Shown: positions 1 to 64,000 of the stretch, piece after piece
Layout: each line of letters begins with the position of its first letter
How positions within the stretch are numbered: position 1 is the stretch's first letter
Assembly: GCF_002835935.1 (NCBI RefSeq)
Contig: NZ_PJCF01000014.1
Span: 1 to 64,000 of the forward strand
Length of the DNA: 64,000 nucleotides
Source of the DNA: Paraglaciecola sp. MB-3u-78
Lineage (GTDB): Bacteria > Pseudomonadota > Gammaproteobacteria > Enterobacterales > Alteromonadaceae
Direction: 5' to 3'
Notes under the pieces: model-generated
What the model was told of the DNA's origin: nothing
Database searches by the model: none
Seen by the model: only the letters and a program-made list of their open reading frames with translations
Translations under genes and position numbers: made by a program

Positions 1-3000
1 AGTCACCTCAAAAACAGCATCTCGCGGTATGTTTGTCGCACCATTGGGTATGTTGCGGGAAATTAGTGTGCCTGCAGTAGTATCAGCCCCGCCAGCGCTT
101 GTGAAGTCTAAGAAAATAGCGCTTGGGGTTAAATTTCCAGCCAGATCTTCAATGGAGTCTATTTGTAATTGATAGCGCGTATTAGCCTGCAACGGACTGC
201 CAGGTTGCAGAGTGACGGTCATTCGGTTGCTACTAAGTGAACGGTTTACAAATACAAGATCACCAAGATTGTCTACCAGATGAATATTTTGCATCGACAA
301 GGGATTGATCGATTCTGAAAAATTAACCTTAAGACTTACATTGGTAGGAACGTTGTCTTGTTCATCAAATATAGTGGTATGACTTATCTGTGGTGCCTGC
401 GTGTCCGGGGTGAACCCAGTAGTGAAATATTTGACAGTGGCAGGCAAGGTATTACCGAACAAGTCTTTTATGCCGGAGGTCAGGTACATATAATACTGCC
501 TGCCCACCAATAACTGAGTATTTGGCACGAAAGTCAAAGACGATTTGTCGTCAGCTAAAATAATGACGCCATCAACTCTTTGGTTTATCAAAGTATCTTG
601 CACATAGAAGCTAGTGGGTGAAACCGTATCAGGATCGATCGGTTCAGATAACAGTGCAATAGGCTGGGAATTTAGCGGCACATTGGTGGCGTTGGCTACC
701 GGATTCGAATCTATTACAGCCGGGCGTAACGTATCTACGAAGTTCCCAGTTTTAAAACTGGCCTCAAAATCAACGATTGGGTTGCCTGCGTCGTCTCTAA
801 CCCCACTAATTTGTATGGTATGGGTGGTGAAGTCTGGCAACAGACTATCCGGAGTAAATAACAATTCGGTATTGTTAGAGACCAGTCTCAGGGTTCCGGG
901 TATTTCGAAAGTGCCGCCAGAGTCAGCTAACAAAATCAGCGATCTTTCGTTAACCGATTTACTTCGCAGCGGCTCACTGAAGATTACACTGACCGAGGTA
1001 TTTTCCGGAATGTCTTCGCTTCCAGAAACCGGATCGGTTGTGAGTACCGTAGGAGGGGTTATATCCGGGTTGGTAGGGTCAGTCCCTGCGTCTACCTCAG
1101 CCTTATCTTCTATGCCGTCACTATCAGTATCTTTGACTAGTGGATTGGAGCCAATAGCCACTTCCTCTCCATCATTTAAACCATCTTCATCCGTATCGGC
1201 GAGTAAGGGATCGGTCGCATAACGGTCAGCCTCCTCACCGTCGCCTAAACCATCCCCATCGGTGTCGGGTTCTACCCTGAGGGTCACTAAAGCTTGCGAT
1301 GAATTGTTGCCTAAATCAACGGCACTAGCGCTAAGTTCGACAGTATCTGCAGCGCCGGTTACCGTTACCGGTACTTCGTATGGGGCGGTGGTGTCTGAAA
1401 ATATCAGGGTACCGTCCAACATAAAGTTGACCACCCGAACCGCAATGTCGTCGGTGGCAGTGGCACGAGCAATAAAACGCCGGCCTTCAACTACTAATGC
1501 ATTATCCAGTGGGTAATCAATCGCTACTTGTGGTGCTATGCCTTGATTGTCATTGATCAGGCGATACTGGGAGATATATAAGCGGTTACTGCCGGTGGAA
1601 TAAACATAGCTTGAATCCAGTGACAGCCCGGTTGCGTCCCTATCACCAAATTGACGGATATCTATCGCACCCTGGTAGATCGGTTGTTCACGGTCTGACA
1701 GGTTAACAAAGGGTACGGCGTTGACGAACAGAATGTCCGAGAAAAAGGCAAAGCCATTGGTTAGCTCTACATCACTAGGATAAAAATTCGCCTGACCCCC
1801 AACTAAAACAGGCACCATAGGGTCGGTAATGTTAACGACTTTGTAACCACTGGTGTAAGCCGCAAGGTAGGCATACTCACCATCAGTTACCACCGCACGA
1901 ATATTACCAATGTTGATACTGCCCAGGCGGACCGGAGAGTTAATATCGGATATGTCATAGACATATAAGGTCGTACTTGATGCCATCACCAGACGGTCAG
2001 AGCTAACATCAACCCCTACAATACTGCCAATACCTTCAATAAGAGCAGTACTAATAGGCTTGGTAGCATCATTGACATCTATAATTTCAACACCACTACT
2101 TTGGGTTGCGACAAAGGCATAACCATTTTGTATGGCCAAATCAACGGCACTGCCCCCTGTATCTATGTTTGACAGAAGGACGGGGAGCATAGGATCACTG
2201 ACATCAACCAAGTCTAGGCCGGCAGTACCGACTGCCACATAGGCTGTGTGACCTTGTACTTTGACATCCAGCGCGCCTGCAGTGGTGTTAAAGCTTGAGG
2301 CAATAGTTGGATTTTCTTTGTCGTTTGTATCAACTATGTGCAGGCCGCCACTTGAGGCAGCTATGTATACGTAATCACCTTGCACATCAGTGTCCACACC
2401 GGTTCCGCTGAAGGTTATACTAGAAATGCCTTTAGGCTCAAAGGTCTCAACTGTCACGGGGACTTGTGTTGAGCGTCCATTATTTTCAACTGTGACGACG
2501 GCAGAGCCCTCCTGTCCACCGAATATTTCGCCCGGAGTAGCCCCAAAACTAACAATGGTTAAATCGCTGGAGGAGTATGTAGTATCAGCTGAGCTAGTTA
2601 GAACTAATTCAGAACCATCTACTAGGGTTCCAGTAATGTTTAGTTGGGTACTTACTTCGTTATCTATACCATTAAACGTCAGGACAACATTGGCGGGTGA
2701 AGAACTAAGTGAAACTAACGCTGCAGTATAATTAGCATCATTTATGTCGTCAGGATCTGAGCCAACCAACACTTCAATTCCGTCGGATAACCCATCACCA
2801 TCAGTATCTGCCAGAAGTGGATTAGAGATAAATCCATCTGTACCCGCTATCACCTCCTCGCCGTCTTTAATGCCGTCGCCATCAGTGTCGGCGACATTGG
2901 GGTTCGTTCCCAGATTAAATTCTGCAATGGTGGATAAACCGTCTTTATCCTGATCTTCTAATGCATCTATAGGATCATTGGGATTTAAGCCGTTTTGGGT

Positions 3001-3618
3001 CTCATATTCATCTGGTAAACCATCACCATCGAGATCACCGGCGGTAGTAACCATAAAAACTCTGGACGTTAAGGCTCCGTCCAGACGAGCAATAATAAGT
3101 GCAGTGCCATTACCTGTGGCAGTGACTAAACCATTACTAGAGACTGTTGCTACAGCTGAGCTGGTAACGGAATAATTAATGCCTGATGTCGCATTAGTAA
3201 CGTCTACAGTACTGTCATCACTCAAAGTGGCGGTGAGTATTAACTGAAAGTCAGCACCCATGCTGTTTAACAAAACGGGGGTGGTATTAGCAAAATCAAT
3301 GGATTTAGGGGGGGGGTTGGTTACGTCAAAATGAAAGTCACCGACGTAGGTAATACCGTTTTCACTGATCCGGAAAAAATCGGTCTGACCTGAACTTGTC
3401 ACTCCCGTTGCAGGGTCGATACAGGTGACACGCGCTCGAATGTTGCCTTGATTGGAAGGGATGTTAGGTAACGACCAACCGCCATCAGCAGACACCTGGA
3501 TGGTGCGATTGAGTACATTAACGATGCAGTTCTCATTTAGCTGCGAAATAGCGTTGAAAGAAATAACTGACAATACTGCGAAAGTTAATAACGACCTAAT
3601 GATCAATTGTGTTAGCAT
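1..3618 (-). CDS. Large exported repeat protein with thrombospondin-type-3-like, LVIVD-like and Ig-like domains (incomplete, runs off the window start)
   Basis: The reverse strand stays open for 1206 codons from an ATG at 3618 to the window edge; the C-terminus lies outside. The N-terminus has a hydrophobic stretch after MLTQLIIRS, so the protein is probably exported. After about 200 residues come Asp-rich calcium-binding repeats of the type DTDGDGLSDGIE. A central region of about 350 residues carries repeated LVDVSDP.LPVL units, like LVIVD-type beta-propellers. A second block of DTDGDG repeats follows, then repeated Ig-like domains (P..VSVIFSEP motif, Big_5-like). Function is not known; such proteins usually lie on the cell surface or are secreted. 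An upstream ATG 13 bases away is out of frame, which fixes this start. Confidence 0.85.
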   Translation of the reverse strand, partial: MLTQLIIRSLLTFAVLSVISFNAISQLNENCIVNVLNRTIQVSADGGWSLPNIPSNQGNIRARVTCIDPATGVTSSGQTDFFRISENGITYVGDFHFDVTNPPPKSIDFANTTPVLLNSMGADFQLILTATLSDDSTVDVTNATSGINYSVTSSAVATVSSNGLVTATGNGTALIIARLDGALTSRVFMVTTAGDLDGDGLPDEYETQNGLNPNDPIDALEDQDKDGLSTIAEFNLGTNPNVADTDGDGIKDGEEVIAGTDGFISNPLLADTDGDGLSDGIEVLVGSDPDDINDANYTAALVSLSSSPANVVLTFNGIDNEVSTQLNITGTLVDGSELVLTSSADTTYSSSDLTIVSFGATPGEIFGGQEGSAVVTVENNGRSTQVPVTVETFEPKGISSITFSGTGVDTDVQGDYVYIAASSGGLHIVDTNDKENPTIASSFNTTAGALDVKVQGHTAYVAVGTAGLDLVDVSDPMLPVLLSNIDTGGSAVDLAIQNGYAFVATQSSGVEIIDVNDATKPISTALIEGIGSIVGVDVSSDRLVMASSTTLYVYDISDINSPVRLGSINIGNIRAVVTDGEYAYLAAYTSGYKVVNITDPMVPVLVGGQANFYPSDVELTNGFAFFSDILFVNAVPFVNLSDREQPIYQGAIDIRQFGDRDATGLSLDSSYVYSTGSNRLYISQYRLINDNQGIAPQVAIDYPLDNALVVEGRRFIARATATDDIAVRVVNFMLDGTLIFSDTTAPYEVPVTVTGAADTVELSASAVDLGNNSSQALVTLRVEPDTDGDGLGDGEEADRYATDPLLADTDEDGLNDGEEVAIGSNPLVKDTDSDGIEDKAEVDAGTDPTNPDITPPTVLTTDPVSGSEDIPENTSVSVIFSEPLRSKSVNERSLILLADSGGTFEIPGTLRLVSNNTELLFTPDSLLPDFTTHTIQISGVRDDAGNPIVDFEASFKTGNFVDTLRPAVIDSNPVANATNVPLNSQPIALLSEPIDPDTVSPTSFYVQDTLINQRVDGVIILADDKSSLTFVPNTQLLVGRQYYMYLTSGIKDLFGNTLPATVKYFTTGFTPDTQAPQISHTTIFDEQDNVPTNVSLKVNFSESINPLSMQNIHLVDNLGDLVFVNRSLSSNRMTVTLQPGSPLQANTRYQLQIDSIEDLAGNLTPSAIFLDFTSAGGADTTAGTLISRNIPNGATNIPRDAVFEVT

Positions 3619-3659
3619 ATTCAGCCACCATCCATTAAAAACGTATTGGATTTAAGTTA

Positions 3660-3935
3660 GTGAAATTTAAATTTTTTAAATATTACAAATTAACTTCAAT
3701 TTATATTTTTCTATGTGTGCTCGCTTTTCTTTATATTCCAATATCTAGTATGTTAAGCGGCGGACAAATAGAACTAGCCGGTATTTTAATATTTGCTCTA
3801 GGATTACCTTGGAGCTTATTAAGTACATTTTTATTCACCTTGTCTGGTGTATCTTCAGCATGGTTATTTGCTATTACATTTATTGTTAGCTGTGCTATCA
3901 ACGCATTAATTTTATATAAAAAAGAATCAAATTAA
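3660..3935 (+). CDS. Small hydrophobic membrane protein, unknown
   Basis: This 91-aa protein starts at GTG. It has a short basic N-terminus (KFKFFKYYK) followed by about three hydrophobic segments (near residues 11-30, 38-62 and 66-84) and a KKESN tail, so an inner-membrane location is likely. It lies between two minus-strand genes, and its last codons overlap the end of the 394-aa gene by four bases in convergent orientation. No family was recognised. The clear membrane pattern argues for a real gene, but the start and expression are uncertain. Confidence 0.5.
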   Translation: MKFKFFKYYKLTSIYIFLCVLAFLYIPISSMLSGGQIELAGILIFALGLPWSLLSTFLFTLSGVSSAWLFAITFIVSCAINALILYKKESN

Positions 3936-5116
3936 TTTTCATCAAAACGTAATATTCTTATCACTTCTTTCTGCGTTCTACCCGCTAAAACAAAAGCACT
4001 ATAAGCAATAAAAAACTTATTTCCTTGAGAACTAAAACGCACATCTTTAACAATTTCAAGCTCTGTTGTATCTGTGGGATTTCGTGAATAAGTCCAAACA
4101 GAATTTCCAGAATTATCTATTTTTGAAATCCAAAGTCCTCTATCCTTAACCCCAGCAAGAACATATCCACCATCTTCAGAAGTAAGAACATCAAGCCTAG
4201 GCGAAAAATATTTTTCCGTAAATATTACTCTTGACCACTCGGGTTTCAATTTCAACTTAGATGGTTTCACCAATGAAATAACGTGCTCTTGATTAATAAC
4301 TTCATCTATAAGTAAAGCGAAACTCTGGTTTTTGTTCTTAACCATACTCTGTGGTTTTCCACTAAAAAACTCTTGATCAATAATTTCACCTTTATCCGTC
4401 ACTCTTGCCAGCCATACTCTCGATTTATCACCTTCAATAATTTCTCCAAACAATAATAAATCTCCACTGGATTCTTCTACAAAGTCTATGATGTTTAGTT
4501 GTTTATCTAATATGTCAGCAGAAGAAAATTTAAACACTTGTGTTCCATCATCTTTAACAAAAAACGGTTGCAGTCCTTTATTTGCAAAAAATAAAATATT
4601 ATTAGAGCTATCTAAAACAACACTACTTATATCCAATGGTTTATTTGACAGCGTTTTCACTTTAACAGGATTGCTTTTGGTATCTTTCTTCGAAAACTCG
4701 AAAACCTTGGTATTCCCTTTATTTGTAATTAAGGGTAGGTAAAGCCTTTCTTGATCTGAAAAAATATTATTAGCAAATTGAGGAGCAGAGGTATCCAGTC
4801 CTTCCTCTTCAACATTTTGTGCCTCATTAAATATTTGTCTCTCAAAAATCACGTTTCCATTTAAATCTAAACCTGTCCAATTAATCGTCTTTTTAGCTTT
4901 ATTTTTAATCTCTGAATCAACACTCCAAATCAAGTCGACACCGTTATTGGTCACATTGAACGAATGTAGATTTTTACCTTCAGCCATTTCACCTAAAGAA
5001 TTCTGAAAAACCAGTCCTGGTAAAGAATTAACATTAGAGGCTGCATAAAATGAGAGTACATTGAACAATAACAATGCAGTTACTTTAGTAAATTTTATTA
5101 GTTTTAGATTTTTCAT
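3932..5116 (-). CDS. Exported beta-propeller-like protein, unknown function
   Basis: A protein of 394 aa with a signal peptide (basic KNLKLIKFTK, then a hydrophobic run ending near ..SFYAAS). The rest consists of repeated strands of the kind SNNILFFANKGLQP and DGGYVLAGVKDRGLWISKID, typical of soluble beta-propellers such as Kelch- or SBBP-like sequences. It starts 24 bases after the stop of the large MopE-like/phospholipase gene and on the same strand, so the two are probably co-transcribed and may act together outside the cell. No catalytic motif is visible. Confidence 0.75.
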   Translation of the reverse strand: MKNLKLIKFTKVTALLLFNVLSFYAASNVNSLPGLVFQNSLGEMAEGKNLHSFNVTNNGVDLIWSVDSEIKNKAKKTINWTGLDLNGNVIFERQIFNEAQNVEEEGLDTSAPQFANNIFSDQERLYLPLITNKGNTKVFEFSKKDTKSNPVKVKTLSNKPLDISSVVLDSSNNILFFANKGLQPFFVKDDGTQVFKFSSADILDKQLNIIDFVEESSGDLLLFGEIIEGDKSRVWLARVTDKGEIIDQEFFSGKPQSMVKNKNQSFALLIDEVINQEHVISLVKPSKLKLKPEWSRVIFTEKYFSPRLDVLTSEDGGYVLAGVKDRGLWISKIDNSGNSVWTYSRNPTDTTELEIVKDVRFSSQGNKFFIAYSAFVLAGRTQKEVIRILRFDEN

Positions 5117-5140
5117 ATTCTCAACTTATCGCTCTTGGGG

Positions 5141-8100
5141 TTACGGACAGCATTGACAATACTGTTCTTGACGCTCTTTATATGCGGCAAAGAATCCTGC
5201 AGCTCTCAATACACCATAATATGAACTGGAATATGTTGAGCAATCTGAGCGTTGTAGAAAATAAGATGTACACTCCAAAATACCTAGTCCGCTGGGACAT
5301 GTTGCTGGATAGGCAGCACTGCAGGTGTTATCCATTCGTGTTTTCATGCCGTCATCACACACTTTTCTAGATGTAGATAAATCGGTTCCTGGTGCGGCAC
5401 AGGTTTGATAACAAATATCATGTTGATTGCACGCCAATGGCCCAGCTAAACCTGCATTAGCAATTGTACCTAACGGTTGCCCAAAATCTGTGGGGCTAAT
5501 GTTTAATAAACCATAAGGATATGGGATGTTATTCATTGGGTTGTCTTTATCGCCGACTGGCGCGCTACAACCGTCAACTTCATGTGGGAGACTTCCATGC
5601 TGTGTTCGCTGCGGGCACATATTCTCAAGTGGCCCATCAGATATATTTCCAACCGTCTGTCCAAATTTATCCAACTTTCCCCCTTCAAAACAACATGATT
5701 GGGTATCTGCAGGATTACTGCCGTCAGGCGCCTCTTCAACGTTTCCTGCGTTACAAGTTTTACAATCCTCATCCTGTGGAATGTCGCTATCATCATTAAT
5801 TTGCACAACGTTCCCGCCTTGGCATTCTGGGGACTTACAATCTCCCTCAACATCCTGCTCTTGAGCCCTCGGGTCGCCATCAGCAACAACACAGTTACAA
5901 TCGCCGTCGCAGTCCTGACAAGTTGGGCAGTTATGAGCACAACCTGCGCCGCCAGGCTGACTGCCACAATGCCAACCCGCTTTGATTACCCCAACACCAG
6001 GGTTTGATGTAACTAAGGTTGCATCATTGCTGACGGTGCCTAAACCAATAGATACAAACTCTTCAAGATCGTGGTCATAGGAATACATTTCCACCTGCTC
6101 ACCAGGTGGGAAGCCATCCATATTGGGTAATGTCAGCCTAGCTGGGGGATCAAACCGGGTATTCGTTGGTTGAATAGTCACAATAAATTGTGGTTGCATA
6201 CCATTGGGCGGTGCCATGGGCACTTTGTTCGCGTTTACCTGAGTGACTGACAACAAACCTTCTTTACTGCCATCCGGAAAGGTAACTGAACCTTTGGCTA
6301 CTTCTAACTTGAAGCCCGGATATTTATCTAGGGTTAACTCCACATCTTCTACCCCTACATTCACTGCGTTTTGTGTATTTAACTTCACCATGTAAATAGG
6401 TGACCGTAGTGGGTTGTCTACGCCTGGAATGGTAACAAGATTAAATGATAGTGATGGGAATTCCCCAAGTTCGGGAGCCGCAGTTGAGCCGTCGGCAATT
6501 AAATGCACCGGCCCGACTGGGGCCTGAGTTATTTGAAATTGACCTTGTGTATCGGTTTGATCTTCCCTGTTGCTTCCATCTATACGAATAGTTACTCCTG
6601 GAATGGGCTGGTCTTGATTGTCTAACACTACACCACTGATAAGGGTGTCACCTGGATGAGCAGCGACAAAACCAGTTGCACTAAAACCGGCCGTTAGCAA
6701 GGCACCAGGTGCTGCGTCTAGCAATTTCGCGGTGATCCGTTGTGCACTAATCCCTGTCAGGTAACCAAGTGTCAGTTCAGTGGTTGCCCGTCCATCACTA
6801 TCTGTCGTGGTTTCATAGATTTTACTGGCATTTTGCAGCAAACCTTCACCTTTGGTAACCGTAAATTCGACCCTGGCACCAGCCACGACATTTGCGCCGT
6901 CATCGGTTATTGCCACCACTAACGGTTCGGCTAATACTTGACCAACAGCACCACGTTGATTATTACCTGAGTTTATGCTGATTTTATTTCCTGATTTTCC
7001 TGTGCCACTGGCGTTGAATATCAATTCATCGTCATAACCTACAACTTGGGCTCGAATTTTATGATTGGCCACACCAACCCGGGAGCCCAGCAAAAACGTA
7101 GTTTCTGCGTTGCCCTGGGCATTTGTATCAACTGCCACAGCTCTGCCTTCCTCAGCTGATCCTGCTCCAACTAAGCCTGAACCCTGTGTTACTCTGAAAA
7201 CCACAGCTTGATTGGCGACAGGGGCTAAGTTGTCATCCAGTACTTGTATCGCCAAGGGGGTTGGCAATACCGTATTGATGGTGGCACTCTGATTTTGTCC
7301 ATCTACCAATAAAAGTCGTCTACCCTGAGGAGCTGAATAGTTCACCTTGATGGAAGTACTACCTACATTGCCAACCTGATCTGAACCGGTCGCGGTGATG
7401 GTGTTTTCACCCTCACTCAGAGGCACTTCCATGACGGCATAACTGCGGTTGGATATCGAAGCCGAAATGCCATTTACGCTCACATTGGCCTGAGTTTGCT
7501 CTATCGTCCCTCTAACTATGTCGTTAATAAGGCCGGTTATGGTTATCTTATCTGAAAAAACTTCCTGACCATCTTTATGGGACTCAATAGTCACAAAAGG
7601 TGGGGTTTGATCGAGCGAAATTGAAATGCTATCAGTGACCTGCTGAGAATTTTTACTGCCTCTGGCGAGAATAGTATTGAGACCTTCTTCAAGGGCTACA
7701 TCTACAGAAAATTGACCTCCACTGTGTACAACCTCAACGCCGTTGACGGTTAAAATAACCGCATCATCATCTACCGTACCGTCAACTTGAATGGGGGTTG
7801 CACCAACCGTAGCTAGAGATTGGGGTGAGATAATTTTAACTGAAAAGACAGGTGCAAGTAGTGTATCTGCACCATTACAATCTTCATCAATGCCGTTGTT
7901 GGGGATGTCGGTGGCGCCGGGATAGATATCGGCATTGTTATCATCACAGTCACCGGCCTCAACCGTTACGCCGTCTTCGTCCTGGTCGGTTTCTCCTAGC
8001 GGTGTTACCAGATCTTCCCCATCACAATCCTCATCAATGCCATTATCGGCTATTTCTTGGGCGTTTGGATTGATCGCTGCGTTGTTGTCATTACAGTCAC

Positions 8101-8797
8101 CACCATTCGGGGTAAAGCCATCTTGGTCTTGGTCAGCGTCCCCCGGCGGTGTAACCAGATCTTCCCCATCACAATCCTCATCAATGCCGTTATCGGCTAT
8201 TTCTTGGGCGTTTGGATTGATCGCTGCGTTGTTGTCATTACAGTCACCACCATTCGGGGTAAAGCCATCTTGGTCTTGGTCAGCGTCCCCCGGCGGTGTA
8301 ACCAGATCTTCCCCATCACAATCCTCATCAATGCCGTTATCGGCTATCTCTTGGGAGTTTGGATTGATTGCTGGGTTGTTATCATCACAGTCACCAGCTT
8401 CGAGTGTTACCCCGTCATTGTCATTGTCGGTACCTGTGACCTCGTCGAAATTAAAGGCATAATTAAGGGCTGCTGGGTCATAGGGTATTCTGCGGTCGTG
8501 CCTGAAAATCAATCTGTTGTTACTTGCGCCTGACTCGCCAGCGGACAAGTTCGCAAAGGTTATATTACCATTGACAATGGTGGTGGGTGCCAGTGAACTG
8601 GTCACACTTAAGGAAATGTTTTCTGCGTTAAGGCCTTCGTTGGTAATGTTAACGATATACTCAAATTCGCTAACATACCGACTAACCCGTTTGGAACTAA
8701 GCTGCGTCAGATCCTCGACCAGCATGTCTGCAAGTACGGGATGCACAAAGAACGTAAAAAATGCCGACAATAATAATAGTATTTTTCCAATACGCAT
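5141..8797 (-). CDS. Exported multidomain protein: MopE-like metal-binding repeats, Ig-like domains and C-terminal phospholipase A2-like domain
   Basis: The start is placed at the ATG at 8797 because GGGAAGAG lies just upstream; an in-frame ATG six codons earlier is less likely. The result is 1218 aa with signal peptide MRIGKILLLLSAFFTFF. From about residue 120 there are four Asp/Asn-rich, Cys-containing repeats of the form GDCDDNN..INP.A.EI.DNGIDEDCDG, the putative metal-binding motif of the MopE family. Ig-like and invasin-like (Big_1) domains follow, then a carboxypeptidase-regulatory-like domain (ISGVVLDNQDQPIPGV). A Cys-rich linker leads to a C-terminal region with ACNQHDICYQTC. This matches the calcium-dependent His-Asp centre of secreted phospholipase A2. 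The likely role is surface adhesion or lipid attack; activity is inferred. Confidence 0.85.
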   Translation of the reverse strand: MRIGKILLLLSAFFTFFVHPVLADMLVEDLTQLSSKRVSRYVSEFEYIVNITNEGLNAENISLSVTSSLAPTTIVNGNITFANLSAGESGASNNRLIFRHDRRIPYDPAALNYAFNFDEVTGTDNDNDGVTLEAGDCDDNNPAINPNSQEIADNGIDEDCDGEDLVTPPGDADQDQDGFTPNGGDCNDNNAAINPNAQEIADNGIDEDCDGEDLVTPPGDADQDQDGFTPNGGDCNDNNAAINPNAQEIADNGIDEDCDGEDLVTPLGETDQDEDGVTVEAGDCDDNNADIYPGATDIPNNGIDEDCNGADTLLAPVFSVKIISPQSLATVGATPIQVDGTVDDDAVILTVNGVEVVHSGGQFSVDVALEEGLNTILARGSKNSQQVTDSISISLDQTPPFVTIESHKDGQEVFSDKITITGLINDIVRGTIEQTQANVSVNGISASISNRSYAVMEVPLSEGENTITATGSDQVGNVGSTSIKVNYSAPQGRRLLLVDGQNQSATINTVLPTPLAIQVLDDNLAPVANQAVVFRVTQGSGLVGAGSAEEGRAVAVDTNAQGNAETTFLLGSRVGVANHKIRAQVVGYDDELIFNASGTGKSGNKISINSGNNQRGAVGQVLAEPLVVAITDDGANVVAGARVEFTVTKGEGLLQNASKIYETTTDSDGRATTELTLGYLTGISAQRITAKLLDAAPGALLTAGFSATGFVAAHPGDTLISGVVLDNQDQPIPGVTIRIDGSNREDQTDTQGQFQITQAPVGPVHLIADGSTAAPELGEFPSLSFNLVTIPGVDNPLRSPIYMVKLNTQNAVNVGVEDVELTLDKYPGFKLEVAKGSVTFPDGSKEGLLSVTQVNANKVPMAPPNGMQPQFIVTIQPTNTRFDPPARLTLPNMDGFPPGEQVEMYSYDHDLEEFVSIGLGTVSNDATLVTSNPGVGVIKAGWHCGSQPGGAGCAHNCPTCQDCDGDCNCVVADGDPRAQEQDVEGDCKSPECQGGNVVQINDDSDIPQDEDCKTCNAGNVEEAPDGSNPADTQSCCFEGGKLDKFGQTVGNISDGPLENMCPQRTQHGSLPHEVDGCSAPVGDKDNPMNNIPYPYGLLNISPTDFGQPLGTIANAGLAGPLACNQHDICYQTCAAPGTDLSTSRKVCDDGMKTRMDNTCSAAYPATCPSGLGILECTSYFLQRSDCSTYSSSYYGVLRAAGFFAAYKERQEQYCQCCP
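8045..8350 (-). repeat. 147-bp in-frame tandem repeat inside the metal-binding region
   Basis: Two nearly identical 147-bp units (49 codons each) lie side by side; the same 10-mer recurs at 8061 and 8208. Each encodes one Asp-rich metal-binding repeat plus the linker EDLVTPPGDADQDQDGF. Flanking related units are more diverged. The near-identity points to recent unit duplication, so repeat number probably varies between strains. Confidence 0.85.
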
Positions 8798-8815
8798 CTT
8801 ACTCTTCCCAAGCAT

Positions 8816-9177
8816 TTATCGTTTAGTGATCATCATTTATTTAAAGGCAGCTTTTCCAATACATGTTTGAACGAGTCAGATATCAAAAGCTAATATATGA
8901 AAATCATTATTTTGATGAAAAATAAATAACATTAAGCACAGACTACATATTGCCTAATTTCTCGATTTTCTATTTGTTGGAGGCCAAGAAGGTCGGCTTC
9001 CGGAAGTTACGTAGATATGTTTTTGGCCCTACAGCGAACAGCTGGGACGACAAGCTCTAATTAGATACTGCTAACATTCCTTAAAACTCTTACTGCAAAC
9101 AAAATTCATCTTCAATTACTTTTTTATTATATTAATTGTTAGTTATAGACGACGCCAATCAAAACGTCATATTTTTA
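8816..9177. other. Intergenic region between two exported-protein genes
   Basis: About 360 bases with no convincing ORF. It should hold the promoter of the large minus-strand gene (AT-rich around 8870-8930). No attC site, tRNA or clear terminator was seen. Confidence 0.4.
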
Positions 9178-9744
9178 TTAAGTGGTCGTATTATTACTGT
9201 AGACCACTTGTCTTTTTATTAACAACAGTCCAATAAGTATCATTGCCAGTGATGCTGGCTCTGGCACACTAGAAAGCGTGCTACCTGACGCCAATACAGC
9301 AAATGTTGAAGGATTATATACCTCGAACGCCTGCGCTACAGGCCCGCTGTTTGAGCCCAACCAGTCAAATTGTACTGAGAACCCACCGAGACTACCTCCC
9401 AGAGAGATAGGAGAAGCAAGAGCCAAAGAATCAAACAATCCGTCATCGGGAAGACCGGTGTCTGGTTGAATAACGAGACTATCCCAGACCGCGGGGGATG
9501 CCACCACAGCCAAATTTTCCGTTGTATTATAATCAAAGAAAATCGCAAATTCTTCAATGCCCGCGGCTATATCATCGTTAAATATGGTGTAATCATATTG
9601 GTAGGTATTGCCATTAACGAGATTTAATTCGTATTCAATATACACAGCGTTCGCTGAATAACTGACCGATAAAAGTGTTAACAATAAAAGCCTACGAATA
9701 ATAGAGTGTGCAGTTTTAGAGTGTGCAGTTTTGCGAATAAACAT
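9178..9744 (-). CDS. PEP-CTERM sorting-domain protein
   Basis: A 188-aa protein starting at the ATG at 9744, which has AAAGGG about ten bases upstream; the longer ORF has a poorer start. The signal peptide RRLLLLTLLSVSYSANA is clear. The C-terminus holds the PEP-CTERM signal: VPEP, then the hydrophobic run ASLAMILIGLLLI, then a basic RQ. Such proteins are processed by an exosortase (EpsH/XrtA type) and linked to exopolysaccharide or biofilm matrix. The N-terminus contains a 15-bp tandem duplication giving KTAHSKTAHS. No exosortase gene is in the window, so it must be elsewhere. Confidence 0.85.
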   Translation of the reverse strand: MFIRKTAHSKTAHSIIRRLLLLTLLSVSYSANAVYIEYELNLVNGNTYQYDYTIFNDDIAAGIEEFAIFFDYNTTENLAVVASPAVWDSLVIQPDTGLPDDGLFDSLALASPISLGGSLGGFSVQFDWLGSNSGPVAQAFEVYNPSTFAVLASGSTLSSVPEPASLAMILIGLLLIKRQVVYSNNTTT

Positions 9745-9792
9745 ATCTTCATTTCCCTTTGTTAATATATATTTCGTTACAGTATTGCTCAA

Positions 9793-10175
9793 GATTTGTA
9801 CATGCGCAAATTAATTCATAAAACATGCTACCCCAGTAAAAATAAGACCTGTAGGGATTATTCCTCTCAAGAGTTTTGCTGAAATATTGTTAAAGGTGTA
9901 TTTATGTAAAATAACGTGACACATAATTTTCCTGTCTATGGGAATGAAAATTCACTCTAAAGGAGAGTGAAAAGTAAAAGCTCGATTTTTCATAAGTTTA
10001 AATAATGATTGTTAAATAAAGGAGGGTAAAAAAACAGACAGGGGATAAAAATAAAACTGAAATAGGACTTTTAGTGGTTTGCAACTATAAATTTAGTAAA
10101 GCAGTTATTTATTCTTTGCTGATGTTCTTAAAAAATTCAGCTGGCTAGCATATTGGGAATTGATACAGAGTCAGG
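9793..10175. other. Gene-free region, nothing recognised
   Basis: About 380 AT-rich bases upstream of the PEP-CTERM gene, presumably holding its promoter. A run TAAAGGAGGGTAAAAAAAC near 10016 resembles a ribosome-binding site but no ORF follows it. Confidence 0.3.
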
Positions 10176-10364
10176 ATGAACAAGACATATCTATATTTAA
10201 TATGGTTTTTAACCTTATTCTTGTTCCTAGGGGTAGGGTGGTCAACTTATAATCACCAGCAGCAGAGTTTGCAAATACCTCCCTATCTTTCGCTCACTAA
10301 GAACAGTGTTGAGCATGCTTCGTTAAACTTGGTTTTTAAGGAAAATTCATTGAAATGGGCTTAG
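10176..10364 (+). CDS. Possible small single-pass membrane protein
   Basis: A 62-aa ORF with a hydrophobic N-terminal segment (LYLIWFLTLFLFLGVGW) that could be a signal anchor; AGTCAGGATG gives a weak ribosome-binding site. No family was recognised and the region around it is gene-poor, so it could be chance or a relic. Confidence 0.35.
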   Translation: MNKTYLYLIWFLTLFLFLGVGWSTYNHQQQSLQIPPYLSLTKNSVEHASLNLVFKENSLKWA

Positions 10365-10692
10365 TTGCCCAGGACCGCCGCTAATGGCACATTTGAGTCG
10401 TTTAGTATGCAATGTTAAGCACGAAAACTAAGCCCTTGAGAACCCTAGTATATCCCTAGCTTCAACAGCCGTATTATCGCCAATCAAAGCCCTTGCAGAT
10501 GGCAACTTTACGGTAACCTTCAAAGCTCTGGTGGTTTTAAGTAATGTTGTGGTTGAGCGAAGCCCCTTAAAGGGCTTAGGATGGCAACTGAACTAAAGTA
10601 AACCAATCAGTGCGCCTAGTAATTCAAGGCACTTTTTAAAAATCTGTTCTACAATAAATATTCATTTGATTGATAACAGGGAAGTTATAGTT

Positions 10693-10869
10693 ATGAGCAA
10701 CATCGGAATTGAAGTCTTGAAAATTGCATTAGATGACGCAGTTGAAAAACAGCGGCTTATCGATGAAGAACTAAAGGAGTTACCAGAAAAAGTAAAGGTT
10801 CGCAAACTCGTTACAGAGCAGACCCACCTTCTTGAAGAAGTACTGACCCTTTTAAATCGCATTTTTTAA
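10693..10869 (+). CDS. Small acidic coiled-coil protein, unknown
   Basis: The preferred start is the ATG at 10693, behind CAGGGAAGTT, giving 58 aa (MSNIGIEVLKIALDDAVEK...). The sequence is mostly charged helix with heptad-like leucines (LIDEELKELPEKVKVRKLV...LLEEVLTLL), so a coiled coil is likely. An ORF near the right end of the window (63520-63702) is a comparable small helical protein. Function unknown. Confidence 0.5.
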   Translation: MSNIGIEVLKIALDDAVEKQRLIDEELKELPEKVKVRKLVTEQTHLLEEVLTLLNRIF

Positions 10870-11185
10870 TACAAGCAGCCTAAAGCACCTCAGAATTGAT
10901 TACAGAAGCACCCGCCATACTAACAATAGCTAACATCAAGCAGCCGAGTATTTGTTAATGTTGACGACGGTCAATATTTGGTTGCTTATAAGGCTTTCAT
11001 ATTTGACGAATAAATAGCCGCACCGTAGATTAGATGCTCAATCTATTTCTAATCAAAATGAAAATTATGTCACAGTATTGCCCACCTCCCGTGTTAGTGA
11101 AAACTTGGCTTATGTTAATTGATTTACGTTCTTCTGATGAAGCTAGAGCCCATGGCAAAAGAATGATTGATGTGAACTTTGGCAG

Positions 11186-12936
11186 CTGACATTGATCAGA
11201 CCAAATTGAATAATTTCTATTTATAATATTTCCCACAAGATCGCGGGTTTAGTACAATATCACCTCAACTTTTGAGGGTGAAATCACAATGAAAATCAAA
11301 CGGTTAGACCACCATGGCATTGTTGCTGGCGTTATCGACGACTTAAACATGGTGCCTTTGTTAGATAAGCATTTGCCGCAAGATGATCTTCAAGAAATTA
11401 GCCCGGGCGAGGCGATAAAGGGCATGATAATGAATGGCCTGGGGTTTTGTAATCGCCCTTTGACGCTTAGCCCTCAGTTTTTTGCCAATCTCCCGATGGA
11501 GCATCTATTTCGTGAAGGCGTTGAGGCATCTCACTTTAATCGCCATAAACTAGGCCGAACACTGGACCAATGTTATGACTTTGGTTGTGAAAGTCTGTTT
11601 TCCTTGGTATCGCATCAGGCCTGCGAAATAGAGGCTGTAGATTGCCAGTTTAAATCCCTTGATACCACAAGTCATTCGTTAACCGGCGAGTATGCGCATG
11701 ATGAGGAAGGCTGTGACGAGCATGTTATCAGAATTACACACGGTCATAGCAAAGCGCATCGCCCTGATTTAAAACAAGTTGTACAAGAAATGATTGTCAG
11801 TCAAGACGGAGGAATACCCTTGGCCGTTAAAAATTGGGATGGTAATAGCGCTGATACAAAAGTGTTTAAAGAGCGCGCTAAGGCGCTGGTCAAGATGGTG
11901 AAAACTGCGCCCAAGCCTAACTACTTGGTCGCTGACTGTAAGCTTTACCATAAAGACAATGCTGAGTTCTTATCGCAACTGACGTTTATTACGCTTATCC
12001 CGTCCACTATTAAACTAGAAAAAACACTCATTACAGAAGCCCTAACTGCGCAAGAATGGACGACTATTGATGACAACTACCAGTACACAGTGAATGAAGT
12101 AGAGCACATGGATATTAAACAGCGCTGGATAGTCGTCAATTCAAAAGCCGCAGGTGAGCGTGCAACAAAAACGATTGGCAGACAAGCCGACCGCGCCAAG
12201 GAAAAATTAGACAAAGAGTTATTTCATTTGCAAGCCCAGCGCTTCACTTGCAAAGAGGACGCACTGAAGTCGTTGGCCGCGCTTAACAAGCGACAAAAGT
12301 ATCACCAACTGACTGAGCTTAACTGCATAGCACACAAGGTTTACGAGGGAAAAGGCCGACCTAAAAAAGATGCACCAGTCAAACAAATTGTATGGCAAAC
12401 GAGCGCGGTGGTTGAGCTAAATGATAAAGCAATTCAACATGCTATTGAACAAAAATCATGCTTTATACTCGCCACAAATGCCGACGAAAAAGCGCTATCA
12501 CCTGAGGGAATTCTGCATCATTACAAGGCGCAATCGGTGGTAGAAAGAGGGTTTAGATTCCTAAAAGACCCACTGTTTTTTGTGTCATCCTTGTTCATCA
12601 AAAAGCCTAGTCGTATCGACGCATTGTTAATGATCATGACCTTATCTTTATTGGTTTACTCAATCGCGCAACGACGCATGCGCGCGAGCATGAAAAAAGC
12701 CAATGAAACCATCCCAAACCAGATTAACATACCCTCTGCTACCCCCACACTGCGCTGGGTGTTTCAATGCTTCGAGGGTATCAACCTCGTTCAGCCTGAA
12801 GAAACCTATGATAAAACAAGCACTTACTTAGATGGATTCGATAAACTAAGGACAAAAATCATTAATTTGATTGGAGGCCATTCGCTGCATTTGTATAATA
12901 TTCAAAAAAGTAGCGTGGGGGTCTGATCAATGTCAG
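11186..12936 (+). mobile_element. IS1634-family insertion sequence (IS4 superfamily), complete
   Basis: The 17-bp terminal repeat CTGACATTGATCAGACC at 11186-11202 is found as its exact inverse at 12920-12936. Both sides are flanked by the 7-bp direct repeat TTGGCAG (11179-11185 and 12937-12943). The single transposase gene fills the element and its stop codon lies inside the right inverted repeat. Ends, target duplication and ORF are all intact, so the element looks recently inserted and potentially active. Confidence 0.9.
11289..12926 (+). CDS. IS1634-type DDE transposase
   Basis: A 545-aa protein beginning MKIKRLDHHGIVAGVIDDL, the DUF4277-like N-terminus typical of IS1634 transposases. The catalytic core follows, with D in SLDTTSHSL, D in YLVADCKLY, and the C-terminal YREK-like region around HHYKAQSVVERGFRFLKDP supplying the glutamate. 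Length fits the family. GAGGGTGAAATCACAATG provides the ribosome-binding site. It cuts and pastes its own element. Confidence 0.92.
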   Translation: MKIKRLDHHGIVAGVIDDLNMVPLLDKHLPQDDLQEISPGEAIKGMIMNGLGFCNRPLTLSPQFFANLPMEHLFREGVEASHFNRHKLGRTLDQCYDFGCESLFSLVSHQACEIEAVDCQFKSLDTTSHSLTGEYAHDEEGCDEHVIRITHGHSKAHRPDLKQVVQEMIVSQDGGIPLAVKNWDGNSADTKVFKERAKALVKMVKTAPKPNYLVADCKLYHKDNAEFLSQLTFITLIPSTIKLEKTLITEALTAQEWTTIDDNYQYTVNEVEHMDIKQRWIVVNSKAAGERATKTIGRQADRAKEKLDKELFHLQAQRFTCKEDALKSLAALNKRQKYHQLTELNCIAHKVYEGKGRPKKDAPVKQIVWQTSAVVELNDKAIQHAIEQKSCFILATNADEKALSPEGILHHYKAQSVVERGFRFLKDPLFFVSSLFIKKPSRIDALLMIMTLSLLVYSIAQRRMRASMKKANETIPNQINIPSATPTLRWVFQCFEGINLVQPEETYDKTSTYLDGFDKLRTKIINLIGGHSLHLYNIQKSSVGV

Positions 12937-13032
12937 TTGGCAGTGTTGATTTGGCGATCATTTATCTTGAGCAATCACACAGCGATAATACGCTGGTAAA
13001 AGTTGGTATGTGACACCGATTCACTCCATTCT

Positions 13033-13347
13033 TTACGGTTCGATGACCGTTACAGATACAGGCTGGTTTTCTGGCAGCTTTTCGACAATCAATTTTTGCT
13101 GTTCTGACTCGTCATTCACAGCATCAATAATACTTGGTCGTTCTTTAGAGGCTTTACTTTGAATTGGTTCAGCTCCCATCTCCCAATCCCCCTCAATTTC
13201 ACCCATAAAAGACAGCGTTAACCGGTTTTTTGTCCTAGTGTTAACGACTCCTAACTCTCTGAGCAGGCAATTGATTAACTCCTGCTTATCAATAGTGTCC
13301 TGTAATGCGTATTTTTTACCTTTAACTCCGATGTTTGTCATCATCAT
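13033..13347 (-). CDS. Small hypothetical protein
   Basis: A 104-aa ORF (MMMTNIGVKGKKYALQDTIDKQELINCLLREL...). It is soluble and acidic in its second half, ending in EKLPENQPVSVTVIEP. No domain was recognised. It is convergent with the gene interrupted by the IS1634 element and about 460 bases from the first attC site. The start could be the second or third Met. Confidence 0.5.
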   Translation of the reverse strand: MMMTNIGVKGKKYALQDTIDKQELINCLLRELGVVNTRTKNRLTLSFMGEIEGDWEMGAEPIQSKASKERPSIIDAVNDESEQQKLIVEKLPENQPVSVTVIEP

Positions 13348-13807
13348 TCCGTTCGATTAATCACTTGCCGGTTAAATTTTAGCCAGAAAATGAGAAACCG
13401 CAAACTTGATATTTTAAGCTGCTCTTTGTCGGTGACTCTTCCGCTTTACATTTGAAAGCAGACTAAAGCACTGAGCCTAGCGCCAGCAATATACAGGTGA
13501 TTTAATGGGTCCTTCCTAGTCATATACCACAAGGGTAATTCGCAGCGCATGTTTCCATTTCTACACGACTAACAATAGTGAATTGACGATGACGACGATA
13601 ACTTCCAGAGCGGCCATTGGGTGCAATGTTAAAGATTCTATTTCTTTACCGTTTAAATCGATTTACCGCCAAATATTCAACTGGTGTTGAATGGCAGTGG
13701 TTCGCTCGATTAAGTTAGTTACCATCAAACCGTGAATGGCCCTTAAGAGCGAATTGCGGACATAGGGGACATTCGGTTTATGATTGAGCTATAGCTCTAA
13801 ATCAGAC
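13348..13807. other. Gene-free stretch with a repeat shared with 49.6 kb
   Basis: No ORF was accepted here. About 60 bases at 13747-13807 (GAGCGAATTGCGGACATAGG and onward) recur almost unchanged at 49587-49646, each time immediately left of an attC site. This may be the start of a non-coding cassette or a shared flank carried by duplication. Confidence 0.6.
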
Positions 13808-13906
13808 ATTAACGCCCTGTTAACAGGCAAAAAATAGTTGGTTAAAATTAGCGACGAAGGAGCAAAAACCAACTGTTTTTTGTCCTTGTTTAACAGCTTG
13901 TTATGT
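13808..13906 (-). other. attC recombination site (cassette of the 155-aa lipoprotein)
   Basis: Read on the minus strand the site opens with ACATAACAAG and ends with GGGCGTTAATG, the R''/R' boxes of an integron attC. Imperfect inverted arms (CCAACTG/AGTTGG) lie between. Near-identical sites occur at 26257-26355 and 49646-49738. Confidence 0.85.
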
Positions 13907-13909
13907 GTT

Positions 13910-14377
13910 TTATTCACCAAGCCATTTTAGCTTTGCAGTTTTATATATTTTATTGAATTCAGCCTCAGTTATTTTTCCATTAGCTAAGTCATCTTCGGCA
14001 GCCCATATAACTCTGATGTATTCAAATTCTGTTGCTGCAAGAATATAACCTAATTTTCTTTCCGTTATTTTACCACTATGAAATTGGCTCATCGCTAACT
14101 TTTTATTCCACGACTGACCTTTTGGAGGATCTGGTAGTGTAAAGTCAATAGTGAGTAACCTTTCATCAGATATTGTGTAACCTTTAGCAATTGAATCTTT
14201 CGCGCATTCATACAACACATAATCAATAGAATCTTGTAGGCCATAGAAATGCCAATCAAAACCAGCATTACAACCACCTACAATTTTTCCTTCTTTATCA
14301 CTAATATCAATGACTCTTTCAGCGCAACCTGAAAGAAAGCATAATATAATGATTGTTTTTAATATATTTCGATACAT
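13910..14377 (-). CDS. Cassette-encoded lipoprotein, unknown
   Basis: A 155-aa protein with a lipoprotein signal: MYRNILKTIIILCFLSGC, where LSGC is the lipobox with Cys18. The mature part is soluble with no recognised domain, including a helical C-terminus (EDDLANGKITEAEFNKIYKTAKLKWLGE) that resembles short SHOCT-like tails. It starts shortly after the GTTATG box of the next attC and ends three bases from its own attC, the usual layout of an integron gene cassette. Confidence 0.8.
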   Translation of the reverse strand: MYRNILKTIIILCFLSGCAERVIDISDKEGKIVGGCNAGFDWHFYGLQDSIDYVLYECAKDSIAKGYTISDERLLTIDFTLPDPPKGQSWNKKLAMSQFHSGKITERKLGYILAATEFEYIRVIWAAEDDLANGKITEAEFNKIYKTAKLKWLGE

Positions 14378-14396
14378 CGACTAACTCTTTTAAACA

Positions 14397-14473
14397 CATA
14401 ACGCTTAACATATGGGGATTTTAGGAGCGCTTTTTCAGCGAGTAAAATTCCCACCATTATGTTTTTGTTATGT
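14397..14473 (-). other. attC site (cassette of the 120-aa membrane protein)
   Basis: Minus-strand ends are TACATAACAAAAACAT and TTAAGCGTTATG. Central arms GGTGGGAATTTT and AAAATCCCC pair around the loop. It is nearly identical to the site at 14857-14934, as expected for attC sites of one integron. Confidence 0.9.
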
Positions 14474-14477
14474 ACGT

Positions 14478-14840
14478 TTATATTAAGGCCCCATTTAATA
14501 GTAATGATGGCATGAAAAAGCTAAGCGCGAAGACTGTAGAGCCGGTGAATAATATTGCAGCAACACAAAAAGATGCTTGCACTGCAAACACCGCAGGCTT
14601 AGCTGATGCACTATGCCTATAAGCAATATGTGCGATTGTAACCATCTCTTTGAACGCACAATATTTTGCACTTAACCAAGTTAAAAATGGCGTAAAAGTA
14701 GCGATAACAAGAGCAAATGCTAATTCTATGCCCCCAAATTGAACTAAAAACGCGATTTCAGGCAAAAGCGCAGCTGCAACAATAAACGCAATACCAACAA
14801 AGGCTTTCTGAATATTTGTCAATTCATCCCAAGATTTCAT
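14478..14840 (-). CDS. Cassette-encoded membrane protein, unknown
   Basis: A 120-aa protein with three hydrophobic segments (about residues 13-33, 38-56 and 84-110) and a short soluble N-terminus MKSWDELTNIQKAFVG. AAGGGAC sits seven bases before the ATG, and the ATG follows the attC box GCGTTATG by about 15 bases. The gene fills its cassette almost completely. No family was recognised. Confidence 0.78.
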   Translation of the reverse strand: MKSWDELTNIQKAFVGIAFIVAAALLPEIAFLVQFGGIELAFALVIATFTPFLTWLSAKYCAFKEMVTIAHIAYRHSASAKPAVFAVQASFCVAAILFTGSTVFALSFFMPSLLLNGALI

Positions 14841-14856
14841 TTTTGTCCCTTAAGTA

Positions 14857-14934
14857 CATAACGCTTAACATATGGGGATTTTAGGAGCGCTTTTTCAGCG
14901 AGTAAAATTCCCACCATGATGTTTTTGTTAGCTA
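14857..14934 (-). other. attC site (cassette of the 172-aa exported protein)
   Basis: This is the same attC type as at 14397-14473: minus-strand start GCTAACAAAAACATC, end TTAAGCGTTATG, and conserved central arms. It lies directly after the stop of the 172-aa gene. Confidence 0.9.
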
Positions 14935-14939
14935 CTTTT

Positions 14940-15458
14940 TTAGCCTCTAAATATTGAAAAATTAACTGCATTGATTTTCCAGCCATTCCCCGTATTTATA
15001 AGTTGCCAGTTCTCTTTTCCTGAATTACTTTTCCTATCGCCATCGTAGAATATGTAATCAAAATATATGGCTGCTATCTCGCCATCACAAACAATTTTTA
15101 TATTAGATATTTCTTCTCTCTGCCCTTTAGGATTATCTATTATAGAATCTATAAATATTTCAGGGGTACTGTATCTATATTTAGCTGGCTCACGAAATTT
15201 ATCCCCAATTTTCCGCTTTAACTCTATTCCTTCTTTTGAATTTGCCCACTTTAATTCGTTTTCATAATCACTTTTAGTGTGTACGCCAACCCAAGAAACC
15301 GTTCCGTCTACAAATAAATTCAAGAATTTGCTTTTGTCTTTGCTGATTATTGCACTCTCGAATGATTTTACTATTCCATTTAGATTTTGCTCATCGTTGC
15401 AAGCAATTGCAGTTTTTGAAAGTAACAATACAAACGTAATCAGTATAAATTTTTTCAT
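14940..15458 (-). CDS. Cassette-encoded exported NTF2-like protein
   Basis: A 172-aa protein with signal peptide MKKFILITFVLLLSKTAIA. The mature part (VKSFESAIISKDKSKFLNLF...WQLINTGNGWKINAVNFS) has the pattern of an SnoaL/NTF2-like fold: an N-terminal helix, then beta strands ending with a W.I....F strand. The substrate is unknown. It begins soon after a half-attC (GCGTTAGC at 15479-15490) and ends at a complete attC, so it is a cassette gene. Confidence 0.75.
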   Translation of the reverse strand: MKKFILITFVLLLSKTAIACNDEQNLNGIVKSFESAIISKDKSKFLNLFVDGTVSWVGVHTKSDYENELKWANSKEGIELKRKIGDKFREPAKYRYSTPEIFIDSIIDNPKGQREEISNIKIVCDGEIAAIYFDYIFYDGDRKSNSGKENWQLINTGNGWKINAVNFSIFRG

Positions 15459-15478
15459 AACATCTCCATGTTGATTAA

Positions 15479-15500
15479 AGTAGCTAACGCTTATTATCGA
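15479..15500 (-). other. Remnant right half of an attC site
   Basis: On the minus strand AATAAGCGTTAGCTAC matches the L'/R' half of the neighbouring attC sites. The matching left half was not found upstream, so the site is probably truncated and marks the current broken edge of this cassette run. Confidence 0.6.
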
Positions 15501-16181
15501 GCATGTCGTATATGTAACTTCTCGATTTGATTTTTATTTCCGTCACTTTCAGTGCTTACCTTTTGATTTTATTAAATGTTTTTCACTATCATGCCATCCA
15601 AACCGCAAAGCATTGCAAAAACAAAAGGAGCCTGACTTTAACGCGACTTTTTATGCTTCCTATTAAATACTATGCATAAAATATTTTCCATAATTAAATG
15701 AATGACTTAGCGTTTTTGAGAAAAAGAAAGTGAGACCAGTCAAAATTACATAATAGGAAGCGAAATAGGCATTATTTACTAAATCTCATTATACCTGAGC
15801 TTATATACAGTTGATTTAGAGACCGCTTTATGGAAAATTATTGCGATTACAAAATCAGTGGCGAATGACGGCTATTGGCACAAAGTACTAATTCAGGTGT
15901 AACGCTCGACCGACCGCTTTTAGGCTCACAGCTGACTGATTCAATGCTCTATTTTCCCAAGAAAGCGCACAGTGGAGCCACAAACCAATCATTTTCGAAC
16001 ATAGGGCGATAAATTCATCAAAGCATCAGTCACCATTTCAAAATGCATCGTTGCAAAAATGTTTATCGTCATTTACTTTGGTCAATCGAAACGCAAGCAA
16101 TTTCTTTAAAAGCTATTTCTAAATCGTTAGTAATAGTCACGATATTTTTTAATTGATTTACCAATAACATGGAGTGTTTAT
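15501..16181. other. Gene-free region between the cassette run and the Asp-box gene
   Basis: About 680 AT-rich bases with no convincing ORF. No complete attC, IS end or RNA gene was seen. The last part should hold the promoter of the gene at 16182; GGAG at about 16171 is its ribosome-binding site. Confidence 0.35.
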
Positions 16182-18026
16182 ATGCAAATAACTTTAAATT
16201 TTAAAAGGTACTGTTATACGGTACTCAGTTACTTGTTTGTTCTTTTTTTCATTAATCACTTTGCCCATGCTGGTGATTCAAATTCCCCAATTACGGGCCG
16301 TTGGGTACCAATCGAGCAGCCTAATGCAACAGGAAGTTCTAGAGCACTTTTGTCGACAAATGATGGATTATATGTAGGCACATCCTCAGGTCTTTATTTC
16401 TCATCTGATAATGGTAAATCATGGCAATTGATTACAGACCAGAGTATTGCAGTTCTCTCATTGATAGAAACACCTAACAAACAATTGATTATAGGTACCT
16501 ATAGAAATGGGCTAATAAAAGTAACCCCCAATGAGCAGGACTGGCAACGAGTAGGTTTATCTGACGCCTTTTACATTTGGGACTTAATATCGATCGGGAA
16601 TACCCTATTTGCTTCGTCAATCAGTCGAGAAGGAATTGCAGGCGTATACACAAGCAGAGATAATGGTTCGAGTTGGCAACCTACTGCATTAGCTGAATTA
16701 GAGGTATGGAGTTTATCTTCACCAAACAATCGGCACTTATATGCTGGTACAAATAACGGTTTGTATGTTTCAACAGATCTGGGCAAAACTTGGGCATTAC
16801 GAAATGACGGCTTTGATGACGGAATAACGGTTTCACAAGTTAGTTTGGTGAACAACCATTTGCTTGCTTCTACTGGCACACTCCGTTCTCCGGGATCAGG
16901 AGTTTTCCGTTTTGACAAAAAATCTAATATATGGCAGAAATTCGGTACTGGATTACCCTCTTCAGTAACCGTTAATTCATTGGTTTTAAAAGACGAAATA
17001 TTGATTGCAGCTACCGCTGCGTTCGATGGTGATAAAAGTGGTGTGTATATATCACAAGATTTTGGTGAAACGTGGTTTTCAACAAACTTTACCAGTACAG
17101 AGACTAACCACCTGCTACTCAATAATAAGAACGAATTATATATTGGGACTGAAGGAGCTGGTGTTTGGCATAGCAAAGACTTGAAAAATTGGACTTCTGT
17201 TAGCGCAGGGATTAGAAATTGGGATGTATTTTCCATATATGAAACAAATGGTCTAGATCTACTGGCTGCTACTTCAAATGGAATCTGGCGCTTGAAATCA
17301 AAAACCAATGTCTGGCTCGAACCAAATATTAAATTGGGTGCATCCGACTTTAAACAAACAAGTAATAATGGTCTTCTCAGCACAGCAGAGAGTAACCTTT
17401 TGATCAGCGAAAATCAGAACCAAAGCTGGCAAGAAGTCTCTTTAGACGGTCAATACCTTGTTAATTTGTTCGTTGACGGCAACCGCTGGTATGCTTTGGA
17501 TTTACGTAAACCTGTAAAATACTCTGATGACAAAGGAAAAAATTGGCAAACGTTATCAATACCGGAAGGGCTAGCTGCACGTTCGATTATTAAAGCGAAT
17601 AATGGTGACTTGTTGGTATCCACAAGAGAGGGAATTTATCGTTCTGATGATAATGGTAAAACTTGGAACCTCTCTCATGAAGACTTATATGTTTGGAATT
17701 TTGCAAAAATAGGAAATGGACATTTGCTTGCGAGTGTTACTGGAAGAGGAATGTTTCTTTCAAAGGACAATGGTCAGAGTTGGGAAGAAGCTAATAGTGG
17801 CTTTGGTGAGAAGCCTATCCGTTCTGCTTGGTCGATTGTGATGGTCAATAAAACTATCTATCTTGCTGCCTACAATCGTGGTTTTTTTCAATCAAAGAAT
17901 AATGGCGCTTCTTGGGATTCGATGTCACAAGACTTAAAAGCCCCGATGGCATTGTCTCTATTTGCGACTAAAAGTGGTGTGGTTTATGGTGGTACGTCAG
18001 CCGGTATTTATAAATGGACAGAATAA
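16182..18026 (+). CDS. Exported Asp-box (BNR) beta-propeller protein
   Basis: A 614-aa protein with an N-terminal signal (YCYTVLSYLFVLFFINHFAHA). It carries at least eight Asp-box motifs of the S.D.G..W type: SSDNGKSW, SRDNGSSW, STDLGKTW, SQDFGETW, SDDKGKNW, SDDNGKTW, SKDNGQSW and SKNNGASW. These place it with sialidase-like or YCF48/Vps10-like propellers. No sialidase arginine triad is obvious, so a binding or structural role is as likely as an enzyme. It stands alone with its own promoter region. Confidence 0.85.
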   Translation: MQITLNFKRYCYTVLSYLFVLFFINHFAHAGDSNSPITGRWVPIEQPNATGSSRALLSTNDGLYVGTSSGLYFSSDNGKSWQLITDQSIAVLSLIETPNKQLIIGTYRNGLIKVTPNEQDWQRVGLSDAFYIWDLISIGNTLFASSISREGIAGVYTSRDNGSSWQPTALAELEVWSLSSPNNRHLYAGTNNGLYVSTDLGKTWALRNDGFDDGITVSQVSLVNNHLLASTGTLRSPGSGVFRFDKKSNIWQKFGTGLPSSVTVNSLVLKDEILIAATAAFDGDKSGVYISQDFGETWFSTNFTSTETNHLLLNNKNELYIGTEGAGVWHSKDLKNWTSVSAGIRNWDVFSIYETNGLDLLAATSNGIWRLKSKTNVWLEPNIKLGASDFKQTSNNGLLSTAESNLLISENQNQSWQEVSLDGQYLVNLFVDGNRWYALDLRKPVKYSDDKGKNWQTLSIPEGLAARSIIKANNGDLLVSTREGIYRSDDNGKTWNLSHEDLYVWNFAKIGNGHLLASVTGRGMFLSKDNGQSWEEANSGFGEKPIRSAWSIVMVNKTIYLAAYNRGFFQSKNNGASWDSMSQDLKAPMALSLFATKSGVVYGGTSAGIYKWTE

Positions 18027-18536
18027 TTAATTTTATCTGAATTTTGCTATTAGTGATCGTTCACCGAACGGCTTACCAACAGTCGTTTATTGAACAAATT
18101 TCTAGTACATTTTTGAATCTCGACTGTCCGGTATTAGGCTCATTGCCGTCATTCATGTTTGAGTAATCGTATGATGATTCTTCACTCAATATAGTCAGAT
18201 CGTTCGAATTCGCTTATGACCGCTTTAGGTCGATTTTTGCCAATCTGCTAACGACAAAAATTCCGACAAAGCGGTCATTAGCACTTAGAGTAATATTGGT
18301 GCATTTTGCTACTAAAACCCATCTTTAGGAACGTTCTCTATCCGTCGGCCATGTGCCAATACCCGCCAGTCAAGACTCTCTGCTTGACTTAGCGGTTCTA
18401 GCAGAAAGCAGACGTAGCTATTTTGTCAAATCACTCCCATTTTCAATACTAAATAGGCTCTATTGTTTTAACGAAAGATAACAATGAAATATAATAATTA
18501 GAAAACTAGTAAAGTTTAAATTAAAAGTGTTGACCC
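18027..18536. other. Gene-free region with two repeat remnants
   Basis: Bases 18118-18240 belong to a dispersed repeat also found at 21240-21380 and inverted at 28440-28600. Bases 18248-18340 match, in inverted orientation, the sequence just ahead of and including the first codons of the split reverse transcriptase (32310-32400). No intact gene was seen. Confidence 0.65.
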
Positions 18537-18549
18537 TTACCTAAGGTAA
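18537..18549 (+). promoter_or_regulatory. MerR-type operator
   Basis: TTACCTAAGGTAA is a perfect palindrome directly after TTGACC (18530-18535), about 50 bases upstream of the MerR-family gene. Placement over a stretched promoter spacer is the classic MerR arrangement, so autoregulation is likely. Confidence 0.75.
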
Positions 18550-18599
18550 TACTTCAGGATAATTATGTTAGTAATTGATAAGCATTGGTAATCAGTAAA

Positions 18600-19408
18600 A
18601 TGAATGGCAGAGAAAAAAAATACAGCGTGGGACAGCTGAGTAAATTAAGTGGCATAAGTGTGCGTACTTTGCACTTCTACGACGAGAAAAATTTGCTCAA
18701 AGCCAAAAGGGATAGTAACGGCTATCGTTTTTACTCTAACTATGATGCTGCATTGTTGCAGCAAATCATTATCTATCGACAAATGGATATGCGTTTAGAG
18801 GATATTGCTTCCATCATTCATGCTGATAGCTTTGACTTGTTAAGTGCTTTGCAGAAACAGCAAGAGCTACTAATACAACGTCGTGAAAACACTGACAAAA
18901 TGATTAAACGAATCAAGGTATCAAGGTATCAATTATGATGGTAAAGGGTGAAGAAAATCTAGATGTAATGTTAAAGGGATTACCACAAGTGAAAGTGGAT
19001 GAATGGAAATCTGAAATAAAGCAGGACGAAAAAGGTGAAGAGATTTTCGAAGCTTACGGTAAAATATCAAATGATGAAATTCATGATATTAAACACGAGG
19101 CTGATGAGTGGACCGAGCATTATATGAAAGTTACCCACCTACCCGTACACGATGGAATAGTACAAGCCCTTATGAAAGATGCGTATGTCATGATGAATAG
19201 CATGTTCTACAAGACTATCGATGATTTTTGGGGCGCTAACTACGAGTTCATAAGAGCAGCAAATGCAGAAGCGAGAAAAGACAAAGTAGTCGTTGATATC
19301 TATGAGACGTATCAAAAAGGCATGGCAAAACACTATTTTGATGCCATGGATTATTTTACCGAAAATATCCTGAAAGATAATGAAGAAGAGTACGTTCACT
19401 TGAGGTAA
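18600..19408 (+). pseudogene. MerR-family regulator with TipAS-like effector domain, split by an 8-bp tandem duplication
   Basis: The first part (18600-18938, start ATG; a TTG at 18585 is also in frame) is a MerR helix-turn-helix: YSVGQLSKLSGISVRTLHFYDEKNLL..., with a dimerisation helix. The second part (18935-19408) matches the TipAS drug-binding domain (EIFEAYGKI...EADEWTEHYMKVT). At 18912-18927 the 8-mer ATCAAGGT occurs twice in tandem. Removing one copy joins the frames through IKVSIMMVKGEEN. The first stop overlaps the second ATG (ATGA), so both pieces may still be made separately. A complete protein would resemble Mta/TipA-type multidrug regulators. Confidence 0.85.
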
Positions 19409-19738
19409 AAAATTATTTTTATGTCATGGCTATGTTTGGGGGCGCCGCAACTGCGCCTCCATCTTTGCATGTATTAATAAAGAAGCAAATGGCAGTTAAT
19501 TCCCCATAGAAATTTGAACGGCGTATGTCCCCTTTGGCAGTAAAATTGTTATAGAAGTCGTCACTGACTGTCTCCTGATCGCTCCAACCAGCTAGTCAAT
19601 AATCGGGCAGTACGTTGCCAATTTTGGCAGTTCGCCATTAGCGTATTGAATGACTCAGGTTAGCAGAAAGACACGTTTAAGATTGTACATTTAACATGTG
19701 GCAAGCTGCATGTAGGTACTATTAGTCGTCCACTAATT
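19409..19738. other. Gene-free region, nothing recognised
   Basis: About 330 bases between the TipAS-like part and the convergent dehydrogenase gene. A GC-rich imperfect hairpin (GGGGGCGCC..GCGCCTCC at about 19439-19460) could end transcription from the left, but it lacks a clean T-run. Confidence 0.35.
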
Positions 19739-20575
19739 CTAAATATCATCTGCGCTTATTGGCCTCGGCTGTTTACCATCTATGTCTCTAAATCCATAAT
19801 ATTCGCCTAAATCAGCGACAACCAGTTTTTTACCTGATTTTTTCATGATGCTTTTATCACAGGCGAGCGCGACAACTGCACGCCCAATAAACTGGGGCGA
19901 TTCAGAATTCGATAAATCTATATGCTCAGCGGCTTTCATAACAGCTTCAGTACGAACAATACCGGGGTAAAGCGAAATAGCGGCAACATTGTATTTTCTC
20001 AACTCCTCGGCCATACATGCAATCATATGGTCGGTAGCGGCTTTAGCAGTGCCATAAGCAACGCCTTTATCATTGCGTTGTGCTGCAAAAAAAGAAGGGG
20101 TAATTATTAAACCTTGGTTTTTTACCAAAAGAGGAGCAGCAAGTCGACTTGCTATAAAGTGTGCCCTGATCCCTGATTGAAACATAGCGTCCCAGCGAGC
20201 GCTTGGTTGCGTCCAAAACTCGCCCTCGTTCCAAAACTCTGTGCCGTCTGTGAAATGTTCATATCCGCCCCAAACATTGTTAACTAAAATATTTAATCTA
20301 TTATCGTTTTGGGTAATTGTGTCAAAGACAGATTCGACTTGAACATCGTCACGGTGGTCACATTGAATAGGGATACATTCACCGCCTACTTCTGTTATTT
20401 CCTTGGCTGTTTGATATATGGTACCTGGTAATTTTGAAGCTGACTCACCCTCATTTACTGTTCTGCCAGTGATATATACTTTAGCGCCAGCTTCCCCAAG
20501 AGACAAAGCAATGCCTTTTCCTATGCCCCTACTTGCACCAGTGACCAATGCGACGCTATTTATTAATGGTTTCAT
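19739..20575 (-). CDS. Short-chain dehydrogenase/reductase
   Basis: A 278-aa protein of the classical SDR fold. The nucleotide-binding motif TGASRGIG is at residues 12-19, NNVWG takes the place of NNAG, and the catalytic Y...K is in YGTAKAA. The substrate-side sequence (PSARWDAMFQSGIRAHFIASRLAAPLL) resembles the DHRS1-like branch. Substrate is not predictable. It stands divergent from nothing and convergent with the MerR gene; the next gene upstream on the same strand, an acetyltransferase, ends 70 bases away, so they could be transcribed together. Confidence 0.88.
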   Translation of the reverse strand: MKPLINSVALVTGASRGIGKGIALSLGEAGAKVYITGRTVNEGESASKLPGTIYQTAKEITEVGGECIPIQCDHRDDVQVESVFDTITQNDNRLNILVNNVWGGYEHFTDGTEFWNEGEFWTQPSARWDAMFQSGIRAHFIASRLAAPLLVKNQGLIITPSFFAAQRNDKGVAYGTAKAATDHMIACMAEELRKYNVAAISLYPGIVRTEAVMKAAEHIDLSNSESPQFIGRAVVALACDKSIMKKSGKKLVVADLGEYYGFRDIDGKQPRPISADDI

Positions 20576-20647
20576 TTATTTCTCTAACCGCACGAAACTC
20601 AATGTGTAACAAGATTTCGGCATCCGATGCATAGAGATGTCGAATTA

Positions 20648-21112
20648 TTAACATCCAACATCGTATTTACTAAGTGTTAATATTTCATCGCCATCGTTAT
20701 TATAAGTATTGGTCGGTTGCCAACCTACACGTCTGTAGAAACCGTATGATCTAACGACTGGCGTTGCTGATGCGGCTAGGAATAACTCTTTATGACCTAA
20801 AGTGAATAGGTGATAGCTCGTAAGGGACAAAAGTTCTTTACCGATGCCAAGTGCTTCATAACCAGATAGAACTGCCAGCACCAGTATTTCTCCTGTAGCA
20901 GATTCACCAAAGCAAAACCCGATGACAATATCTTTATCTAAGGCGACAAAACCAATTATTTCAGAATCATCAATCAATGAAGACCATGACACAGCACTAA
21001 CACCAATCGCGGCTAAATCGTTCTTGGTAAATTGATTGTCACTAGTAAGTCCTCTTACTTCAATACATCGATTGATATCTTTGTTTTTGGCTTTTCTGAA
21101 TTCTATTTTCAT
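20648..21112 (-). CDS. GNAT-family N-acetyltransferase
   Basis: A 154-aa protein with the GNAT pattern: an N-terminal KIEFRKAKNKDINRCIEVR, then central EILVLAVLSGYEALGIGKELLSL carrying the acetyl-CoA loop (Q/R-x-x-G-x-G/A type, here Y-E-A-L-G-I-G-K) and a C-terminal RSYGFYRRVGWQ. Acceptor unknown. It lies directly upstream of the SDR gene on the same strand. Confidence 0.85.
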   Translation of the reverse strand: MKIEFRKAKNKDINRCIEVRGLTSDNQFTKNDLAAIGVSAVSWSSLIDDSEIIGFVALDKDIVIGFCFGESATGEILVLAVLSGYEALGIGKELLSLTSYHLFTLGHKELFLAASATPVVRSYGFYRRVGWQPTNTYNNDGDEILTLSKYDVGC

Positions 21113-22219
21113 ATAGCTATTGGAAATGTTTTTATAACTTTACTGTAGATCAGCAATCCTTACTAATAGTGTTTTATGTCAGTTGGCTGACCGTCTGCTA
21201 TATAGAGTGTACTTGCAATACGCCTTAGCCAAGACGAACGAATGTTGGTCGCTCATTGCCGTCAGTCACGTTTAATTAATCGTATGATGAATTTTCGCTC
21301 AATATAGTCTGATAGTTCGAATTCTCTTACGTCAGCTATAGGTCGATTTAAGCCTTTTCTAGACTAGAGCCTTATGTCGGCTTTTGGCACATGGCCGTCT
21401 GTCAGCTCGATCTGTGATTTTAATCATCAACGAAACATATTGTCGATGATAGCGACTGGCCGTTGTGATATAGATTACAAAAGGCCGCTGAAAGGTGTGA
21501 CTAGTGTCGTGGCTCACGAACCTAGAGTTAAGAAAACCGCATTATTTTGCGGTTTTTATTTATAATTTAGGTAATTATTAATTAAGCTTAAATGGAACCT
21601 CAATGCTAGGTAGTACCAAAACGCCAACACTAATATCTTTGTAGGGCCATGTAAGTAAGTTCTTAGTTCTCAAAGAAAGTGAGTTAGTCAGTCGGCTATG
21701 TTTGTAAGTCCATTCTCACTTAAACTGCGTCCATTATTAATGATTGTGAATCAGGTATCAGCCATATTCGCAGTTAATGTGAGTCGGAAGGTGCGAATAT
21801 AATCAAGTCGGCGCGATCAGGTTCGTTGCCCCTAAAACTATTTATACAATATTTGGCAGCATCAAGTAGTGGGCTAGGCCCACACATTGATCAATTCAAT
21901 TCCTCACAATATGTGCCTAAAAGCTTATCCGAAATTAGCAAAACGGATTTGCAACTCGTTTGTACAACGTCCGGTAATCAACAACCGTAGGGCGTTAGTT
22001 TCTTAAATGTTAGTTTCTCAAGCCAGGAACCATGCCACCAATTGCAAGCAATGAAACCACGCAAAAAAGCCGCGCGTTTTCCCCCTTTGGGTTGGGTCAG
22101 GGCTAAAAAATCTAAGGGCTAAGAGCATTTATGAATTGATGTTCTGTGAAGTATTGAGGCTATTCTACCTTTGTTATTAATTTCCTTTTCTATCGCTTTT
22201 ATCAGTGAGAGTCACCCAA
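21113..22219. other. Long gene-free region with repeats and a terminator
   Basis: Positions 21240-21380 are a copy of the dispersed repeat seen at 18.1 and 28.5 kb. AAAACCGC-N-GCGGTTTTTATTT at 21534-21560 is a good intrinsic terminator with no obvious gene before it. From about 21925 the sequence is shared with the duplicated module at 54.2 kb. No coding region was accepted. Confidence 0.55.
21534..21560 (+). terminator. Rho-independent terminator
   Basis: An AAAACCGC / GCGGTTTT stem with a short loop, followed by TTTATTT. It is close to symmetrical, so it may work in both directions. Confidence 0.65.
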
Positions 22220-22323
22220 CCTACGATTAAATCAATTGTAAAGCTGCGCCGGTCAATCCCCCGTTCCCCACGATAAAGCCGTGGCGCGTGCGGCCTCTTT
22301 CCCGCAATGGATTTAATCGTAGG
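22220..22323 (+). promoter_or_regulatory. Conserved structured leader of the methyltransferase gene
   Basis: A perfect 14-bp inverted repeat, CCTACGATTAAATC at 22220-22233 and its complement at 22310-22323, encloses about 75 GC-rich bases. A second small stem, CCACG/CGTGG, lies inside. The element ends 64 bases before the ATG and is preserved in copy 2 (54517-54620), with changes mostly in loops. It could be a structured RNA leader or a protein-binding site. Confidence 0.65.
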
Positions 22324-22387
22324 CCAGGTGAAAAAAATCACGAAGCGACAGAAGAGCAAAACAAATTATTAACAAAGGAAAACTATC

Positions 22388-25032
22388 ATGCCTGCAACTA
22401 CCTCACTAGAAACAAACATCCATTCAAAAACTAAAAGCAAATCTCTGCGAGGCGAAGCTCAAGTATCGCAATTTGTTAAAAGAAAAAAAGCACCTTCAGC
22501 AAAAACCAAAGCGGCAAAGTCTGAATTGATCCGTCGGAGTGTGTTAGCTAAACAAAAAATCAAGTTGGCAATGGATACAGCAAAAACACAAGACGAGTTA
22601 CTAGCGGCGGCAAGCTTGCGCGTAAATGATATTTTAATCGCAGAACATAAAGAAACGGCAAACGCTGAATTGTTTATGACGTTTAACCAGTGGAAAGAAA
22701 AAGGTTATAGCGTTAACAAGGGCGAAACCTCATACAAAGTATGGTCGGCCCCGATCAAGGGCAAGCGTGAAATTGAAGTGACTGAAGTATCAACAGGCCA
22801 AGATAAAACCCTAGAGGAACAATATTCTATGTTCGCTATGGTTTCTTTATTTTGTGAACATCAAGTGAGTTTAATTGATAGCCCTAAAGACAAAATTAAG
22901 GCCGATGATTCTGGTTTATGTATCGGTGAAAAAGTAGAGACTGTTTTTAACTGTAGAGCGAATACAGCAAGCGGTAATTATGGCGATTATTTAGGTTATT
23001 TTGAAGGTGCAGACAGGGTTTTTAGTCATGGTTTTACCTTTGATATTTTCCGCAATGTTGAGATCGAAAGTGACTATTTTTTCAAAGTCGTCAATGTTGA
23101 CACAGGCAAAACAGCCATCACAAAAGACACTGATGGTTTAGTTTTTGCGGTTAGAGAAGCAGCGCAGCCAGTTAAGCCAATAACCCACTATATGAGTTTG
23201 CCAAGCCAGCCTAAGCAGCAAGCCACAATCGAAACCAAAGCGCCGGTAAAAGTAGAAGCACCCGCGCCGGTTATTGATGTTTTATTAGCTGAAAAATTAG
23301 ACGTTTTAGCAGAAAAACAACAAAAAAACATAGACGGTTTTTTTGCAGATCGTCAAACCAATACACCTAAGCGTTTAGCAGAAGCTAATCGAGCTAGGTG
23401 CCAGGGTGAGAAACTTCTAAGAACACAAAAGGCGCTTATTGCACTAGCGCAATGTCATAGAGTCGGCAACGTTCCCGATGTATTGAAAACCGTTAAAACA
23501 AAAAAAGCGGTGTTTGATTTGATGCCTGCCAAATCTGAGCTTGTTAATAACGGGTATCATACTTATTACAGAGATACCGGCGAACGTTTGCACGATAGCG
23601 CCGAAGCCATAGCAATTTGGGATTTGCTAACAGGTAAAAGCCCTGAAGAAAAAGCCAGCGATGCGTTAAAAGTTAAAATTGATGGTTTACAATTTACCCA
23701 CATCGCCGGTTATTTCCCAACACCAAAGCCGGTTACTGATTTCATGTTAGAGCTAGCCCAGATTGAAGACAATCAAATCATTGCTGATACTAGCGCGGGG
23801 AGCGGTAACATATTGGACGCAGTCAAAGCGCATAACAGCACGTTAAGCCTTGAAGCGTATGAGGTTAATCATACACTTTGCGAGATATTAGCCGCCAAAA
23901 CTATTCGGTTATTCAAGGTGATTCGTTACAGATTACTAACACTAAAGCCTACGATAGAATTTTAATTAACCCACCGTTTGAAAATCTAGCTGATATTGAT
24001 CATGTTCAACATTCATATGATTTTTTAAAATCAAAGGGGCGCTTAGTCGCTGTTATGTCAGCGAGTCCATTTTTCAGAAAGGATAAAAAAGCGGTACAGT
24101 TTAGAGAGTGGTTAGTAGAGTTAAACGCAGAAATACACGATTTACCTGATAATTCTTTCAAGGGATCAGGTACAGGTGTTAACACCAAAATAATTGTTAT
24201 AGACAAGCCCGACACCAACGAAGGTAACGACACAGACGAAAACCCGTTTGTTTGTGCAAACTTTGACGATAAGCAAGAGAGCCGCCGCGACCGTTTAGAT
24301 GAACGGGCGGCGAATGCCAGCCAAAAAAGTACAGCACTTTGGGAACAAGGCCATAAAATGGCCGAGGTTATACCCTTTGGTCAACCGATTTTAATCGGTC
24401 ATCATAGCGAAAAAAGTGATCGTAATTATCGCGCTAAATTTTGCGCTAAATTTGATAAGTCGATGGAAGAAAGCACAAAGGCCGGCCAACTTAGCGATAA
24501 GGCCACGAGCGTTGGCACTGGAGGGATTGCCAGCGATGACCCGCAAGCTATTAAAAAGTTGAGAGCAAAATTAATTGAGCTTGAAGCAACACAAACCCGC
24601 ATGAAATCCGCTAACAAAGCAATCAAGCAAAACGATAATGAAGCACTTACACGCCTTGGGTTTAATGATAAAACCATTGAGGCGCTAAACACAGAAGACT
24701 TTGCAGGGCGTACCGGTTTTGCTAGTTATCAGTTAACCAATAATGGTGCAGAAATAAGACGGTTAAAAAAACGGATTGAAAGTATAGAAAATTTAAGAGA
24801 TAGAGATCCAATTAATCATGAAAGCGACGAGCTAAAAGTATTTATCGAAGATGGTCGTATTCATTTTGATTTTAAAAATGGTAAGCCAGCCGAGGCAGTT
24901 AGGGCCAAAATTAAAAGTTATTCTTTCAAGTTTTCGCGTTACTCAGACACATGGGTAAGAAAAGTCACAGGCAGCGCTTTAAATATTACGCCTACAGTTA
25001 TCAAAGAAATTGAAAGCACGCTCAAGGAATGA
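22388..25032 (+). pseudogene. ArdC-like / adenine-specific methyltransferase, copy 1, frameshifted
   Basis: The same gene as at 54684, but broken. At about 23897-23900 copy 1 has AAAA where copy 2 has AAAAA, so the first frame ends at 23965 (525 aa, ending ...KTIRLFKVIRYR). The remainder is readable only from 23878 in another frame (384 aa). The break falls between motif I (ADTSAGSGN) and the catalytic NPPF, so neither piece can hold a complete methyltransferase. A sequencing error in the homopolymer cannot be excluded. The downstream hairpin GAGGGCTATCGCGCCCTC probably ends the transcript. Confidence 0.85.
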
Positions 25033-25380
25033 GCGCCGGAGGGCTATCGCGCCCTCAAAATCAATCTTATTTTTTGTTCGTGGCTTCACTGCGTTGCAGG
25101 CCGCATAAGCACAAATAATAAGATTGATTTTTTCACTACTCTTTTTACTTTTTTATTAAAACACACTACGTGCCAGGACTAAAAAATTAGGGCTATCGCG
25201 CCCTCTAATACAACAACAATTTTTGTTCGTGGCTTCACTTCGTTGCAGGCCGCTTAAGCACAAATGTTCTTGTTGCATTATTCACCTACTCCTAGTCGGC
25301 CTAGTCGCCAACGGCATGTGCACACGCGCTTAGGCGCTAAAAACACATACCCCTTTTAACTAATTCAAGAGATTTTGAAC
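25033..25380 (+). repeat. Duplicated hairpin region between the two module genes
   Basis: The block GGGCTATCGCGCCCTC...TTTTTGTTCGTGGCTTCACT...GTTGCAGGCCGC occurs twice here (from about 25040 and about 25190) but once in the other module copy (57335-57420). Each block contains hairpins and no ORF. Confidence 0.75.
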
Positions 25381-25845
25381 ATGAACTTAAACGATATTAA
25401 AACCCTTATTAACCAACCTAATATGTTGTTAGCTGATTTTCACTCGAGAATAATGATAGAAGAAGCGCCAGAAGCATTACTCGATTTTTACGAGAAAAAC
25501 GCAGATAAAATTAACGGAAAAGTGGTGGTTGTAAGATCAAAAGCAGATGAAGCGTTAGCTGCGAATGCTCGAAATTCAGAGCCTAAAGTATTATTCGTTT
25601 TTAGCTCTGATTGTTGGGTATCCAGTTATTTTTCAGGTGTAAGTCAAAAAGTGATTTTTTCAGCCGCTTTACTGAAAAGAGTCAGTAAATTATCTGTCAA
25701 AACAAAATGTGCTAGTCGAGTTTTACAGTTAATGGACTCTAGTGATGATGGGGCCGATAGATATTTTGAGTTTGTAAAAAGAACATCTGTTGAATGTGCT
25801 GTACCAGTTAAGCAAATCGAGGACGATTTAAAACCATACTTATAA
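25381..25845 (+). CDS. Module protein of 154 aa, copy 1, unknown
   Basis: The start is the ATG at 25381 (TTG at 25375 is less likely), behind AAGAG. The protein is soluble: MNLNDIKTLINQPNMLLADFHSRIMIEEAPEALL..., with a central VLFVFSSDCWVSSYFSGV and a C-terminus VPVKQIEDDLKPYL. No family was recognised. Copy 2 (57530-57994) differs by only scattered substitutions and no frameshift, suggesting that it is under selection. Its fixed place after the methyltransferase gene suggests a linked role. Confidence 0.72.
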   Translation: MNLNDIKTLINQPNMLLADFHSRIMIEEAPEALLDFYEKNADKINGKVVVVRSKADEALAANARNSEPKVLFVFSSDCWVSSYFSGVSQKVIFSAALLKRVSKLSVKTKCASRVLQLMDSSDDGADRYFEFVKRTSVECAVPVKQIEDDLKPYL

Positions 25846-25935
25846 CCATTTCAATACCTCATTACGTGCCAGAATTTAGAGGTAAAAAATAATACATAAT
25901 TTAGTAGATTGAACACTATTGGTAATAGTGTTTAA

Positions 25936-26256
25936 GGTTTTGTCCCAGGTTTACTGTAGGCCGACAATAAAGTGTCATACTTTTGCTAGCTTATTAGCTA
26001 GTGACCGACTGGCAGCTTAGAGCCTAAAAGCGGTCAGTCGAGCGTTAAACCTGAAGGAGAACTTTGTGCCAAAAGGTGCCATTGGCGTTTTCTTCTATCA
26101 TACTAATTGTTGCTACTAAATTAGTATTCTGGCTCACAAACAAAAGGGCAAGAATGAACAAACCGGACGTTTTTAGTGATTTTTTATAAATCTAAAATGA
26201 GCAAAGCACACTTGCATTTGCAGCTAAAAGTTGAGTGTGAAAATTTGAAAGCGGAC
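25936..26256. other. Short gene-free region left of the attC site
   Basis: It contains the imperfect repeat CTAGCTTATTAGCTAG and a GCGGTCAGTCGAGCGTTAAACC segment resembling other integron-flank sequence in the window. No gene was seen. Confidence 0.4.
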
Positions 26257-26355
26257 ATTAACGCCCAATTAACGGGCAAAAAATAGTGGGCTAAAATAGG
26301 AACGAAGTGACAAAAGCCCGCTGTTTTTTGTCCTTGTTGAATTGCTTGTTATGTG
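26257..26355 (-). other. attC site (cassette of the GNAT gene)
   Basis: Minus-strand start ACATAACAAGC, end GGGCGTTAATG, arms AGCGGGC / GCCCACT. It is the same attC type as at 13808-13906. Confidence 0.88.
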
Positions 26356-26359
26356 TTGA

Positions 26360-26851
26360 TTACACAGATATATTTAAACGAGCTAGAATGAGTAAATCGA
26401 CAAATTTTCCAGCCTTAAAATTACAACATTTTTTTTCACCCTCAACTTTAAAACCAAACTTTTGATAGAGGGATAATGCAGCTTCATTGTCAGGATAAAC
26501 TTCTAATTCTAAGCGTAATATGTTTAACCAATTGTCAGCTTGATTAATAGCCTCTGCAAGTAACTGCTTCCCAACACCTTTGCCATGACTATCTGGATGA
26601 ACAGCAATAGCTAACGATGCTGAATGTTTTTCTCTTGGCTTATTTGACAAAATAAGACTTACATGTCCAATCACTTTATCATCTAATTCGGCGATCAATA
26701 TGTAATCCGTTGGACTTTGAAAAAATTTATCTACATCACGAGAACTTAAAAATGGAACTTGAGACGTATTCTCTGTTACAGAAGCATAACTATAAATTTC
26801 TGCTAAATCCTTGAGATCTGATTGATCAAAATGTCTAATATTTAATTTCAA
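26360..26851 (-). CDS. Cassette-encoded GNAT acetyltransferase
   Basis: A 163-aa protein beginning at TTG behind AAGGTG. GNAT features are clear: ASLAIAVHPDSHGKGVGKQLLAEAI contains the acetyl-CoA loop H-G-K-G-V-G-K, and LRLELEVYPDNEAALSLYQKFGFKVEGEKK is the typical C-terminal motif. Substrate unknown; close relatives include RimI-like and antibiotic acetyltransferases. An attC lies on each side, so this is a complete gene cassette in minus orientation. Confidence 0.9.
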   Translation of the reverse strand: MKLNIRHFDQSDLKDLAEIYSYASVTENTSQVPFLSSRDVDKFFQSPTDYILIAELDDKVIGHVSLILSNKPREKHSASLAIAVHPDSHGKGVGKQLLAEAINQADNWLNILRLELEVYPDNEAALSLYQKFGFKVEGEKKCCNFKAGKFVDLLILARLNISV

Positions 26852-26875
26852 GTTAACACCTTAATTTTAAAAAAC

Positions 26876-26979
26876 ATATAACGCTTAAGCTAACCGACTA
26901 ATTTTGCTGGCGGAGTTTTTGCGTCTCTTTGCAGAAACTGTGACAGTGAAATTAGTCGGTTAAGCTTTTTGTTAAGTTT
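26876..26979 (-). other. attC site of a lost or disrupted upstream cassette
   Basis: Minus-strand start CTTAACAAAAAGC, end TTAAGCGTTATATG. Long arms (TTAACCGACTAATTT and its complement) form the stem. The cassette that should lie to its right has been replaced by sequence flanking the IS91-type element. Confidence 0.85.
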
Positions 26980-27142
26980 GCCACTCTCCCAACCTATGGT
27001 GTTTTAAAGTGGATAGGCGACAAACTTTCATTAATTTGACCTAAGTCTACATTCGAACTATCTGATCCTACAAGCCATTATTTGTCATTATGATGAACAA
27101 CAGGCACGCAACATTCTCCTGTCTTTAAACAAGTTTTTACTG

Positions 27143-28297
27143 CTAGTGAATGCTCGGTATTTTCAATTGTTCGACTTCACCTTCTTGATCCAAATCCCTT
27201 AGTTGCATCAGCGGTTTGCCACAGGTTTCACAAAGCGCCCGTATGCCTTTACTGTCCATAAACATTTGCCAATCGATTTCTTGTATTTTTTCTACGGCTA
27301 CTTGCCCTAATTGCTCTCTGGCAACATTCAGCTTTGCTCGACTGCGTCCATGGTATAAACCCAACATTTGATATTGTTGTTTTCTCGGGATAGCGATGTG
27401 TGACAGTAATCGTTGCATAAATTGCGCATGCGTTAATGTCAGATATTCGGTCTGTTTGGTTTGATGGCTTTTATACCGAAACTTGATACTGTGCTCCGTT
27501 ATCCTTAAAATTTGACTATTTTTAATCGCTCCACCTTTTATATATCTCGCCAGATATTTCGCTACGCCCACGCCATGCTCATAAGCGGGTACGCAATGAA
27601 GTATCCAATCTGTGCGTCCCAGTTTATTGCACAAGTTGATGACTCGCTGCTTTGTCTCATTGGTGGGGACAACTAAGTCTCCTGACGCCAAGGCTTTTTT
27701 AATGCCTGCCAAATACTTTCCTCTGAATATCTGCATCATCACTTTGGCTGGCAGAAATGACTGGCGTTTAGGTGTTTGCCAATGGCCCGTCTTATCGAGC
27801 CCCCCATGACTTATCACACAGTGAATGTGCGGATGAAACACTTGGTTTCTTGCCCACGAATGGAATGCCAGTATGTAACCAGGTGTGGCGGTCAAATAAC
27901 GAGGGTCTTGGCTGAGTTTTTGCAGCGTTTCTCGTACACAGCGAAAGAATAATAGTTGGCAAAAGGCGCGATTAAACCGCCAAATAGTATGTAAATCATG
28001 AGGTAACGTGAACACCCAGTGATGGTGCTGGCATTCAAGTAATAGGGCTTCGGCTCTTTGTTGCCACTGGGCTGATTTAAGTGCGCAACATTGTGGGCAA
28101 CTTCGATGTTTACAACTGTTGTACCACACACCATTTAGATGGCCATCTTCACAATAAACCGCATGGCCTCCTAACGTCTGGGTACGGCACACCATAAGCT
28201 GCTGCGCCGCTTTAAGCTGGTAAAGAGGCATAGCATGCGTTGTTTGATAATTGAGGAAGCTTTGTTGTAAAAAGCTTTGCACTGTTGGACTAGTCAT
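27143..28297 (-). CDS. IS91-family transposase (HUH, Y2)
   Basis: A 384-aa protein with an N-terminal Cys-rich zinc-binding region (CRTQTLGGHAVYCEDGH..., CKHRSCPQCC), HUH motif HPHIHCVIS and paired tyrosines in AKYLARYIKGGAI. These are the hallmarks of IS91/ISCR rolling-circle transposases. Such enzymes move by single-strand transfer and can carry adjacent DNA. The gene appears intact. The upstream terminal sequence recurs at two other places in the window. Confidence 0.92.
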   Translation of the reverse strand: MTSPTVQSFLQQSFLNYQTTHAMPLYQLKAAQQLMVCRTQTLGGHAVYCEDGHLNGVWYNSCKHRSCPQCCALKSAQWQQRAEALLLECQHHHWVFTLPHDLHTIWRFNRAFCQLLFFRCVRETLQKLSQDPRYLTATPGYILAFHSWARNQVFHPHIHCVISHGGLDKTGHWQTPKRQSFLPAKVMMQIFRGKYLAGIKKALASGDLVVPTNETKQRVINLCNKLGRTDWILHCVPAYEHGVGVAKYLARYIKGGAIKNSQILRITEHSIKFRYKSHQTKQTEYLTLTHAQFMQRLLSHIAIPRKQQYQMLGLYHGRSRAKLNVAREQLGQVAVEKIQEIDWQMFMDSKGIRALCETCGKPLMQLRDLDQEGEVEQLKIPSIH

Positions 28298-28329
28298 AGA
28301 GCAATACTAGTTAAACACTGTTTTTTTAT

Positions 28330-28368
28330 AAGGGCTATCCACTTAGCCCGACCAACCACTACATGTTG
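28330..28368 (-). repeat. Terminal repeat linked to the IS91-type element, copy A
   Basis: AGGGCTATCCACTTAGC and onward lies about 30 bases upstream of the transposase start. It is repeated, inverted, at 32516-32560 and 36408-36450. Its position fits the ter end of an IS91 element; the repeat also contains the near-palindrome CACTACATGTTGTG. Confidence 0.6.
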
Positions 28369-29020
28369 TGTTTACTAGATTTAATCTCGATGCCACTTTG
28401 CTGACCTAATGTAGAAACAAAAACGCAGCCTTTAAGGACTGCTTAGTGCCAAAAGCCGACATAAGGTTCTAGTCTAGAAAAGGCTTAAATCGACCTATAG
28501 CGGTCATAAGGTAATTCGAACTATCAGACTATATTGAGCGCAAAATCATCATACGATTAATCAAATGTGACTGAAGGCAATGAGCGATCTACTGACAGTC
28601 AGAACCTTCTAATCAGAGCGCACTGTCAGTTTTTTTACACAATTTAAACTCTGGATATTTCGTCAAAAATTGGTGATTTATCACTGACCAATTTAGTCGA
28701 CATCACCTGTCAGTCAGTTTTTATGGACTATCCGGCTCTTTCGAGCATTCACCGGACATACGTCTAGGCGGTGTAATATAGCAAGGTCACACCGCGTTAC
28801 CGGACTATCAATCGACGCCTTTTTTAAGTGTTCCAATTTATATTGAATACGCACACTTTAGCGACTTTTTGTCAGATTAATTTACACAATCAATCCAACA
28901 ATTATTGTAAGGTAATCATAAGCTATTGAATTAGATTGGTTTTGATTATGTGGCTTTATCCTTGCAAGGTTTTTTAAGCGCGGTACATTCATAATAAATT
29001 TATATATAAATGGGATAAAT
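28369..29020. other. Gene-free region with an inverted copy of the dispersed repeat
   Basis: Bases 28440-28600 are the inverted third copy of the repeat at 18.1 and 21.3 kb. The rest should include the promoter of the PEP-CTERM gene. No ORF was accepted. Confidence 0.5.
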
Positions 29021-29566
29021 ATGATTAATAAAGTTACAAAAATTTTAGCAATAATAGCGTTAACGGGATGGATGGGCGTCGCCAATGCGACGTTAATATT
29101 TGATTTTTCGTGGGATTCTAGTAATGGTAAAATTAGCGGCGAGATACTGGGGTTAACGAACGAGGTCGGGCCACAGGGAGCCACCGGGGTCGTGTTAACA
29201 AGTCTCGATGGGAATAGTGTAAGTGTGGACGTTGTTAAGGATGCGGGGTGGATCGTTGATTCAAATAATTTTCAGGTTTTAAATAACAAAATTGTTTTTG
29301 CAATGTTTGAGTCCACGTTATTTAAACAAGTGACATATTCTTTTAATGACGTGAGATCGTTTGAGGGGAATTATTTCGGAGATGCATATCTCAAATTTGT
29401 AGATGGCGCTGAGAATATACTAATTAGCGCGTTAAAAGATGACGTGACGAATGAATTAAGTATAAGTTTTGTAAATCGCGTGACAGTCCCCGAGCCTAAT
29501 TCGGTGTTATTGGTGTCGCTGGGCTTAGCGGGCTTGTCATTTGCTCGATACAGAAAACAATCTTAA
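29021..29566 (+). CDS. PEP-CTERM sorting-domain protein
   Basis: A 181-aa protein with signal peptide KVTKILAIIALTGWMGVANA and the C-terminal signal VPEPNSVLLVSLGLAGLSFARYRK: a PEP motif, a hydrophobic segment and a basic tail. Exosortase processing is expected. The 3' end overlaps the end of the split reverse transcriptase by 71 bases in convergent orientation. It is unrelated in its middle part to the PEP-CTERM protein at 9178. Confidence 0.88.
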   Translation: MINKVTKILAIIALTGWMGVANATLIFDFSWDSSNGKISGEILGLTNEVGPQGATGVVLTSLDGNSVSVDVVKDAGWIVDSNNFQVLNNKIVFAMFESTLFKQVTYSFNDVRSFEGNYFGDAYLKFVDGAENILISALKDDVTNELSISFVNRVTVPEPNSVLLVSLGLAGLSFARYRKQS

Positions 29567-32353
29567 TCGGCTTGTCATCCAGCCCTGCAACTACCCATCG
29601 TAACCATCGGGTAATATAGTCATCAAGCATAGCGGCTCTTTTGGGGGCCGTTTGCTTTTGCTCATAAAGCTGACGTATTTTATTAACCGCGTTAGATATC
29701 GTTTTTTCTGCTAAACCTAATTCTGGCAGGCCAAATCGATAACCCAAAAAATCAAATTCTTTTTCAATACGCCCAATAAAGGTTTTATCCGGCGCTTGCT
29801 CGACTTTTAATTGATTAAAGTGTTGATTGACGGTTCTCACCGCTTTGCGCAAGTGCCAGCGAGTTTTTGCTAATATGATGAGTCGAGTAGCCCGAGGGAA
29901 CTGCCCCCTCAGGCTCTCACAGAACCGGACGTGAACGTCTCCGCTCATCCGGCTCTTATCAATCAAGCCTTCGCGTACAACAATCGCCAGTGAGCAAACA
30001 ACCAAGGTTGCTTATGCGCAATACGATTTAACCATTGCGCTGCTCGTCTTCGATGATTGCGTAAACGTTTATACTTTCGCGTCGCCCACATAATGAGACG
30101 ACGATCTAAGCATTTAAGGGTCGGGTATAACGCTGACTTGTAGTAACGTCCATAATAGTTGATCCAACCTTGAATGATCGGATTGAACATTCGGGCAAGA
30201 TCTTCCAGTGCTTTGTCGCTTCGTAATGGCCAGTTCCAATCACGTGATTTGTGCCGGATTGCTTTTGCAGCCTTGTTGCTGATTGCCGGAGTGAAATTAA
30301 TAAAGTGTTTCCCCCACCGATTCTTTGAACGGCGAGAGCGAAAGGTATAACCCAGAAAATCAAAACTGACTTCTGCATAATCCCCTCGCCTGTCATCATC
30401 TTTACAATAGACAACTTTCGTCTTTTTAGGATGAAGCTCTAAACCCACTTGTTTCATTCTGGCTTCCAGCTTTTGCTTCAATTGCTGCGCTTGAGACTGG
30501 CTCTTGCAATGGCAAACTGCATCATCAGCATAGCGCTCAAAGGGAACATTCGGGAATTCCCGAACCATCCATTGGTCGAATGCATAATGGAGAAAAAGGT
30601 TAGCCAACAAGGGGCTAACGACGCCTCCTTGCGGTGTTCCTTTCTCCGGAAATTCCAGTGTGCCGTCTTGCATTTCAATCGGGGCTTTTAACCACCGCTC
30701 TATATACAATAGTACCCACTTTTCTTTCACATGCTTTTGCACTGCTCTCATCATCAGCTCATGATCGATATTATCGAAAAAGCCTTTGATATCAAGATCC
30801 AGTACCCAGTCACTTTTCCAGCAGCGCTTACGTGCTTGCCCCACTGCATCATGTGCCGATTTCTTTGGACGGTAACCATAAGAGTCTGAATGAAAATGCT
30901 GTTCCAACTCAGGCTCTATTAATTGTTTGGCTACCATCTGCGCAATGCGGTCAGTCACTGTAGGGATCCCTAAAGGCCTCATCTGTCCATCATCCTTGGG
31001 TATTTCAACCCGCATGACGGCGGATGGAAAGTAGCTGCCTGACGACAGACGATTCCAGAGCTTATAAAGATTATTCTTCAAATCCCCATTAAACTTTTCG
31101 ATCGTCTGGCGATCAACTCCGGCAGCGCCTTTGTTGGCCTTGACCCGTTTGTATGCCTCCCAAACTTGTCGTTTGGAAATAGTAAACGGCTTTGCTTGTT
31201 TCAATCCAATCCTCCCGTTTCCGGTTGTTTTCTTTAGTTCAAGCTGATCGATGCTTCCCCTTCGCTCCACTTTCATTACAAAAGCTTCATCACTACTACG
31301 GGTCGCTCCGCCCCTGTGCCCTGCATCGGTACTCTCACACTTATGGGGCTACCACTTGTGTTTCTCCCTTATCATCAGGGCGACAGGTTCCCACGTTCCA
31401 CATAAAAGCCTGTTTCAAGTTCACGCCATCTTCATGCCGGAGGCCGCCTAGCCAATAATCAGGTTTCCGCTAGACTTATCCCGAGGTAACGACGACCCCT
31501 CGGTTTTGACACTCGTCCCTACATTTTCGACACTTCAATAATGGTTCATTTGCATTCGTCTCCTTGAAACTCACCTGACAAGATCGAGCCTTGCCTTTTC
31601 CGTAACGCTCACCACCCCGGCTCTTTACCGACGCAGCTTACGGTGGTTTGAAGCCTCCACCTGCATGGCGGCTTCGAGGGGCCAAACCCTCATCTTTTAT
31701 GCAGCATAGCTGCATGAAGGACAATGTCCTTCTTTGCGCCTTCGTGGCACACTGTCATCCATAAACCTGCGATAAAAATAGCGGGTGTCACCTTCCATCT
31801 GCTCATCTAAGGCTTTTAAGTAATACGCCGCAATAATCGGTGATAAGGGGCAGCCTCTTGATATACCGCAGTGTATAGACTTAAACGTACCGCCTCTTTC
31901 AACGGAACGTTTCACAAACTGCACTAACAAGCGCCAGATAAAAGGGTCGGTGATGTCTTTATCCAATTGCCGGAGCAATATCGTATGGTCAATCGACTCA
32001 TAGTAGCCCTTCACATCGGTTTTCATCACGTAGCGATAATCCGGCAACGCTGCGTGTAGGTCATTCACGGTGGCTTTTAGTCCCCCATGGCCTTTGATAT
32101 GAGTACACAGTGAGGATAATGCTAATGCCTCCGGTAAGGCCATGGCTAACATCTTTAATACCAGCGCATCTTGTGATGACCACAAATGAATACTTTCACC
32201 ATCGGCTTTGGTGACCACACTGAGCGGCATGAAGGTGTAATCTTGTTTGTTGAGTGTTTGCAGCAGCTCACCACGGATAGTGTGCCAGTGAAAACGCAGG
32301 TGCCAGATATCGGCATTGGCGGGAACGTTCCTAAATATGGGTTTTAGTAGCAA
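29496..32353 (-). CDS. Reverse transcriptase of group II-like, non-intron type, split by a group II intron
   Basis: Exon 1 (32353-31753) encodes RT motifs: LWSSQDALVLKMLAMAL, KTDVKGYYESIDH (first Asp), GISRGCPLSPIIAAYYL, ending YFYRRFMDD. Exon 2 (29881-29496) continues with ILAKTRWHLRKAV...DKTFIGRIEKEFDFLGY and ends near WLRWVVAGL. The exons total 987 bases and join in frame as GAC-A/TC-ATC (DDII) after removal of 29882-31752, giving 328 aa. The start at TTG is uncertain; the N-terminus may be shortened. The family is a stand-alone RT of unclear role, sitting next to the integron integrase. The last 27 residues run antisense into the PEP-CTERM gene. Confidence 0.82.
29882..31752 (-). mobile_element. 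Group II intron, complete, inserted in a reverse transcriptase gene
   Basis: The 5' end GTGTGCC (from 31752) fits the GUGYG consensus. Domain V is the 34-base GAGCCGGATGAGC...GTCCGGTTC at 29955-29922. The 3' end CTACTCGAC at 29882 fits the AY rule. The encoded maturase-reverse transcriptase lies between. Splicing would rejoin the host gene exactly in frame. Confidence 0.88.
29963..31276 (-). CDS. ltrA: Group II intron-encoded reverse transcriptase/maturase
   Basis: A 437-aa protein with RT motifs VDRQTIEKF, LGIPTVTDRIAQM, DLDIKGFFDNIDH, KGTPQGGVVSPLLANL and the catalytic RYADDAVCHC. A maturase (X) domain with IIQGWINYYGRYYKS follows. No HNH endonuclease domain is present, so the intron probably uses the replication fork or single-stranded targets. 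It splices and mobilises its own RNA. Confidence 0.93.
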   Translation of the reverse strand: MKVERRGSIDQLELKKTTGNGRIGLKQAKPFTISKRQVWEAYKRVKANKGAAGVDRQTIEKFNGDLKNNLYKLWNRLSSGSYFPSAVMRVEIPKDDGQMRPLGIPTVTDRIAQMVAKQLIEPELEQHFHSDSYGYRPKKSAHDAVGQARKRCWKSDWVLDLDIKGFFDNIDHELMMRAVQKHVKEKWVLLYIERWLKAPIEMQDGTLEFPEKGTPQGGVVSPLLANLFLHYAFDQWMVREFPNVPFERYADDAVCHCKSQSQAQQLKQKLEARMKQVGLELHPKKTKVVYCKDDDRRGDYAEVSFDFLGYTFRSRRSKNRWGKHFINFTPAISNKAAKAIRHKSRDWNWPLRSDKALEDLARMFNPIIQGWINYYGRYYKSALYPTLKCLDRRLIMWATRKYKRLRNHRRRAAQWLNRIAHKQPWLFAHWRLLYAKA

Positions 32354-32468
32354 ATTGCACCAATATAACTCTAAGTGCTAATGACGGCTTTGTCGGAATT
32401 CCCGTCCTTAAGATGATTAACTTGTTTGTCTGCTTTTCGCTCTAAGAAGACATTAATTTTTTCAATTC

Positions 32469-32560
32469 GTTATGTCAATTAAGCGCACCAATAAGACCTA
32501 AATGACAAAAGAAAGGAACCACAACATGTAGTGGTTGGTCGAGCTAAGTGGATAGCCCTT
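32469..32560 (+). repeat. IS91-linked terminal repeat, copy B, directly upstream of the integrase
   Basis: About 92 bases (CGTTATGTCAATTAAGCG ... GTGGATAGCCC) match 36359-36450 nearly base for base, and the last 45 match the inverse of 28330-28368. It occupies the place where the integrase promoter and attI site are expected. Confidence 0.7.
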
Positions 32561-32583
32561 TTTTATATACAGTTAATTGAAGT

Positions 32584-33552
32584 GTGATAATCGTGCCAAA
32601 ATCTCCTTTTATTGAAAGCATAAGGGCTGAACTCCGCGTTCGACGCTATAGTTTGCAAACTGAGAAATCGTATTTGTTTTGGATACGCAACTTTATCTAC
32701 TTTAATGACAAACGACATCCTAATGACATGGGTAATGCAGAGATAGAGCCGTTCCTTTCCTATCTCGCAAATCAGAGGAAGGTTAGTAGTTCGACTCAAA
32801 ATCAGGCTTTGTGTGCATTAATTTTTGTTTACAAACACATCCTAAAGCGAGAAATAGTAGGCTTAGCTTATTCATTTACCAAGCAACCAAGACGCATGCC
32901 TTGTGTATTAAGTGAGCAGGAAGTACGGCAAGTGTTATTGCATTTGAAAGGTAAGTATTGGCTTATTACTGCTTTGCTGTATGGCTGCGGCTTGCGAATA
33001 AATGAAGCACTAAAGTTACGTGTAAAAGATATTAATTTTGACAACCATACTGTATTTATATTCCGAGGTAAGGGTGGCAAAGATAGATATTCGTTGCTGC
33101 CAAAAACTCTTGATGACGCCTTGATAAAGCAAATAGAGTACGCGAAACAGATCCACAAGAGCGATGTTGCACAAGGTCATGGATTGACATCATTGCCTGC
33201 CTCACTCATCAGAAAATATGGTAATACTGCCAAAGATGTGTCGTGGCAACACGTTTTTCCTTCTTCTGTTCGGTGTGTATACCCCTATGACGAGTATGTC
33301 TGTCGTCACCATATTCATGAAACCGCTTATCGAAAGCAGTTAAGACAAGCTGTAATAAAAACAGATATCGCTAAAAGAATAACAGCCCATACATTTAGAC
33401 ATTCATTTGCTACCCAGGTTTTACGAAGTGGCGCTGACATTCGAACGGTTCAAGACTTACTAGGTCATGCCGATGTTAAAACAACAGAAATTTATACACA
33501 TGTGATTGGGACTAAATTTGGCAATACACAAAGCCCTATGGATAAAATTTAG
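32584..33552 (+). CDS. intI: Integron integrase (tyrosine recombinase)
   Basis: A 322-aa tyrosine recombinase. Catalytic residues are visible: Arg in YGCGLRINEAL, H..R in HTFRHSFAT, His in LGHADVKTTEIYTH and Tyr in the same motif. The insertion unique to IntI, LPASLIRKYGNTAKDVSWQHVFPSS...RHHIHETAY, separates it from XerC/D. It recombines attC sites with attI. The attC sites to its left are all oriented away from it in the expected way. The ATA/ATC-rich start codon choice is uncertain, but the family length fits. Confidence 0.93.
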   Translation: MIIVPKSPFIESIRAELRVRRYSLQTEKSYLFWIRNFIYFNDKRHPNDMGNAEIEPFLSYLANQRKVSSSTQNQALCALIFVYKHILKREIVGLAYSFTKQPRRMPCVLSEQEVRQVLLHLKGKYWLITALLYGCGLRINEALKLRVKDINFDNHTVFIFRGKGGKDRYSLLPKTLDDALIKQIEYAKQIHKSDVAQGHGLTSLPASLIRKYGNTAKDVSWQHVFPSSVRCVYPYDEYVCRHHIHETAYRKQLRQAVIKTDIAKRITAHTFRHSFATQVLRSGADIRTVQDLLGHADVKTTEIYTHVIGTKFGNTQSPMDKI

Positions 33553-33671
33553 GTTCAGCTACACAGCTTAAAAATTACCTGAAGAACTGACTTTAGCCCC
33601 TAAATGCTGAACTAGTCTTAGATCTGACAATGTCTGCTATTGGGAAATGTGAGTTCCCTGATATTTATATA

Positions 33672-34645
33672 CATGCTTCTCCACTTTGCTCAGGCATGAA
33701 CTAAACTGTATATGAAAATAAACAGTTTAAGGGAGTTCGAACATGAACACGCCAGAAGCCAGTTTTTTAACGTGGCAACAGCAATTCAGAACGAATAAAG
33801 ATTGTCTCCAGTATCTGAAGGAAATGAAGTGGCCTAATGGGTTTATGTGTCCTCAATGTGGTCACGACAATGGGATTGACCTTCACTGCCGAGAATTAAC
33901 CGAATGCAGCCATTGTCATAAGCAAACATCGGTGATGTCAGGTACTTTATTTCATGGTAGTCATCTACCGTTACTCAAATGGTTTTGGGCACTGTATTTT
34001 ATAGGCTCAGACAAAGGCAGTATTTCAGCGTTAAGGCTAAGCAAGCTTATTGAAGTGAATTGGAAGACTGCTCGGCTTATGTTAACGAAAGTGAGAGCGG
34101 CTATGGGACACAGGGATAGCCTCTACCGATTGTCGGGCACAATAGAGTTAGATGATGCCTTTGTTGGCGGTAAGCACAAAGGCAAGCGTGGTCGTGGAGC
34201 AGAAGGGAAAACCCCCATTATCATAGCATGTGAAAACAAGCATAAAAAGGCAGGGTTTATCGCAATGAAAGCGGTTAAAAATGTGAATTTTAAAACAGTA
34301 AAAGAATTTGTATCACATCACCTTTTAGCTAATCAGCATGTCAGAACGGATGCTTATCCTGCGTTAAATATTATAGATAAAACACAGCAACATGAGCCAA
34401 GAGTCACGCCAAGTGAAAAGGTAGACGAATGGTTGCCTTGGGTTCATATCGCGATAGGTAATTTGAAAACGTTTTTGTTGGGCACGTTTCATGGCGTTAC
34501 GGGTAATTACTTACAAGAATACTTGAATGAGTTTTGTTATCGGTATAATCGCCGTTTTGTGGAAAAACAAATACCTAATCGATTGTTAAACTTGGCAATT
34601 ATTCATACTCCTTTAAAATCAACCTGAGTTAAATGGAGAAGCATG
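33672..34645 (+). mobile_element. IS1595-family insertion sequence, complete
   Basis: Terminal repeats CATGCTTCTCCA (33672-33683) and the inverse TGGAGAAGCATG (34634-34645) are flanked by the 8-bp direct repeat TTTATATA (33664-33671 and 34646-34653). The 8-bp duplication is standard for IS1595 elements. It inserted just downstream of the integron integrase. Confidence 0.9.
33743..34627 (+). CDS. IS1595-family (ISXO2-like) transposase
   Basis: A 294-aa protein with an N-terminal zinc ribbon (CPQCGHDNGIDLHCRELTECSHCHKQTS) and an ISXO2-like DDE domain: D in TIELDDAFVGG, D in RTDAYPAL, and the N/E region at VHIAIGNLKTFLLGTFHGV. The length is normal and the gene is intact, with AAGGGAG before the ATG. 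Confidence 0.92.
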   Translation: MNTPEASFLTWQQQFRTNKDCLQYLKEMKWPNGFMCPQCGHDNGIDLHCRELTECSHCHKQTSVMSGTLFHGSHLPLLKWFWALYFIGSDKGSISALRLSKLIEVNWKTARLMLTKVRAAMGHRDSLYRLSGTIELDDAFVGGKHKGKRGRGAEGKTPIIIACENKHKKAGFIAMKAVKNVNFKTVKEFVSHHLLANQHVRTDAYPALNIIDKTQQHEPRVTPSEKVDEWLPWVHIAIGNLKTFLLGTFHGVTGNYLQEYLNEFCYRYNRRFVEKQIPNRLLNLAIIHTPLKST

Positions 34646-34653
34646 TTTATATA

Positions 34654-35029
34654 TGTTTATCAAAAGCACATACTTTTAAGTCAATATGAGACATTATAAA
34701 TGTCGGATCACCTGCCATTAGGATACTAACCGATAATTTCGACAAACCTTAAAAAGAGATCAATATATACCGATTGAACTACGACCGCTTTTCGCCCTAT
34801 TAGAGTCTGTCAGGTTTAATGAGGCTCCGTTCATCCCAATTGTCAGATTAAATATCTGTAGTAGCTCAGACTTATGCTATTTTGGGCCTAATGGTATAAC
34901 TCAATAACTTGTAGAAGCCCTTTTTTCTTCTCAGCCATACACTACATGTAGGCTGCATAGAATTTTTGTTTTCATCAGTAGTATTCTTTCAATTTTTCAT
35001 TATTAGCTCGTGGCTAATAATAAATTCCA
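34654..35029. other. Gene-free region after the IS1595 element
   Basis: About 375 bases with nothing recognised. The convergent ends of the transposase and Fic genes lie on either side. Confidence 0.3.
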
Positions 35030-35638
35030 TTAGTTATCCAATTCTTGGAGATACGTGACCATTTTAGAAAAATCACCTCTATCCGCAGCATAAAGCGTTT
35101 CCAAATACGCCTTTCTTTCAATCCCTTGATCATCAATATTAGCATTCGCCCACTTTAGTGGCGGTTTATCTAACAAAAAAACTCTCACCACATCGGTCAT
35201 TATTCTGGAATGGCGACCATTTCCGTTTACAAACGGATGAATGAAGACTAGTCCATGTTGAATCCTGGCACAAAGCTCAAGCTCTGAATAATGCTTATAC
35301 TCTACCCAACATTTAGCATCCTCTAAGAAGTCATGAAGCCTTGTGGGTATGTGTGAAGGTTCAATGCCTATATTAACTTCACGTAGCCTGAATGCTCCTG
35401 CCCATTGCCATACATCACCAAACAATTTCTTATGAAGTTCATTTACAAAGTCTCGACTAAATATGTCATCTACGGTTAGTGTTTTAATATTACCCAACCA
35501 AATTTGACCTTGTAGTATATTAGCCGCTTCCAACCCATTAAGTTGGCCTCTGGTTTGTACGTGAGGGTGTTTCAACCCTTGAATATCATCAGCCGTTAGT
35601 GGTGTGGCTCCATCGGGATTTTCTGTTAATAAGCTCAA
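35030..35638 (-). CDS. Fic-domain protein, mobile mystery protein B type
   Basis: A 202-aa protein with the complete Fic motif HPFVNGNGRHSR (His134 to about 145), which marks an AMP- or other nucleotide-transferring enzyme. Together with its upstream partner it matches the mobile mystery B/A pair found next to mobile elements. The start codon overlaps the partner stop (ATGA), so translation is coupled. It is probably a toxin-like or stabilising enzyme kept in check by the partner; the target is unknown. Confidence 0.88.
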   Translation of the reverse strand: MSLLTENPDGATPLTADDIQGLKHPHVQTRGQLNGLEAANILQGQIWLGNIKTLTVDDIFSRDFVNELHKKLFGDVWQWAGAFRLREVNIGIEPSHIPTRLHDFLEDAKCWVEYKHYSELELCARIQHGLVFIHPFVNGNGRHSRIMTDVVRVFLLDKPPLKWANANIDDQGIERKAYLETLYAADRGDFSKMVTYLQELDN

Positions 35639-36147
35639 TTCTTAGTTTCTTCTATCTGTTGCTTCCACAGTTCGCGTCCACCGGCTCTTAGAAGTGCGAT
35701 TTTTTGCTCTTGTATCAAGAATTTTTTTTGTTCTTCATCGATAGATTGTGCTTCTAGGAACATATTTTGTGAATTACTATTCAACTGCTTTGTTGCCAAG
35801 TACTCAGCACGTTTATCTAATATAATGTTTATTCGCTCTTTGGGAACAAGCGCATAGGTTAACTTACAATCAAGCTGCTCGGCCAAGTCTCTTAATTGAT
35901 TGAGTGTAATGTCTCCCGTTTTTTCTCTTTTCTCAAGAACAGAAATTCGGTTTCGGCTTAGATTGAGTCTTTTCCCCAACTGGGCACCGGACATGTCCAA
36001 TGCTTTGCGTATAGTTCGCACCCATCCCTCTGAGGGAATAGTAATTAGCCCCGCAACCTTCTGTGCTGAATTTGCTATTACTTTGTATTGTTCTTGAACC
36101 ATTGAGCGAACCACAAAAGCTGGCCCTATTGTTTTAAATCGTTTCAT
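35635..36147 (-). CDS. HTH regulator, mobile mystery protein A type
   Basis: A 170-aa protein with a central Xre-like helix-turn-helix (WVRTIRKALDMSGAQLGKRLNLSRNRISVLEKREKTGDITLNQL), typical of mobile mystery protein A, followed by a helical C-terminus. GGGAGGT lies seven bases before the ATG and fixes the start. It forms an operon with the Fic gene and probably represses it through the three repeats upstream. Confidence 0.87.
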   Translation of the reverse strand: MKRFKTIGPAFVVRSMVQEQYKVIANSAQKVAGLITIPSEGWVRTIRKALDMSGAQLGKRLNLSRNRISVLEKREKTGDITLNQLRDLAEQLDCKLTYALVPKERINIILDKRAEYLATKQLNSNSQNMFLEAQSIDEEQKKFLIQEQKIALLRAGGRELWKQQIEETKN

Positions 36148-36214
36148 AATGACCTCCCATCAATACTTACACGAATAACTAACGTCACCCGTTTAAATTA
36201 CATTAACAAAGCTA

Positions 36215-36291
36215 ATGTAATCATATTAGATTACGTAAAACATATCAATGCAATCATATTTAGTTACATCAATCCTGTCAATGTAATCATA
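36215..36291 (-). promoter_or_regulatory. Three operator-like iterons upstream of the HTH/Fic operon
   Basis: ATGTAATCATA, ATGCAATCATA and ATGTAATCATA start at 36215, 36248 and 36281, exactly 33 bp apart (about three helical turns). They cover the expected promoter, so they are the likely binding sites of the HTH protein. Confidence 0.65.
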
Positions 36292-36358
36292 AATTATGAC
36301 ACTTACTGAGAAGAGTGGGGGGGGGGAGCATCGCACTTGATGGAAATTACGTACAATC

Positions 36359-36450
36359 CGTTATGTCAATTAAGCGTACCAATAAGACCTAAATGACAAA
36401 AGAAAGGAAACACAACATGTAGTGGTGGGTCGAGCTAAGTGGATAGCCCT
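36359..36450 (+). repeat. IS91-linked terminal repeat, copy C
   Basis: The sequence is the same as 32469-32560. A run of eleven G at about 36317-36327 lies just before it. No transposase accompanies this copy, so it may be a footprint of one-ended transposition or duplication. Confidence 0.7.
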
Positions 36451-36612
36451 TAATTAGATACAGTGTCTCGACTGTCGGCTCACTGGAGCCAGACAGGTAC
36501 TCGCTAATAATTAAGCGAAGGTTTATTACTTTATTGCTAGCGTTGCACTGTAACTGCTCAACGCTGGCTTTTAGTGCAACATGTTGTGCCGTTTATTGTT
36601 GTTCATTTAACA

Positions 36613-36888
36613 TTATCGATGCTCCCTTGTGTGCCAAATTCGAAGTACGTAAAAATAGTTACCTTCAATTTCATATCGCATTTCGTAGTGGCCAACGAGC
36701 AAGCGCCTCACTTCCCTTGGCTCATATTCCTCAAGCTTTTCACCTAATCGGGGTTGATGAATTACTTTTTTAGGCGCAGCTGTTAGAGATTGAATTGTGG
36801 TGGCTGCCGCCTGTTTATTTACAGATGCTAAAAAAGCGTATAAACGGCTTAAATCAGACAATGACTTTTCTGTCCACTTAATTTCCAT
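36613..36888 (-). CDS. parE: ParE/RelE-type toxin
   Basis: A 91-aa protein: MEIKWTEKSLSDLSRLYAFL, central KKVIHQPRLGEKLEEYEPREVRRLLVGHYEMRYEI, end YVLRIWHTREHR. This is the ParE/RelE fold with the typical R.L..G.Y...Y.I pattern and W.TR.HR end. ParE toxins poison DNA gyrase, whereas RelE toxins cut mRNA; the sequence looks more ParE-like. Its ATG touches the stop of the antitoxin gene, indicating a coupled operon. Confidence 0.88.
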   Translation of the reverse strand: MEIKWTEKSLSDLSRLYAFLASVNKQAAATTIQSLTAAPKKVIHQPRLGEKLEEYEPREVRRLLVGHYEMRYEIEGNYFYVLRIWHTREHR

Positions 36889-37148
36889 TATCGAGGTGTT
36901 GATAGTGGCTTGTCCGTAGTTAAGCTATCAGCCCAAGCTTGCACAGCTTGGTGATCAATTACATTTTTCTCATCTACATCAGCCAGTGCTTCTAACGTCA
37001 ACCGATGACGTTCTTCTTCATTATCAATCCAGGCACTTAAAGCTTGTTTCACCACCCAAGCTTTAGAACGCTCTAATCGATTTGACAATAAATCAACTTT
37101 CTCTGCTAGAGACACAGGTACGTGTGCGGTAATGACTTTAGTTTCCAT
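36888..37148 (-). CDS. Ribbon-helix-helix antitoxin
   Basis: An 86-aa protein: METKVITAHVPVSLAEKVDLLSNRLERSKAWVVKQALSAWI is a CopG/ParD-type ribbon-helix-helix domain, with an acidic C-terminal toxin-binding tail. GGAG precedes the ATG. It should bind its own promoter (37160-37201) and neutralise the following toxin. Confidence 0.87.
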   Translation of the reverse strand: METKVITAHVPVSLAEKVDLLSNRLERSKAWVVKQALSAWIDNEEERHRLTLEALADVDEKNVIDHQAVQAWADSLTTDKPLSTPR

Positions 37149-37159
37149 AATAACTCCGT

Positions 37160-37201
37160 CGATGCAATCTTAATGCATCAAAGTTAATCATAATGATGCA
37201 A
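37160..37201 (-). promoter_or_regulatory. Putative operator of the ParDE-type operon
   Basis: GATGCAATCTTAATGCATC and AATCATAATGATGCA contain repeated TGCATC/GATGCA half sites around the expected promoter, as usual for ribbon-helix-helix autoregulation. Confidence 0.5.
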
Positions 37202-37231
37202 AAAGTACAAGGAGAGAGTTTTAATATACCC

Positions 37232-38521
37232 CGTTTATTTGAACTTTATTACTAAAACTTGAAGCTAGATAGAACAAGGTCTTTCAAGTTCATAAAACTG
37301 GTTTAAGTAATCAAATATTTAAAGTACTAATTTATTGGACTATTTATTACTATCAAATAAAGTGAGCCGAGAATTATGTTTGCAAGCCCGCGTCCTACCT
37401 TATTTTTACTTAATTTGAGCCAGACTTGCTGGATGTAATCAAGTCCTAGGGTTTATGTTTTCGAGCCACTACAACTAGGAATTAATATGATAAGACGCTA
37501 ATGCAATAGTTGGAATGAAAGCCACTACCTAGACCGTACCCAAGCTGTTAATGCGCGGAAGGATTATTTTTGTGTAGAGGGTAGGGGATGAGTTTGAGAT
37601 AATGGATACGTGCACTTTGGTGCCAAGTGATGATGGCTCGTTTCACATTGCTTTCCGTTTGCATGAAATCTCAACCAGCGACCTAGAGTTAGATTTTTTT
37701 GATGATAATGTGGATTTATTGATGAAGTTTACAGAGATAAGCAACGGCATTGTTGGCTCTTAACGACATGATTTCTCAAGCGGTAAAGCCAATCATCTAG
37801 CCGTCGCCAGATGACGCAGTCTAATAATAAATAAAAGCCCTTGGGGAACTAATCCAAGGGCAGTACAGCTACATGGAAACGCTTGTAAGGAACTCTCAAG
37901 CACTTTAATTAAAGACTATTTTTGTGAAAAGTAAACATATCGCTGGATGATGATTAAATGTAGCAATAAAATAATATCCTCAATTGCTGCTTGTTCAATT
38001 TTTACCACAAAAGCGGCTGGCCATTGGCCAGCGATAAGGTGACACTGCGTTGATGACCAAAAGCGGGGCTGCGCCCCTCTTTTCGGTTTTGGTTATTCTT
38101 CTTATTTCGTTACTGGTTGGGTTTTTGTTGGTTCTGGGTTTGGTATTTACTTAGCTGCTGGATTGTTGTTTGTAATATATTAATGGCTACAAATAGCAAG
38201 GGCAGGGCGATTTGCTACGCAACCGATTCTGTCATGCTGCGCACTCAACCCTGATCACAAAAAGCGCGTGTTCAGGTTATCGCCCTTCGGGTTTCCGACA
38301 CTATCGCAAAAGCTTCTGGCCAAAGGCCATTTAATAAGGCTGGTTACTACCTCACTTGGCTTCTTCTGACTGGCTTATCATCAAACAGACTGCAAAAAGC
38401 GCAGACTGTTTGATGGCTGCGTCAGCGCCAAGTGAAGTATTCACGCTCATTACTCAACCAGGCTTCGCCTGTTTTCGCTGAAGTTACAATGGTAGGGCAG
38501 TGTTGATTAGTGGGATGCATT
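37232..38521 (+). repeat. Duplicated 1.3-kb gene-poor segment, copy 1
   Basis: The sequence from CGTTTATTTGAACTTT to GTGGGATGCATT recurs at 60261-63229, where it is interrupted by the IS200/IS605 element and its small relative. Copy 1 retains a stem, GCCCTTGG...CCAAGGGC (37837-37861), followed on the minus strand by a T-rich run; this stretch is missing from copy 2. No conserved gene was found inside. Confidence 0.85.
37602..37763 (+). CDS. Possible 53-aa acidic protein
   Basis: ORF MDTCTLVPSDDGSFHIAFRL..., acidic, soluble, without recognised domain. In the second copy of this region (about 60656-60812) the same frame has a TAG in the middle (GAC CTA TAG). It is therefore either a decaying gene or chance. 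Confidence 0.3.
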   Translation: MDTCTLVPSDDGSFHIAFRLHEISTSDLELDFFDDNVDLLMKFTEISNGIVGS

Positions 38522-39300
38522 TGTAGTTGTCTACTATGGGCGTTGCGCTTCACGCCGTTGTGTCATGCTGCGCACTTAACCAGACCAAAAAACGGTCTGT
38601 TTTCGCCCTTCGGGTGACTGCCACTAACGCAAGAGCTACTGGCCAGGGGCCAGTTAATAAGGCTGGTTACTACCTCTCTTGGCTTCTTCTGACTGGCTTA
38701 TCATCAAACAGACTGCAAAAAGCGCAGACTGTTTGATGGCTGCGTCAGCGCCAAGTGAAGTATTCACGCTCATTACTCAACCAGGCTTCGCCTGTTTTCG
38801 CTGAAGTTACAATGGTAGGGCAGTGTTGATTAGTGGGATGCATTTGTAGTTGTCTACTATGGGCGTTGCGCTTCACGCCGTTGTGTCATGCTGCGCACTT
38901 AACCAGACCAAAAAACGGTCTGTTTTCGCCCTTCGGGTGACTGCCACTAACGCAAGAGCTACTGGCCAGGGGCCAGTTAATAAGGCTGGTTACTACCTCT
39001 CTTGGCTTCTTCTGACTGGCTTATCATCAAACAGACTGCAAAAAGCGCAGACTGTTTGATGGCTGCGTCAGCGCCAAGTGAAGTATTCACGCTCATTACT
39101 CAACCAGGCTTCGCCTGTTTTCGCTGAAGTTACAATGGTAGGGCAGTGTTGATTAGTGGGATGCATTTGTAGTTGTCTACTATGGGCGTTGCGCTTCACG
39201 CCGTTGTGTCATGCTGCGCACTTAACCAGACCAAAAAACGGTCTGTTTTCGCCCTTCGGGTGACTGCCACTAACGCAAGTGCTTACTGGCTAGAGGCCAG
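38331..39300 (+). repeat. Three tandem 323-bp structured units
   Basis: TTAATAAGGC recurs at 38331, 38654 and 38977; other landmarks keep the same 323-bp spacing. Later units are nearly identical, the first and last edges diverge. Each unit contains a strong hairpin (ATCAAACAG..CTGC with GCGCAGACTGTTTGAT), AGACC..GGTCT and GGCC..GGCC stems. One further unit lies at 63038-63229. Identical 69-aa reading frames inside two units are judged non-coding. Confidence 0.9.
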
Positions 39301-39432
39301 TTTCTAAGGTTACTCCGTTGTTCACACTCCTTGCTATCCGCTAACCTGGTACAAACTACGCACTAGGTTTTCGGGCAAGCATTGCGCCCATCGAGTGGGT
39401 TTGGTTTACCCCGGCGATGTCCCAGGGCTTTG

Positions 39433-39453
39433 CAATGTGACAGTGTCACATTG
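39433..39453. other. Perfect 21-base hairpin
   Basis: CAATGTGACA-G-TGTCACATTG is a perfect palindrome with a single central base. It lies next to a wider inverted repeat and after the tandem units. Confidence 0.7.
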
Positions 39454-39464
39454 TTCTTATCGCG

Positions 39465-39592
39465 GCTCCCGCCTTGGTAGACTCGTGACAATATGGCAAT
39501 GCCTGAGCAGTATCAACGCAGGCTGTCGCCTAAAGCGCTTATGACACGTCACAGGCATCCCCATTCTTCATTGTCACTACCAAGGCGGGAGC
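39465..39592. repeat. 16-bp perfect inverted repeat enclosing 96 bases
   Basis: GCTCCCGCCTTGGTAG at 39465-39480 is exactly inverted at 39577-39592. The enclosed DNA has no ORF. It could be ends of a tiny element, an origin-like structure or a structured RNA. Confidence 0.75.
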
Positions 39593-39889
39593 ATCTCAAT
39601 ACACAAAAAGTGTGACACAGCATCACCCAATAAATACTCTTTACCTCTAACCAAAAAAAATCGCTGCGCGGGAAAATAAAAGGGACTTCGCCCCTCTTTT
39701 TCCTTGTCTTTTCTATGTTCTTCTACCTACTTATGCGGGGGTTTTATTGTTTACTTGCTAATTGATGTATTCGTTTCTGTAGATAAATATTTATTCATTT
39801 AATTTTTGGCTGCTGTAGCCGTTTTTTTTATTCGTTAACTAAACTAAATATTACTTATAATTACCATTTAGCATATTTTAAATATGGTC

Positions 39890-40070
39890 AAAAAACTCAG
39901 CGGTAAATCAAACCATAAGAGATGGTGCGCCAGAATCACCAGAACAACGGTGGACGCTAATCGACATACAAGACAACCTGTATAACGCATTAAACATAGA
40001 TATTACCTTTAAAGACAAGGATTGTGTGGAGCTTTGCTATCGTATTACATCAAAACACAAAGCGAATTAG
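39890..40070 (+). pseudogene. Possible gene remnant without start codon
   Basis: A frame ending at 40070 reads GAPESPEQRWTLIDIQDNLYNALNI and KDKDCVELCYRITSKHKAN. It looks protein-like (amphipathic, varied composition) but has no start codon upstream before the AT-rich repeat edge. It may be the tail of a gene cut by rearrangement. Confidence 0.3.
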
Positions 40071-40235
40071 CCGCATCCTCATAAAGCTTTCAGCTTAATT
40101 ATATATTCTTTAGTGAGTGCCTTTTTCTATTTATTACAAATCCCATTATGGCTTTGGAGTATATTGACCCCAACTTTGAGCGGATACAGTCTGCTTTTTT
40201 AAACATTAACCAATATTGATTAAAGGTATCAAAAC

Positions 40236-40454
40236 GTGACTGACAAAAAAGATAAAGTTTCCAAAGACATCACATACAACAAAAAAGGGCGTGAGCCGTT
40301 GTTTCGTGTCGAGATTAGCACTGCCGACACTACCGAAGCTGCTGAAAATATGAGGCAGATGAAGACCGATCTCATTAGTAAATCAGGAACCGCCAAGCAA
40401 GGCGTTATTGATATGTATAAATTTGCCAAAGAAAACAGTTATTTCGGTAAATAA
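40236..40454 (+). CDS. Small soluble basic protein, unknown, first gene of the small-protein run
   Basis: A 72-aa protein starting at GTG behind AAAGG. It begins with a lysine-rich segment (TDKKDKVSKDITYNKKGREP) and continues as a helix-rich part (TTEAAENMRQMKTDLISKSG...). No domain was recognised. It precedes, on the same strand, a series of small membrane proteins and may belong to the same transfer- or plasmid-like gene set. Confidence 0.6.
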   Translation: MTDKKDKVSKDITYNKKGREPLFRVEISTADTTEAAENMRQMKTDLISKSGTAKQGVIDMYKFAKENSYFGK

Positions 40455-40529
40455 AACTTGCGCATATCGTGTACACGAGTATAATCTTTATTGAAATTAA
40501 ACGAATTTAGTTAAACAAGGAATAGAAAA

Positions 40530-40832
40530 ATGGTAAACGATAAATTTGTTGACGAAATTAAGACTTTACTAGTTGGTACATGCGTCTTACTCATAATTCT
40601 GGCATTTTTTTTCATCATTGGACATTTTCTTTCACACTTAATGAAAGACTTGGCCCCTGTTATCTCAAGTGTGACCTTACCATCGCCATTTAAGCAAATA
40701 GTTCAAGGTTTTATCACTATATTTTCAAGCCTCATAATGTTCATTTTGCTGCCATTTTTGGTGATTGGATTGGTTTATCAAACAATAAAATCATTTGGTA
40801 AGTTTGGTAGAGCAGTAAGTAAACGTCTATGA
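40530..40832 (+). CDS. Small membrane protein, unknown
   Basis: A 100-aa protein with two strong hydrophobic segments (about residues 12-35 and 53-79) and a basic end (KSFGKFGRAVSKRL). AAGGAATAG precedes the ATG. Its stop overlaps the next start by four bases, indicating an operon. No family was recognised. Confidence 0.7.
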   Translation: MVNDKFVDEIKTLLVGTCVLLIILAFFFIIGHFLSHLMKDLAPVISSVTLPSPFKQIVQGFITIFSSLIMFILLPFLVIGLVYQTIKSFGKFGRAVSKRL

Positions 40833-41224
40833 ACTTTAAATTTATCACATTAATTATTGTATTTATTCTATCGTCAGGATTGTACGGAATTTATGAATTC
40901 AGAAATGATTGGTCTAATATTTCATTCTTCACTGGCTTGGTTTGCGGATTGCCATTGGTAACTTGTTATTTAGGAAATAGACATATTGGATTTTCACTTT
41001 TCCTGTTGGGTATAACCTCTCTTATTCTGGCCTCATTTGGAGTGTTTGGTGACATTCCGAGAGATAGATTATTTTTCAATGGGTTATCTCTTGGGGCTTT
41101 ATTTGGCTGGATACCTTCATATCTAATTTTGAAGCGTAAGACTTCTGCGGTATTGGCAAATTGTTGTGAACAAGAAGGTTATGACAAATTGGCTTCGTAT
41201 TTTGACTGCAAAACAAGGGAATAG
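40829..41224 (+). CDS. Small polytopic membrane protein, unknown
   Basis: A 131-aa protein with four predicted membrane segments (residues about 4-22, 34-48, 54-72 and 84-101) and a soluble end (CCEQEGYDKLASYFDCKTRE). The start overlaps the preceding gene (ATGA). No recognised family. Confidence 0.7.
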   Translation: MNFKFITLIIVFILSSGLYGIYEFRNDWSNISFFTGLVCGLPLVTCYLGNRHIGFSLFLLGITSLILASFGVFGDIPRDRLFFNGLSLGALFGWIPSYLILKRKTSAVLANCCEQEGYDKLASYFDCKTRE

Positions 41225-41311
41225 AGAATGTACTTCGAGTCATTTTACTGGTTTTTATTCTAGGTGTTGTTGCCTTGTATCAATCAATCGAAAAAGGTGA
41301 TTTTGCGTCAA

Positions 41312-41404
41312 ATGAAGTGGGTATTGATAGTTTTAGGACTTATTCTTTTTTTTAATAAAAGAATTCATACCACTGTTCTTAACTGTCCGTTATATGTTGA
41401 ATAA
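41312..41404 (+). CDS. Possible 30-aa membrane peptide
   Basis: ORF MKWVLIVLGLILFFNKRIHT... with one hydrophobic segment, in the gap between two operon genes and ending, like its neighbours, in GAATAA followed by GGAATA. An alternative overlapping frame from about 41226 (VLRVILLVFILGVVALYQS...) is equally hydrophobic but lacks a clear start. Confidence 0.35.
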   Translation: MKWVLIVLGLILFFNKRIHTTVLNCPLYVE

Positions 41405-41432
41405 GGAATAGGTTCAAAAGGGGGAATTAATT

Positions 41433-41741
41433 ATGTTTAAAACTGGTATGCATGCAGTGTTAGATCACACGTACAAGCATGTTGACTTTGCTTTGCTTTT
41501 TTGTCTCATTTTAAGCCTATTTTATGGCCATCAACTGTTTACAGGTATTTTTGTTTTCATAAGCGTTGTTTCGATTTTTGTTCCGCTAAAATTAATTTTG
41601 AGATCTCAACAAGAAAAGAAATTAATGTTGAGGGGTGAGGGCACTTGCCCGTCCTGCAAGAAGAATAAAGTTATTAAAGGAACAGATTGGTTTCTCGCTT
41701 GCAGTGAAAAGCTCGAAGAAGAAATTTCAACAGTGGAATAA
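41433..41741 (+). CDS. Small membrane protein with CPxC motif
   Basis: A 102-aa protein: two hydrophobic segments (about residues 19-35 and 37-54), then a soluble part with CPSCKKNKVIKGTDWFLAC, half of a zinc-ribbon-like motif with only three cysteines. A GGGGGAATT ribosome-binding site precedes the ATG. It is part of the operon-like run. Confidence 0.65.
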   Translation: MFKTGMHAVLDHTYKHVDFALLFCLILSLFYGHQLFTGIFVFISVVSIFVPLKLILRSQQEKKLMLRGEGTCPSCKKNKVIKGTDWFLACSEKLEEEISTVE

Positions 41742-41743
41742 AA

Positions 41744-42049
41744 ATGTTTTTTCATAATGATTTTTACAAATTGAAAAATGACAAAAATTACAGGGAAAAA
41801 GAACGTACCAAGGGTCATGTAATGGCGACATCATGCTTGTTCTTTTTGCTGCTTTGTTACATGTGTTTAGGCTTCACAACAAGTTTTGCACTTAGTAGTG
41901 CGGTATTTATTGGAATACTCATATTGCTTTTTATGTCCGCAGTTTGTATGAATTTCCCGTGGGTTCAGATAAAAATACTTATATTGGAGGCAATCGAATC
42001 ATTTCTAATCACTAAACATGTGTTGTTTAAAAATACGAAACAGGAATAA
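41744..42049 (+). CDS. Small membrane protein, unknown
   Basis: A 101-aa protein starting three bases after the preceding stop. A basic N-terminus (DKNYREKERTKGHV) is followed by two hydrophobic segments (about residues 29-50 and 54-70). No family recognised; tight spacing supports co-transcription. Confidence 0.65.
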   Translation: MFFHNDFYKLKNDKNYREKERTKGHVMATSCLFFLLLCYMCLGFTTSFALSSAVFIGILILLFMSAVCMNFPWVQIKILILEAIESFLITKHVLFKNTKQE

Positions 42050-42271
42050 ATGAATATGAAAAGTAGAACTCTTGTGAAACATGATTTTAAAGCATTGTTT
42101 CTTTTAGTTGTTACACTTGCAGGTATGTTTGGATCTGCTGTTTACATCGTTAATAATTGGACTGGTCAATTTGCATGGATGAATGACCCATTAGGTGTTG
42201 GGTGTATTATTTTAATTTTTACGTTCTTTAAATATCAAAGCCATATTAAAAAGTTAACGAGTAAGGAATAA
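42050..42271 (+). CDS. Small membrane protein, unknown
   Basis: A 73-aa protein whose ATG follows the preceding stop directly (TAA-ATG). Two hydrophobic segments (about residues 15-34 and 45-60) and a lysine-rich end (KKLTSKE). Operon member, function unknown. Confidence 0.62.
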   Translation: MNMKSRTLVKHDFKALFLLVVTLAGMFGSAVYIVNNWTGQFAWMNDPLGVGCIILIFTFFKYQSHIKKLTSKE

Positions 42272-42277
42272 ACGACC

Positions 42278-42493
42278 ATGAATAAATACCCTCATCTACT
42301 TATGTCGGCTGACATGTTCTTACACGCTGTATTAATCATTGCAATTGTATACTTAATTAACTTGACTGTTGTTGGTTGGTTAGGTTCTTTGATTCTTTTT
42401 TGTAGCGTTTTCGCTGGTGTAGGGTTGGCATATTATTCGGGTGAGAATGAAAATGTAGGACTGCGGGTTTTTCGAAGATTTTTAAAAGAGTAA
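42278..42493 (+). CDS. Small membrane protein, unknown
   Basis: A 71-aa protein with two hydrophobic segments (about residues 13-31 and 34-52) and a charged tail (GENENVGLRVFRRFLKE). AAGGAATAA provides the ribosome-binding site. Last complete gene of the run. Confidence 0.62.
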   Translation: MNKYPHLLMSADMFLHAVLIIAIVYLINLTVVGWLGSLILFCSVFAGVGLAYYSGENENVGLRVFRRFLKE

Positions 42494-42502
42494 TGAACAA
42501 AA

Positions 42503-42589
42503 ATGACTAAAACAACCTTAATTCTTGCCTTGGCATTACTACTGCCAAGTATAGCGTTTGCCAGTGATAGTGAGCTTACCACTTCATAG
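42503..42589 (+). pseudogene. Signal-peptide gene fragment cut by the IS66 element
   Basis: MTKTTLILALALLLPSIAFA is a textbook signal peptide with cleavage after AFA, but the frame stops eight residues later (SDSELTTS). The IS66 transposition genes begin within 65 bases, so an exported protein gene was probably truncated by the insertion. The rest was not found on the far side. Confidence 0.6.
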
Positions 42590-42651
42590 CGCAACTTCGT
42601 AAATTTGATCTGGTTTAATGTTTGCAACTTATTCATTGAAGATGAAAATAT

Positions 42652-43024
42652 GGCAATCGCTAAAAAAATAAATCAGATCGTTGAAGCATTTGAGCTGTGG
42701 CGAAAAAACCGGGTTAGTCGCCGTTCTGCAACCCCACAAGCACTGCGCCAACAAGCAGTTGATCTACTCGAACACTGCTCGTCCAGTAAAGTCACCGCGA
42801 TGCTGCGGATCAGTGGCACACAATTGAAACAATGGCGTGAAGCCGTTGAACCAAGCCCAACATCCTCTGATTTTATTCGCTTACCTGGGCAAGGCGCGAG
42901 GGAGCCTGTTGCTAACGAGCATCTCAGTGTCGAGCTTCGGTTGTGTAATGGTGCAGCATTAACCCTTTCGGGTGATATTTCCCAAGCCTTCCTCGTCGCC
43001 ATGATCCAGGAAGTTAGATCGTGA
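42652..43024 (+). CDS. tnpA: IS66 accessory protein TnpA
   Basis: About 123 aa from the ATG at 42652 (an upstream in-frame start is less likely). Helix-turn-helix-like part SRRSATPQALRQQAVDLLEHCSSSKVTAMLRISGTQLKQWRE, then VELRLCNGAALTLSGDISQAFLVAMIQEV, as in IS66 Orf1 proteins. It ends overlapping tnpB. Confidence 0.85.
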
Positions 43025-43359
43025 TCCATTTAACGGCCCAAACGCCTATCCTGATCGCCACTGAGCCTGCTGACTTTCGCATGGGGATTGATGGTTTAGC
43101 GGCGCTTTGCCGTAGCAGGCTGACGCACGAGCCTCGTTGCGGGATCTTATTTGTGTTTATTAATCGCAATAAAACCATGATCCGCACGCTCGCCTATGAT
43201 GGCACAGGATTTTGGTTGATGACCAAGCGTTTATCTAAGGGTAAATTTCAATGCTGGCCCACCGTTAATTCACCTGTTCATCCGTTTGAGGCCAGGCAGT
43301 TGCGTCAACTTCTAAGCCCCGTCAAGCCTGATCTTAAGCGATCATTTACGGCAACATAA
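43021..43359 (+). CDS. tnpB: IS66 accessory protein TnpB
   Basis: A 112-aa protein with ADFRMGIDGLAALCRSRL, GILFVFINRNKTMIRTLAYDGTGFWLMTKRL, the conserved IS66 Orf2 pattern. The C-terminus (LRQLLSPVKPDLKRSFTAT) is of usual length. Overlaps tnpA by four bases. Confidence 0.9.
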   Translation: MIHLTAQTPILIATEPADFRMGIDGLAALCRSRLTHEPRCGILFVFINRNKTMIRTLAYDGTGFWLMTKRLSKGKFQCWPTVNSPVHPFEARQLRQLLSPVKPDLKRSFTAT

Positions 43360-43451
43360 ATGAGCGTCATGAGCGGGTTGTATTTTCAATTAATGAGATC
43401 ATACTGCCTGCCAATCTCCTATCCACACACAACAAACGGCTAAGCGAAACA

Positions 43452-45053
43452 GTGAGTAAACCTTTTACAGATATTGATGGTCAGGCGCTGGAAGCGCTGA
43501 TAGCCCGCGTGACTGAGGCCAAGGAAAACACCCTGGCGTTAAGTGAGCAAGACAGCCAGTTGTTATTGGATGCGTTGCTGACGTTGGCGAGTATGCAGGA
43601 CCGTTTAACGCATCATAACGTTACTATTCATAAGTTACGAAAATTGCTGGGAATAGAGAAATCATCTGAGAAACAATCGGATGTCACGCCAAAAAAGCAA
43701 AAGCCCGCCAAGCCTCAAAAGCCTGGTAACAAGCGCCAGACCAGCGCCTCTTCAGATAAGGGATTTACGCCGGTCAAACCCACCGTGGTTATTCACCCGT
43801 TAACCACCATCAGTAAAGGGGATAATTGCCCAGAATGCCTCACCGGTAAGGTATATAAAACCGAGCCAGGCAGTTTCTTGCGGATCACCGGCCACAGTCC
43901 GTTTACGCCCGAGCAGCATGTGATGGAGCGAGTTCGCTGCAATACATGTGGGGCTTATTTCACGGCGGAGCTGCCACCGGACGTACTGCAAGAGGGCCCG
44001 GGGACCCGAAAATACGGTTATTCCGCGTGCGCCTTGATGGCGATCTACAAGTACTTCGCGGGGTTACCTTTTTACCGCCAGAGCAGTATTCAAAAGCTGT
44101 TGGGCGTGAAGATCAGCGCATCAACGGTGTTTGACCAGATTGAGCTGGTGTGCAATGCCATTTATCCGGTCTTTCACCACCTTTTAAATCTGTCTGCGGA
44201 TGCCGTGCATTACGCCATTGATGACACCACACACCGAATTCTGGATGCTAAGCCCATTGAGAAAAAAATACGTAACAGTGATAAAACGCAGCTACGCAGT
44301 GGTGTGTATACCTCGGGTGTTATCGCTACCACGAAGAACAATCAACACATCGTGTTATTCGAAACCAATATCGGCCATGCCGGTGAATTTATTGACAGCA
44401 TCTTACAAAACCGCAGTCAATCCAGTGCACAGCCCATTATTATGAGTGACGCACTTGCCAGCAACCGCCCGACGGTGAGGGAAACCATGGGATCGTTATG
44501 TAACAGCCATGCAAGGCGGCAGTTTGTTGATGTGATCAACCATTTCCCGGAAGAAGTTGAACATATTTTAACGCGCTATGGCGAGATCTGGTCACACGAA
44601 CATCACGTAGAAGAGCAACAACTGAGCGTAGCCAAACGGCTTGAATATCACCAAACGCATTCGTTGCCCGTCATGGCAGAAATTAAATTGTGGGGTGAAA
44701 CCCATTTGGCAAACGAGACAGTAGAAGAAAACAGTGGCTTAGGCAAAGCGATAAAATACTTTATCAAACACTATGCAGGACTGAGCCTGTTTTGCAGCGT
44801 GCCCGGTGCAAAAATCGACAATAACGGCATCGAAGCGATGCTGAAAATTGTAGTGAGAGACAGAAAAAACGCGATGTTCCATAAAACATTACTGGGCGCG
44901 ACAATCGGAGATGTCATCACCTCGATGATAGCAACCGGTATGGAAGCGGGCGTCAACGTTATGGATTACTTTACGCTACTGCAACGGGAGCAAGCACAAG
45001 CTAAGGCCCATCCCGAAAAATACTTACCCTGGAATTATCAGGAAAATAGCTAA
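43452..45053 (+). CDS. tnpC: IS66 transposase TnpC
   Basis: A 533-aa protein starting at GTG. Order: N-terminal leucine-rich coiled coil; Lys/Pro linker; zinc-binding part with CPECLTGK and CNTCGAYF; DDE core with D in HYAIDDTTHRIL, D in IIMSDALASNRP and E in DNNGIEAMLK; C-terminal IS66 tail (TLLGATIGDVITSMIATGMEAGVN). All parts are present, so it is probably functional if the ends are intact. Confidence 0.92.
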   Translation: MSKPFTDIDGQALEALIARVTEAKENTLALSEQDSQLLLDALLTLASMQDRLTHHNVTIHKLRKLLGIEKSSEKQSDVTPKKQKPAKPQKPGNKRQTSASSDKGFTPVKPTVVIHPLTTISKGDNCPECLTGKVYKTEPGSFLRITGHSPFTPEQHVMERVRCNTCGAYFTAELPPDVLQEGPGTRKYGYSACALMAIYKYFAGLPFYRQSSIQKLLGVKISASTVFDQIELVCNAIYPVFHHLLNLSADAVHYAIDDTTHRILDAKPIEKKIRNSDKTQLRSGVYTSGVIATTKNNQHIVLFETNIGHAGEFIDSILQNRSQSSAQPIIMSDALASNRPTVRETMGSLCNSHARRQFVDVINHFPEEVEHILTRYGEIWSHEHHVEEQQLSVAKRLEYHQTHSLPVMAEIKLWGETHLANETVEENSGLGKAIKYFIKHYAGLSLFCSVPGAKIDNNGIEAMLKIVVRDRKNAMFHKTLLGATIGDVITSMIATGMEAGVNVMDYFTLLQREQAQAKAHPEKYLPWNYQENS

Positions 45054-45798
45054 GCACGATCCCAATAAACATCGGCTGACGTAGGCTTTTTGCCTAGGTC
45101 AATCTATGCTCCCGTAGCTCACTACATATTTAACGCTAAAATTAAATCTAAAGCGGCATAAGGAAAAAACGATGAAAACAATATTTACATCGCACATTGG
45201 TCATTAAATTACAAAATAACTTAGTCCACTTTGGCTAAGGCGAGCGGCAGAATACGCTCTACAAATTTAGTATATGCGAGCTCTGACGGATGCAGGCCGT
45301 CACTTGCCACTAATGAAGGGGTCTCTAATCCTTGCTGCGTTATATCTGTTATGTAGACGTATGATAGTCCAACTGACTCACAGTATTCCTTCGCAAAGTC
45401 ATTATATAGGACTAACTCAGCGCTTGTAGCGGTCGGATTAAAATTCTGCCCAAAGGGGGTAAATGCATAGTCAGGTATTGAAACCACAATTAATTTACTA
45501 GCATCATCCCCGACTAAAGAGATTGCCGAATCAACAAGCTCGGCAAACTCTGTCTCGTACACTTCAAAGGGCTTACCTTGAAATTGATTTTTGACGCCAA
45601 TAAGTAGCGTTACCAAGTCAAAATTACTGGCAGGGTCTACAGTCGTAATCGCATTTTTTAAATCCGTCGTGTTCCAACCAGTCTGAGCAATAATCTGCAA
45701 ACTAAACTCATCTCTATCTGCATACTCTGATATTAATCTCTCTTTTAACTGCTCTGGAAAACGGCAAGTGTCACAAACACTTTCCCCAATAGTATATA

Positions 45799-46893
45799 CC
45801 CAAGTTACTTCAACTTGCAGGTTTTAGTACCTGAAAGTTATCATTTATCCGACTGTTTAATATGTCAGCAATATCCGGAAGGGTGACGTTAAAAAAATGC
45901 CGAATGTGTTGTCGAAATTCCTTTGCGCTAGAGAAATATCGATTATTGCGAGCATATTCATTCATGACTTTCCATAATCGCTCTATGGGGTTCAGATTAG
46001 GGCTGTATGGGGGCAGATAATGCAGTGTAATTCCTAATTCAGCCGCTTTGTCTTTCACCTCCTTGGAACGATGATAACCCGCCCCATCCAGCACTAAATG
46101 AAGCGTATTATTTGCTAAGTACCTCTGCTTTAGGTGCTCCATAAAATCCATGATGGTGCTGCCATTTACAGTCTCGTAATCATGCACTACCGCTTCAGCT
46201 AAATGATTTAACCGGATCGCGCCTACAACATTCATTCGGGTGCGACTGCCTGTGGTTTCAATGGGTTTATCTACCCCTTTACGTATCCATCCAGATGTCA
46301 CCTTGGTCGCTTGAGTAGGATGCACTGCATCCATGAATAAAATAGGCTCATCATCCGATACGCTATCCCGTAACGTTTCATATTCTTCGATAAACGCAGC
46401 TTGCTTTTGCTCATCAAATTTATGAGGCACACCTTTAGGCTGTTTGTAACTAAAGCCGTTTTGGTGGAGCCATTTATTTAACCCAGACACTGAATAGGTA
46501 ATCTTCCACGTCTTTTGAATGTAGGCCACTATTTGATGGGTGTGTAAGTAAGTGATATCTGACAGGTGTGCAACCAATTGCTGGGTTTGCTCAGTATTTA
46601 AATGACTGGCAGAGCCACCACCCGCAGGCTTGAGCTTCAGACGTTTGGCGTAATCACCGATATGGCGTGTAATGCTGGCTTCACTCTTACGCAAGGCTTG
46701 TGCAATTCTAGCGACGGTCCACCCTTCACTGCGTAACAACACCGCTTTAATACGGTCACGCTCCCTTCCATCACGGGCTTTCGTATGTCTCGCTTCTAGC
46801 GCGGTTTTTTGGTCGGGTGTAAGGGAAATATCAATCATAGGTACAGCCTGATCCTCAAATCAGACAAAATCAAGCATTTTCATTGATCACGGG
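45799..46893 (-). mobile_element. IS630-family insertion sequence
   Basis: The element runs from CCCAAGTTACTT to the inverse-like end ATCACGGG and is flanked by TATA on both sides (45795-45798 and 46894-46897), in agreement with the TA target of IS630/Tc1 elements. One transposase gene is inside. Confidence 0.82.
45810..46838 (-). CDS. IS630-family transposase
   Basis: A 342-aa protein: N-terminal helix-turn-helix (RIKAVLLRSEGWTVARIAQALRKSEASITRHI), then a DDE domain with D in ILFMDAVHPTQ, D in HLVLDGAGYHRS and E in PPYSPNLNPIERLWKVM. This is the IS630/Tc1-mariner pattern. Gene intact. Confidence 0.92.
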   Translation of the reverse strand: MIDISLTPDQKTALEARHTKARDGRERDRIKAVLLRSEGWTVARIAQALRKSEASITRHIGDYAKRLKLKPAGGGSASHLNTEQTQQLVAHLSDITYLHTHQIVAYIQKTWKITYSVSGLNKWLHQNGFSYKQPKGVPHKFDEQKQAAFIEEYETLRDSVSDDEPILFMDAVHPTQATKVTSGWIRKGVDKPIETTGSRTRMNVVGAIRLNHLAEAVVHDYETVNGSTIMDFMEHLKQRYLANNTLHLVLDGAGYHRSKEVKDKAAELGITLHYLPPYSPNLNPIERLWKVMNEYARNNRYFSSAKEFRQHIRHFFNVTLPDIADILNSRINDNFQVLKPAS

Positions 46894-47839
46894 TATAACT
46901 GTCACCCAATGCTAGAATTTTATAGTTACGTGCCGCTCGGTCATTATCAGTCGCAGTGAAAAAACTCCAAATAAGACTATATAAATCAACATTTTTACCA
47001 AACTCCGAGGTGTGTCCCGCCCCCTCAACTATTGAATATCTAACCTTTTGATTATCTAGGCATGATCCGAAGGTGTATTGCTTAACCGCTAGACTTCCCC
47101 ACGTTTTATTTTGAATGGTCGGGGTCATATTGCAATTAAAATTTAACGCCCAATTCTCTGCACTGGCTTGCGCAGACATAAAAATACTATCGCCAACACC
47201 ACTGCCCCCATTCACAGGAATTAAATCATCTTCGGTACCATTGACTTGAAAAACCGATACAGCCCTGGACGGAAAAGTTTCGCCAATAGTCACTGTTTGT
47301 TGACTAATGATTGGCGCAATTGCCTTGAAAAGAGTGGTCTCTTTAGCGATTCTATTAACTAGCCCTGCACCGTTAGAGATGCCGACGCCATAGATTTTAT
47401 TCACATCAAATAATTCCGAACCGTCGAGTTCACCAATAATTAGACTAACGAATTCAACATCATCTGCATTAGTTTCGCCACTTACATTCCAGCGCTTATC
47501 GTAACCATCAGGAAAAATTCCAATAAATTTGCCCTCATCAATTAATCTAGAAACATCACTATTATTATCCAACCAGCCCTCACCTGTGCCGCCAGAACCA
47601 TGAAAAAAGAACACCACGGGGTACTCGTCTTCTGATACACCCTCTGGGTAGCTGACAAGGTAGGTACGATCGACTAATTGGCCGTTAATAGTTTGTGTGA
47701 TGGACCTTTGTTCAGATAGGGGGACTTCTGGCACCACCGGCATAGTACCCATCTGAGGAGCTGGCAATATTGATTCTGAAGAACCGCCCCCCCCACAGGC
47801 ACTTAATACAAAGAACAACACTAAAGCCAACAATCTCAT

Positions 47840-48683
47840 ATTTAATCCTTATCAAAAAAGCCAGTGTATTTGGCTTTGTTTTATTACTGCCTGACTATTT
47901 TTTATCTAGCTCGATTTTCTGCTCGCTCATTCGAGCCGCTACTCCTAAATACATCACTTGTGGCTCATGCAAGTGTAATAATAGAGAGACACTTTATGGA
48001 TAAGTTCGATATACAGCTAAAATAGTTTATAAATAACCATCAGTTGTAATTTTTTAATAGATGATTAGTATCTGCATTTGAAGATGTTCAGGTATATCCC
48101 GTGTCTTGCCTTCCACAACACCCACACAGGCTAAGCGCCTTTGTCTCTGACGGAATTGAGCAAAACTGGGATAACGTAAACTGTTTCATATTAAGCACTG
48201 ACCTCTAAAACAACTGGCATAGCGCGATAACGCTCCTGATGCGTGAGCAATATCCATTACATATACATTATAATGTTGGTCTGTGCTTTTTCGGCATCAG
48301 CAAAAGATGCCTGTAGCCCACAGATTAAAGGTGAGCCTAAGTCAAGCTATGCTCCCGTAAGCTCACTTCCTAAACGTGAGGAATAAAATTTTACGTGACC
48401 GGCGTAAACGGTAATACCTTCACCTAAAACTGATCTTCCCCTCAATATGAACAATAGACATTGAACTGCTTAAAACAGGAAAGTGGTTATATTGACCAAT
48501 TATTTCATAACCATATACCAGCCTATTTCACTCCGTAAAACTATTACTTTTGATGGTTACAATGGCATAAAGGGTCGAAGCCAATAGCACCTATTCGTGT
48601 AAGGGTGATTATGTTAAATAGGACCCTATTTGCCTCAATTACGTGTTGTTTGTCACATTAGACGAATAACAATAACAAAGGCA
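47840..48683. other. Gene-free region of about 840 bases
   Basis: A 30-base segment near 48335-48365 (GCCTAAGTCAAGCTATGCTC and onward) resembles one at 45092-45125, right of the IS66 genes, so it may be a small repeat. No ORF with convincing features, attC or RNA gene was seen. Confidence 0.4.
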
Positions 48684-49388
48684 CTACTTTACGTATTTGG
48701 CGTAATACTCTCTGGATAACTTTTGAGCTTCGGCTATTTGGTCGGGCGTCATGTCTTTTTCGATGAGGCCTCTATTTTTAGTAGCTTGCTCATTTCCTTG
48801 TGAAGCCGAAACATTATACCAAGCATAAGCCAATATACTGTCTTTAAGCGTGCCTTTACCAAATGCATGCTTAAAACCCAGATTCAATTGCGCGCTAGCA
48901 TGTCCCTGCTCAGCGGCTTTGGTGTACCAGTAAAACGCCTGCTTATCATCCTTTGGCGTACCTTCACCATTGCTATACATAAGGGCCAGTTGGTTTTGAG
49001 CTCGCGAATTACCCTGTTCCGCAGATTTGATAAACCAGTAAAGCGCCTGCTTATCATCCTTTGCCGTACCTTCACCATTGCTATACCTAAAAGCCAGTTT
49101 GTATTGAGCGTTCGAATAATCCTGCTCCGCAGCTTTGGTATACCAGTAAGTGGCCTGCTTATCATCATCCCTCGACCCCAAAATGGCCATAATGTATTGT
49201 GCATAAGCTGATCCTTTCTCAGCGGCTTTGCGACAAATAGCTAAAGACTTCTCTTTTTCCTTTGGGTTAAATCTGCAATCATCAGCAAGAACAGGAGCGG
49301 CTAATGTAAATAACGCGGTAACTATCAGGTATTTTATGAGGTTAATTATCGGGGTGTTTAGATTGGTAAATTTGCAGGGGCTATCCAT
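48684..49388 (-). CDS. Exported Sel1-repeat protein
   Basis: A 234-aa protein with a signal peptide (LIKYLIVTALFTLAAPVLA). It has about five Sel1-like repeats, each of the type A..WY.KAAEQG.A.AQ..L...Y.NGEGT.KD. Such solenoids mediate protein contacts in the periplasm or with host factors. Adjacent repeats share DNA blocks (KDDKQA), suggesting recent unit duplication. Start could also be an internal Met; the first one gives an unusually long pre-region. Confidence 0.85.
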   Translation of the reverse strand: MDSPCKFTNLNTPIINLIKYLIVTALFTLAAPVLADDCRFNPKEKEKSLAICRKAAEKGSAYAQYIMAILGSRDDDKQATYWYTKAAEQDYSNAQYKLAFRYSNGEGTAKDDKQALYWFIKSAEQGNSRAQNQLALMYSNGEGTPKDDKQAFYWYTKAAEQGHASAQLNLGFKHAFGKGTLKDSILAYAWYNVSASQGNEQATKNRGLIEKDMTPDQIAEAQKLSREYYAKYVK

Positions 49389-49645
49389 AACAATACAGCT
49401 TCCAAGGTTAATATTATTGATTTTCAGATAATAAGGTATTTTATTTACCGTTGCATTACAAGTGGCTTTTCGGTATTTTATTTACTCTTTTATTACAAGT
49501 AGCTTCACGGATAGCCGCCTTATCTAAAGCTCGATCTACGTACCTGTGGGTGAGTAATAAACATTCATCCTAGATTAGACTGGTTTGAGCGAATTGCGGA
49601 CATGGGGACATTCGGTTTATGATTGAGCTATAGCTCTAAAGCAGA
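49389..49645. other. Gene-free region left of the intron-bearing attC
   Basis: Two imperfect copies of GGTATTTTATTTAC...TTACAAGT occur near 49433-49503. The part from 49587 repeats 13747-13807. Confidence 0.5.
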
Positions 49646-49738
49646 CATTAATGCCAAGTTAAGCGGCAAAAAATTGTTGGCTAAAATTGTGAACGGAGTG
49701 AAACAGCCAACTGTTTTTTGTCCGTTTGAACGTCTTGT
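49646..49738 (-). other. attC site interrupted by a group IIC intron
   Basis: ATTAATGCC...CAAAAAATTGTTGGCT...AGCCAACTG...CGTCTTGT follows the attC pattern of 13808-13906. The R''-side box TTGT/TAGCC is split: TTGT ends at 49738 and TAGCC resumes at 51659, after the intron. Confidence 0.8.
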
Positions 49739-51658
49739 GTACGCCCAGCATGGGCACGAACTAATGAGGTGAAAGTCCTCTGTAGGAAGATCACCGTTTA
49801 TATAACTTACCGTTATTAAACGTTAACTACTAGCGAATGGCAAGGGCTTAGCCGCGAGGCTTGGTCTGGAGGAAGCCGGACGCAAATTTGCGAGCTGATG
49901 AACAAGAACATCATATGAGGCGTAGGCTAGAGGTGAGTTGGCACAAGACGACGAAACCACGTGATCTAATGGCCACCGTAAATGATGCAGCAGTGCAAAG
50001 AAAGTTCATGCTTTTATCTGGGGAGATCTGCTTAACAAGCGATCGGTAACTAACCAGTGAGGCTCTGGTATACAAGTGCCTTGGCTTTTCAGTGTCATCG
50101 ACTGGAAAGAGCAAATAGATGAAAACCGATAGCGCATAACGGTGTAAGCCGTCATGTGATTAAGCAGAAGTCAGCAGACGACATATTAGCCAAATGCCCA
50201 TCGTAATGGTTGGGACACGGTGAAGGTCCGAACATTTAGAACAAAGGAGGAGCCTTGTCAGACTTGAATACACGAATGCCGTCCGGTAGTGACGTGACTC
50301 AGCGTACCGACAAGCAGCCAGCCTTTAGTGCAGATCTACTTGGGCTTATTCTTCGTCCAGCCAATATCTTGGCTGCATGGAAACGAGTTCGAGCCAACAA
50401 AGGGGCCGCTGGCATTGATGGGATGTCCATTGATGACTTCCCCGCTTGGGCAAAGGATGGAAACTGGAAACGTATTATGTCTGAGCTTTGCTCAGGTCAA
50501 TACCAACCTTCACCCGTTCGGCGTGTGGAAATAGATAAACCAGATGGCGGTAAACGTCAGCTAGGTATCCCGACCATCGTTGACCGAGTGATCCAACAAG
50601 CCATTGCTCAAGTCCTTACGCCTATTTTCGACCCGACCTTCTCAGACAACAGTTTTGGGTTCAGGCCAAATCGAAATGGGCAACAAGCGGTGAAACAGGT
50701 ACAAAGCATCATTAAAACGGGTCGCCGTTTTACAGTCGATGTTGATCTGTCTAAGTTCTTTGACCGCGTTAATCATGATTTACTTATGACGCTCCTTGGC
50801 TACAAAGTGAAGGACAAACGTCTACTTAAATTGATTAAACGTTATCTGCGAGCTGGGGTTATCGATAACCAGCTTTACGTGGAGAGCCGAGAAGGAGTAC
50901 CACAAGGCGGGCCGTTGTCACCCTTGCTGTCCAACATCATGCTCGACCCTCTGGACAAAGAGCTTGAGAAACGAGGCCATCAGTTTGCCCGATACGCGGA
51001 CGACTTTACCATTTTGGTAAAGACGCCGCGTTCGGGCAAGCGTGTGCTGAGTAGTATCAGCAGGTTCCTGTGTCACCGTTTGAAACTGGTCGTTAATACG
51101 ACCAAAAGCCACGTCGTTAAAACCAGTGAAAGCAAATTCCTTGGATTCACATTCAACAGAGGACGCATTCAATGGCATCCGAAGACTTTGCTGAAGTTTA
51201 AACAGCAAGTTCGGCGGTTAACGAACCGTAACTGGGGCGTGTCTATGCATTATCAACTCTTTAAAATCAGTCAATATTTACGAGGCTGGATAAACTACTT
51301 TGGTATCGCTAATAGCTATCAACGATGTGTAGACTTAGATCATTGGATCAGGCGCAGAGTGAGAATGGCGTATTGGCGGCAGTGGCGAAGACCACGTACC
51401 AAAGTCAGAAGTTTAATGAGATTAGGTGTGCATGTACAAGCTGCGGTTGCGTGTGGCATTACCAGTAAAGGGCCATGGCGTAGTGCGAAAACTCCGGGGA
51501 TCAATCAAGCCTTATCGCTTGATTACTTAAAATCCGAAGGGCTTTATTCGTTACGTGATGGTTGGATTGCGCTTCACTATCCTAAATGAAACGCCCTGTG
51601 CGGAGCCGCATGCAGGGTGTTGTGGGGGCTGAGGGTTAGAGACCCTTGGCTACCCGAT
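49739..51658 (+). mobile_element. Group IIC-attC intron, complete
   Basis: It begins GTACGCCCAGCATGGGC (one base off the GUGYG consensus) and ends GGCTACCCGAT. A short domain V region is near 51590-51630 (GCGGAGCCGCATGCAGGG). The intron sits exactly at the TTGT/T position of an attC, the known target of this intron class. It carries its reverse transcriptase. Confidence 0.85.
50255..51589 (+). CDS. ltrA: Group IIC intron reverse transcriptase/maturase
   Basis: A 444-aa protein starting at TTG, chosen because AAAGGAGG lies eight bases upstream. RT motifs: GIDGMSIDDFP, LGIPTIVDRVIQQAI, DVDLSKFFDRVNHD, EGVPQGGPLSPLLSNIML, catalytic FARYADDFTIL; maturase part with LRGWINYFGIANSYQRCVDLDHWIRRR. 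No endonuclease domain, as usual for class IIC. It is distinct from the intron RT at 30-31 kb. Confidence 0.93.
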   Translation: MSDLNTRMPSGSDVTQRTDKQPAFSADLLGLILRPANILAAWKRVRANKGAAGIDGMSIDDFPAWAKDGNWKRIMSELCSGQYQPSPVRRVEIDKPDGGKRQLGIPTIVDRVIQQAIAQVLTPIFDPTFSDNSFGFRPNRNGQQAVKQVQSIIKTGRRFTVDVDLSKFFDRVNHDLLMTLLGYKVKDKRLLKLIKRYLRAGVIDNQLYVESREGVPQGGPLSPLLSNIMLDPLDKELEKRGHQFARYADDFTILVKTPRSGKRVLSSISRFLCHRLKLVVNTTKSHVVKTSESKFLGFTFNRGRIQWHPKTLLKFKQQVRRLTNRNWGVSMHYQLFKISQYLRGWINYFGIANSYQRCVDLDHWIRRRVRMAYWRQWRRPRTKVRSLMRLGVHVQAAVACGITSKGPWRSAKTPGINQALSLDYLKSEGLYSLRDGWIALHYPK

Positions 51659-51740
51659 TAGCCTGCGATTTTAAATCACCTAGTTGTTTAACTTGATGAT
51701 AATATTATATAAAACATCTGCTATTTTAAGGACTTGGCAT

Positions 51741-52730
51741 ATGGCAAAGTTAAGAGTTTTCATCAGTTCAACATATTATGATTTAAAACATATTAGATCA
51801 TATGTATCAAGTTTTATCACAAAAATGGGATATGAAGCTACATTATCTGAAAAAGGTAAAATTGCTTATGATCCATCAATGCCATTAGATCAATCATGTT
51901 ATAAAGATGCTGAATCAACAGATATACTTGTACTAATTATTGGCGGTCGATATGGTTCCGCTACTAGTGAAACGGATAGTTCTCGTATTACTTCAGATTT
52001 TTATCAACGATATGAAAGTGTAACTCGAAAAGAGTTTGAAACAGCAAATAGCCATGACATACCAACATATATATTGGTTGAAAAGTCAGTTATGTCTGAA
52101 TACGAAACATTTAAAAAAAATAGAATAAACACCACTATAGACTACGCTCATGTTGATTCGGTAAATATATTTAATTTTCTTGATGACATATTGAATAGAG
52201 GAAAAAACAATCCACTTTTCCAATTTGAACAACCACAAGAAATAGAAAACTGGCTCAAATCCCAATGGTCTGGATACTTTCGAACATTGCTAGAAAATAA
52301 GTCACAAAATAAGCAATTGAATTCACTATCAAAGCAGGTTGGTGAACTTAGTAGTATTAATAATTCTTTACAGAGATATCTAGAAGAGGTAATCCAACGT
52401 GTCGGTGGCGATTCTGCCCATGATATTATTGAGAAGGAGCACCAGAACATTTCAAACGACAAATTATTCAGGAAATTAATGGATCAATCTCTATTTAGTT
52501 CATTGGTTGAAGATTATGATGTTAAATTTGAGGATGCTAAAAATTGCTTTTCTGATAATGATTCATTGGAAGGTCTTGTTCATGATTTAAGTATACTTTC
52601 AGATGAGTTTGACGAAGAAGATCTTATGAAACATTGGCGTGGTAATGAAGAGATACTCGATGACATAAACATTATTCGAGAGTTTTTATCCAAGCCGAAA
52701 CTACTCCGTACAGATACATTAGTAGGCTAA
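51741..52730 (+). CDS. DUF4062 (TIR-like) protein
   Basis: Start at the ATG at 51741 behind AAGGAC; 329 aa. The N-terminus KLRVFISSTYYDLKHIRSYVSSFI...TDILVLIIGGRYGS is a DUF4062 domain, a Rossmann-like fold related to TIR domains. It is followed by a region with WLKSQWSGYFRTLLENKSQNK, a coiled coil (QLNSLSKQVGELSSINNSLQRYLEEVIQRV) and an acidic C-terminus. DUF4062 occurs in signalling and presumed defence proteins; an NADase role is not shown. The gene follows the intron-bearing attC in opposite orientation to the attC. Confidence 0.8.
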   Translation: MAKLRVFISSTYYDLKHIRSYVSSFITKMGYEATLSEKGKIAYDPSMPLDQSCYKDAESTDILVLIIGGRYGSATSETDSSRITSDFYQRYESVTRKEFETANSHDIPTYILVEKSVMSEYETFKKNRINTTIDYAHVDSVNIFNFLDDILNRGKNNPLFQFEQPQEIENWLKSQWSGYFRTLLENKSQNKQLNSLSKQVGELSSINNSLQRYLEEVIQRVGGDSAHDIIEKEHQNISNDKLFRKLMDQSLFSSLVEDYDVKFEDAKNCFSDNDSLEGLVHDLSILSDEFDEEDLMKHWRGNEEILDDINIIREFLSKPKLLRTDTLVG

Positions 52731-53142
52731 AGTGTATTAGTTGGAACTCGTGTTAAGTCCGGATAGGCTCCAACTTAATCGTTCCAGCTAGTATGAAATT
52801 TTTCCATAATTTCATACTCTTACCATGTTTAAAAGCAATTTCATGGCAGCATCTTGTTTGTGGAAACCGCTATTCCGGATAAACACTAAACTGAAAATAG
52901 ACTCGAACGACCCCTTTGGATGAAAAATTCTTATTAAAAAGCAAATAGCCATCTAAGACTGAACGATAGCTAAGAACTTGCAGGAGTCAGTGGCGTTTCA
53001 ATCAATCCTATGTCTGCTGATCTCACAGCCAATCTTGGTCGTTCGTCTTCAAGTCTTTTTGACCAAAATAAGTTAGCTATTGTCCATATTCTTTTAAGTC
53101 TCTAAGCTCACTATCATCGTTAATGGTTAGGAGATTGCTAAA
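52731..53142. other. Gene-free region of about 410 bases
   Basis: Just after the DUF4062 stop, AGTTGGAACTCG...GGCTCCAACTT (about 52738-52777) could form a terminator-like stem. Nothing else was recognised. Confidence 0.4.
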
Positions 53143-53841
53143 ATGAAGTTTAAACAATATGGTGAGCTACAAAAATGGAATGCAGTTTATGAAGCAATCC
53201 TGATTACCAGTGAAAAGCAAGGGCTAATCAAAGAGATTCCGATTTTTGGTCACTTTTGTAAAATCGCTCAAGCAACGAAATCTGTGTCTGATCAACTTTT
53301 TATGTTCAAACTCTCAAAGTTTATTGAAGATGTAAATAAAGTTTCAAATCAAGAATTAACTACTATTACGAACGCTTTAAAATATGAACCAAATGAAGAG
53401 CTGGCTGAGAAATTATTACTTACAATTGATAATCTAAATGAAGCAGATAAATCCAAATACATAGCACAGGCACTATATCTGTATAGCAATGTTGAATTAA
53501 CAAAAAGTGATTTTCTTCGATCTTTAGACCTAATTCAGAAAATGTACATTGGAGATTTGAACAATCTAGTTAGAGTGGGATGGATAAGTTCCTTTATAAC
53601 AAGCGAGGAACTTGAAAGTATGGACTTAGTCAGTCTTATTGGAACTCCTCTCATCAAAGTTCAAAACATCAATCAAGAAGACCTAAAACGAGATGGAAGA
53701 ATAGATGAAATTGGAGTCACAAAATATGAGGAAACAAATTTTGGAGGGACATTTATAAAAGTACTTCATAACAAACCTCCTTATAGTGTCCTCCAAAAGC
53801 AACTCATGTTCGAGCGGAAACAGCTTTTTAGATTTAACTAA
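53143..53841 (+). CDS. Unknown soluble helical protein of 232 aa
   Basis: GGTTAGGAGATT lies before the ATG. The sequence is helical and charged: FKQYGELQKWNAVYEAILITSEKQGLIKEIPIFGHFCKIAQATKSVSDQ... The IPIFG...KIAQATKSV segment with a small hydrophobic stretch resembles domains found in short toxin or superinfection-type proteins, but no family can be named. It lies 410 bases after the DUF4062 gene on the same strand and may share its function. Confidence 0.65.
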   Translation: MKFKQYGELQKWNAVYEAILITSEKQGLIKEIPIFGHFCKIAQATKSVSDQLFMFKLSKFIEDVNKVSNQELTTITNALKYEPNEELAEKLLLTIDNLNEADKSKYIAQALYLYSNVELTKSDFLRSLDLIQKMYIGDLNNLVRVGWISSFITSEELESMDLVSLIGTPLIKVQNINQEDLKRDGRIDEIGVTKYEETNFGGTFIKVLHNKPPYSVLQKQLMFERKQLFRFN

Positions 53842-54516
53842 TTCAATTTTTAGTGACCAAATATAATTTAGAGTAAGCGGTGTCAGAAATTCTCTTGAAG
53901 CCTTCTGTCGTCTAAGAGCGTTCAGCAGACATAGCGTGTTCTGCTTGAAATTTTCTCTTTGTGTGTCCAGCTCAATTCGTGACGCACTGAGTCACGAATT
54001 GGGAATGCATCTAATGTCGAATGACTCCAAATGGCACATTTGAGCCGTTGAATATAAAATATTATTACTCTCTTACAGTACCTTGTCTGTAGATATGTAC
54101 GTTTATCTAAATACAAAAAACCTGCCATCCAAGCAGGTTTTTTTGTGTCTGCTTTTCAAGACTTCGGATGATATCCCTCACCTATTAATGAATTAAATTC
54201 CTGTTTATATGTGCTTGTCATGGTTATCCGAAATTAGCGAAACGGATTTGTAACTCGTTTGCACACCGTCTGTTAATCAACAACCGTAGGGCGTTAGTTG
54301 CTTAAAAGTGAGTATCTTAAGCCAGGAACCATGCCACCAATTTAATCAATGAAATCACGCAAAAAACTGCGCGTTTTCCCCCTTTCGGGTTGGGTCAGGG
54401 CTAAACCGATAAGGGCAAAGTGCATGTTTGAATTGATGTTCCGTGAAGTATTGAGGCTATTCTACCTTTGTTATTAATTTCCTTTTCTGTCGCTTTTTTC
54501 AGTGAGAGTCACCCAA
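53842..54516. other. Gene-free region containing a terminator and the start of module copy 2
   Basis: A strong intrinsic terminator lies at 54115-54144. From 54224 the sequence matches 21925 onward of the first module copy. GCACATTTGAG.CGTT near 54030 also occurs at 10387. Confidence 0.5.
54115..54144 (+). terminator. Rho-independent terminator, probably bidirectional
   Basis: AAAAAACCTGC-CATCCAA-GCAGGTTTTTTT has a GC-rich stem with A-run before and T-run after. Confidence 0.8.
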
Positions 54517-54620
54517 CCTACGATTAATTCAATTGTAAAGCTGCGCCGGTCAATCCCCCGTTCCCCACGATGAAGCCGTGGCGCGTGCGGCCTCCTTCCC
54601 GCAATGGATTTAATCGTAGG
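54517..54620 (+). promoter_or_regulatory. Conserved structured leader, copy 2
   Basis: CCTACGATTAATTC at 54517-54530 pairs, with one mismatch, with GATTTAATCGTAGG at 54607-54620. The inner CCACG/CGTGG stem is kept and the loop changes (ATAAAGC to ATGAAGC). Confidence 0.65.
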
Positions 54621-54683
54621 CCAGGTGAAAAAAATCACGAAGCGACAGAGAGCAAAACAAATTAATAACAAAGGAAAACTATC

Positions 54684-57329
54684 ATGCCTGCAACTACCTC
54701 ACTAGAAACAAACATCCATTCAAACACTAAAAGCAAATCTCTGCGAGGCGAAGCTCAAGTATCGCAATTTGTTAAAAGAAAAAAAGCACCTTCAGCAAAA
54801 ACCAAAGCGGCAAAGTCTGAATTGATCCGTCGCAGTGTGTTGGCTAAACAAAAAATCAAGTTGGCAATGGATACAGCAAAAACACAAGACGAATTACTTG
54901 CGGCGGCTAGCTTGCGCGTAAATGATATTTTGATCGCAGAACATAAAGAAACGGCAAACGCTGAATTGTTTATGACGTTTAACCAGTGGAAAGAAAAAGG
55001 TTATAGCGTTAACAAGGGCGAAACCTCATACAAAGTATGGTCGGCTCCGATCAAAGGCAAGCGTGAAGTTGAAGTGACTGACGTATCAACCGGCCAAGAT
55101 AAAACACTAGAAGCACAATTTTCAATGTTCGCCATGTGTTCTTTGTTTTGTGAGCATCAAGTGAGTTTAATTGATAGCCCTGAAGACAAGATCAAAGCGG
55201 ATGATTCTGGTTTATGTATCGGTGAAAAAGTAGAGACTATTTTTAACTGTAGAGCGAATACAACAAGCGGTAATTATGGCGATTATTTAGGATATTTTGA
55301 AGGTGCAGACAGGGTTTTTAGTCATGGATTTACCTTTGATATTTTTCGTAATGTTGAGATCGAAAGTGACTATTTTTTCAAAGTCGTCAATGTTGACACA
55401 GGCAAAACAGCCACCACAAAAGACACTGATGGTTTAGTGTTTGCGGTTAGAGAAGCAGCGCAGCCAGTTAAGCCAATAACCCACTATATGCGGTTGCCAA
55501 GTCAACCTAAGCAGCAAGCCACAATCAAAACCAAAGCGCCGGTAAAAGTAGAAGCACCCGCGCCGGTTGTTGATGTTTTATTAGCTGAAAAATTAGACGT
55601 TTTAGCAGAAAAACAACAAAAAGTGCTTGATGGTTTTTTTGCAGATCGTCAAACCAATACGCCTAAGCGATTGGCTGAAGCTAATCGGGCAAGGTGCCAG
55701 GGCGAGAAGCTATTAAGAACACAAAAAGCCCTCATTGCTCTGGCGCAATGTCATCGAGTCGGTAACGTTCCCGATGTATTGAAAACCGTTAAAACAAAAA
55801 AAGCGGTGTTTGATTTGATGCCTGCCAAATCTGAGCTAGTTAATAACGGGTATCATACTTATTACAGAGATACCGGCGAACGTTTGCACGATAGCGCCGA
55901 AGCCATAGCAATTTGGGATTTGCTAACAGGTAAAAGCCCTGAAGAAAAAGCCAGCGAAGCGTTAAAAGTTAAAATTGATGGTTTACAATTTACCCACATC
56001 GCCGGTTATTTCCCAACACCTAAGCCGGTTACTGATTTTATGTTAGAGCTAGCCCAGATTGAAGACTATCAAAGCCTTGCTGATACTAGCGCCGGTAGCG
56101 GTAATATTTTGGACGCAGCCAAGGCGCATAACAGCACGTTAAGCCTTGAAGCGTATGAGGTTAATCATACACTTTGCGAGATATTAACCGCTAAAAACTA
56201 TTCGGTTATTCAAGGTGATTCGTTACAGATTACTAACACTAAAGCCTACGATAGAATTTTAATTAACCCACCGTTTGAAAATCTAGCTGATATTGATCAT
56301 GTTCAACATTCATATGATTTTTTAAAGTCAAACGGTCGGTTAGTGGCGGTTATGTCAGCGAGTCCTTTTTTTAGAAAAGATAAAAAAGCGGTGCAGTTTA
56401 GAGAGTGCTTAACCGAGTTAAACGCAGAAATACACGATTTACCTGATAATTCTTTTAAAGGATCAGGTACAGGTGTTAACACTAAAATCATTGTTATCGA
56501 TAAGCCAGAAAGCGCAGAAGATAAGCACACCGACGAAAACCCGTTTGTGTGTGTAAACTTTGACGATAAGCAAGACAGCCGCCGTGGCCGTTTAGAAGAA
56601 CGGGCGGCGAATGCCAGCCAAAAAAGTACAGCACTTTGGGAGCAAGGCCATAAAATGGCCGAGGTTATACCTTTTGGGCAACCGATTTTAATCGGTCATC
56701 ATAGCGAAAAAAGAGATCGTAATTATCGCGCTAAATTTTGCGCTAAATTTGATAAGTCTATGGAAGAAAGCACAAAGGCCGGCCAACTTAGCGATAAAGC
56801 CGCGAGCGTTGGTACTGGCGGGATTGCCAGTGATGATCCGCAAGCTATTAAAAAGTTGAGAGCAAAATTAATTGAGCTTGAAGCAACACAAATTCGCATG
56901 AAATCCGCTAACAAAGCAATCAAGCAAAACGATAATGAAGCACTTACACGCCTTGGGTTTAATGATAAAACCATCGAGGCGCTAAACACAGGAGACTTTG
57001 CAGGGCGTACCGGTTTTGCTAGTTATCAGTTAACCAATAATGGTGCAGAAATAAGGCGGTTAAAAAAACGGATTGAAAGTATAGAACGCTTACGAGATAG
57101 AGATCCAATTAACCACGAAAGTGACGAGCTAAAAGTTTTTATCGAAGATGGTCGTATTCATTTTGATTTTAAAAATGGTAAGCCAGCCGAGGCAGTTAGG
57201 GCCAAAATTAAACGTTATTCTTTCAAGTTTTCGCGTTACTCATATACATGGGTAAGAAAAGCCACAGGCAGCGCTTTAAATATTGCGCCTATCGTTATCG
57301 AAGAAATAGAAAATACGCTCAAGGAATGA
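54684..57329 (+). CDS. ArdC-like N-terminal domain fused to an N6-adenine methyltransferase, intact copy
   Basis: An 881-aa protein. Residues 1-60 are Lys/Ser-rich. Residues about 90-140 (FMTFNQWKEKGYSVNKGETSYKV) look like the ssDNA-binding N-domain of ArdC-type antirestriction proteins. The methyltransferase part begins with GYFPTPKPVTDFML (441-454), followed by motif I ADTSAGSGN (467-475) and catalytic NPPF (528-531), the gamma/beta-type adenine-methyltransferase arrangement. A long helical C-terminus follows. No restriction subunit is near. It is probably a solitary modification or anti-restriction protein of mobile DNA. Start fixed by AAAGGAAAAC before the ATG. Confidence 0.85.
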   Translation: MPATTSLETNIHSNTKSKSLRGEAQVSQFVKRKKAPSAKTKAAKSELIRRSVLAKQKIKLAMDTAKTQDELLAAASLRVNDILIAEHKETANAELFMTFNQWKEKGYSVNKGETSYKVWSAPIKGKREVEVTDVSTGQDKTLEAQFSMFAMCSLFCEHQVSLIDSPEDKIKADDSGLCIGEKVETIFNCRANTTSGNYGDYLGYFEGADRVFSHGFTFDIFRNVEIESDYFFKVVNVDTGKTATTKDTDGLVFAVREAAQPVKPITHYMRLPSQPKQQATIKTKAPVKVEAPAPVVDVLLAEKLDVLAEKQQKVLDGFFADRQTNTPKRLAEANRARCQGEKLLRTQKALIALAQCHRVGNVPDVLKTVKTKKAVFDLMPAKSELVNNGYHTYYRDTGERLHDSAEAIAIWDLLTGKSPEEKASEALKVKIDGLQFTHIAGYFPTPKPVTDFMLELAQIEDYQSLADTSAGSGNILDAAKAHNSTLSLEAYEVNHTLCEILTAKNYSVIQGDSLQITNTKAYDRILINPPFENLADIDHVQHSYDFLKSNGRLVAVMSASPFFRKDKKAVQFRECLTELNAEIHDLPDNSFKGSGTGVNTKIIVIDKPESAEDKHTDENPFVCVNFDDKQDSRRGRLEERAANASQKSTALWEQGHKMAEVIPFGQPILIGHHSEKRDRNYRAKFCAKFDKSMEESTKAGQLSDKAASVGTGGIASDDPQAIKKLRAKLIELEATQIRMKSANKAIKQNDNEALTRLGFNDKTIEALNTGDFAGRTGFASYQLTNNGAEIRRLKKRIESIERLRDRDPINHESDELKVFIEDGRIHFDFKNGKPAEAVRAKIKRYSFKFSRYSYTWVRKATGSALNIAPIVIEEIENTLKE

Positions 57330-57529
57330 GCGCGGGAGGGCTATCGCGCCCTCTAATTCAACACCAATTTTTGTTCGTGGCTTCACTTCGTTGCAGGCCG
57401 CTTAAGCACAACTATTCTTGTTGCATTATTCACCTACTCCTAGTCGGCCTAGTCGCCAAGAGTCATGTGCACTCGCACTTAGGCGCTAAAAACACATACC
57501 CCTTTTAACTAATTTGAGAGATTTTGAAC
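57330..57529 (+). other. Spacer with hairpins between module genes
   Basis: GAGGGCTATCGCGCCCTC directly after the methyltransferase stop is a stable hairpin, followed by TTGTTCGTGGC...GCAGGCCGC. It is conserved with copy 1. Confidence 0.6.
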
Positions 57530-57994
57530 ATGAACTTAAACGATATTAAAACCCTTATTAACCAACCTAATATGTTGTTAGCTGATTTTCACGCGATAAT
57601 AATGATAGAAGAAGCGCCAGAAGCATTACTCGATTTTTACGAGAAAAACGCAGATAAAATTAACGGAAAAGTGGTGGTTGTAAGATCAAAAGCAGATGAT
57701 GCGTTAGCTGCGAATGCTCGAAATTCAGAGCCTAAAGTATTATTCGTTTTTAGCTCTGATTGTTGGGTATCCAGGTATTTTTCAGGTGTAATTCAAAAAG
57801 TGATTTTTTCAGCCGCTTTACTGAAAAGAGTCAGAAAATTATCTGTCAAAACAAAATGTGCTAGTCGAGTTTTACAGTTAATGGACTCTAGCGAAGATGG
57901 GGCCGATAGATATTTTGAGTTTGTAAACAGAACATCTGTTGAATTTGCTGTACCAGTTAAGCAAATGGAGGACGATTTAAAACCATACTTATAA
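57530..57994 (+). CDS. Module protein of 154 aa, copy 2, unknown
   Basis: Nearly identical to 25381-25845, with substitutions such as HSRI to HAII and VSSYFSGVSQ to VSRYFSGVIQ. No recognised domain; a soluble mixed alpha/beta pattern with VVVVRSKAD and KVLFVFSSDCW strands. Start ATG at 57530 behind GAGAG. It always follows the methyltransferase gene. Confidence 0.72.
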   Translation: MNLNDIKTLINQPNMLLADFHAIIMIEEAPEALLDFYEKNADKINGKVVVVRSKADDALAANARNSEPKVLFVFSSDCWVSRYFSGVIQKVIFSAALLKRVRKLSVKTKCASRVLQLMDSSEDGADRYFEFVNRTSVEFAVPVKQMEDDLKPYL

Positions 57995-58361
57995 CCATTT
58001 CAACACCCCATTACGTGCCAGAATTTAGGGGTAAAAAATAATACATAATTTAGTGGATTGAACGCTATTGGTAATCGTGTTTAATCCTTTTTTGGAATAT
58101 TCTCCTAAGTATAATATATATAATTACTTGTATACCAAGTAAGCTATTGTGTTAAAATATGTTTAGGTGGAAAAAGCCATCTATCTGTATCAGAGAATAA
58201 TCGTTATGCAACGCCGAAAGGCATTAAAAGCAAACGAACACTCTCTGGTTCAAAACAGGAGTAACCCAAGAATGGGACTCTTAAACTTAACGCTAGCTCA
58301 GCTAGCAAGGAAATGAAAATGATAAATTTAAACTACTTAATTCTTAAAAGAGGTATTACAC
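57995..58361. other. Gene-free region before the toxin gene
   Basis: ACTTGTATACCAAGT (58131-58145) is a near-perfect palindrome in an AT-rich promoter-like setting, a possible operator for the toxin gene. A 36-aa ORF at 58206-58316 (MQRRKALKANEHSLVQNRS...) has no support beyond its length. Confidence 0.4.
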
Positions 58362-58694
58362 ATGAGCATGACGTTAGAACCCGTTTCAGGAGCCGCTAAA
58401 CGCGCATTTGATAAGCTACCAAAAGATGCAAAAGAAGATTTTGCTAAAGCATTACAGGATGTAATGAACGGAAGAACACCGAGCATGGATTTCAATCCGC
58501 TGAATGATTTAGGTAAAGGTATTAAAGGTGTTATAGAGTTGAAGATAAATGGCTCACCGGCTTACAGGACGGTGTACGTAGCCAAATTCAATAATAAAGT
58601 GTACTTGCTACACGCTTTCACTAAAACAACCAATGGAGTAGATAAACAGGCCATGAGTGTTGTAGTGAAACGGTATAAAGAGATTCCCAAATGA
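58362..58694 (+). CDS. RelE/HigB-like toxin
   Basis: A 110-aa protein: AAKRAFDKLPKDAKEDFAKALQDV...KGIKGVIELKINGSPAYRTVYVAKFNNKVYLLHAFTKTTNGVDKQ. This matches phage Gp49-like/HigB toxins, with the family pattern G..EL.....YR..Y......I..LHAF.KK. Such proteins are ribosome-dependent or free mRNA endonucleases. AAGAGGT precedes the ATG. The cognate-looking antitoxin faces it from the right. Confidence 0.85.
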   Translation: MSMTLEPVSGAAKRAFDKLPKDAKEDFAKALQDVMNGRTPSMDFNPLNDLGKGIKGVIELKINGSPAYRTVYVAKFNNKVYLLHAFTKTTNGVDKQAMSVVVKRYKEIPK

Positions 58695-58697
58695 TGG

Positions 58698-59024
58698 TTA
58701 GATACAGCCTTCTTCTGTACTGACGGTCATTGACATGTCAATATCAGCTTGTTTTTGTGAGGTGTAGTTAAACTCAAAGGTAAAACCTAGTTTAGCTAAC
58801 ATCCCCATCAACATATCAACGGAAAATTTGCTGATTTTTCCATTTCTCAGGTTACTTATACGCGGTTGTGACACCCCTAGGTGTTCAGCCGCTTCTTTTT
58901 GAGTCCAGTCTTTCGCTTTGATTAAATCAACTATAGCGTTCATCATGTTGGAGCGCATAGTGTAATTTTCTACTTCTTTAATATCGTCCGTTAACAACTC
59001 GAAAGCGTTATTGAATGATTTCAT
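58698..59024 (-). CDS. HigA-like Xre antitoxin
   Basis: The start is at the ATG at 59024 behind GGAGAG (an ATG nine codons upstream is in frame but poorer), giving 108 aa. Helix-turn-helix: KDWTQKEAAEHLGVSQPRISNLRNGKISKFSVDMLMGMLAKLGFTFEF, typical of HigA/HTH_37 antitoxins. It ends four bases from the toxin stop, in convergent orientation, which is unusual because these pairs normally share an operon. Confidence 0.85.
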   Translation of the reverse strand: MKSFNNAFELLTDDIKEVENYTMRSNMMNAIVDLIKAKDWTQKEAAEHLGVSQPRISNLRNGKISKFSVDMLMGMLAKLGFTFEFNYTSQKQADIDMSMTVSTEEGCI

Positions 59025-59051
59025 TGTTTTTTTCTCTCCAATTTTTCGCAA

Positions 59052-59397
59052 TAAATGTTTAGCTGCGATGATACTTACTTAACCGTTAAAGCGGTTAAGT
59101 AAGTATGTTCTTTAATTTAGACTAATATAATAGACGGAGCAGGATTATACAAGTAGTTATATAAAAGGCAACGCTTAATAGTTTGTATCATGTACGTATT
59201 ATCTACTAATACAAATGAAACACCATTGGTGGGGTATTTTGCATAAACGGCATATTATTCGCTTAGTGCCCTAGAAGCATCGATATAACTGGGCTACAGC
59301 TCGCCCTCGTTTTAGACAAGCTATATTTTTGACGAGTTAGCCTAGTTACCGGCTAGGTAAAACGCCAACCTTTATTAAGTCTTCGGTTCTTCATGTT
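59052..59397. other. Gene-free region upstream of the antitoxin
   Basis: ACTTACTTAACCGTTAAAGCGGTTAAGTAAGT (59085-59105 region) is a long palindrome that probably serves as antitoxin operator and promoter. The remainder shows nothing recognisable. Confidence 0.5.
59084..59106. promoter_or_regulatory. Palindromic operator of the antitoxin gene
   Basis: TACTTAACCG-TTAAAG-CGGTTAAGTA is a perfect inverted repeat about 60 bases upstream of the antitoxin ATG, suited to binding by its Xre dimer. Confidence 0.65.
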
Positions 59398-59994
59398 TTA
59401 ATTTCTTTGAAACTTTGAAACTTTGGAAATTGTAGTGCGAGAACAACCTAAAATATGTTGAATATAGTCATATGATTTCTTATCTGACAACAAGCCTTCA
59501 ATTTTTAGCTGTAACTCTGCATCACGTGGTCGACCAAGGTAGCGACCCTCAGACTTAGCTTTGACAATACCTTCCTTTTGCCGCCTTCTTCGATCTTCAT
59601 AATCTTTTCTAGCAATAGCCGCTAGCATGTCGAGCATCAAGTCATTAATGGCTGATAACATTCTTACTGTGAATTCGTCGTTTACCACCGCAAACTGATG
59701 ACTCGTAGGTAAATCTAATGACACAACTTTCAAACCTTTTGCTTTTATGATGGACTTGAGCGAGTACCAATCATCATCTTTTAACCTAGATATTCGATCT
59801 ATTTGCTCTACAAGTACTACGTCACCCTTTTGAGCTATTTCTAGTAATCTAAATAGCTCTGGCCGTTGAAGCGTAGCTCCAGATTCATTTTTTTCAAAAA
59901 ATGCAGATATGATCAGATCATGTTCATTAGCAAACAATAACAATGCATCCTTTGCGCGTCCCGCATCTTGCTCTTTAGTTGAAGCTCGCAGGTA
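59398..59994 (-). pseudogene. Serine recombinase (resolvase/invertase type), missing start
   Basis: The reading frame continues upstream of the first ATG (59943) and includes AYLRASTKEQDAGRAKDAL, with the catalytic Ser of the resolvase family, but no start codon occurs before an in-frame TAG at about 60026. The rest is normal: GDVVLVEQIDRISRL, MLAAIARKDYEDRRRRQKEGI, RYLGRPRD and a C-terminal helix-turn-helix (SYDYIQHILGCSRTTISKV). The protein from 59943 alone would lack the active serine. The N-terminus has probably been removed by rearrangement. Confidence 0.8.
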
Positions 59995-60137
59995 AGCGTT
60001 AGTCCGAAAAGTGCCATTGGACTAAACCGCTCTCGCGGTAGGGTTACCACTTTGACGTAGTAAAACTTCCCATCATTTGTGATCCACTTCTAAGCTGAGT
60101 AAAGGGTATTTTCGCCCTTGATTCACTTAGGAGTATT

Positions 60138-60214
60138 ATGATGACTCAGGTTAATGAAACCGTTAGTCCATTACGTCAACGCATGATAGACGATATGAAC
60201 AGCTCGAACCCTTA
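60138..60214 (+). pseudogene. N-terminal remnant of a tyrosine recombinase
   Basis: Behind AGGAG, MMTQVNETVSPLRQRMIDDMN is the typical start of XerD-like integrases that accompany IS91-type elements; the frame then leaves the family consensus and stops at once. Only about 20 codons survive before the duplicated segment begins at 60261. Confidence 0.65.
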
Positions 60215-60320
60215 ATCTCAAAACTGCCAGATAAAGTCTGGGCTACTGCATAATAACGTCCGTTTATTTGAACTTTATTACTAAAACTTGAAGCTAGATA
60301 GAACAAGGTCTTTCAAGTTC

Positions 60321-60376
60321 GTGAATTACCCCGCGACATCGCTTCGCTCTGGTCACGGGGTTTCTCGGCCATTTTG
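60321..60376 (-). mobile_element. 56-bp non-autonomous IS200/IS605 relative (PATE)
   Basis: The left hairpin region CCCCGCGACATCGCTTCGCTCTGGTCACGGGG and the end CTCGGCCATTTTG are the same as those of the full element at 60885-62657. Copy 1 of the duplication shows the empty site AAGTTC/ATAAAA, so both ends are exact and no target duplication was made. Confidence 0.85.
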
Positions 60377-60884
60377 ATAAAACTGGTTTAAGTAAGCAAA
60401 TATTTAAAGTACTAATTTATTGGACTATTTATTACTATCAAATAAAGTGAGCCGAGAATTATGTTTGCAAACCCGCGGCCTACCTTATTTTTACTTAATG
60501 TGAGCCAGACTTGCTGGATGTAATAAGGTATATTTAAAATATGCTAGACGCTAATGCGATAGTTGGAATGAAAGCCACTACCTAGACCTTACCCAAGCTG
60601 TTAATGCGCGGAACGATTATTTTTGTGTAGAGGGAAGGGGATGAGTTTGAGATAATGGACATGTGCACTTTGGTGCCAAGTGATGATGGCTCGTTTCACA
60701 TTGCTTTCCGTTTGCATGAAATCTCAACCAGCGACCTATAGTTAGATCTTTTTGATGATAATGTGGATTTATTGATGAAGTTTACAGAGATAAACAAACG
60801 GCATTGTTGGCTCTTAACGACATGATTTCTCAGGCGGTAAAACCAATCACCTAGCCGTCGTCAGACGACGCAGTCTAATAGTAA

Positions 60885-60960
60885 GTGAATTACCCCGCGA
60901 CATCGCTTCGCTCTGATCACGGGGCTTCTACAATCTAGTTTTAGGCTAGATTGCTTCTTT
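60885..60960 (-). ncRNA. Predicted end of the omega RNA of TnpB
   Basis: In this family the guide RNA covers the 3' part of tnpB and the element end and runs into the flank. The subterminal hairpin (CCCCGTGATC...GATGTCGCGGGG) fits its scaffold end. The guide would start as TTACTATTAGACTGCG, complement of 60884-60869. Its upstream limit cannot be seen. Confidence 0.5.
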
Positions 60961-62172
60961 TTTCTCAGATCCAACAGCCAACTTTGAACGCTCAAAGACT
61001 TTCGTTTGATTGGCTGCTTTATGCTGAGTATTGGGCTTAACCCTAGCGACTATCCCACCCGCTATTAATCCTGTTTCACCTGACTTAGCTACCGACATGG
61101 CAGCTGACCAGTCACGACACTGTATCGTGCCGCACTGGTGGCAGGCGAAGGTGCGTTGACTTAACGATAATTTATGGTGATGGTTGCAAGATATACAGAT
61201 ACCTGACGACTTTTCAAATCGCCCGATTTCATGGTATACCTTGCCTCGTAATTCAGCCTTGTATTTTGATAGCTGAGTAATGAGACCCATCACATTATCG
61301 TTAACCATACTGCCATTAAATTGCTGCATGGCCTTAACGTTTAAATCTTCAAACACGATAATATCACTACTGTTGGCTATCGAGCATGACAGTTCGTGTG
61401 CAAACGCTAAGCGTCTGCGAGAGATTTTTCCGTTAAGGGTGTTAATGCGTTGTTTGGTTTTGTGCCAGCGACCTGAGCCTTTCTTGCGTCTTGCCAATTG
61501 CTGCTGGAGTTGACCTAGTTTTTCTTTTGATTGTTTAAATGACTTTGGATTTTTAACATACCAGCCATTTGAGCCAACAACGGTGTGCTGACTATTGATG
61601 TCGTACCCGACTATGCTTGTGAGGACTTTTTTGGCAACTTGGCATTCAATTTCCTGAACTACACTCGCTGTCCATTTACCGTGGCGAAATTGTACGGTGA
61701 CCGTCTTGATTGTACTCACAAGATTACGGTGCAATATAATAGGCACTTTACCTATTTTGGGAATGCTGATGGTGCCGTTTTCAATCCGAATGCAATTGGA
61801 ATTATTCACGCACCTAAAACTATCATTGTGTAATTTCTTTTGCTTAAATGTCACTTTATGGTTAGGAAACCTTTGCACCCTGCCTTTGGATATTGAATTT
61901 TTCAATGCAGTCTCTAAATCCCTAGCAACTTGTTGCGCGGCAGCGCTATCAAATGCTTTTAGCCATGCAAATTCTTCAAATTCCTTTAGCTCTTTTATTA
62001 AGCTTGCCATCGTATTGTAGAAAAGAAACGTCTTGTCGTGTTGATATCGGCGAATATTTTCAGATAACAACAGGTTCCAAAGCCCACGAGAATAAGCGCC
62101 AAACTCAATTAAATTAGCTTCTTGCTCTATTGTCGGCTTGAGCCTGTAATTGTATCTGAGTGTCTTTTTCAT
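60946..62172 (-). CDS. tnpB: TnpB RNA-guided nuclease of the IS200/IS605 element
   Basis: A 408-aa protein. N-terminal TnpB/OrfB helix-turn-helix region, then a RuvC-like nuclease: Asp191 in GYDINS, Glu275 in VFEDLN, Asp354 in CRDWSAAMSVA. A zinc finger (C326, C329, C344, C347) lies between the last two. All catalytic residues are present, so it is likely active. The family uses an RNA from the element end to cut DNA matching the flank next to the target motif. Here the guide would come from the bases left of 60885. Start ATG at 62172. Confidence 0.92.
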   Translation of the reverse strand: MKKTLRYNYRLKPTIEQEANLIEFGAYSRGLWNLLLSENIRRYQHDKTFLFYNTMASLIKELKEFEEFAWLKAFDSAAAQQVARDLETALKNSISKGRVQRFPNHKVTFKQKKLHNDSFRCVNNSNCIRIENGTISIPKIGKVPIILHRNLVSTIKTVTVQFRHGKWTASVVQEIECQVAKKVLTSIVGYDINSQHTVVGSNGWYVKNPKSFKQSKEKLGQLQQQLARRKKGSGRWHKTKQRINTLNGKISRRRLAFAHELSCSIANSSDIIVFEDLNVKAMQQFNGSMVNDNVMGLITQLSKYKAELRGKVYHEIGRFEKSSGICISCNHHHKLSLSQRTFACHQCGTIQCRDWSAAMSVAKSGETGLIAGGIVARVKPNTQHKAANQTKVFERSKLAVGSEKKEAI

Positions 62173-62198
62173 ATACTGTATAGAATGAGGCTGTCAAG

Positions 62199-62594
62199 GT
62201 GGATTATGAAACTAAATCGCACTGTAAATATTTAATTGCCCTACATTTGATCCTTGTTGTTAAATACAGAAAACAACTCCTACATGGTCGTATTGGTGAG
62301 TTCATCAAAAAGCAAGTCATCGATATTTCACATTACTCTGACTTTACGGTTGAGGAAATAGAAATCGACAAAGATCATATCCACATGCTCATAACCATCG
62401 GGACAAAATACTCTATAGGACAGTATGTAAGAAGAATTAAGCAAACTACAAACATCCGATTGTGGCGGACATTCCCTTATTTAAAGAATGAATTCTGGCG
62501 AGAAAAGACATTTTGGTCTGAAGGGTATTTTGTTTGCTCCGTAGGCAACGCAAGCGCAGAAACGATCAGAAAATACATTCAAGAACAAGGTTAG
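62199..62594 (+). CDS. tnpA: TnpA Y1 transposase of the IS200/IS605 element
   Basis: A 131-aa protein starting at GTG with GAGG upstream. HUH motif DKDHIHMLI (His60, His62) and catalytic Tyr126 in ETIRKYIQEQG are present. It moves single-stranded circles of the element and recognises the end hairpins. It is divergent from tnpB, with 26 bases between the start codons, as in IS605. Confidence 0.92.
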   Translation: MDYETKSHCKYLIALHLILVVKYRKQLLHGRIGEFIKKQVIDISHYSDFTVEEIEIDKDHIHMLITIGTKYSIGQYVRRIKQTTNIRLWRTFPYLKNEFWREKTFWSEGYFVCSVGNASAETIRKYIQEQG

Positions 62595-63037
62595 TTCAGC
62601 CGATTCATCCCCGCGACATCGCTTTGCTCTGATCACGGGGTTTTCTCGGCCATTTTGATAAAATAATATCCTCAATTACTGCTTGTTCAATTTTTACCAC
62701 AAACTGGCTGGCCACTTTTCAGCGATAAGGTGACATTGCGTTGATGACCAAAACCGTTGCTGCTGAATAGTGGGGCTGCGCCCCTCTTTTCGGTTATGGT
62801 TATTCTTCTTATTTCGTTACTGGTTTGGTTTTTGTTGGTTCTGGTTTTAGTATTTACTTAGCTGCTGGATTGTTGTTTGTAATATATTAATGGCTACAAA
62901 TAGCTAGGGCAGGGCGATTTGCTAAGCAACTGATTCTGTCATGCTGCGCACTCAATCTTGATCACAAAAAGCGCGTGTTCAGGTTATCGCCCTTCGGGTT
63001 TCCGACACTATCGCAAGCGCTATTGGCCAGAGGCCAG

Positions 63038-63229
63038 TTAATAAGGCTGGTTACTACCTCTCTTGGCTTCTTCTGACCGGCCTATCATCAAACAGACTGC
63101 AAAAAAGCGCAGACTGTTTGATGGCTGCGTCAGCGCCAAGTGAAGTATTCACGCTCATTACTCAACCAGGCTTCGCCTGTTTTCGCTGAAGTTACAATGA
63201 TAAGGCAGTGTTGACTAGTGGGATGCATT
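63038..63229 (+). repeat. Single copy of the 323-bp unit (partial)
   Basis: TTAATAAGGCTGG to GGGATGCATT matches the first 190 bases of the unit at 38331-38521, including the hairpin of the ATCAAACAG type. Confidence 0.8.
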
Positions 63230-63519
63230 AAATAATTTTTCGATCAGGCCTCGAATGTTTTTTCTAACTTTCTTTTTAGCGCTGCGAGATGGTAACGCAT
63301 GAAATACCTCACATGACACTATTTTCATCTGACTTTGATCAGAGAAAATCTAAAAATTTCTATTTAATTGCTCTGTAGCCCCTTATTTATAATACATTTT
63401 GAAAATCAGTGCCCGTTTCTATTGAGCTACAGCTAAATCAAAATTATGAATAACTGTCTGCTCAACGTCAGCTCTATTACACTAAATAACGGGATCAAAT
63501 GAAGTGAGTTTAACTCCCC
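63230..63519. other. Gene-free region, nothing recognised
   Basis: AT-rich DNA between the repeat end and a small minus-strand gene; no repeat or RNA gene recognised. Confidence 0.3.
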
Positions 63520-63717
63520 TTATTCAAAGAACTCCTTCATAGCAGGTAAGTCTTCAATTTCTTTATTTATCTCTTCAGCTGCTTCCTTGATAATCTCGAT
63601 ACATAATTCGATGTGGTTGACTTCTACGGCTGATAAACCTTGTCCTAGTGCTTTATCCCTTGCTATATCTATTGAGCTCAGTACCGATTTAATCATTTGA
63701 CTCATGAGCAATTGCAT
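63520..63717 (-). CDS. Small acidic helical protein, unknown
   Basis: A 65-aa ORF (start may be the Met at residue 6), MSQMIKSVLSSIDIARDKALGQGL..., ending IEIIKEAAEEINKEIEDLPAMKEFFE. Entirely helical and acidic. No family recognised. Confidence 0.5.
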   Translation of the reverse strand: MQLLMSQMIKSVLSSIDIARDKALGQGLSAVEVNHIELCIEIIKEAAEEINKEIEDLPAMKEFFE

Positions 63718-63729
63718 ACGAGGTGCATA

Positions 63730-64000
63730 TTAACATCCAACCCGATCACCTAATAACATTGATGCCGATCACCTAATAACATCCATCCCGATCACTCAAT
63801 AACATCGAAGCCGATCACTTTTTGGTTAAAATGTTATTCAGTGACCGGCTTAATGTTATTGCCCAACTTTTACTCTTTTTTGTCTGTCCAGTAGGTGTTT
63901 TTAACCGTTATTCTTTTCATTTTTGATGGTGAGAATAACTATGCCAATGGCACCTATTTCAATGCGTAAGTTAAAAGAGATTTTAAGACTCAAATACGGC
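63730..64000 (+). mobile_element. Left end of an IS21-family element (truncated by the window edge)
   Basis: Four direct repeats CCGATCAC..AATAACAT begin at 63742, 63765, 63788 and 63811, exactly 23 bp apart, with an inverted copy at about 63830-63848. Multiple terminal repeats followed by istA are typical of IS21. The exact outer end was not resolved. Confidence 0.75.
63941..64000 (+). CDS. istA: IstA transposase of an IS21-family element, N-terminus only
   Basis: The last 20 codons of the window read MPMAPISMRKLKEILRLKYG, the conserved IstA start (ISMRKIKEVLRLK in relatives), the beginning of its helix-turn-helix. The rest lies beyond the window. GGTGAGAAT is upstream. Confidence 0.75.
   Translation, partial: MPMAPISMRKLKEILRLKYG

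Follow-up and report, generated by a model that had tools for sequence, protein, structure and literature searches.

Among described systems, the closest to the element analyzed here is RmInt1 of Sinorhizobium meliloti, a class D (IIB3) group II intron found in ISRm2011-2, an IS630 element (PMC4238363, PMC5894124, PMC8914252). Its homing site, ATC GAT GAG A / CC, leaves a single base between an Asp-Glu codon pair of a transposase gene and the intron (PMC8914252); less than 1% correct exon ligation has been reported in vivo, and a brake on the host element has been argued (PMC4238363). A class-specific C-terminal extension has also been described for class D introns (PMC3552965). A second parallel comes from Thermosynechococcus elongatus, where identical F3 introns occupy diverged copies of F1, another mobile element encoding a reverse transcriptase (RT), and proliferated via a conserved site of that outer element; there, however, two start codons of the outer RT open reading frame flank the insertion, and the RT core stays whole (PMC2882425). 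In the 64,000-nucleotide stretch of Paraglaciecola sp. MB-3u-78 DNA that we analyzed (hereafter the window), an intron instead lies inside the catalytic motif, and the RT that it interrupts is not one encoded by a group II intron. The relevant sections of two accounts of the UG4 class, to which the host RT belongs, mention no intron-split member (PMC8934634, PMC4244168), and our literature search found no report of an intron in RT catalytic codons.

The host gene, a UG4-class RT, is interrupted by a group II intron one base 3' of its GAT-GAC codons. Exon 1 (31753..32353, minus strand) is a TTG-initiated frame with an RVT_1 domain whose last codons read TTT ATG GAT GAC A, the final base lying at 31753, and exon 2 (29496..29881, minus strand) resumes with TC ATC ATA and continues to its stop. 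Joined, the exons form 987 nt encoding 328 aa with zero internal stops and read RRFMDD-IIILAKTRW, confirming the preliminary description of an RT gene split one base after its Asp-Asp codons by another RT's intron, with borders at 31752 and 29882. That description had staked itself on a joined frame free of stops and on the same junction in homologues: joined frames are open in four of four interrupted UG4 copies from the genome (the window copy, L017, L019, and L020), and the latter three share the exact junction. These results support the conclusion that the host RT could be made at full length only after splicing. The proposed 328-aa RT stands as an open frame and not as a native one, as it begins at TTG and, relative to sister copies, lacks about 165 nt, with which the native ATG and some 25 initial codons are gone. 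A 5' conserved region found upstream of several UG4 copies (32323..32410, minus strand, with a second occurrence at 18249-18336) abuts this deletion.

The intron itself (29882..31752, minus strand, 1,871 nt) begins GTGTGCC at 31752 and ends CTCGAC at 29882. Two Rfam covariance models matched it: the group II D1-D4 element RF01999 at 31573..31691 (minus strand, 114 bits) and domains 5 and 6, RF00029, at 29882..29957 (minus strand, 61.7 bits), the end of the latter coinciding exactly with the 3' splice site proposed here. Its encoded protein (IEP), an RT/maturase of 437 aa (29963..31276, minus strand), carries RVT_1 and GIIM domains; no HNH endonuclease match was found in it at E 0.001, and an RdRP_1 match fell below the cut-off. 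Ribozyme domains with 5' GUGYG and 3' AY ends, together with an RT-maturase protein without an endonuclease domain, place the intron in the RmInt1-like class D. The window IEP is 53.4% identical to that of a GR4 plasmid copy, which we identify as RmInt1 by its site. In a tree of 19 rows, where the only other class present was one long outgroup, the window IEP and an RmInt1 copy (L177) fell under one fork (93/94). As read at L177, the RmInt1 site has the same geometry as the window junction: both introns sit in phase 1, one base 3' of acidic codons. They also share the lack of a detected endonuclease domain and, presumably, EBS1-guided homing into an enzyme gene of a mobile element. They differ in target, a transposase for RmInt1 and the Asp-Asp codons of a UG4 RT here, and in guide, with EBS1 reading UUUCGUC in RmInt1 (PMC4238363) and CGUCGUU in the window intron.

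This guide is presented by a hairpin, CCGAGG-GGUCGUCGUUA-CCUCGG (31481..31503, minus strand), in which EBS1 occupies about 31494-31488. The facing IBS1, GATGACA (31753..31759, minus strand), consists of the Asp-Asp codons plus one base and pairs with EBS1 at six of seven positions, the last position being A instead of G. Complementarity between EBS1 and IBS1 co-varies across the intron's relatives: in 21 introns, whose rows are not all independent and some of which, L120 certainly, were scored on the wrong hairpin, matched combinations averaged 5.62 of 7 pairs compared with 4.62 for 420 mismatched combinations, and none of 10,000 permutations reached the matched mean. The core GTCGTT was present in the EBS1 loop region of all eight introns located at Asp-Asp sites (L017, L100, L099, L179, L173, L161, L156, and L120). 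Among 20 other introns, it was found within nt 190-340 in five, four times outside the loop and once, in L085, in a loop with the sequence TTTCGTT. With G-U pairs allowed, EBS1 CGUCGUU would read RT Asp-Asp codons as a homing site.

Relatives of the intron occupy the same RT position in group II intron RTs of Bradyrhizobium, Sinorhizobium, Rhizobium, and Peribacillus, and one occupies it in a retron-like RT. The junction lies one base after YADD in L100, L099, L179, L173, and L156/L161; in L120 the preceding motif is HADD. Of the four ways to spell Asp-Asp, three (GATGAC, GACGAC, and GACGAT) are occupied. At L100, the outer gene is a group II intron open reading frame whose joined frame reads on as YADD-VICHC, making this locus a twintron. 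The same label was rejected for the window, where the host RT family lacks GIIM and its group_II_RT_mat score is 105.9 against a cut-off of 300. Other relatives sit just 3' of conserved transposase motifs, which we take to be mostly catalytic. Clear junctions were in phase 1 in 21 of 22 cases among 35 junctions examined, a set that leaves aside five loci with no readable junction (L055, L087, L089, L091, and L092) and four weak sites. On rechecking the latter, L169 was clearly phase 1 after YADH, the longest frame at L171 was phase 2, L172 was phase 0 though ambiguous, and L096 gave no definite site.

Introns at Asp-Asp sites are rare. The site was seen at none of 13 intron loci of other genomes with a readable junction (six more were unreadable or ambiguous, and L098 lies outside this count), whereas the 15 plasmid regions retrieved yielded four cases, two of them with nearly the same intron. 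A phylum-wide scan recovered the junction pattern in 2 of 398 genomes, the source genome and G1141, with an intron protein found behind the match in the former only. Scanning viral contigs for the pattern returned 61 matches, three with an intron protein downstream (L120, L156, and L161); two further scans of viral contigs yielded 0 matches and 2 already-found loci, and a short readthrough peptide had no match when searched against plasmids. In the tree, a small sampling that does not include L120 and L156, Asp-Asp-site introns appear in at least three places, suggesting either several origins of this targeting or its movement.

Within the source genome, at least four UG4 copies (window, L017, L019, and L020) are occupied at the same position. 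The intron is 100% identical over 1,871 nt in the window, L019, and L020, and that of L017 is 100% identical to the others over nt 1-1135, while exon stretches of 20-300 nt taken within 300 nt of the junction show 70-93% identity for five of six pairs, and synonymous divergence (pS) among the four interrupted copies is 0.20-0.53. Identical introns in diverged exons point to recent retrohoming. We consider it unlikely that a UG4 gene already carrying the intron was instead duplicated, or spread the intron by gene conversion. Such a history fits L017 and L019, which may not be independent insertions because their 3' exons are 100% identical over 300 nt, as are the last 20 nt of exon 1; however, the junction-side exon stretches of the window, L020, and L017/L019 differ by 7-30% with 0 differences in the intron, and conversion would have carried the flanks along. 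Two other copies are empty: L018, with a poorer site, and L021, with an apparently good site in a gene that is itself broken by a TAG. A further UG4 copy is cut off by the end of contig C8 (84748), about 10 nt short of where the junction would lie.

Very probably, then, a mobile intron of the RmInt1-like kind (class D) is at work here, one that homes on RT Asp-Asp codons via its EBS1 guide and likely acts as a brake. From the pairing and the exact position of the junction, the intron RNA and its own RT/maturase would reverse-splice one base after GAY-GAY; DNA copying without co-conversion of the flanks, suggested by the identity patterns, would then have spread it through previously diverged UG4 copies. 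In the survey, relatives with the EBS1 core GUCGUU occupy these codons in RTs of group II introns and in one retron-like RT, and others lie after conserved transposase motifs, nearly always in phase 1. An occupied RT gene would yield full enzyme only upon splicing. Judged from sequence, occupancy probably brakes the host retroelement in part, as opposed to serving as a dedicated switch, and mobile introns appear to use an RT's most conserved codons as a place to land. This would explain the intron's presence at an RT active site, since no other codons offer so reliable a target.

The preliminary description had gone further, proposing that one RT controls another, and this part fared poorly. 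Dedicated regulation, with host RT produced only if the intron's RT/maturase promotes splicing and with host or element profiting from the arrangement, is in our estimation very improbable, even though the junction is exact and in frame, joined frames are open in four of four copies, full RT requires splicing, and the UG4 core is under purifying selection (dN/dS 0.06-0.24). That selection is older than the recent identical insertions; the introns are 100% identical while the exons differ, and the insertion is therefore too recent to show co-adaptation. UG4 is moreover a multi-copy, partly degenerate family in this genome, with several copies broken by stops or truncation and one, L018, uninterrupted at 348 aa. 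Of 12 further UG4 loci scanned, ten showed an empty site (two of these are from the source genome, and L036 and L062 appear to be the same sequence) and two had no motif match. Since the native start is lost, an uninterrupted copy exists, the neighboring integrase looks incidental (see below), and RmInt1 splices poorly in vivo, with its ligation below 1% (PMC4238363), a parasite or brake is likelier than a switch. For the window copy alone, there is close to an even chance that the host RT is a relic, dead whatever the intron does, given its missing 5' end and the other broken copies. Against this, everything downstream of the deletion is open for 328 codons, and an uninterrupted database RT, P0089, begins with the same LLLKPIFRNVPA; the short form is thus found more than once and may be translated.

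A broader generalization, which we put forward tentatively, is that a lineage of RmInt1-like introns carries a wobble-tolerant guide with the EBS1 core GUCGUU that could pair with any Asp-Asp spelling, making the RT catalytic motif a near-universal homing site. Introns of this lineage could then move from one RT system to another, unrelated one, whether UG4, retron-like, or group II, and reversibly suppress reverse transcription in bacteria by natural means. Already from the survey, one kind of parasite links these three RT groups, naturally evolved guides against YxDD codons are on offer, and intron suppression of other RT systems becomes testable.

The UG4 assignment of the host RT was made on its sister copy L018, for which RT_UG4 was the best profile (E 3.8e-133, 441 bits), followed by RT_UG17 (E 1.7e-39). 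As the preliminary description noted, an integron integrase (TIGR02249) is adjacent to the window copy, and this adjacency is real. A whole-genome search placed integrase relatives on contigs C8, C87, and C12 only (four matches, E <= 1e-40); a second, 100% identical integrase copy on C87 has a UG4 fragment about 8 kb away. Contigs C3, C6, C23, and C45 carry UG4 copies without any integrase match, so we judge the adjacency incidental and reject an integron link for the UG4 RT.

The published neighborhood of UG4 is fimbrial, at 66% in complete genomes (PMC8934634, PMC4244168); no fimbrial neighbors were seen in the short flanks viewed here, the trait being an association and not a defining one. 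A diversity-generating retroelement was also rejected for the units that pair UG4 with a PEP-CTERM gene: six units held no template/variable repeat pair, and self-comparison revealed inverted matches of 31-60 nt only, with no direct repeat of at least 30 nt. We found no report linking UG4 with PEP-CTERM in the literature. In the window, a PEP-CTERM surface-protein gene (29021..29566, plus strand) converges on exon 2 with a 3' overlap and is part of a recurrent UG4 unit. By eye, in short flanks, neighbors of this UG4 subfamily are convergent PEP-CTERM or ice-binding-like genes, giving an RT class of unknown function a new context beside surface-protein genes.

The preliminary description of a reverse transcriptase (RT) gene in the window split by a group II intron was borne out by the intron ends, the Rfam matches and an open joined frame. 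The intron, an RmInt1-like (class D) element occupying minus-strand positions 31752-29882 between a GTGTG 5' end and a CGAC 3' end, lies one base after the Asp-Asp codons of a UG4 RT; covariance models matched both D1-D4 (RF01999) and D5/D6 (RF00029), the latter match terminating exactly at the 3' splice site, and the encoded protein of 437 aa carries RVT_1 and GIIM (maturase) domains. Joined, the exons give 328 stop-free codons reading RRFMDD-IIILAKTRW, and since intact related RTs mostly read DD(V/I)(I/V)(V/I)LAKTRW, joining the exons here recreates the sequence typical of the family. The 328-aa frame is open as described, but it starts at TTG and lacks the native ATG: relative to sister copies, ~165 nt including the ATG and ~25 codons are deleted. 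A database protein (P0089), in which the RT is uninterrupted, has the same first residues.

Three further UG4 copies in this genome (loci L017, L019 and L020) carry the intron at the same junction. In the window, L019 and L020 the entire intron shows zero differences across 1871 nt, and in L017, where a 2-kb insertion interrupts it, it is identical over nt 1-1135 and 99.2% identical over the remainder. The exon stretches (20-300 nt) beside the junction show 70-93% identity in five of the six pairs of these four copies; the sixth, L017/L019, has an identical 3' exon and an identical final 20 nt of exon 1. Because an identical intron lies in diverged exons without co-conversion, we read the pattern as a signature of RNA-mediated homing among UG4 copies. 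Locus L028 holds a 3' intron fragment (97.8% identical) plus part of exon 2, and L022, a UG4 copy reaching the end of contig C8 ~10 nt short of the junction position, is perhaps an additional occupied copy. Intron DNA was matched in 6 of 295 genomes of the host's family, with full-length identical copies only in its own. The insertion in L017 (L017:6405-8389) is an element encoding, by eye, a serine-recombinase-like protein, within the intron's RT gene at the GGVVSPLL motif, so that one parasite is nested in another and both in a mobile RT.

Full-length RT would require splicing, and the preliminary description had read the arrangement as a switch in which one RT controls another. A brake or a plain parasite appears likelier than a switch, because one UG4 copy in the genome is still intact, insertion took place recently and exon ligation by RmInt1 is reported to be <1% in vivo (PMC4238363).

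The intron's guide hairpin, EBS1, consists of a 6-bp stem closing an 11-nt loop (GGUCGUCGUUA); the loop includes CGUCGUU, which is predicted to pair with GAUGAC(G/A). Pairing with the exon bases (IBS1) was scored in 21 of 24 introns entered, L051 and L085 yielding no hairpin in this scoring and L020 dropped as a repeat of the window. Matched combinations averaged 5.62 of 7 pairs against 4.62 for 420 mismatched ones, and no permutation out of 10,000 attained the observed sum, with some hairpins among the 21 wrongly picked (L120's certainly). The true loop of L120, ATGTCGTTAA, fits its exon GACGACA, and that of L085, GTCGTTTCGTTA, fits exon AACGAGA via TTTCGTT. GTCGTT lies in the EBS1 loop of 8 of 8 Asp-Asp-site introns; among 20 others it occurs anywhere within nt 190-340 in five, namely L085 and, outside the loop, L027, L088, L093 and L177.

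We examined 35 junctions of this intron and its relatives. The upstream frame was clear at 22 of them, and all but one of these (21, exception L086) were in phase 1; the 22 are not independent, including four own-genome UG4 copies, one host shared by L156/L161 and nearly the same intron in L099/L179. Omitted from the 35 were L055, L087, L089, L091 and L092 (no readable junction) and L096, L169, L171 and L172 (weak sites); sites in L054, L085 and L120 were chosen by eye. On recheck, L169 gave a clear phase-1 site after YADH, L171 also YADH with the longest frame in phase 2, L172 an ambiguous best site in phase 0 and L096 no settled site. In L169 and L171 the intron begins one base after YADH codons, ~470 nt before the gene for the intron-encoded protein; the YADH belongs to an IS66-like frame and so resembles YADD although the enzyme is unrelated.

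Occupied YxDD sites were found in the UG4 RT (window, L017, L019, L020), the RT of a second intron of this kind in Bradyrhizobium elkanii (L100), a Sinorhizobium meliloti plasmid (L099, with two tandem RmInt1-like introns at the same RT Asp-Asp site, L099:1993-5714), Rhizobium (L179), Peribacillus of the Bacillota (L173) and a retron-like RT (L156/L161; retron_St85 was the top NCBIfam match at E 6.9e-32 but fell short of the cut-off); L120 has HADD. Host exon-1 parts in L100 (309.9) and L173 (313.5) exceed the group_II_RT_mat cut-off of 300 bits, and those in L099 and L179 score 244.4 and 249.9. The Asp-Asp junction was present in 4 of 15 plasmid regions (L099, L100, L173, L179), hand-picked from 388 matching records with named germs left out, and in 0 of 13 intron loci with a read junction from the other genomes searched. 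In the tree, introns from Asp-Asp sites occupy three or more separate positions, implying either repeated retargeting or exchange.

Other sites were CWDN (L051), HWGIE (L176, neighbouring ISAs1 by PLSDB annotation), WKIE (L027), KSNE (L085), WHLDE (L168), WHVD (L170), GNQW/GNQY (L090, L178), ENPYY (L100b, L174), LYW (L084) and FLGY of another RT (L093). We take these to be transposase motifs, several of them catalytic; for some, such as L176, the neighbouring gene is identified by PLSDB. Junctions in L052, L053, L088, L094, L095, L097 and L101 were intergenic or unclear in frame. In the RmInt1 control (L177), FIDE precedes the junction, with GATGAGA directly before the intron, in agreement with the published site (PMC8914252). 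From earlier work (PMC4238363, PMC5894124, PMC2882425, PMC4424553, PMC4476101), RmInt1-like class D introns are known to reside in genes for transposases and integrases, T. elongatus has identical intron copies within diverged RT ORFs of other introns, and twintrons are already known; within the literature covered, homing to the Asp-Asp codons of an RT was not described.

The host RT belongs to a sporadic family, since UG4 matches (E <= 1e-40) occurred in 16 of 395 genomes of the host's family, own genome counted and at most five candidates scored per genome. The own genome (6.48 Mb, 87 contigs) contains 12 UG4 copies or fragments with at least 76% identity to exon 1; L018 is a whole, uninterrupted RT of 348 aa (441 bits against the PADLOC RT_UG4 profile), and several others are truncated or contain stops. 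The RT core has a dN/dS of 0.06-0.24 (28 pairs, 8 sequences, 155 codons), and its codons point to past purifying selection.

Together with a PEP-CTERM-like gene, the UG4 RT looks like a modular mobile unit. Within the close subfamily, a gene converges on the RT 3' end at every one of 20 loci (window, L017-L021, L029-L033, L036, L057, L060, L063-L066, L069, L073), a set that excludes L058, L059, L061, L062 and L067 (repeats of others by listed ORFs), own-genome copies that are degenerate or cut short, namely L022, L023a, L023b, L024, L025 and L026, and a short remnant, L038. By eye, 18 of the 20 convergent genes have a PEP-CTERM-like tail; of five of these run against Pfam PEP-CTERM, four were above the cut-off and L020 under it, and for the L036 protein nothing in NCBIfam matched at E 0.01. 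Related convergent genes in L029 and L032 match an ice-binding family weakly (L029: 17.4 bits, cut-off 28.7). A PEP-CTERM gene occupied this place in 0 of 5 distant UG4 loci (~40% identity; L035, L070, L071, L074, L076). In several UG4 copies the shared sequence begins abruptly ~77 nt ahead of the ATG, less of the region being common to L020, L021, L025, L026, L036 and L038, and the 3' modules change over near codon 260.

In the window the PEP-CTERM-like surface-protein gene (29021-29566) and the RT (29496-32353) are convergent, with 3' overlap in most subfamily copies; this convergence or overlap is also seen at L017-L021, L030, L031, L033, L036, L057, L060, L063-L066, L069 and L073, and the middle of the PEP-CTERM-like gene differs between copies. 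RT 3' ends exist as three or more exchangeable modules, which are joined near FDFLGY (codons ~255-270; L018, L021, L029, L030) and each go with a particular convergent gene.

Elsewhere in the window, a second group II intron (49848-51658; RF02001/RF01998, RF00029) encodes a 444-aa RT/maturase, and three more places in the genome give equal match scores. A duplicated block (21925-25845 and 54224-57994) is ~89-98% identical in matched pieces; its left copy has a long gene broken into 525- and 384-aa frames, and its right copy a single 881-aa frame. The integron integrase (TIGR02249; 32584-33552) has a second, 100% identical copy at G000:C87:138269-139231 of the same genome, and attC-like repeats were seen, by eye only, near 13765-14942. 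Three copies of a terminal-like repeat of 60 nt are present (28315-28376, 32514-32573, 36405-36466): one precedes an IS91-like transposase gene, one precedes the integrase and one lies at a third place.
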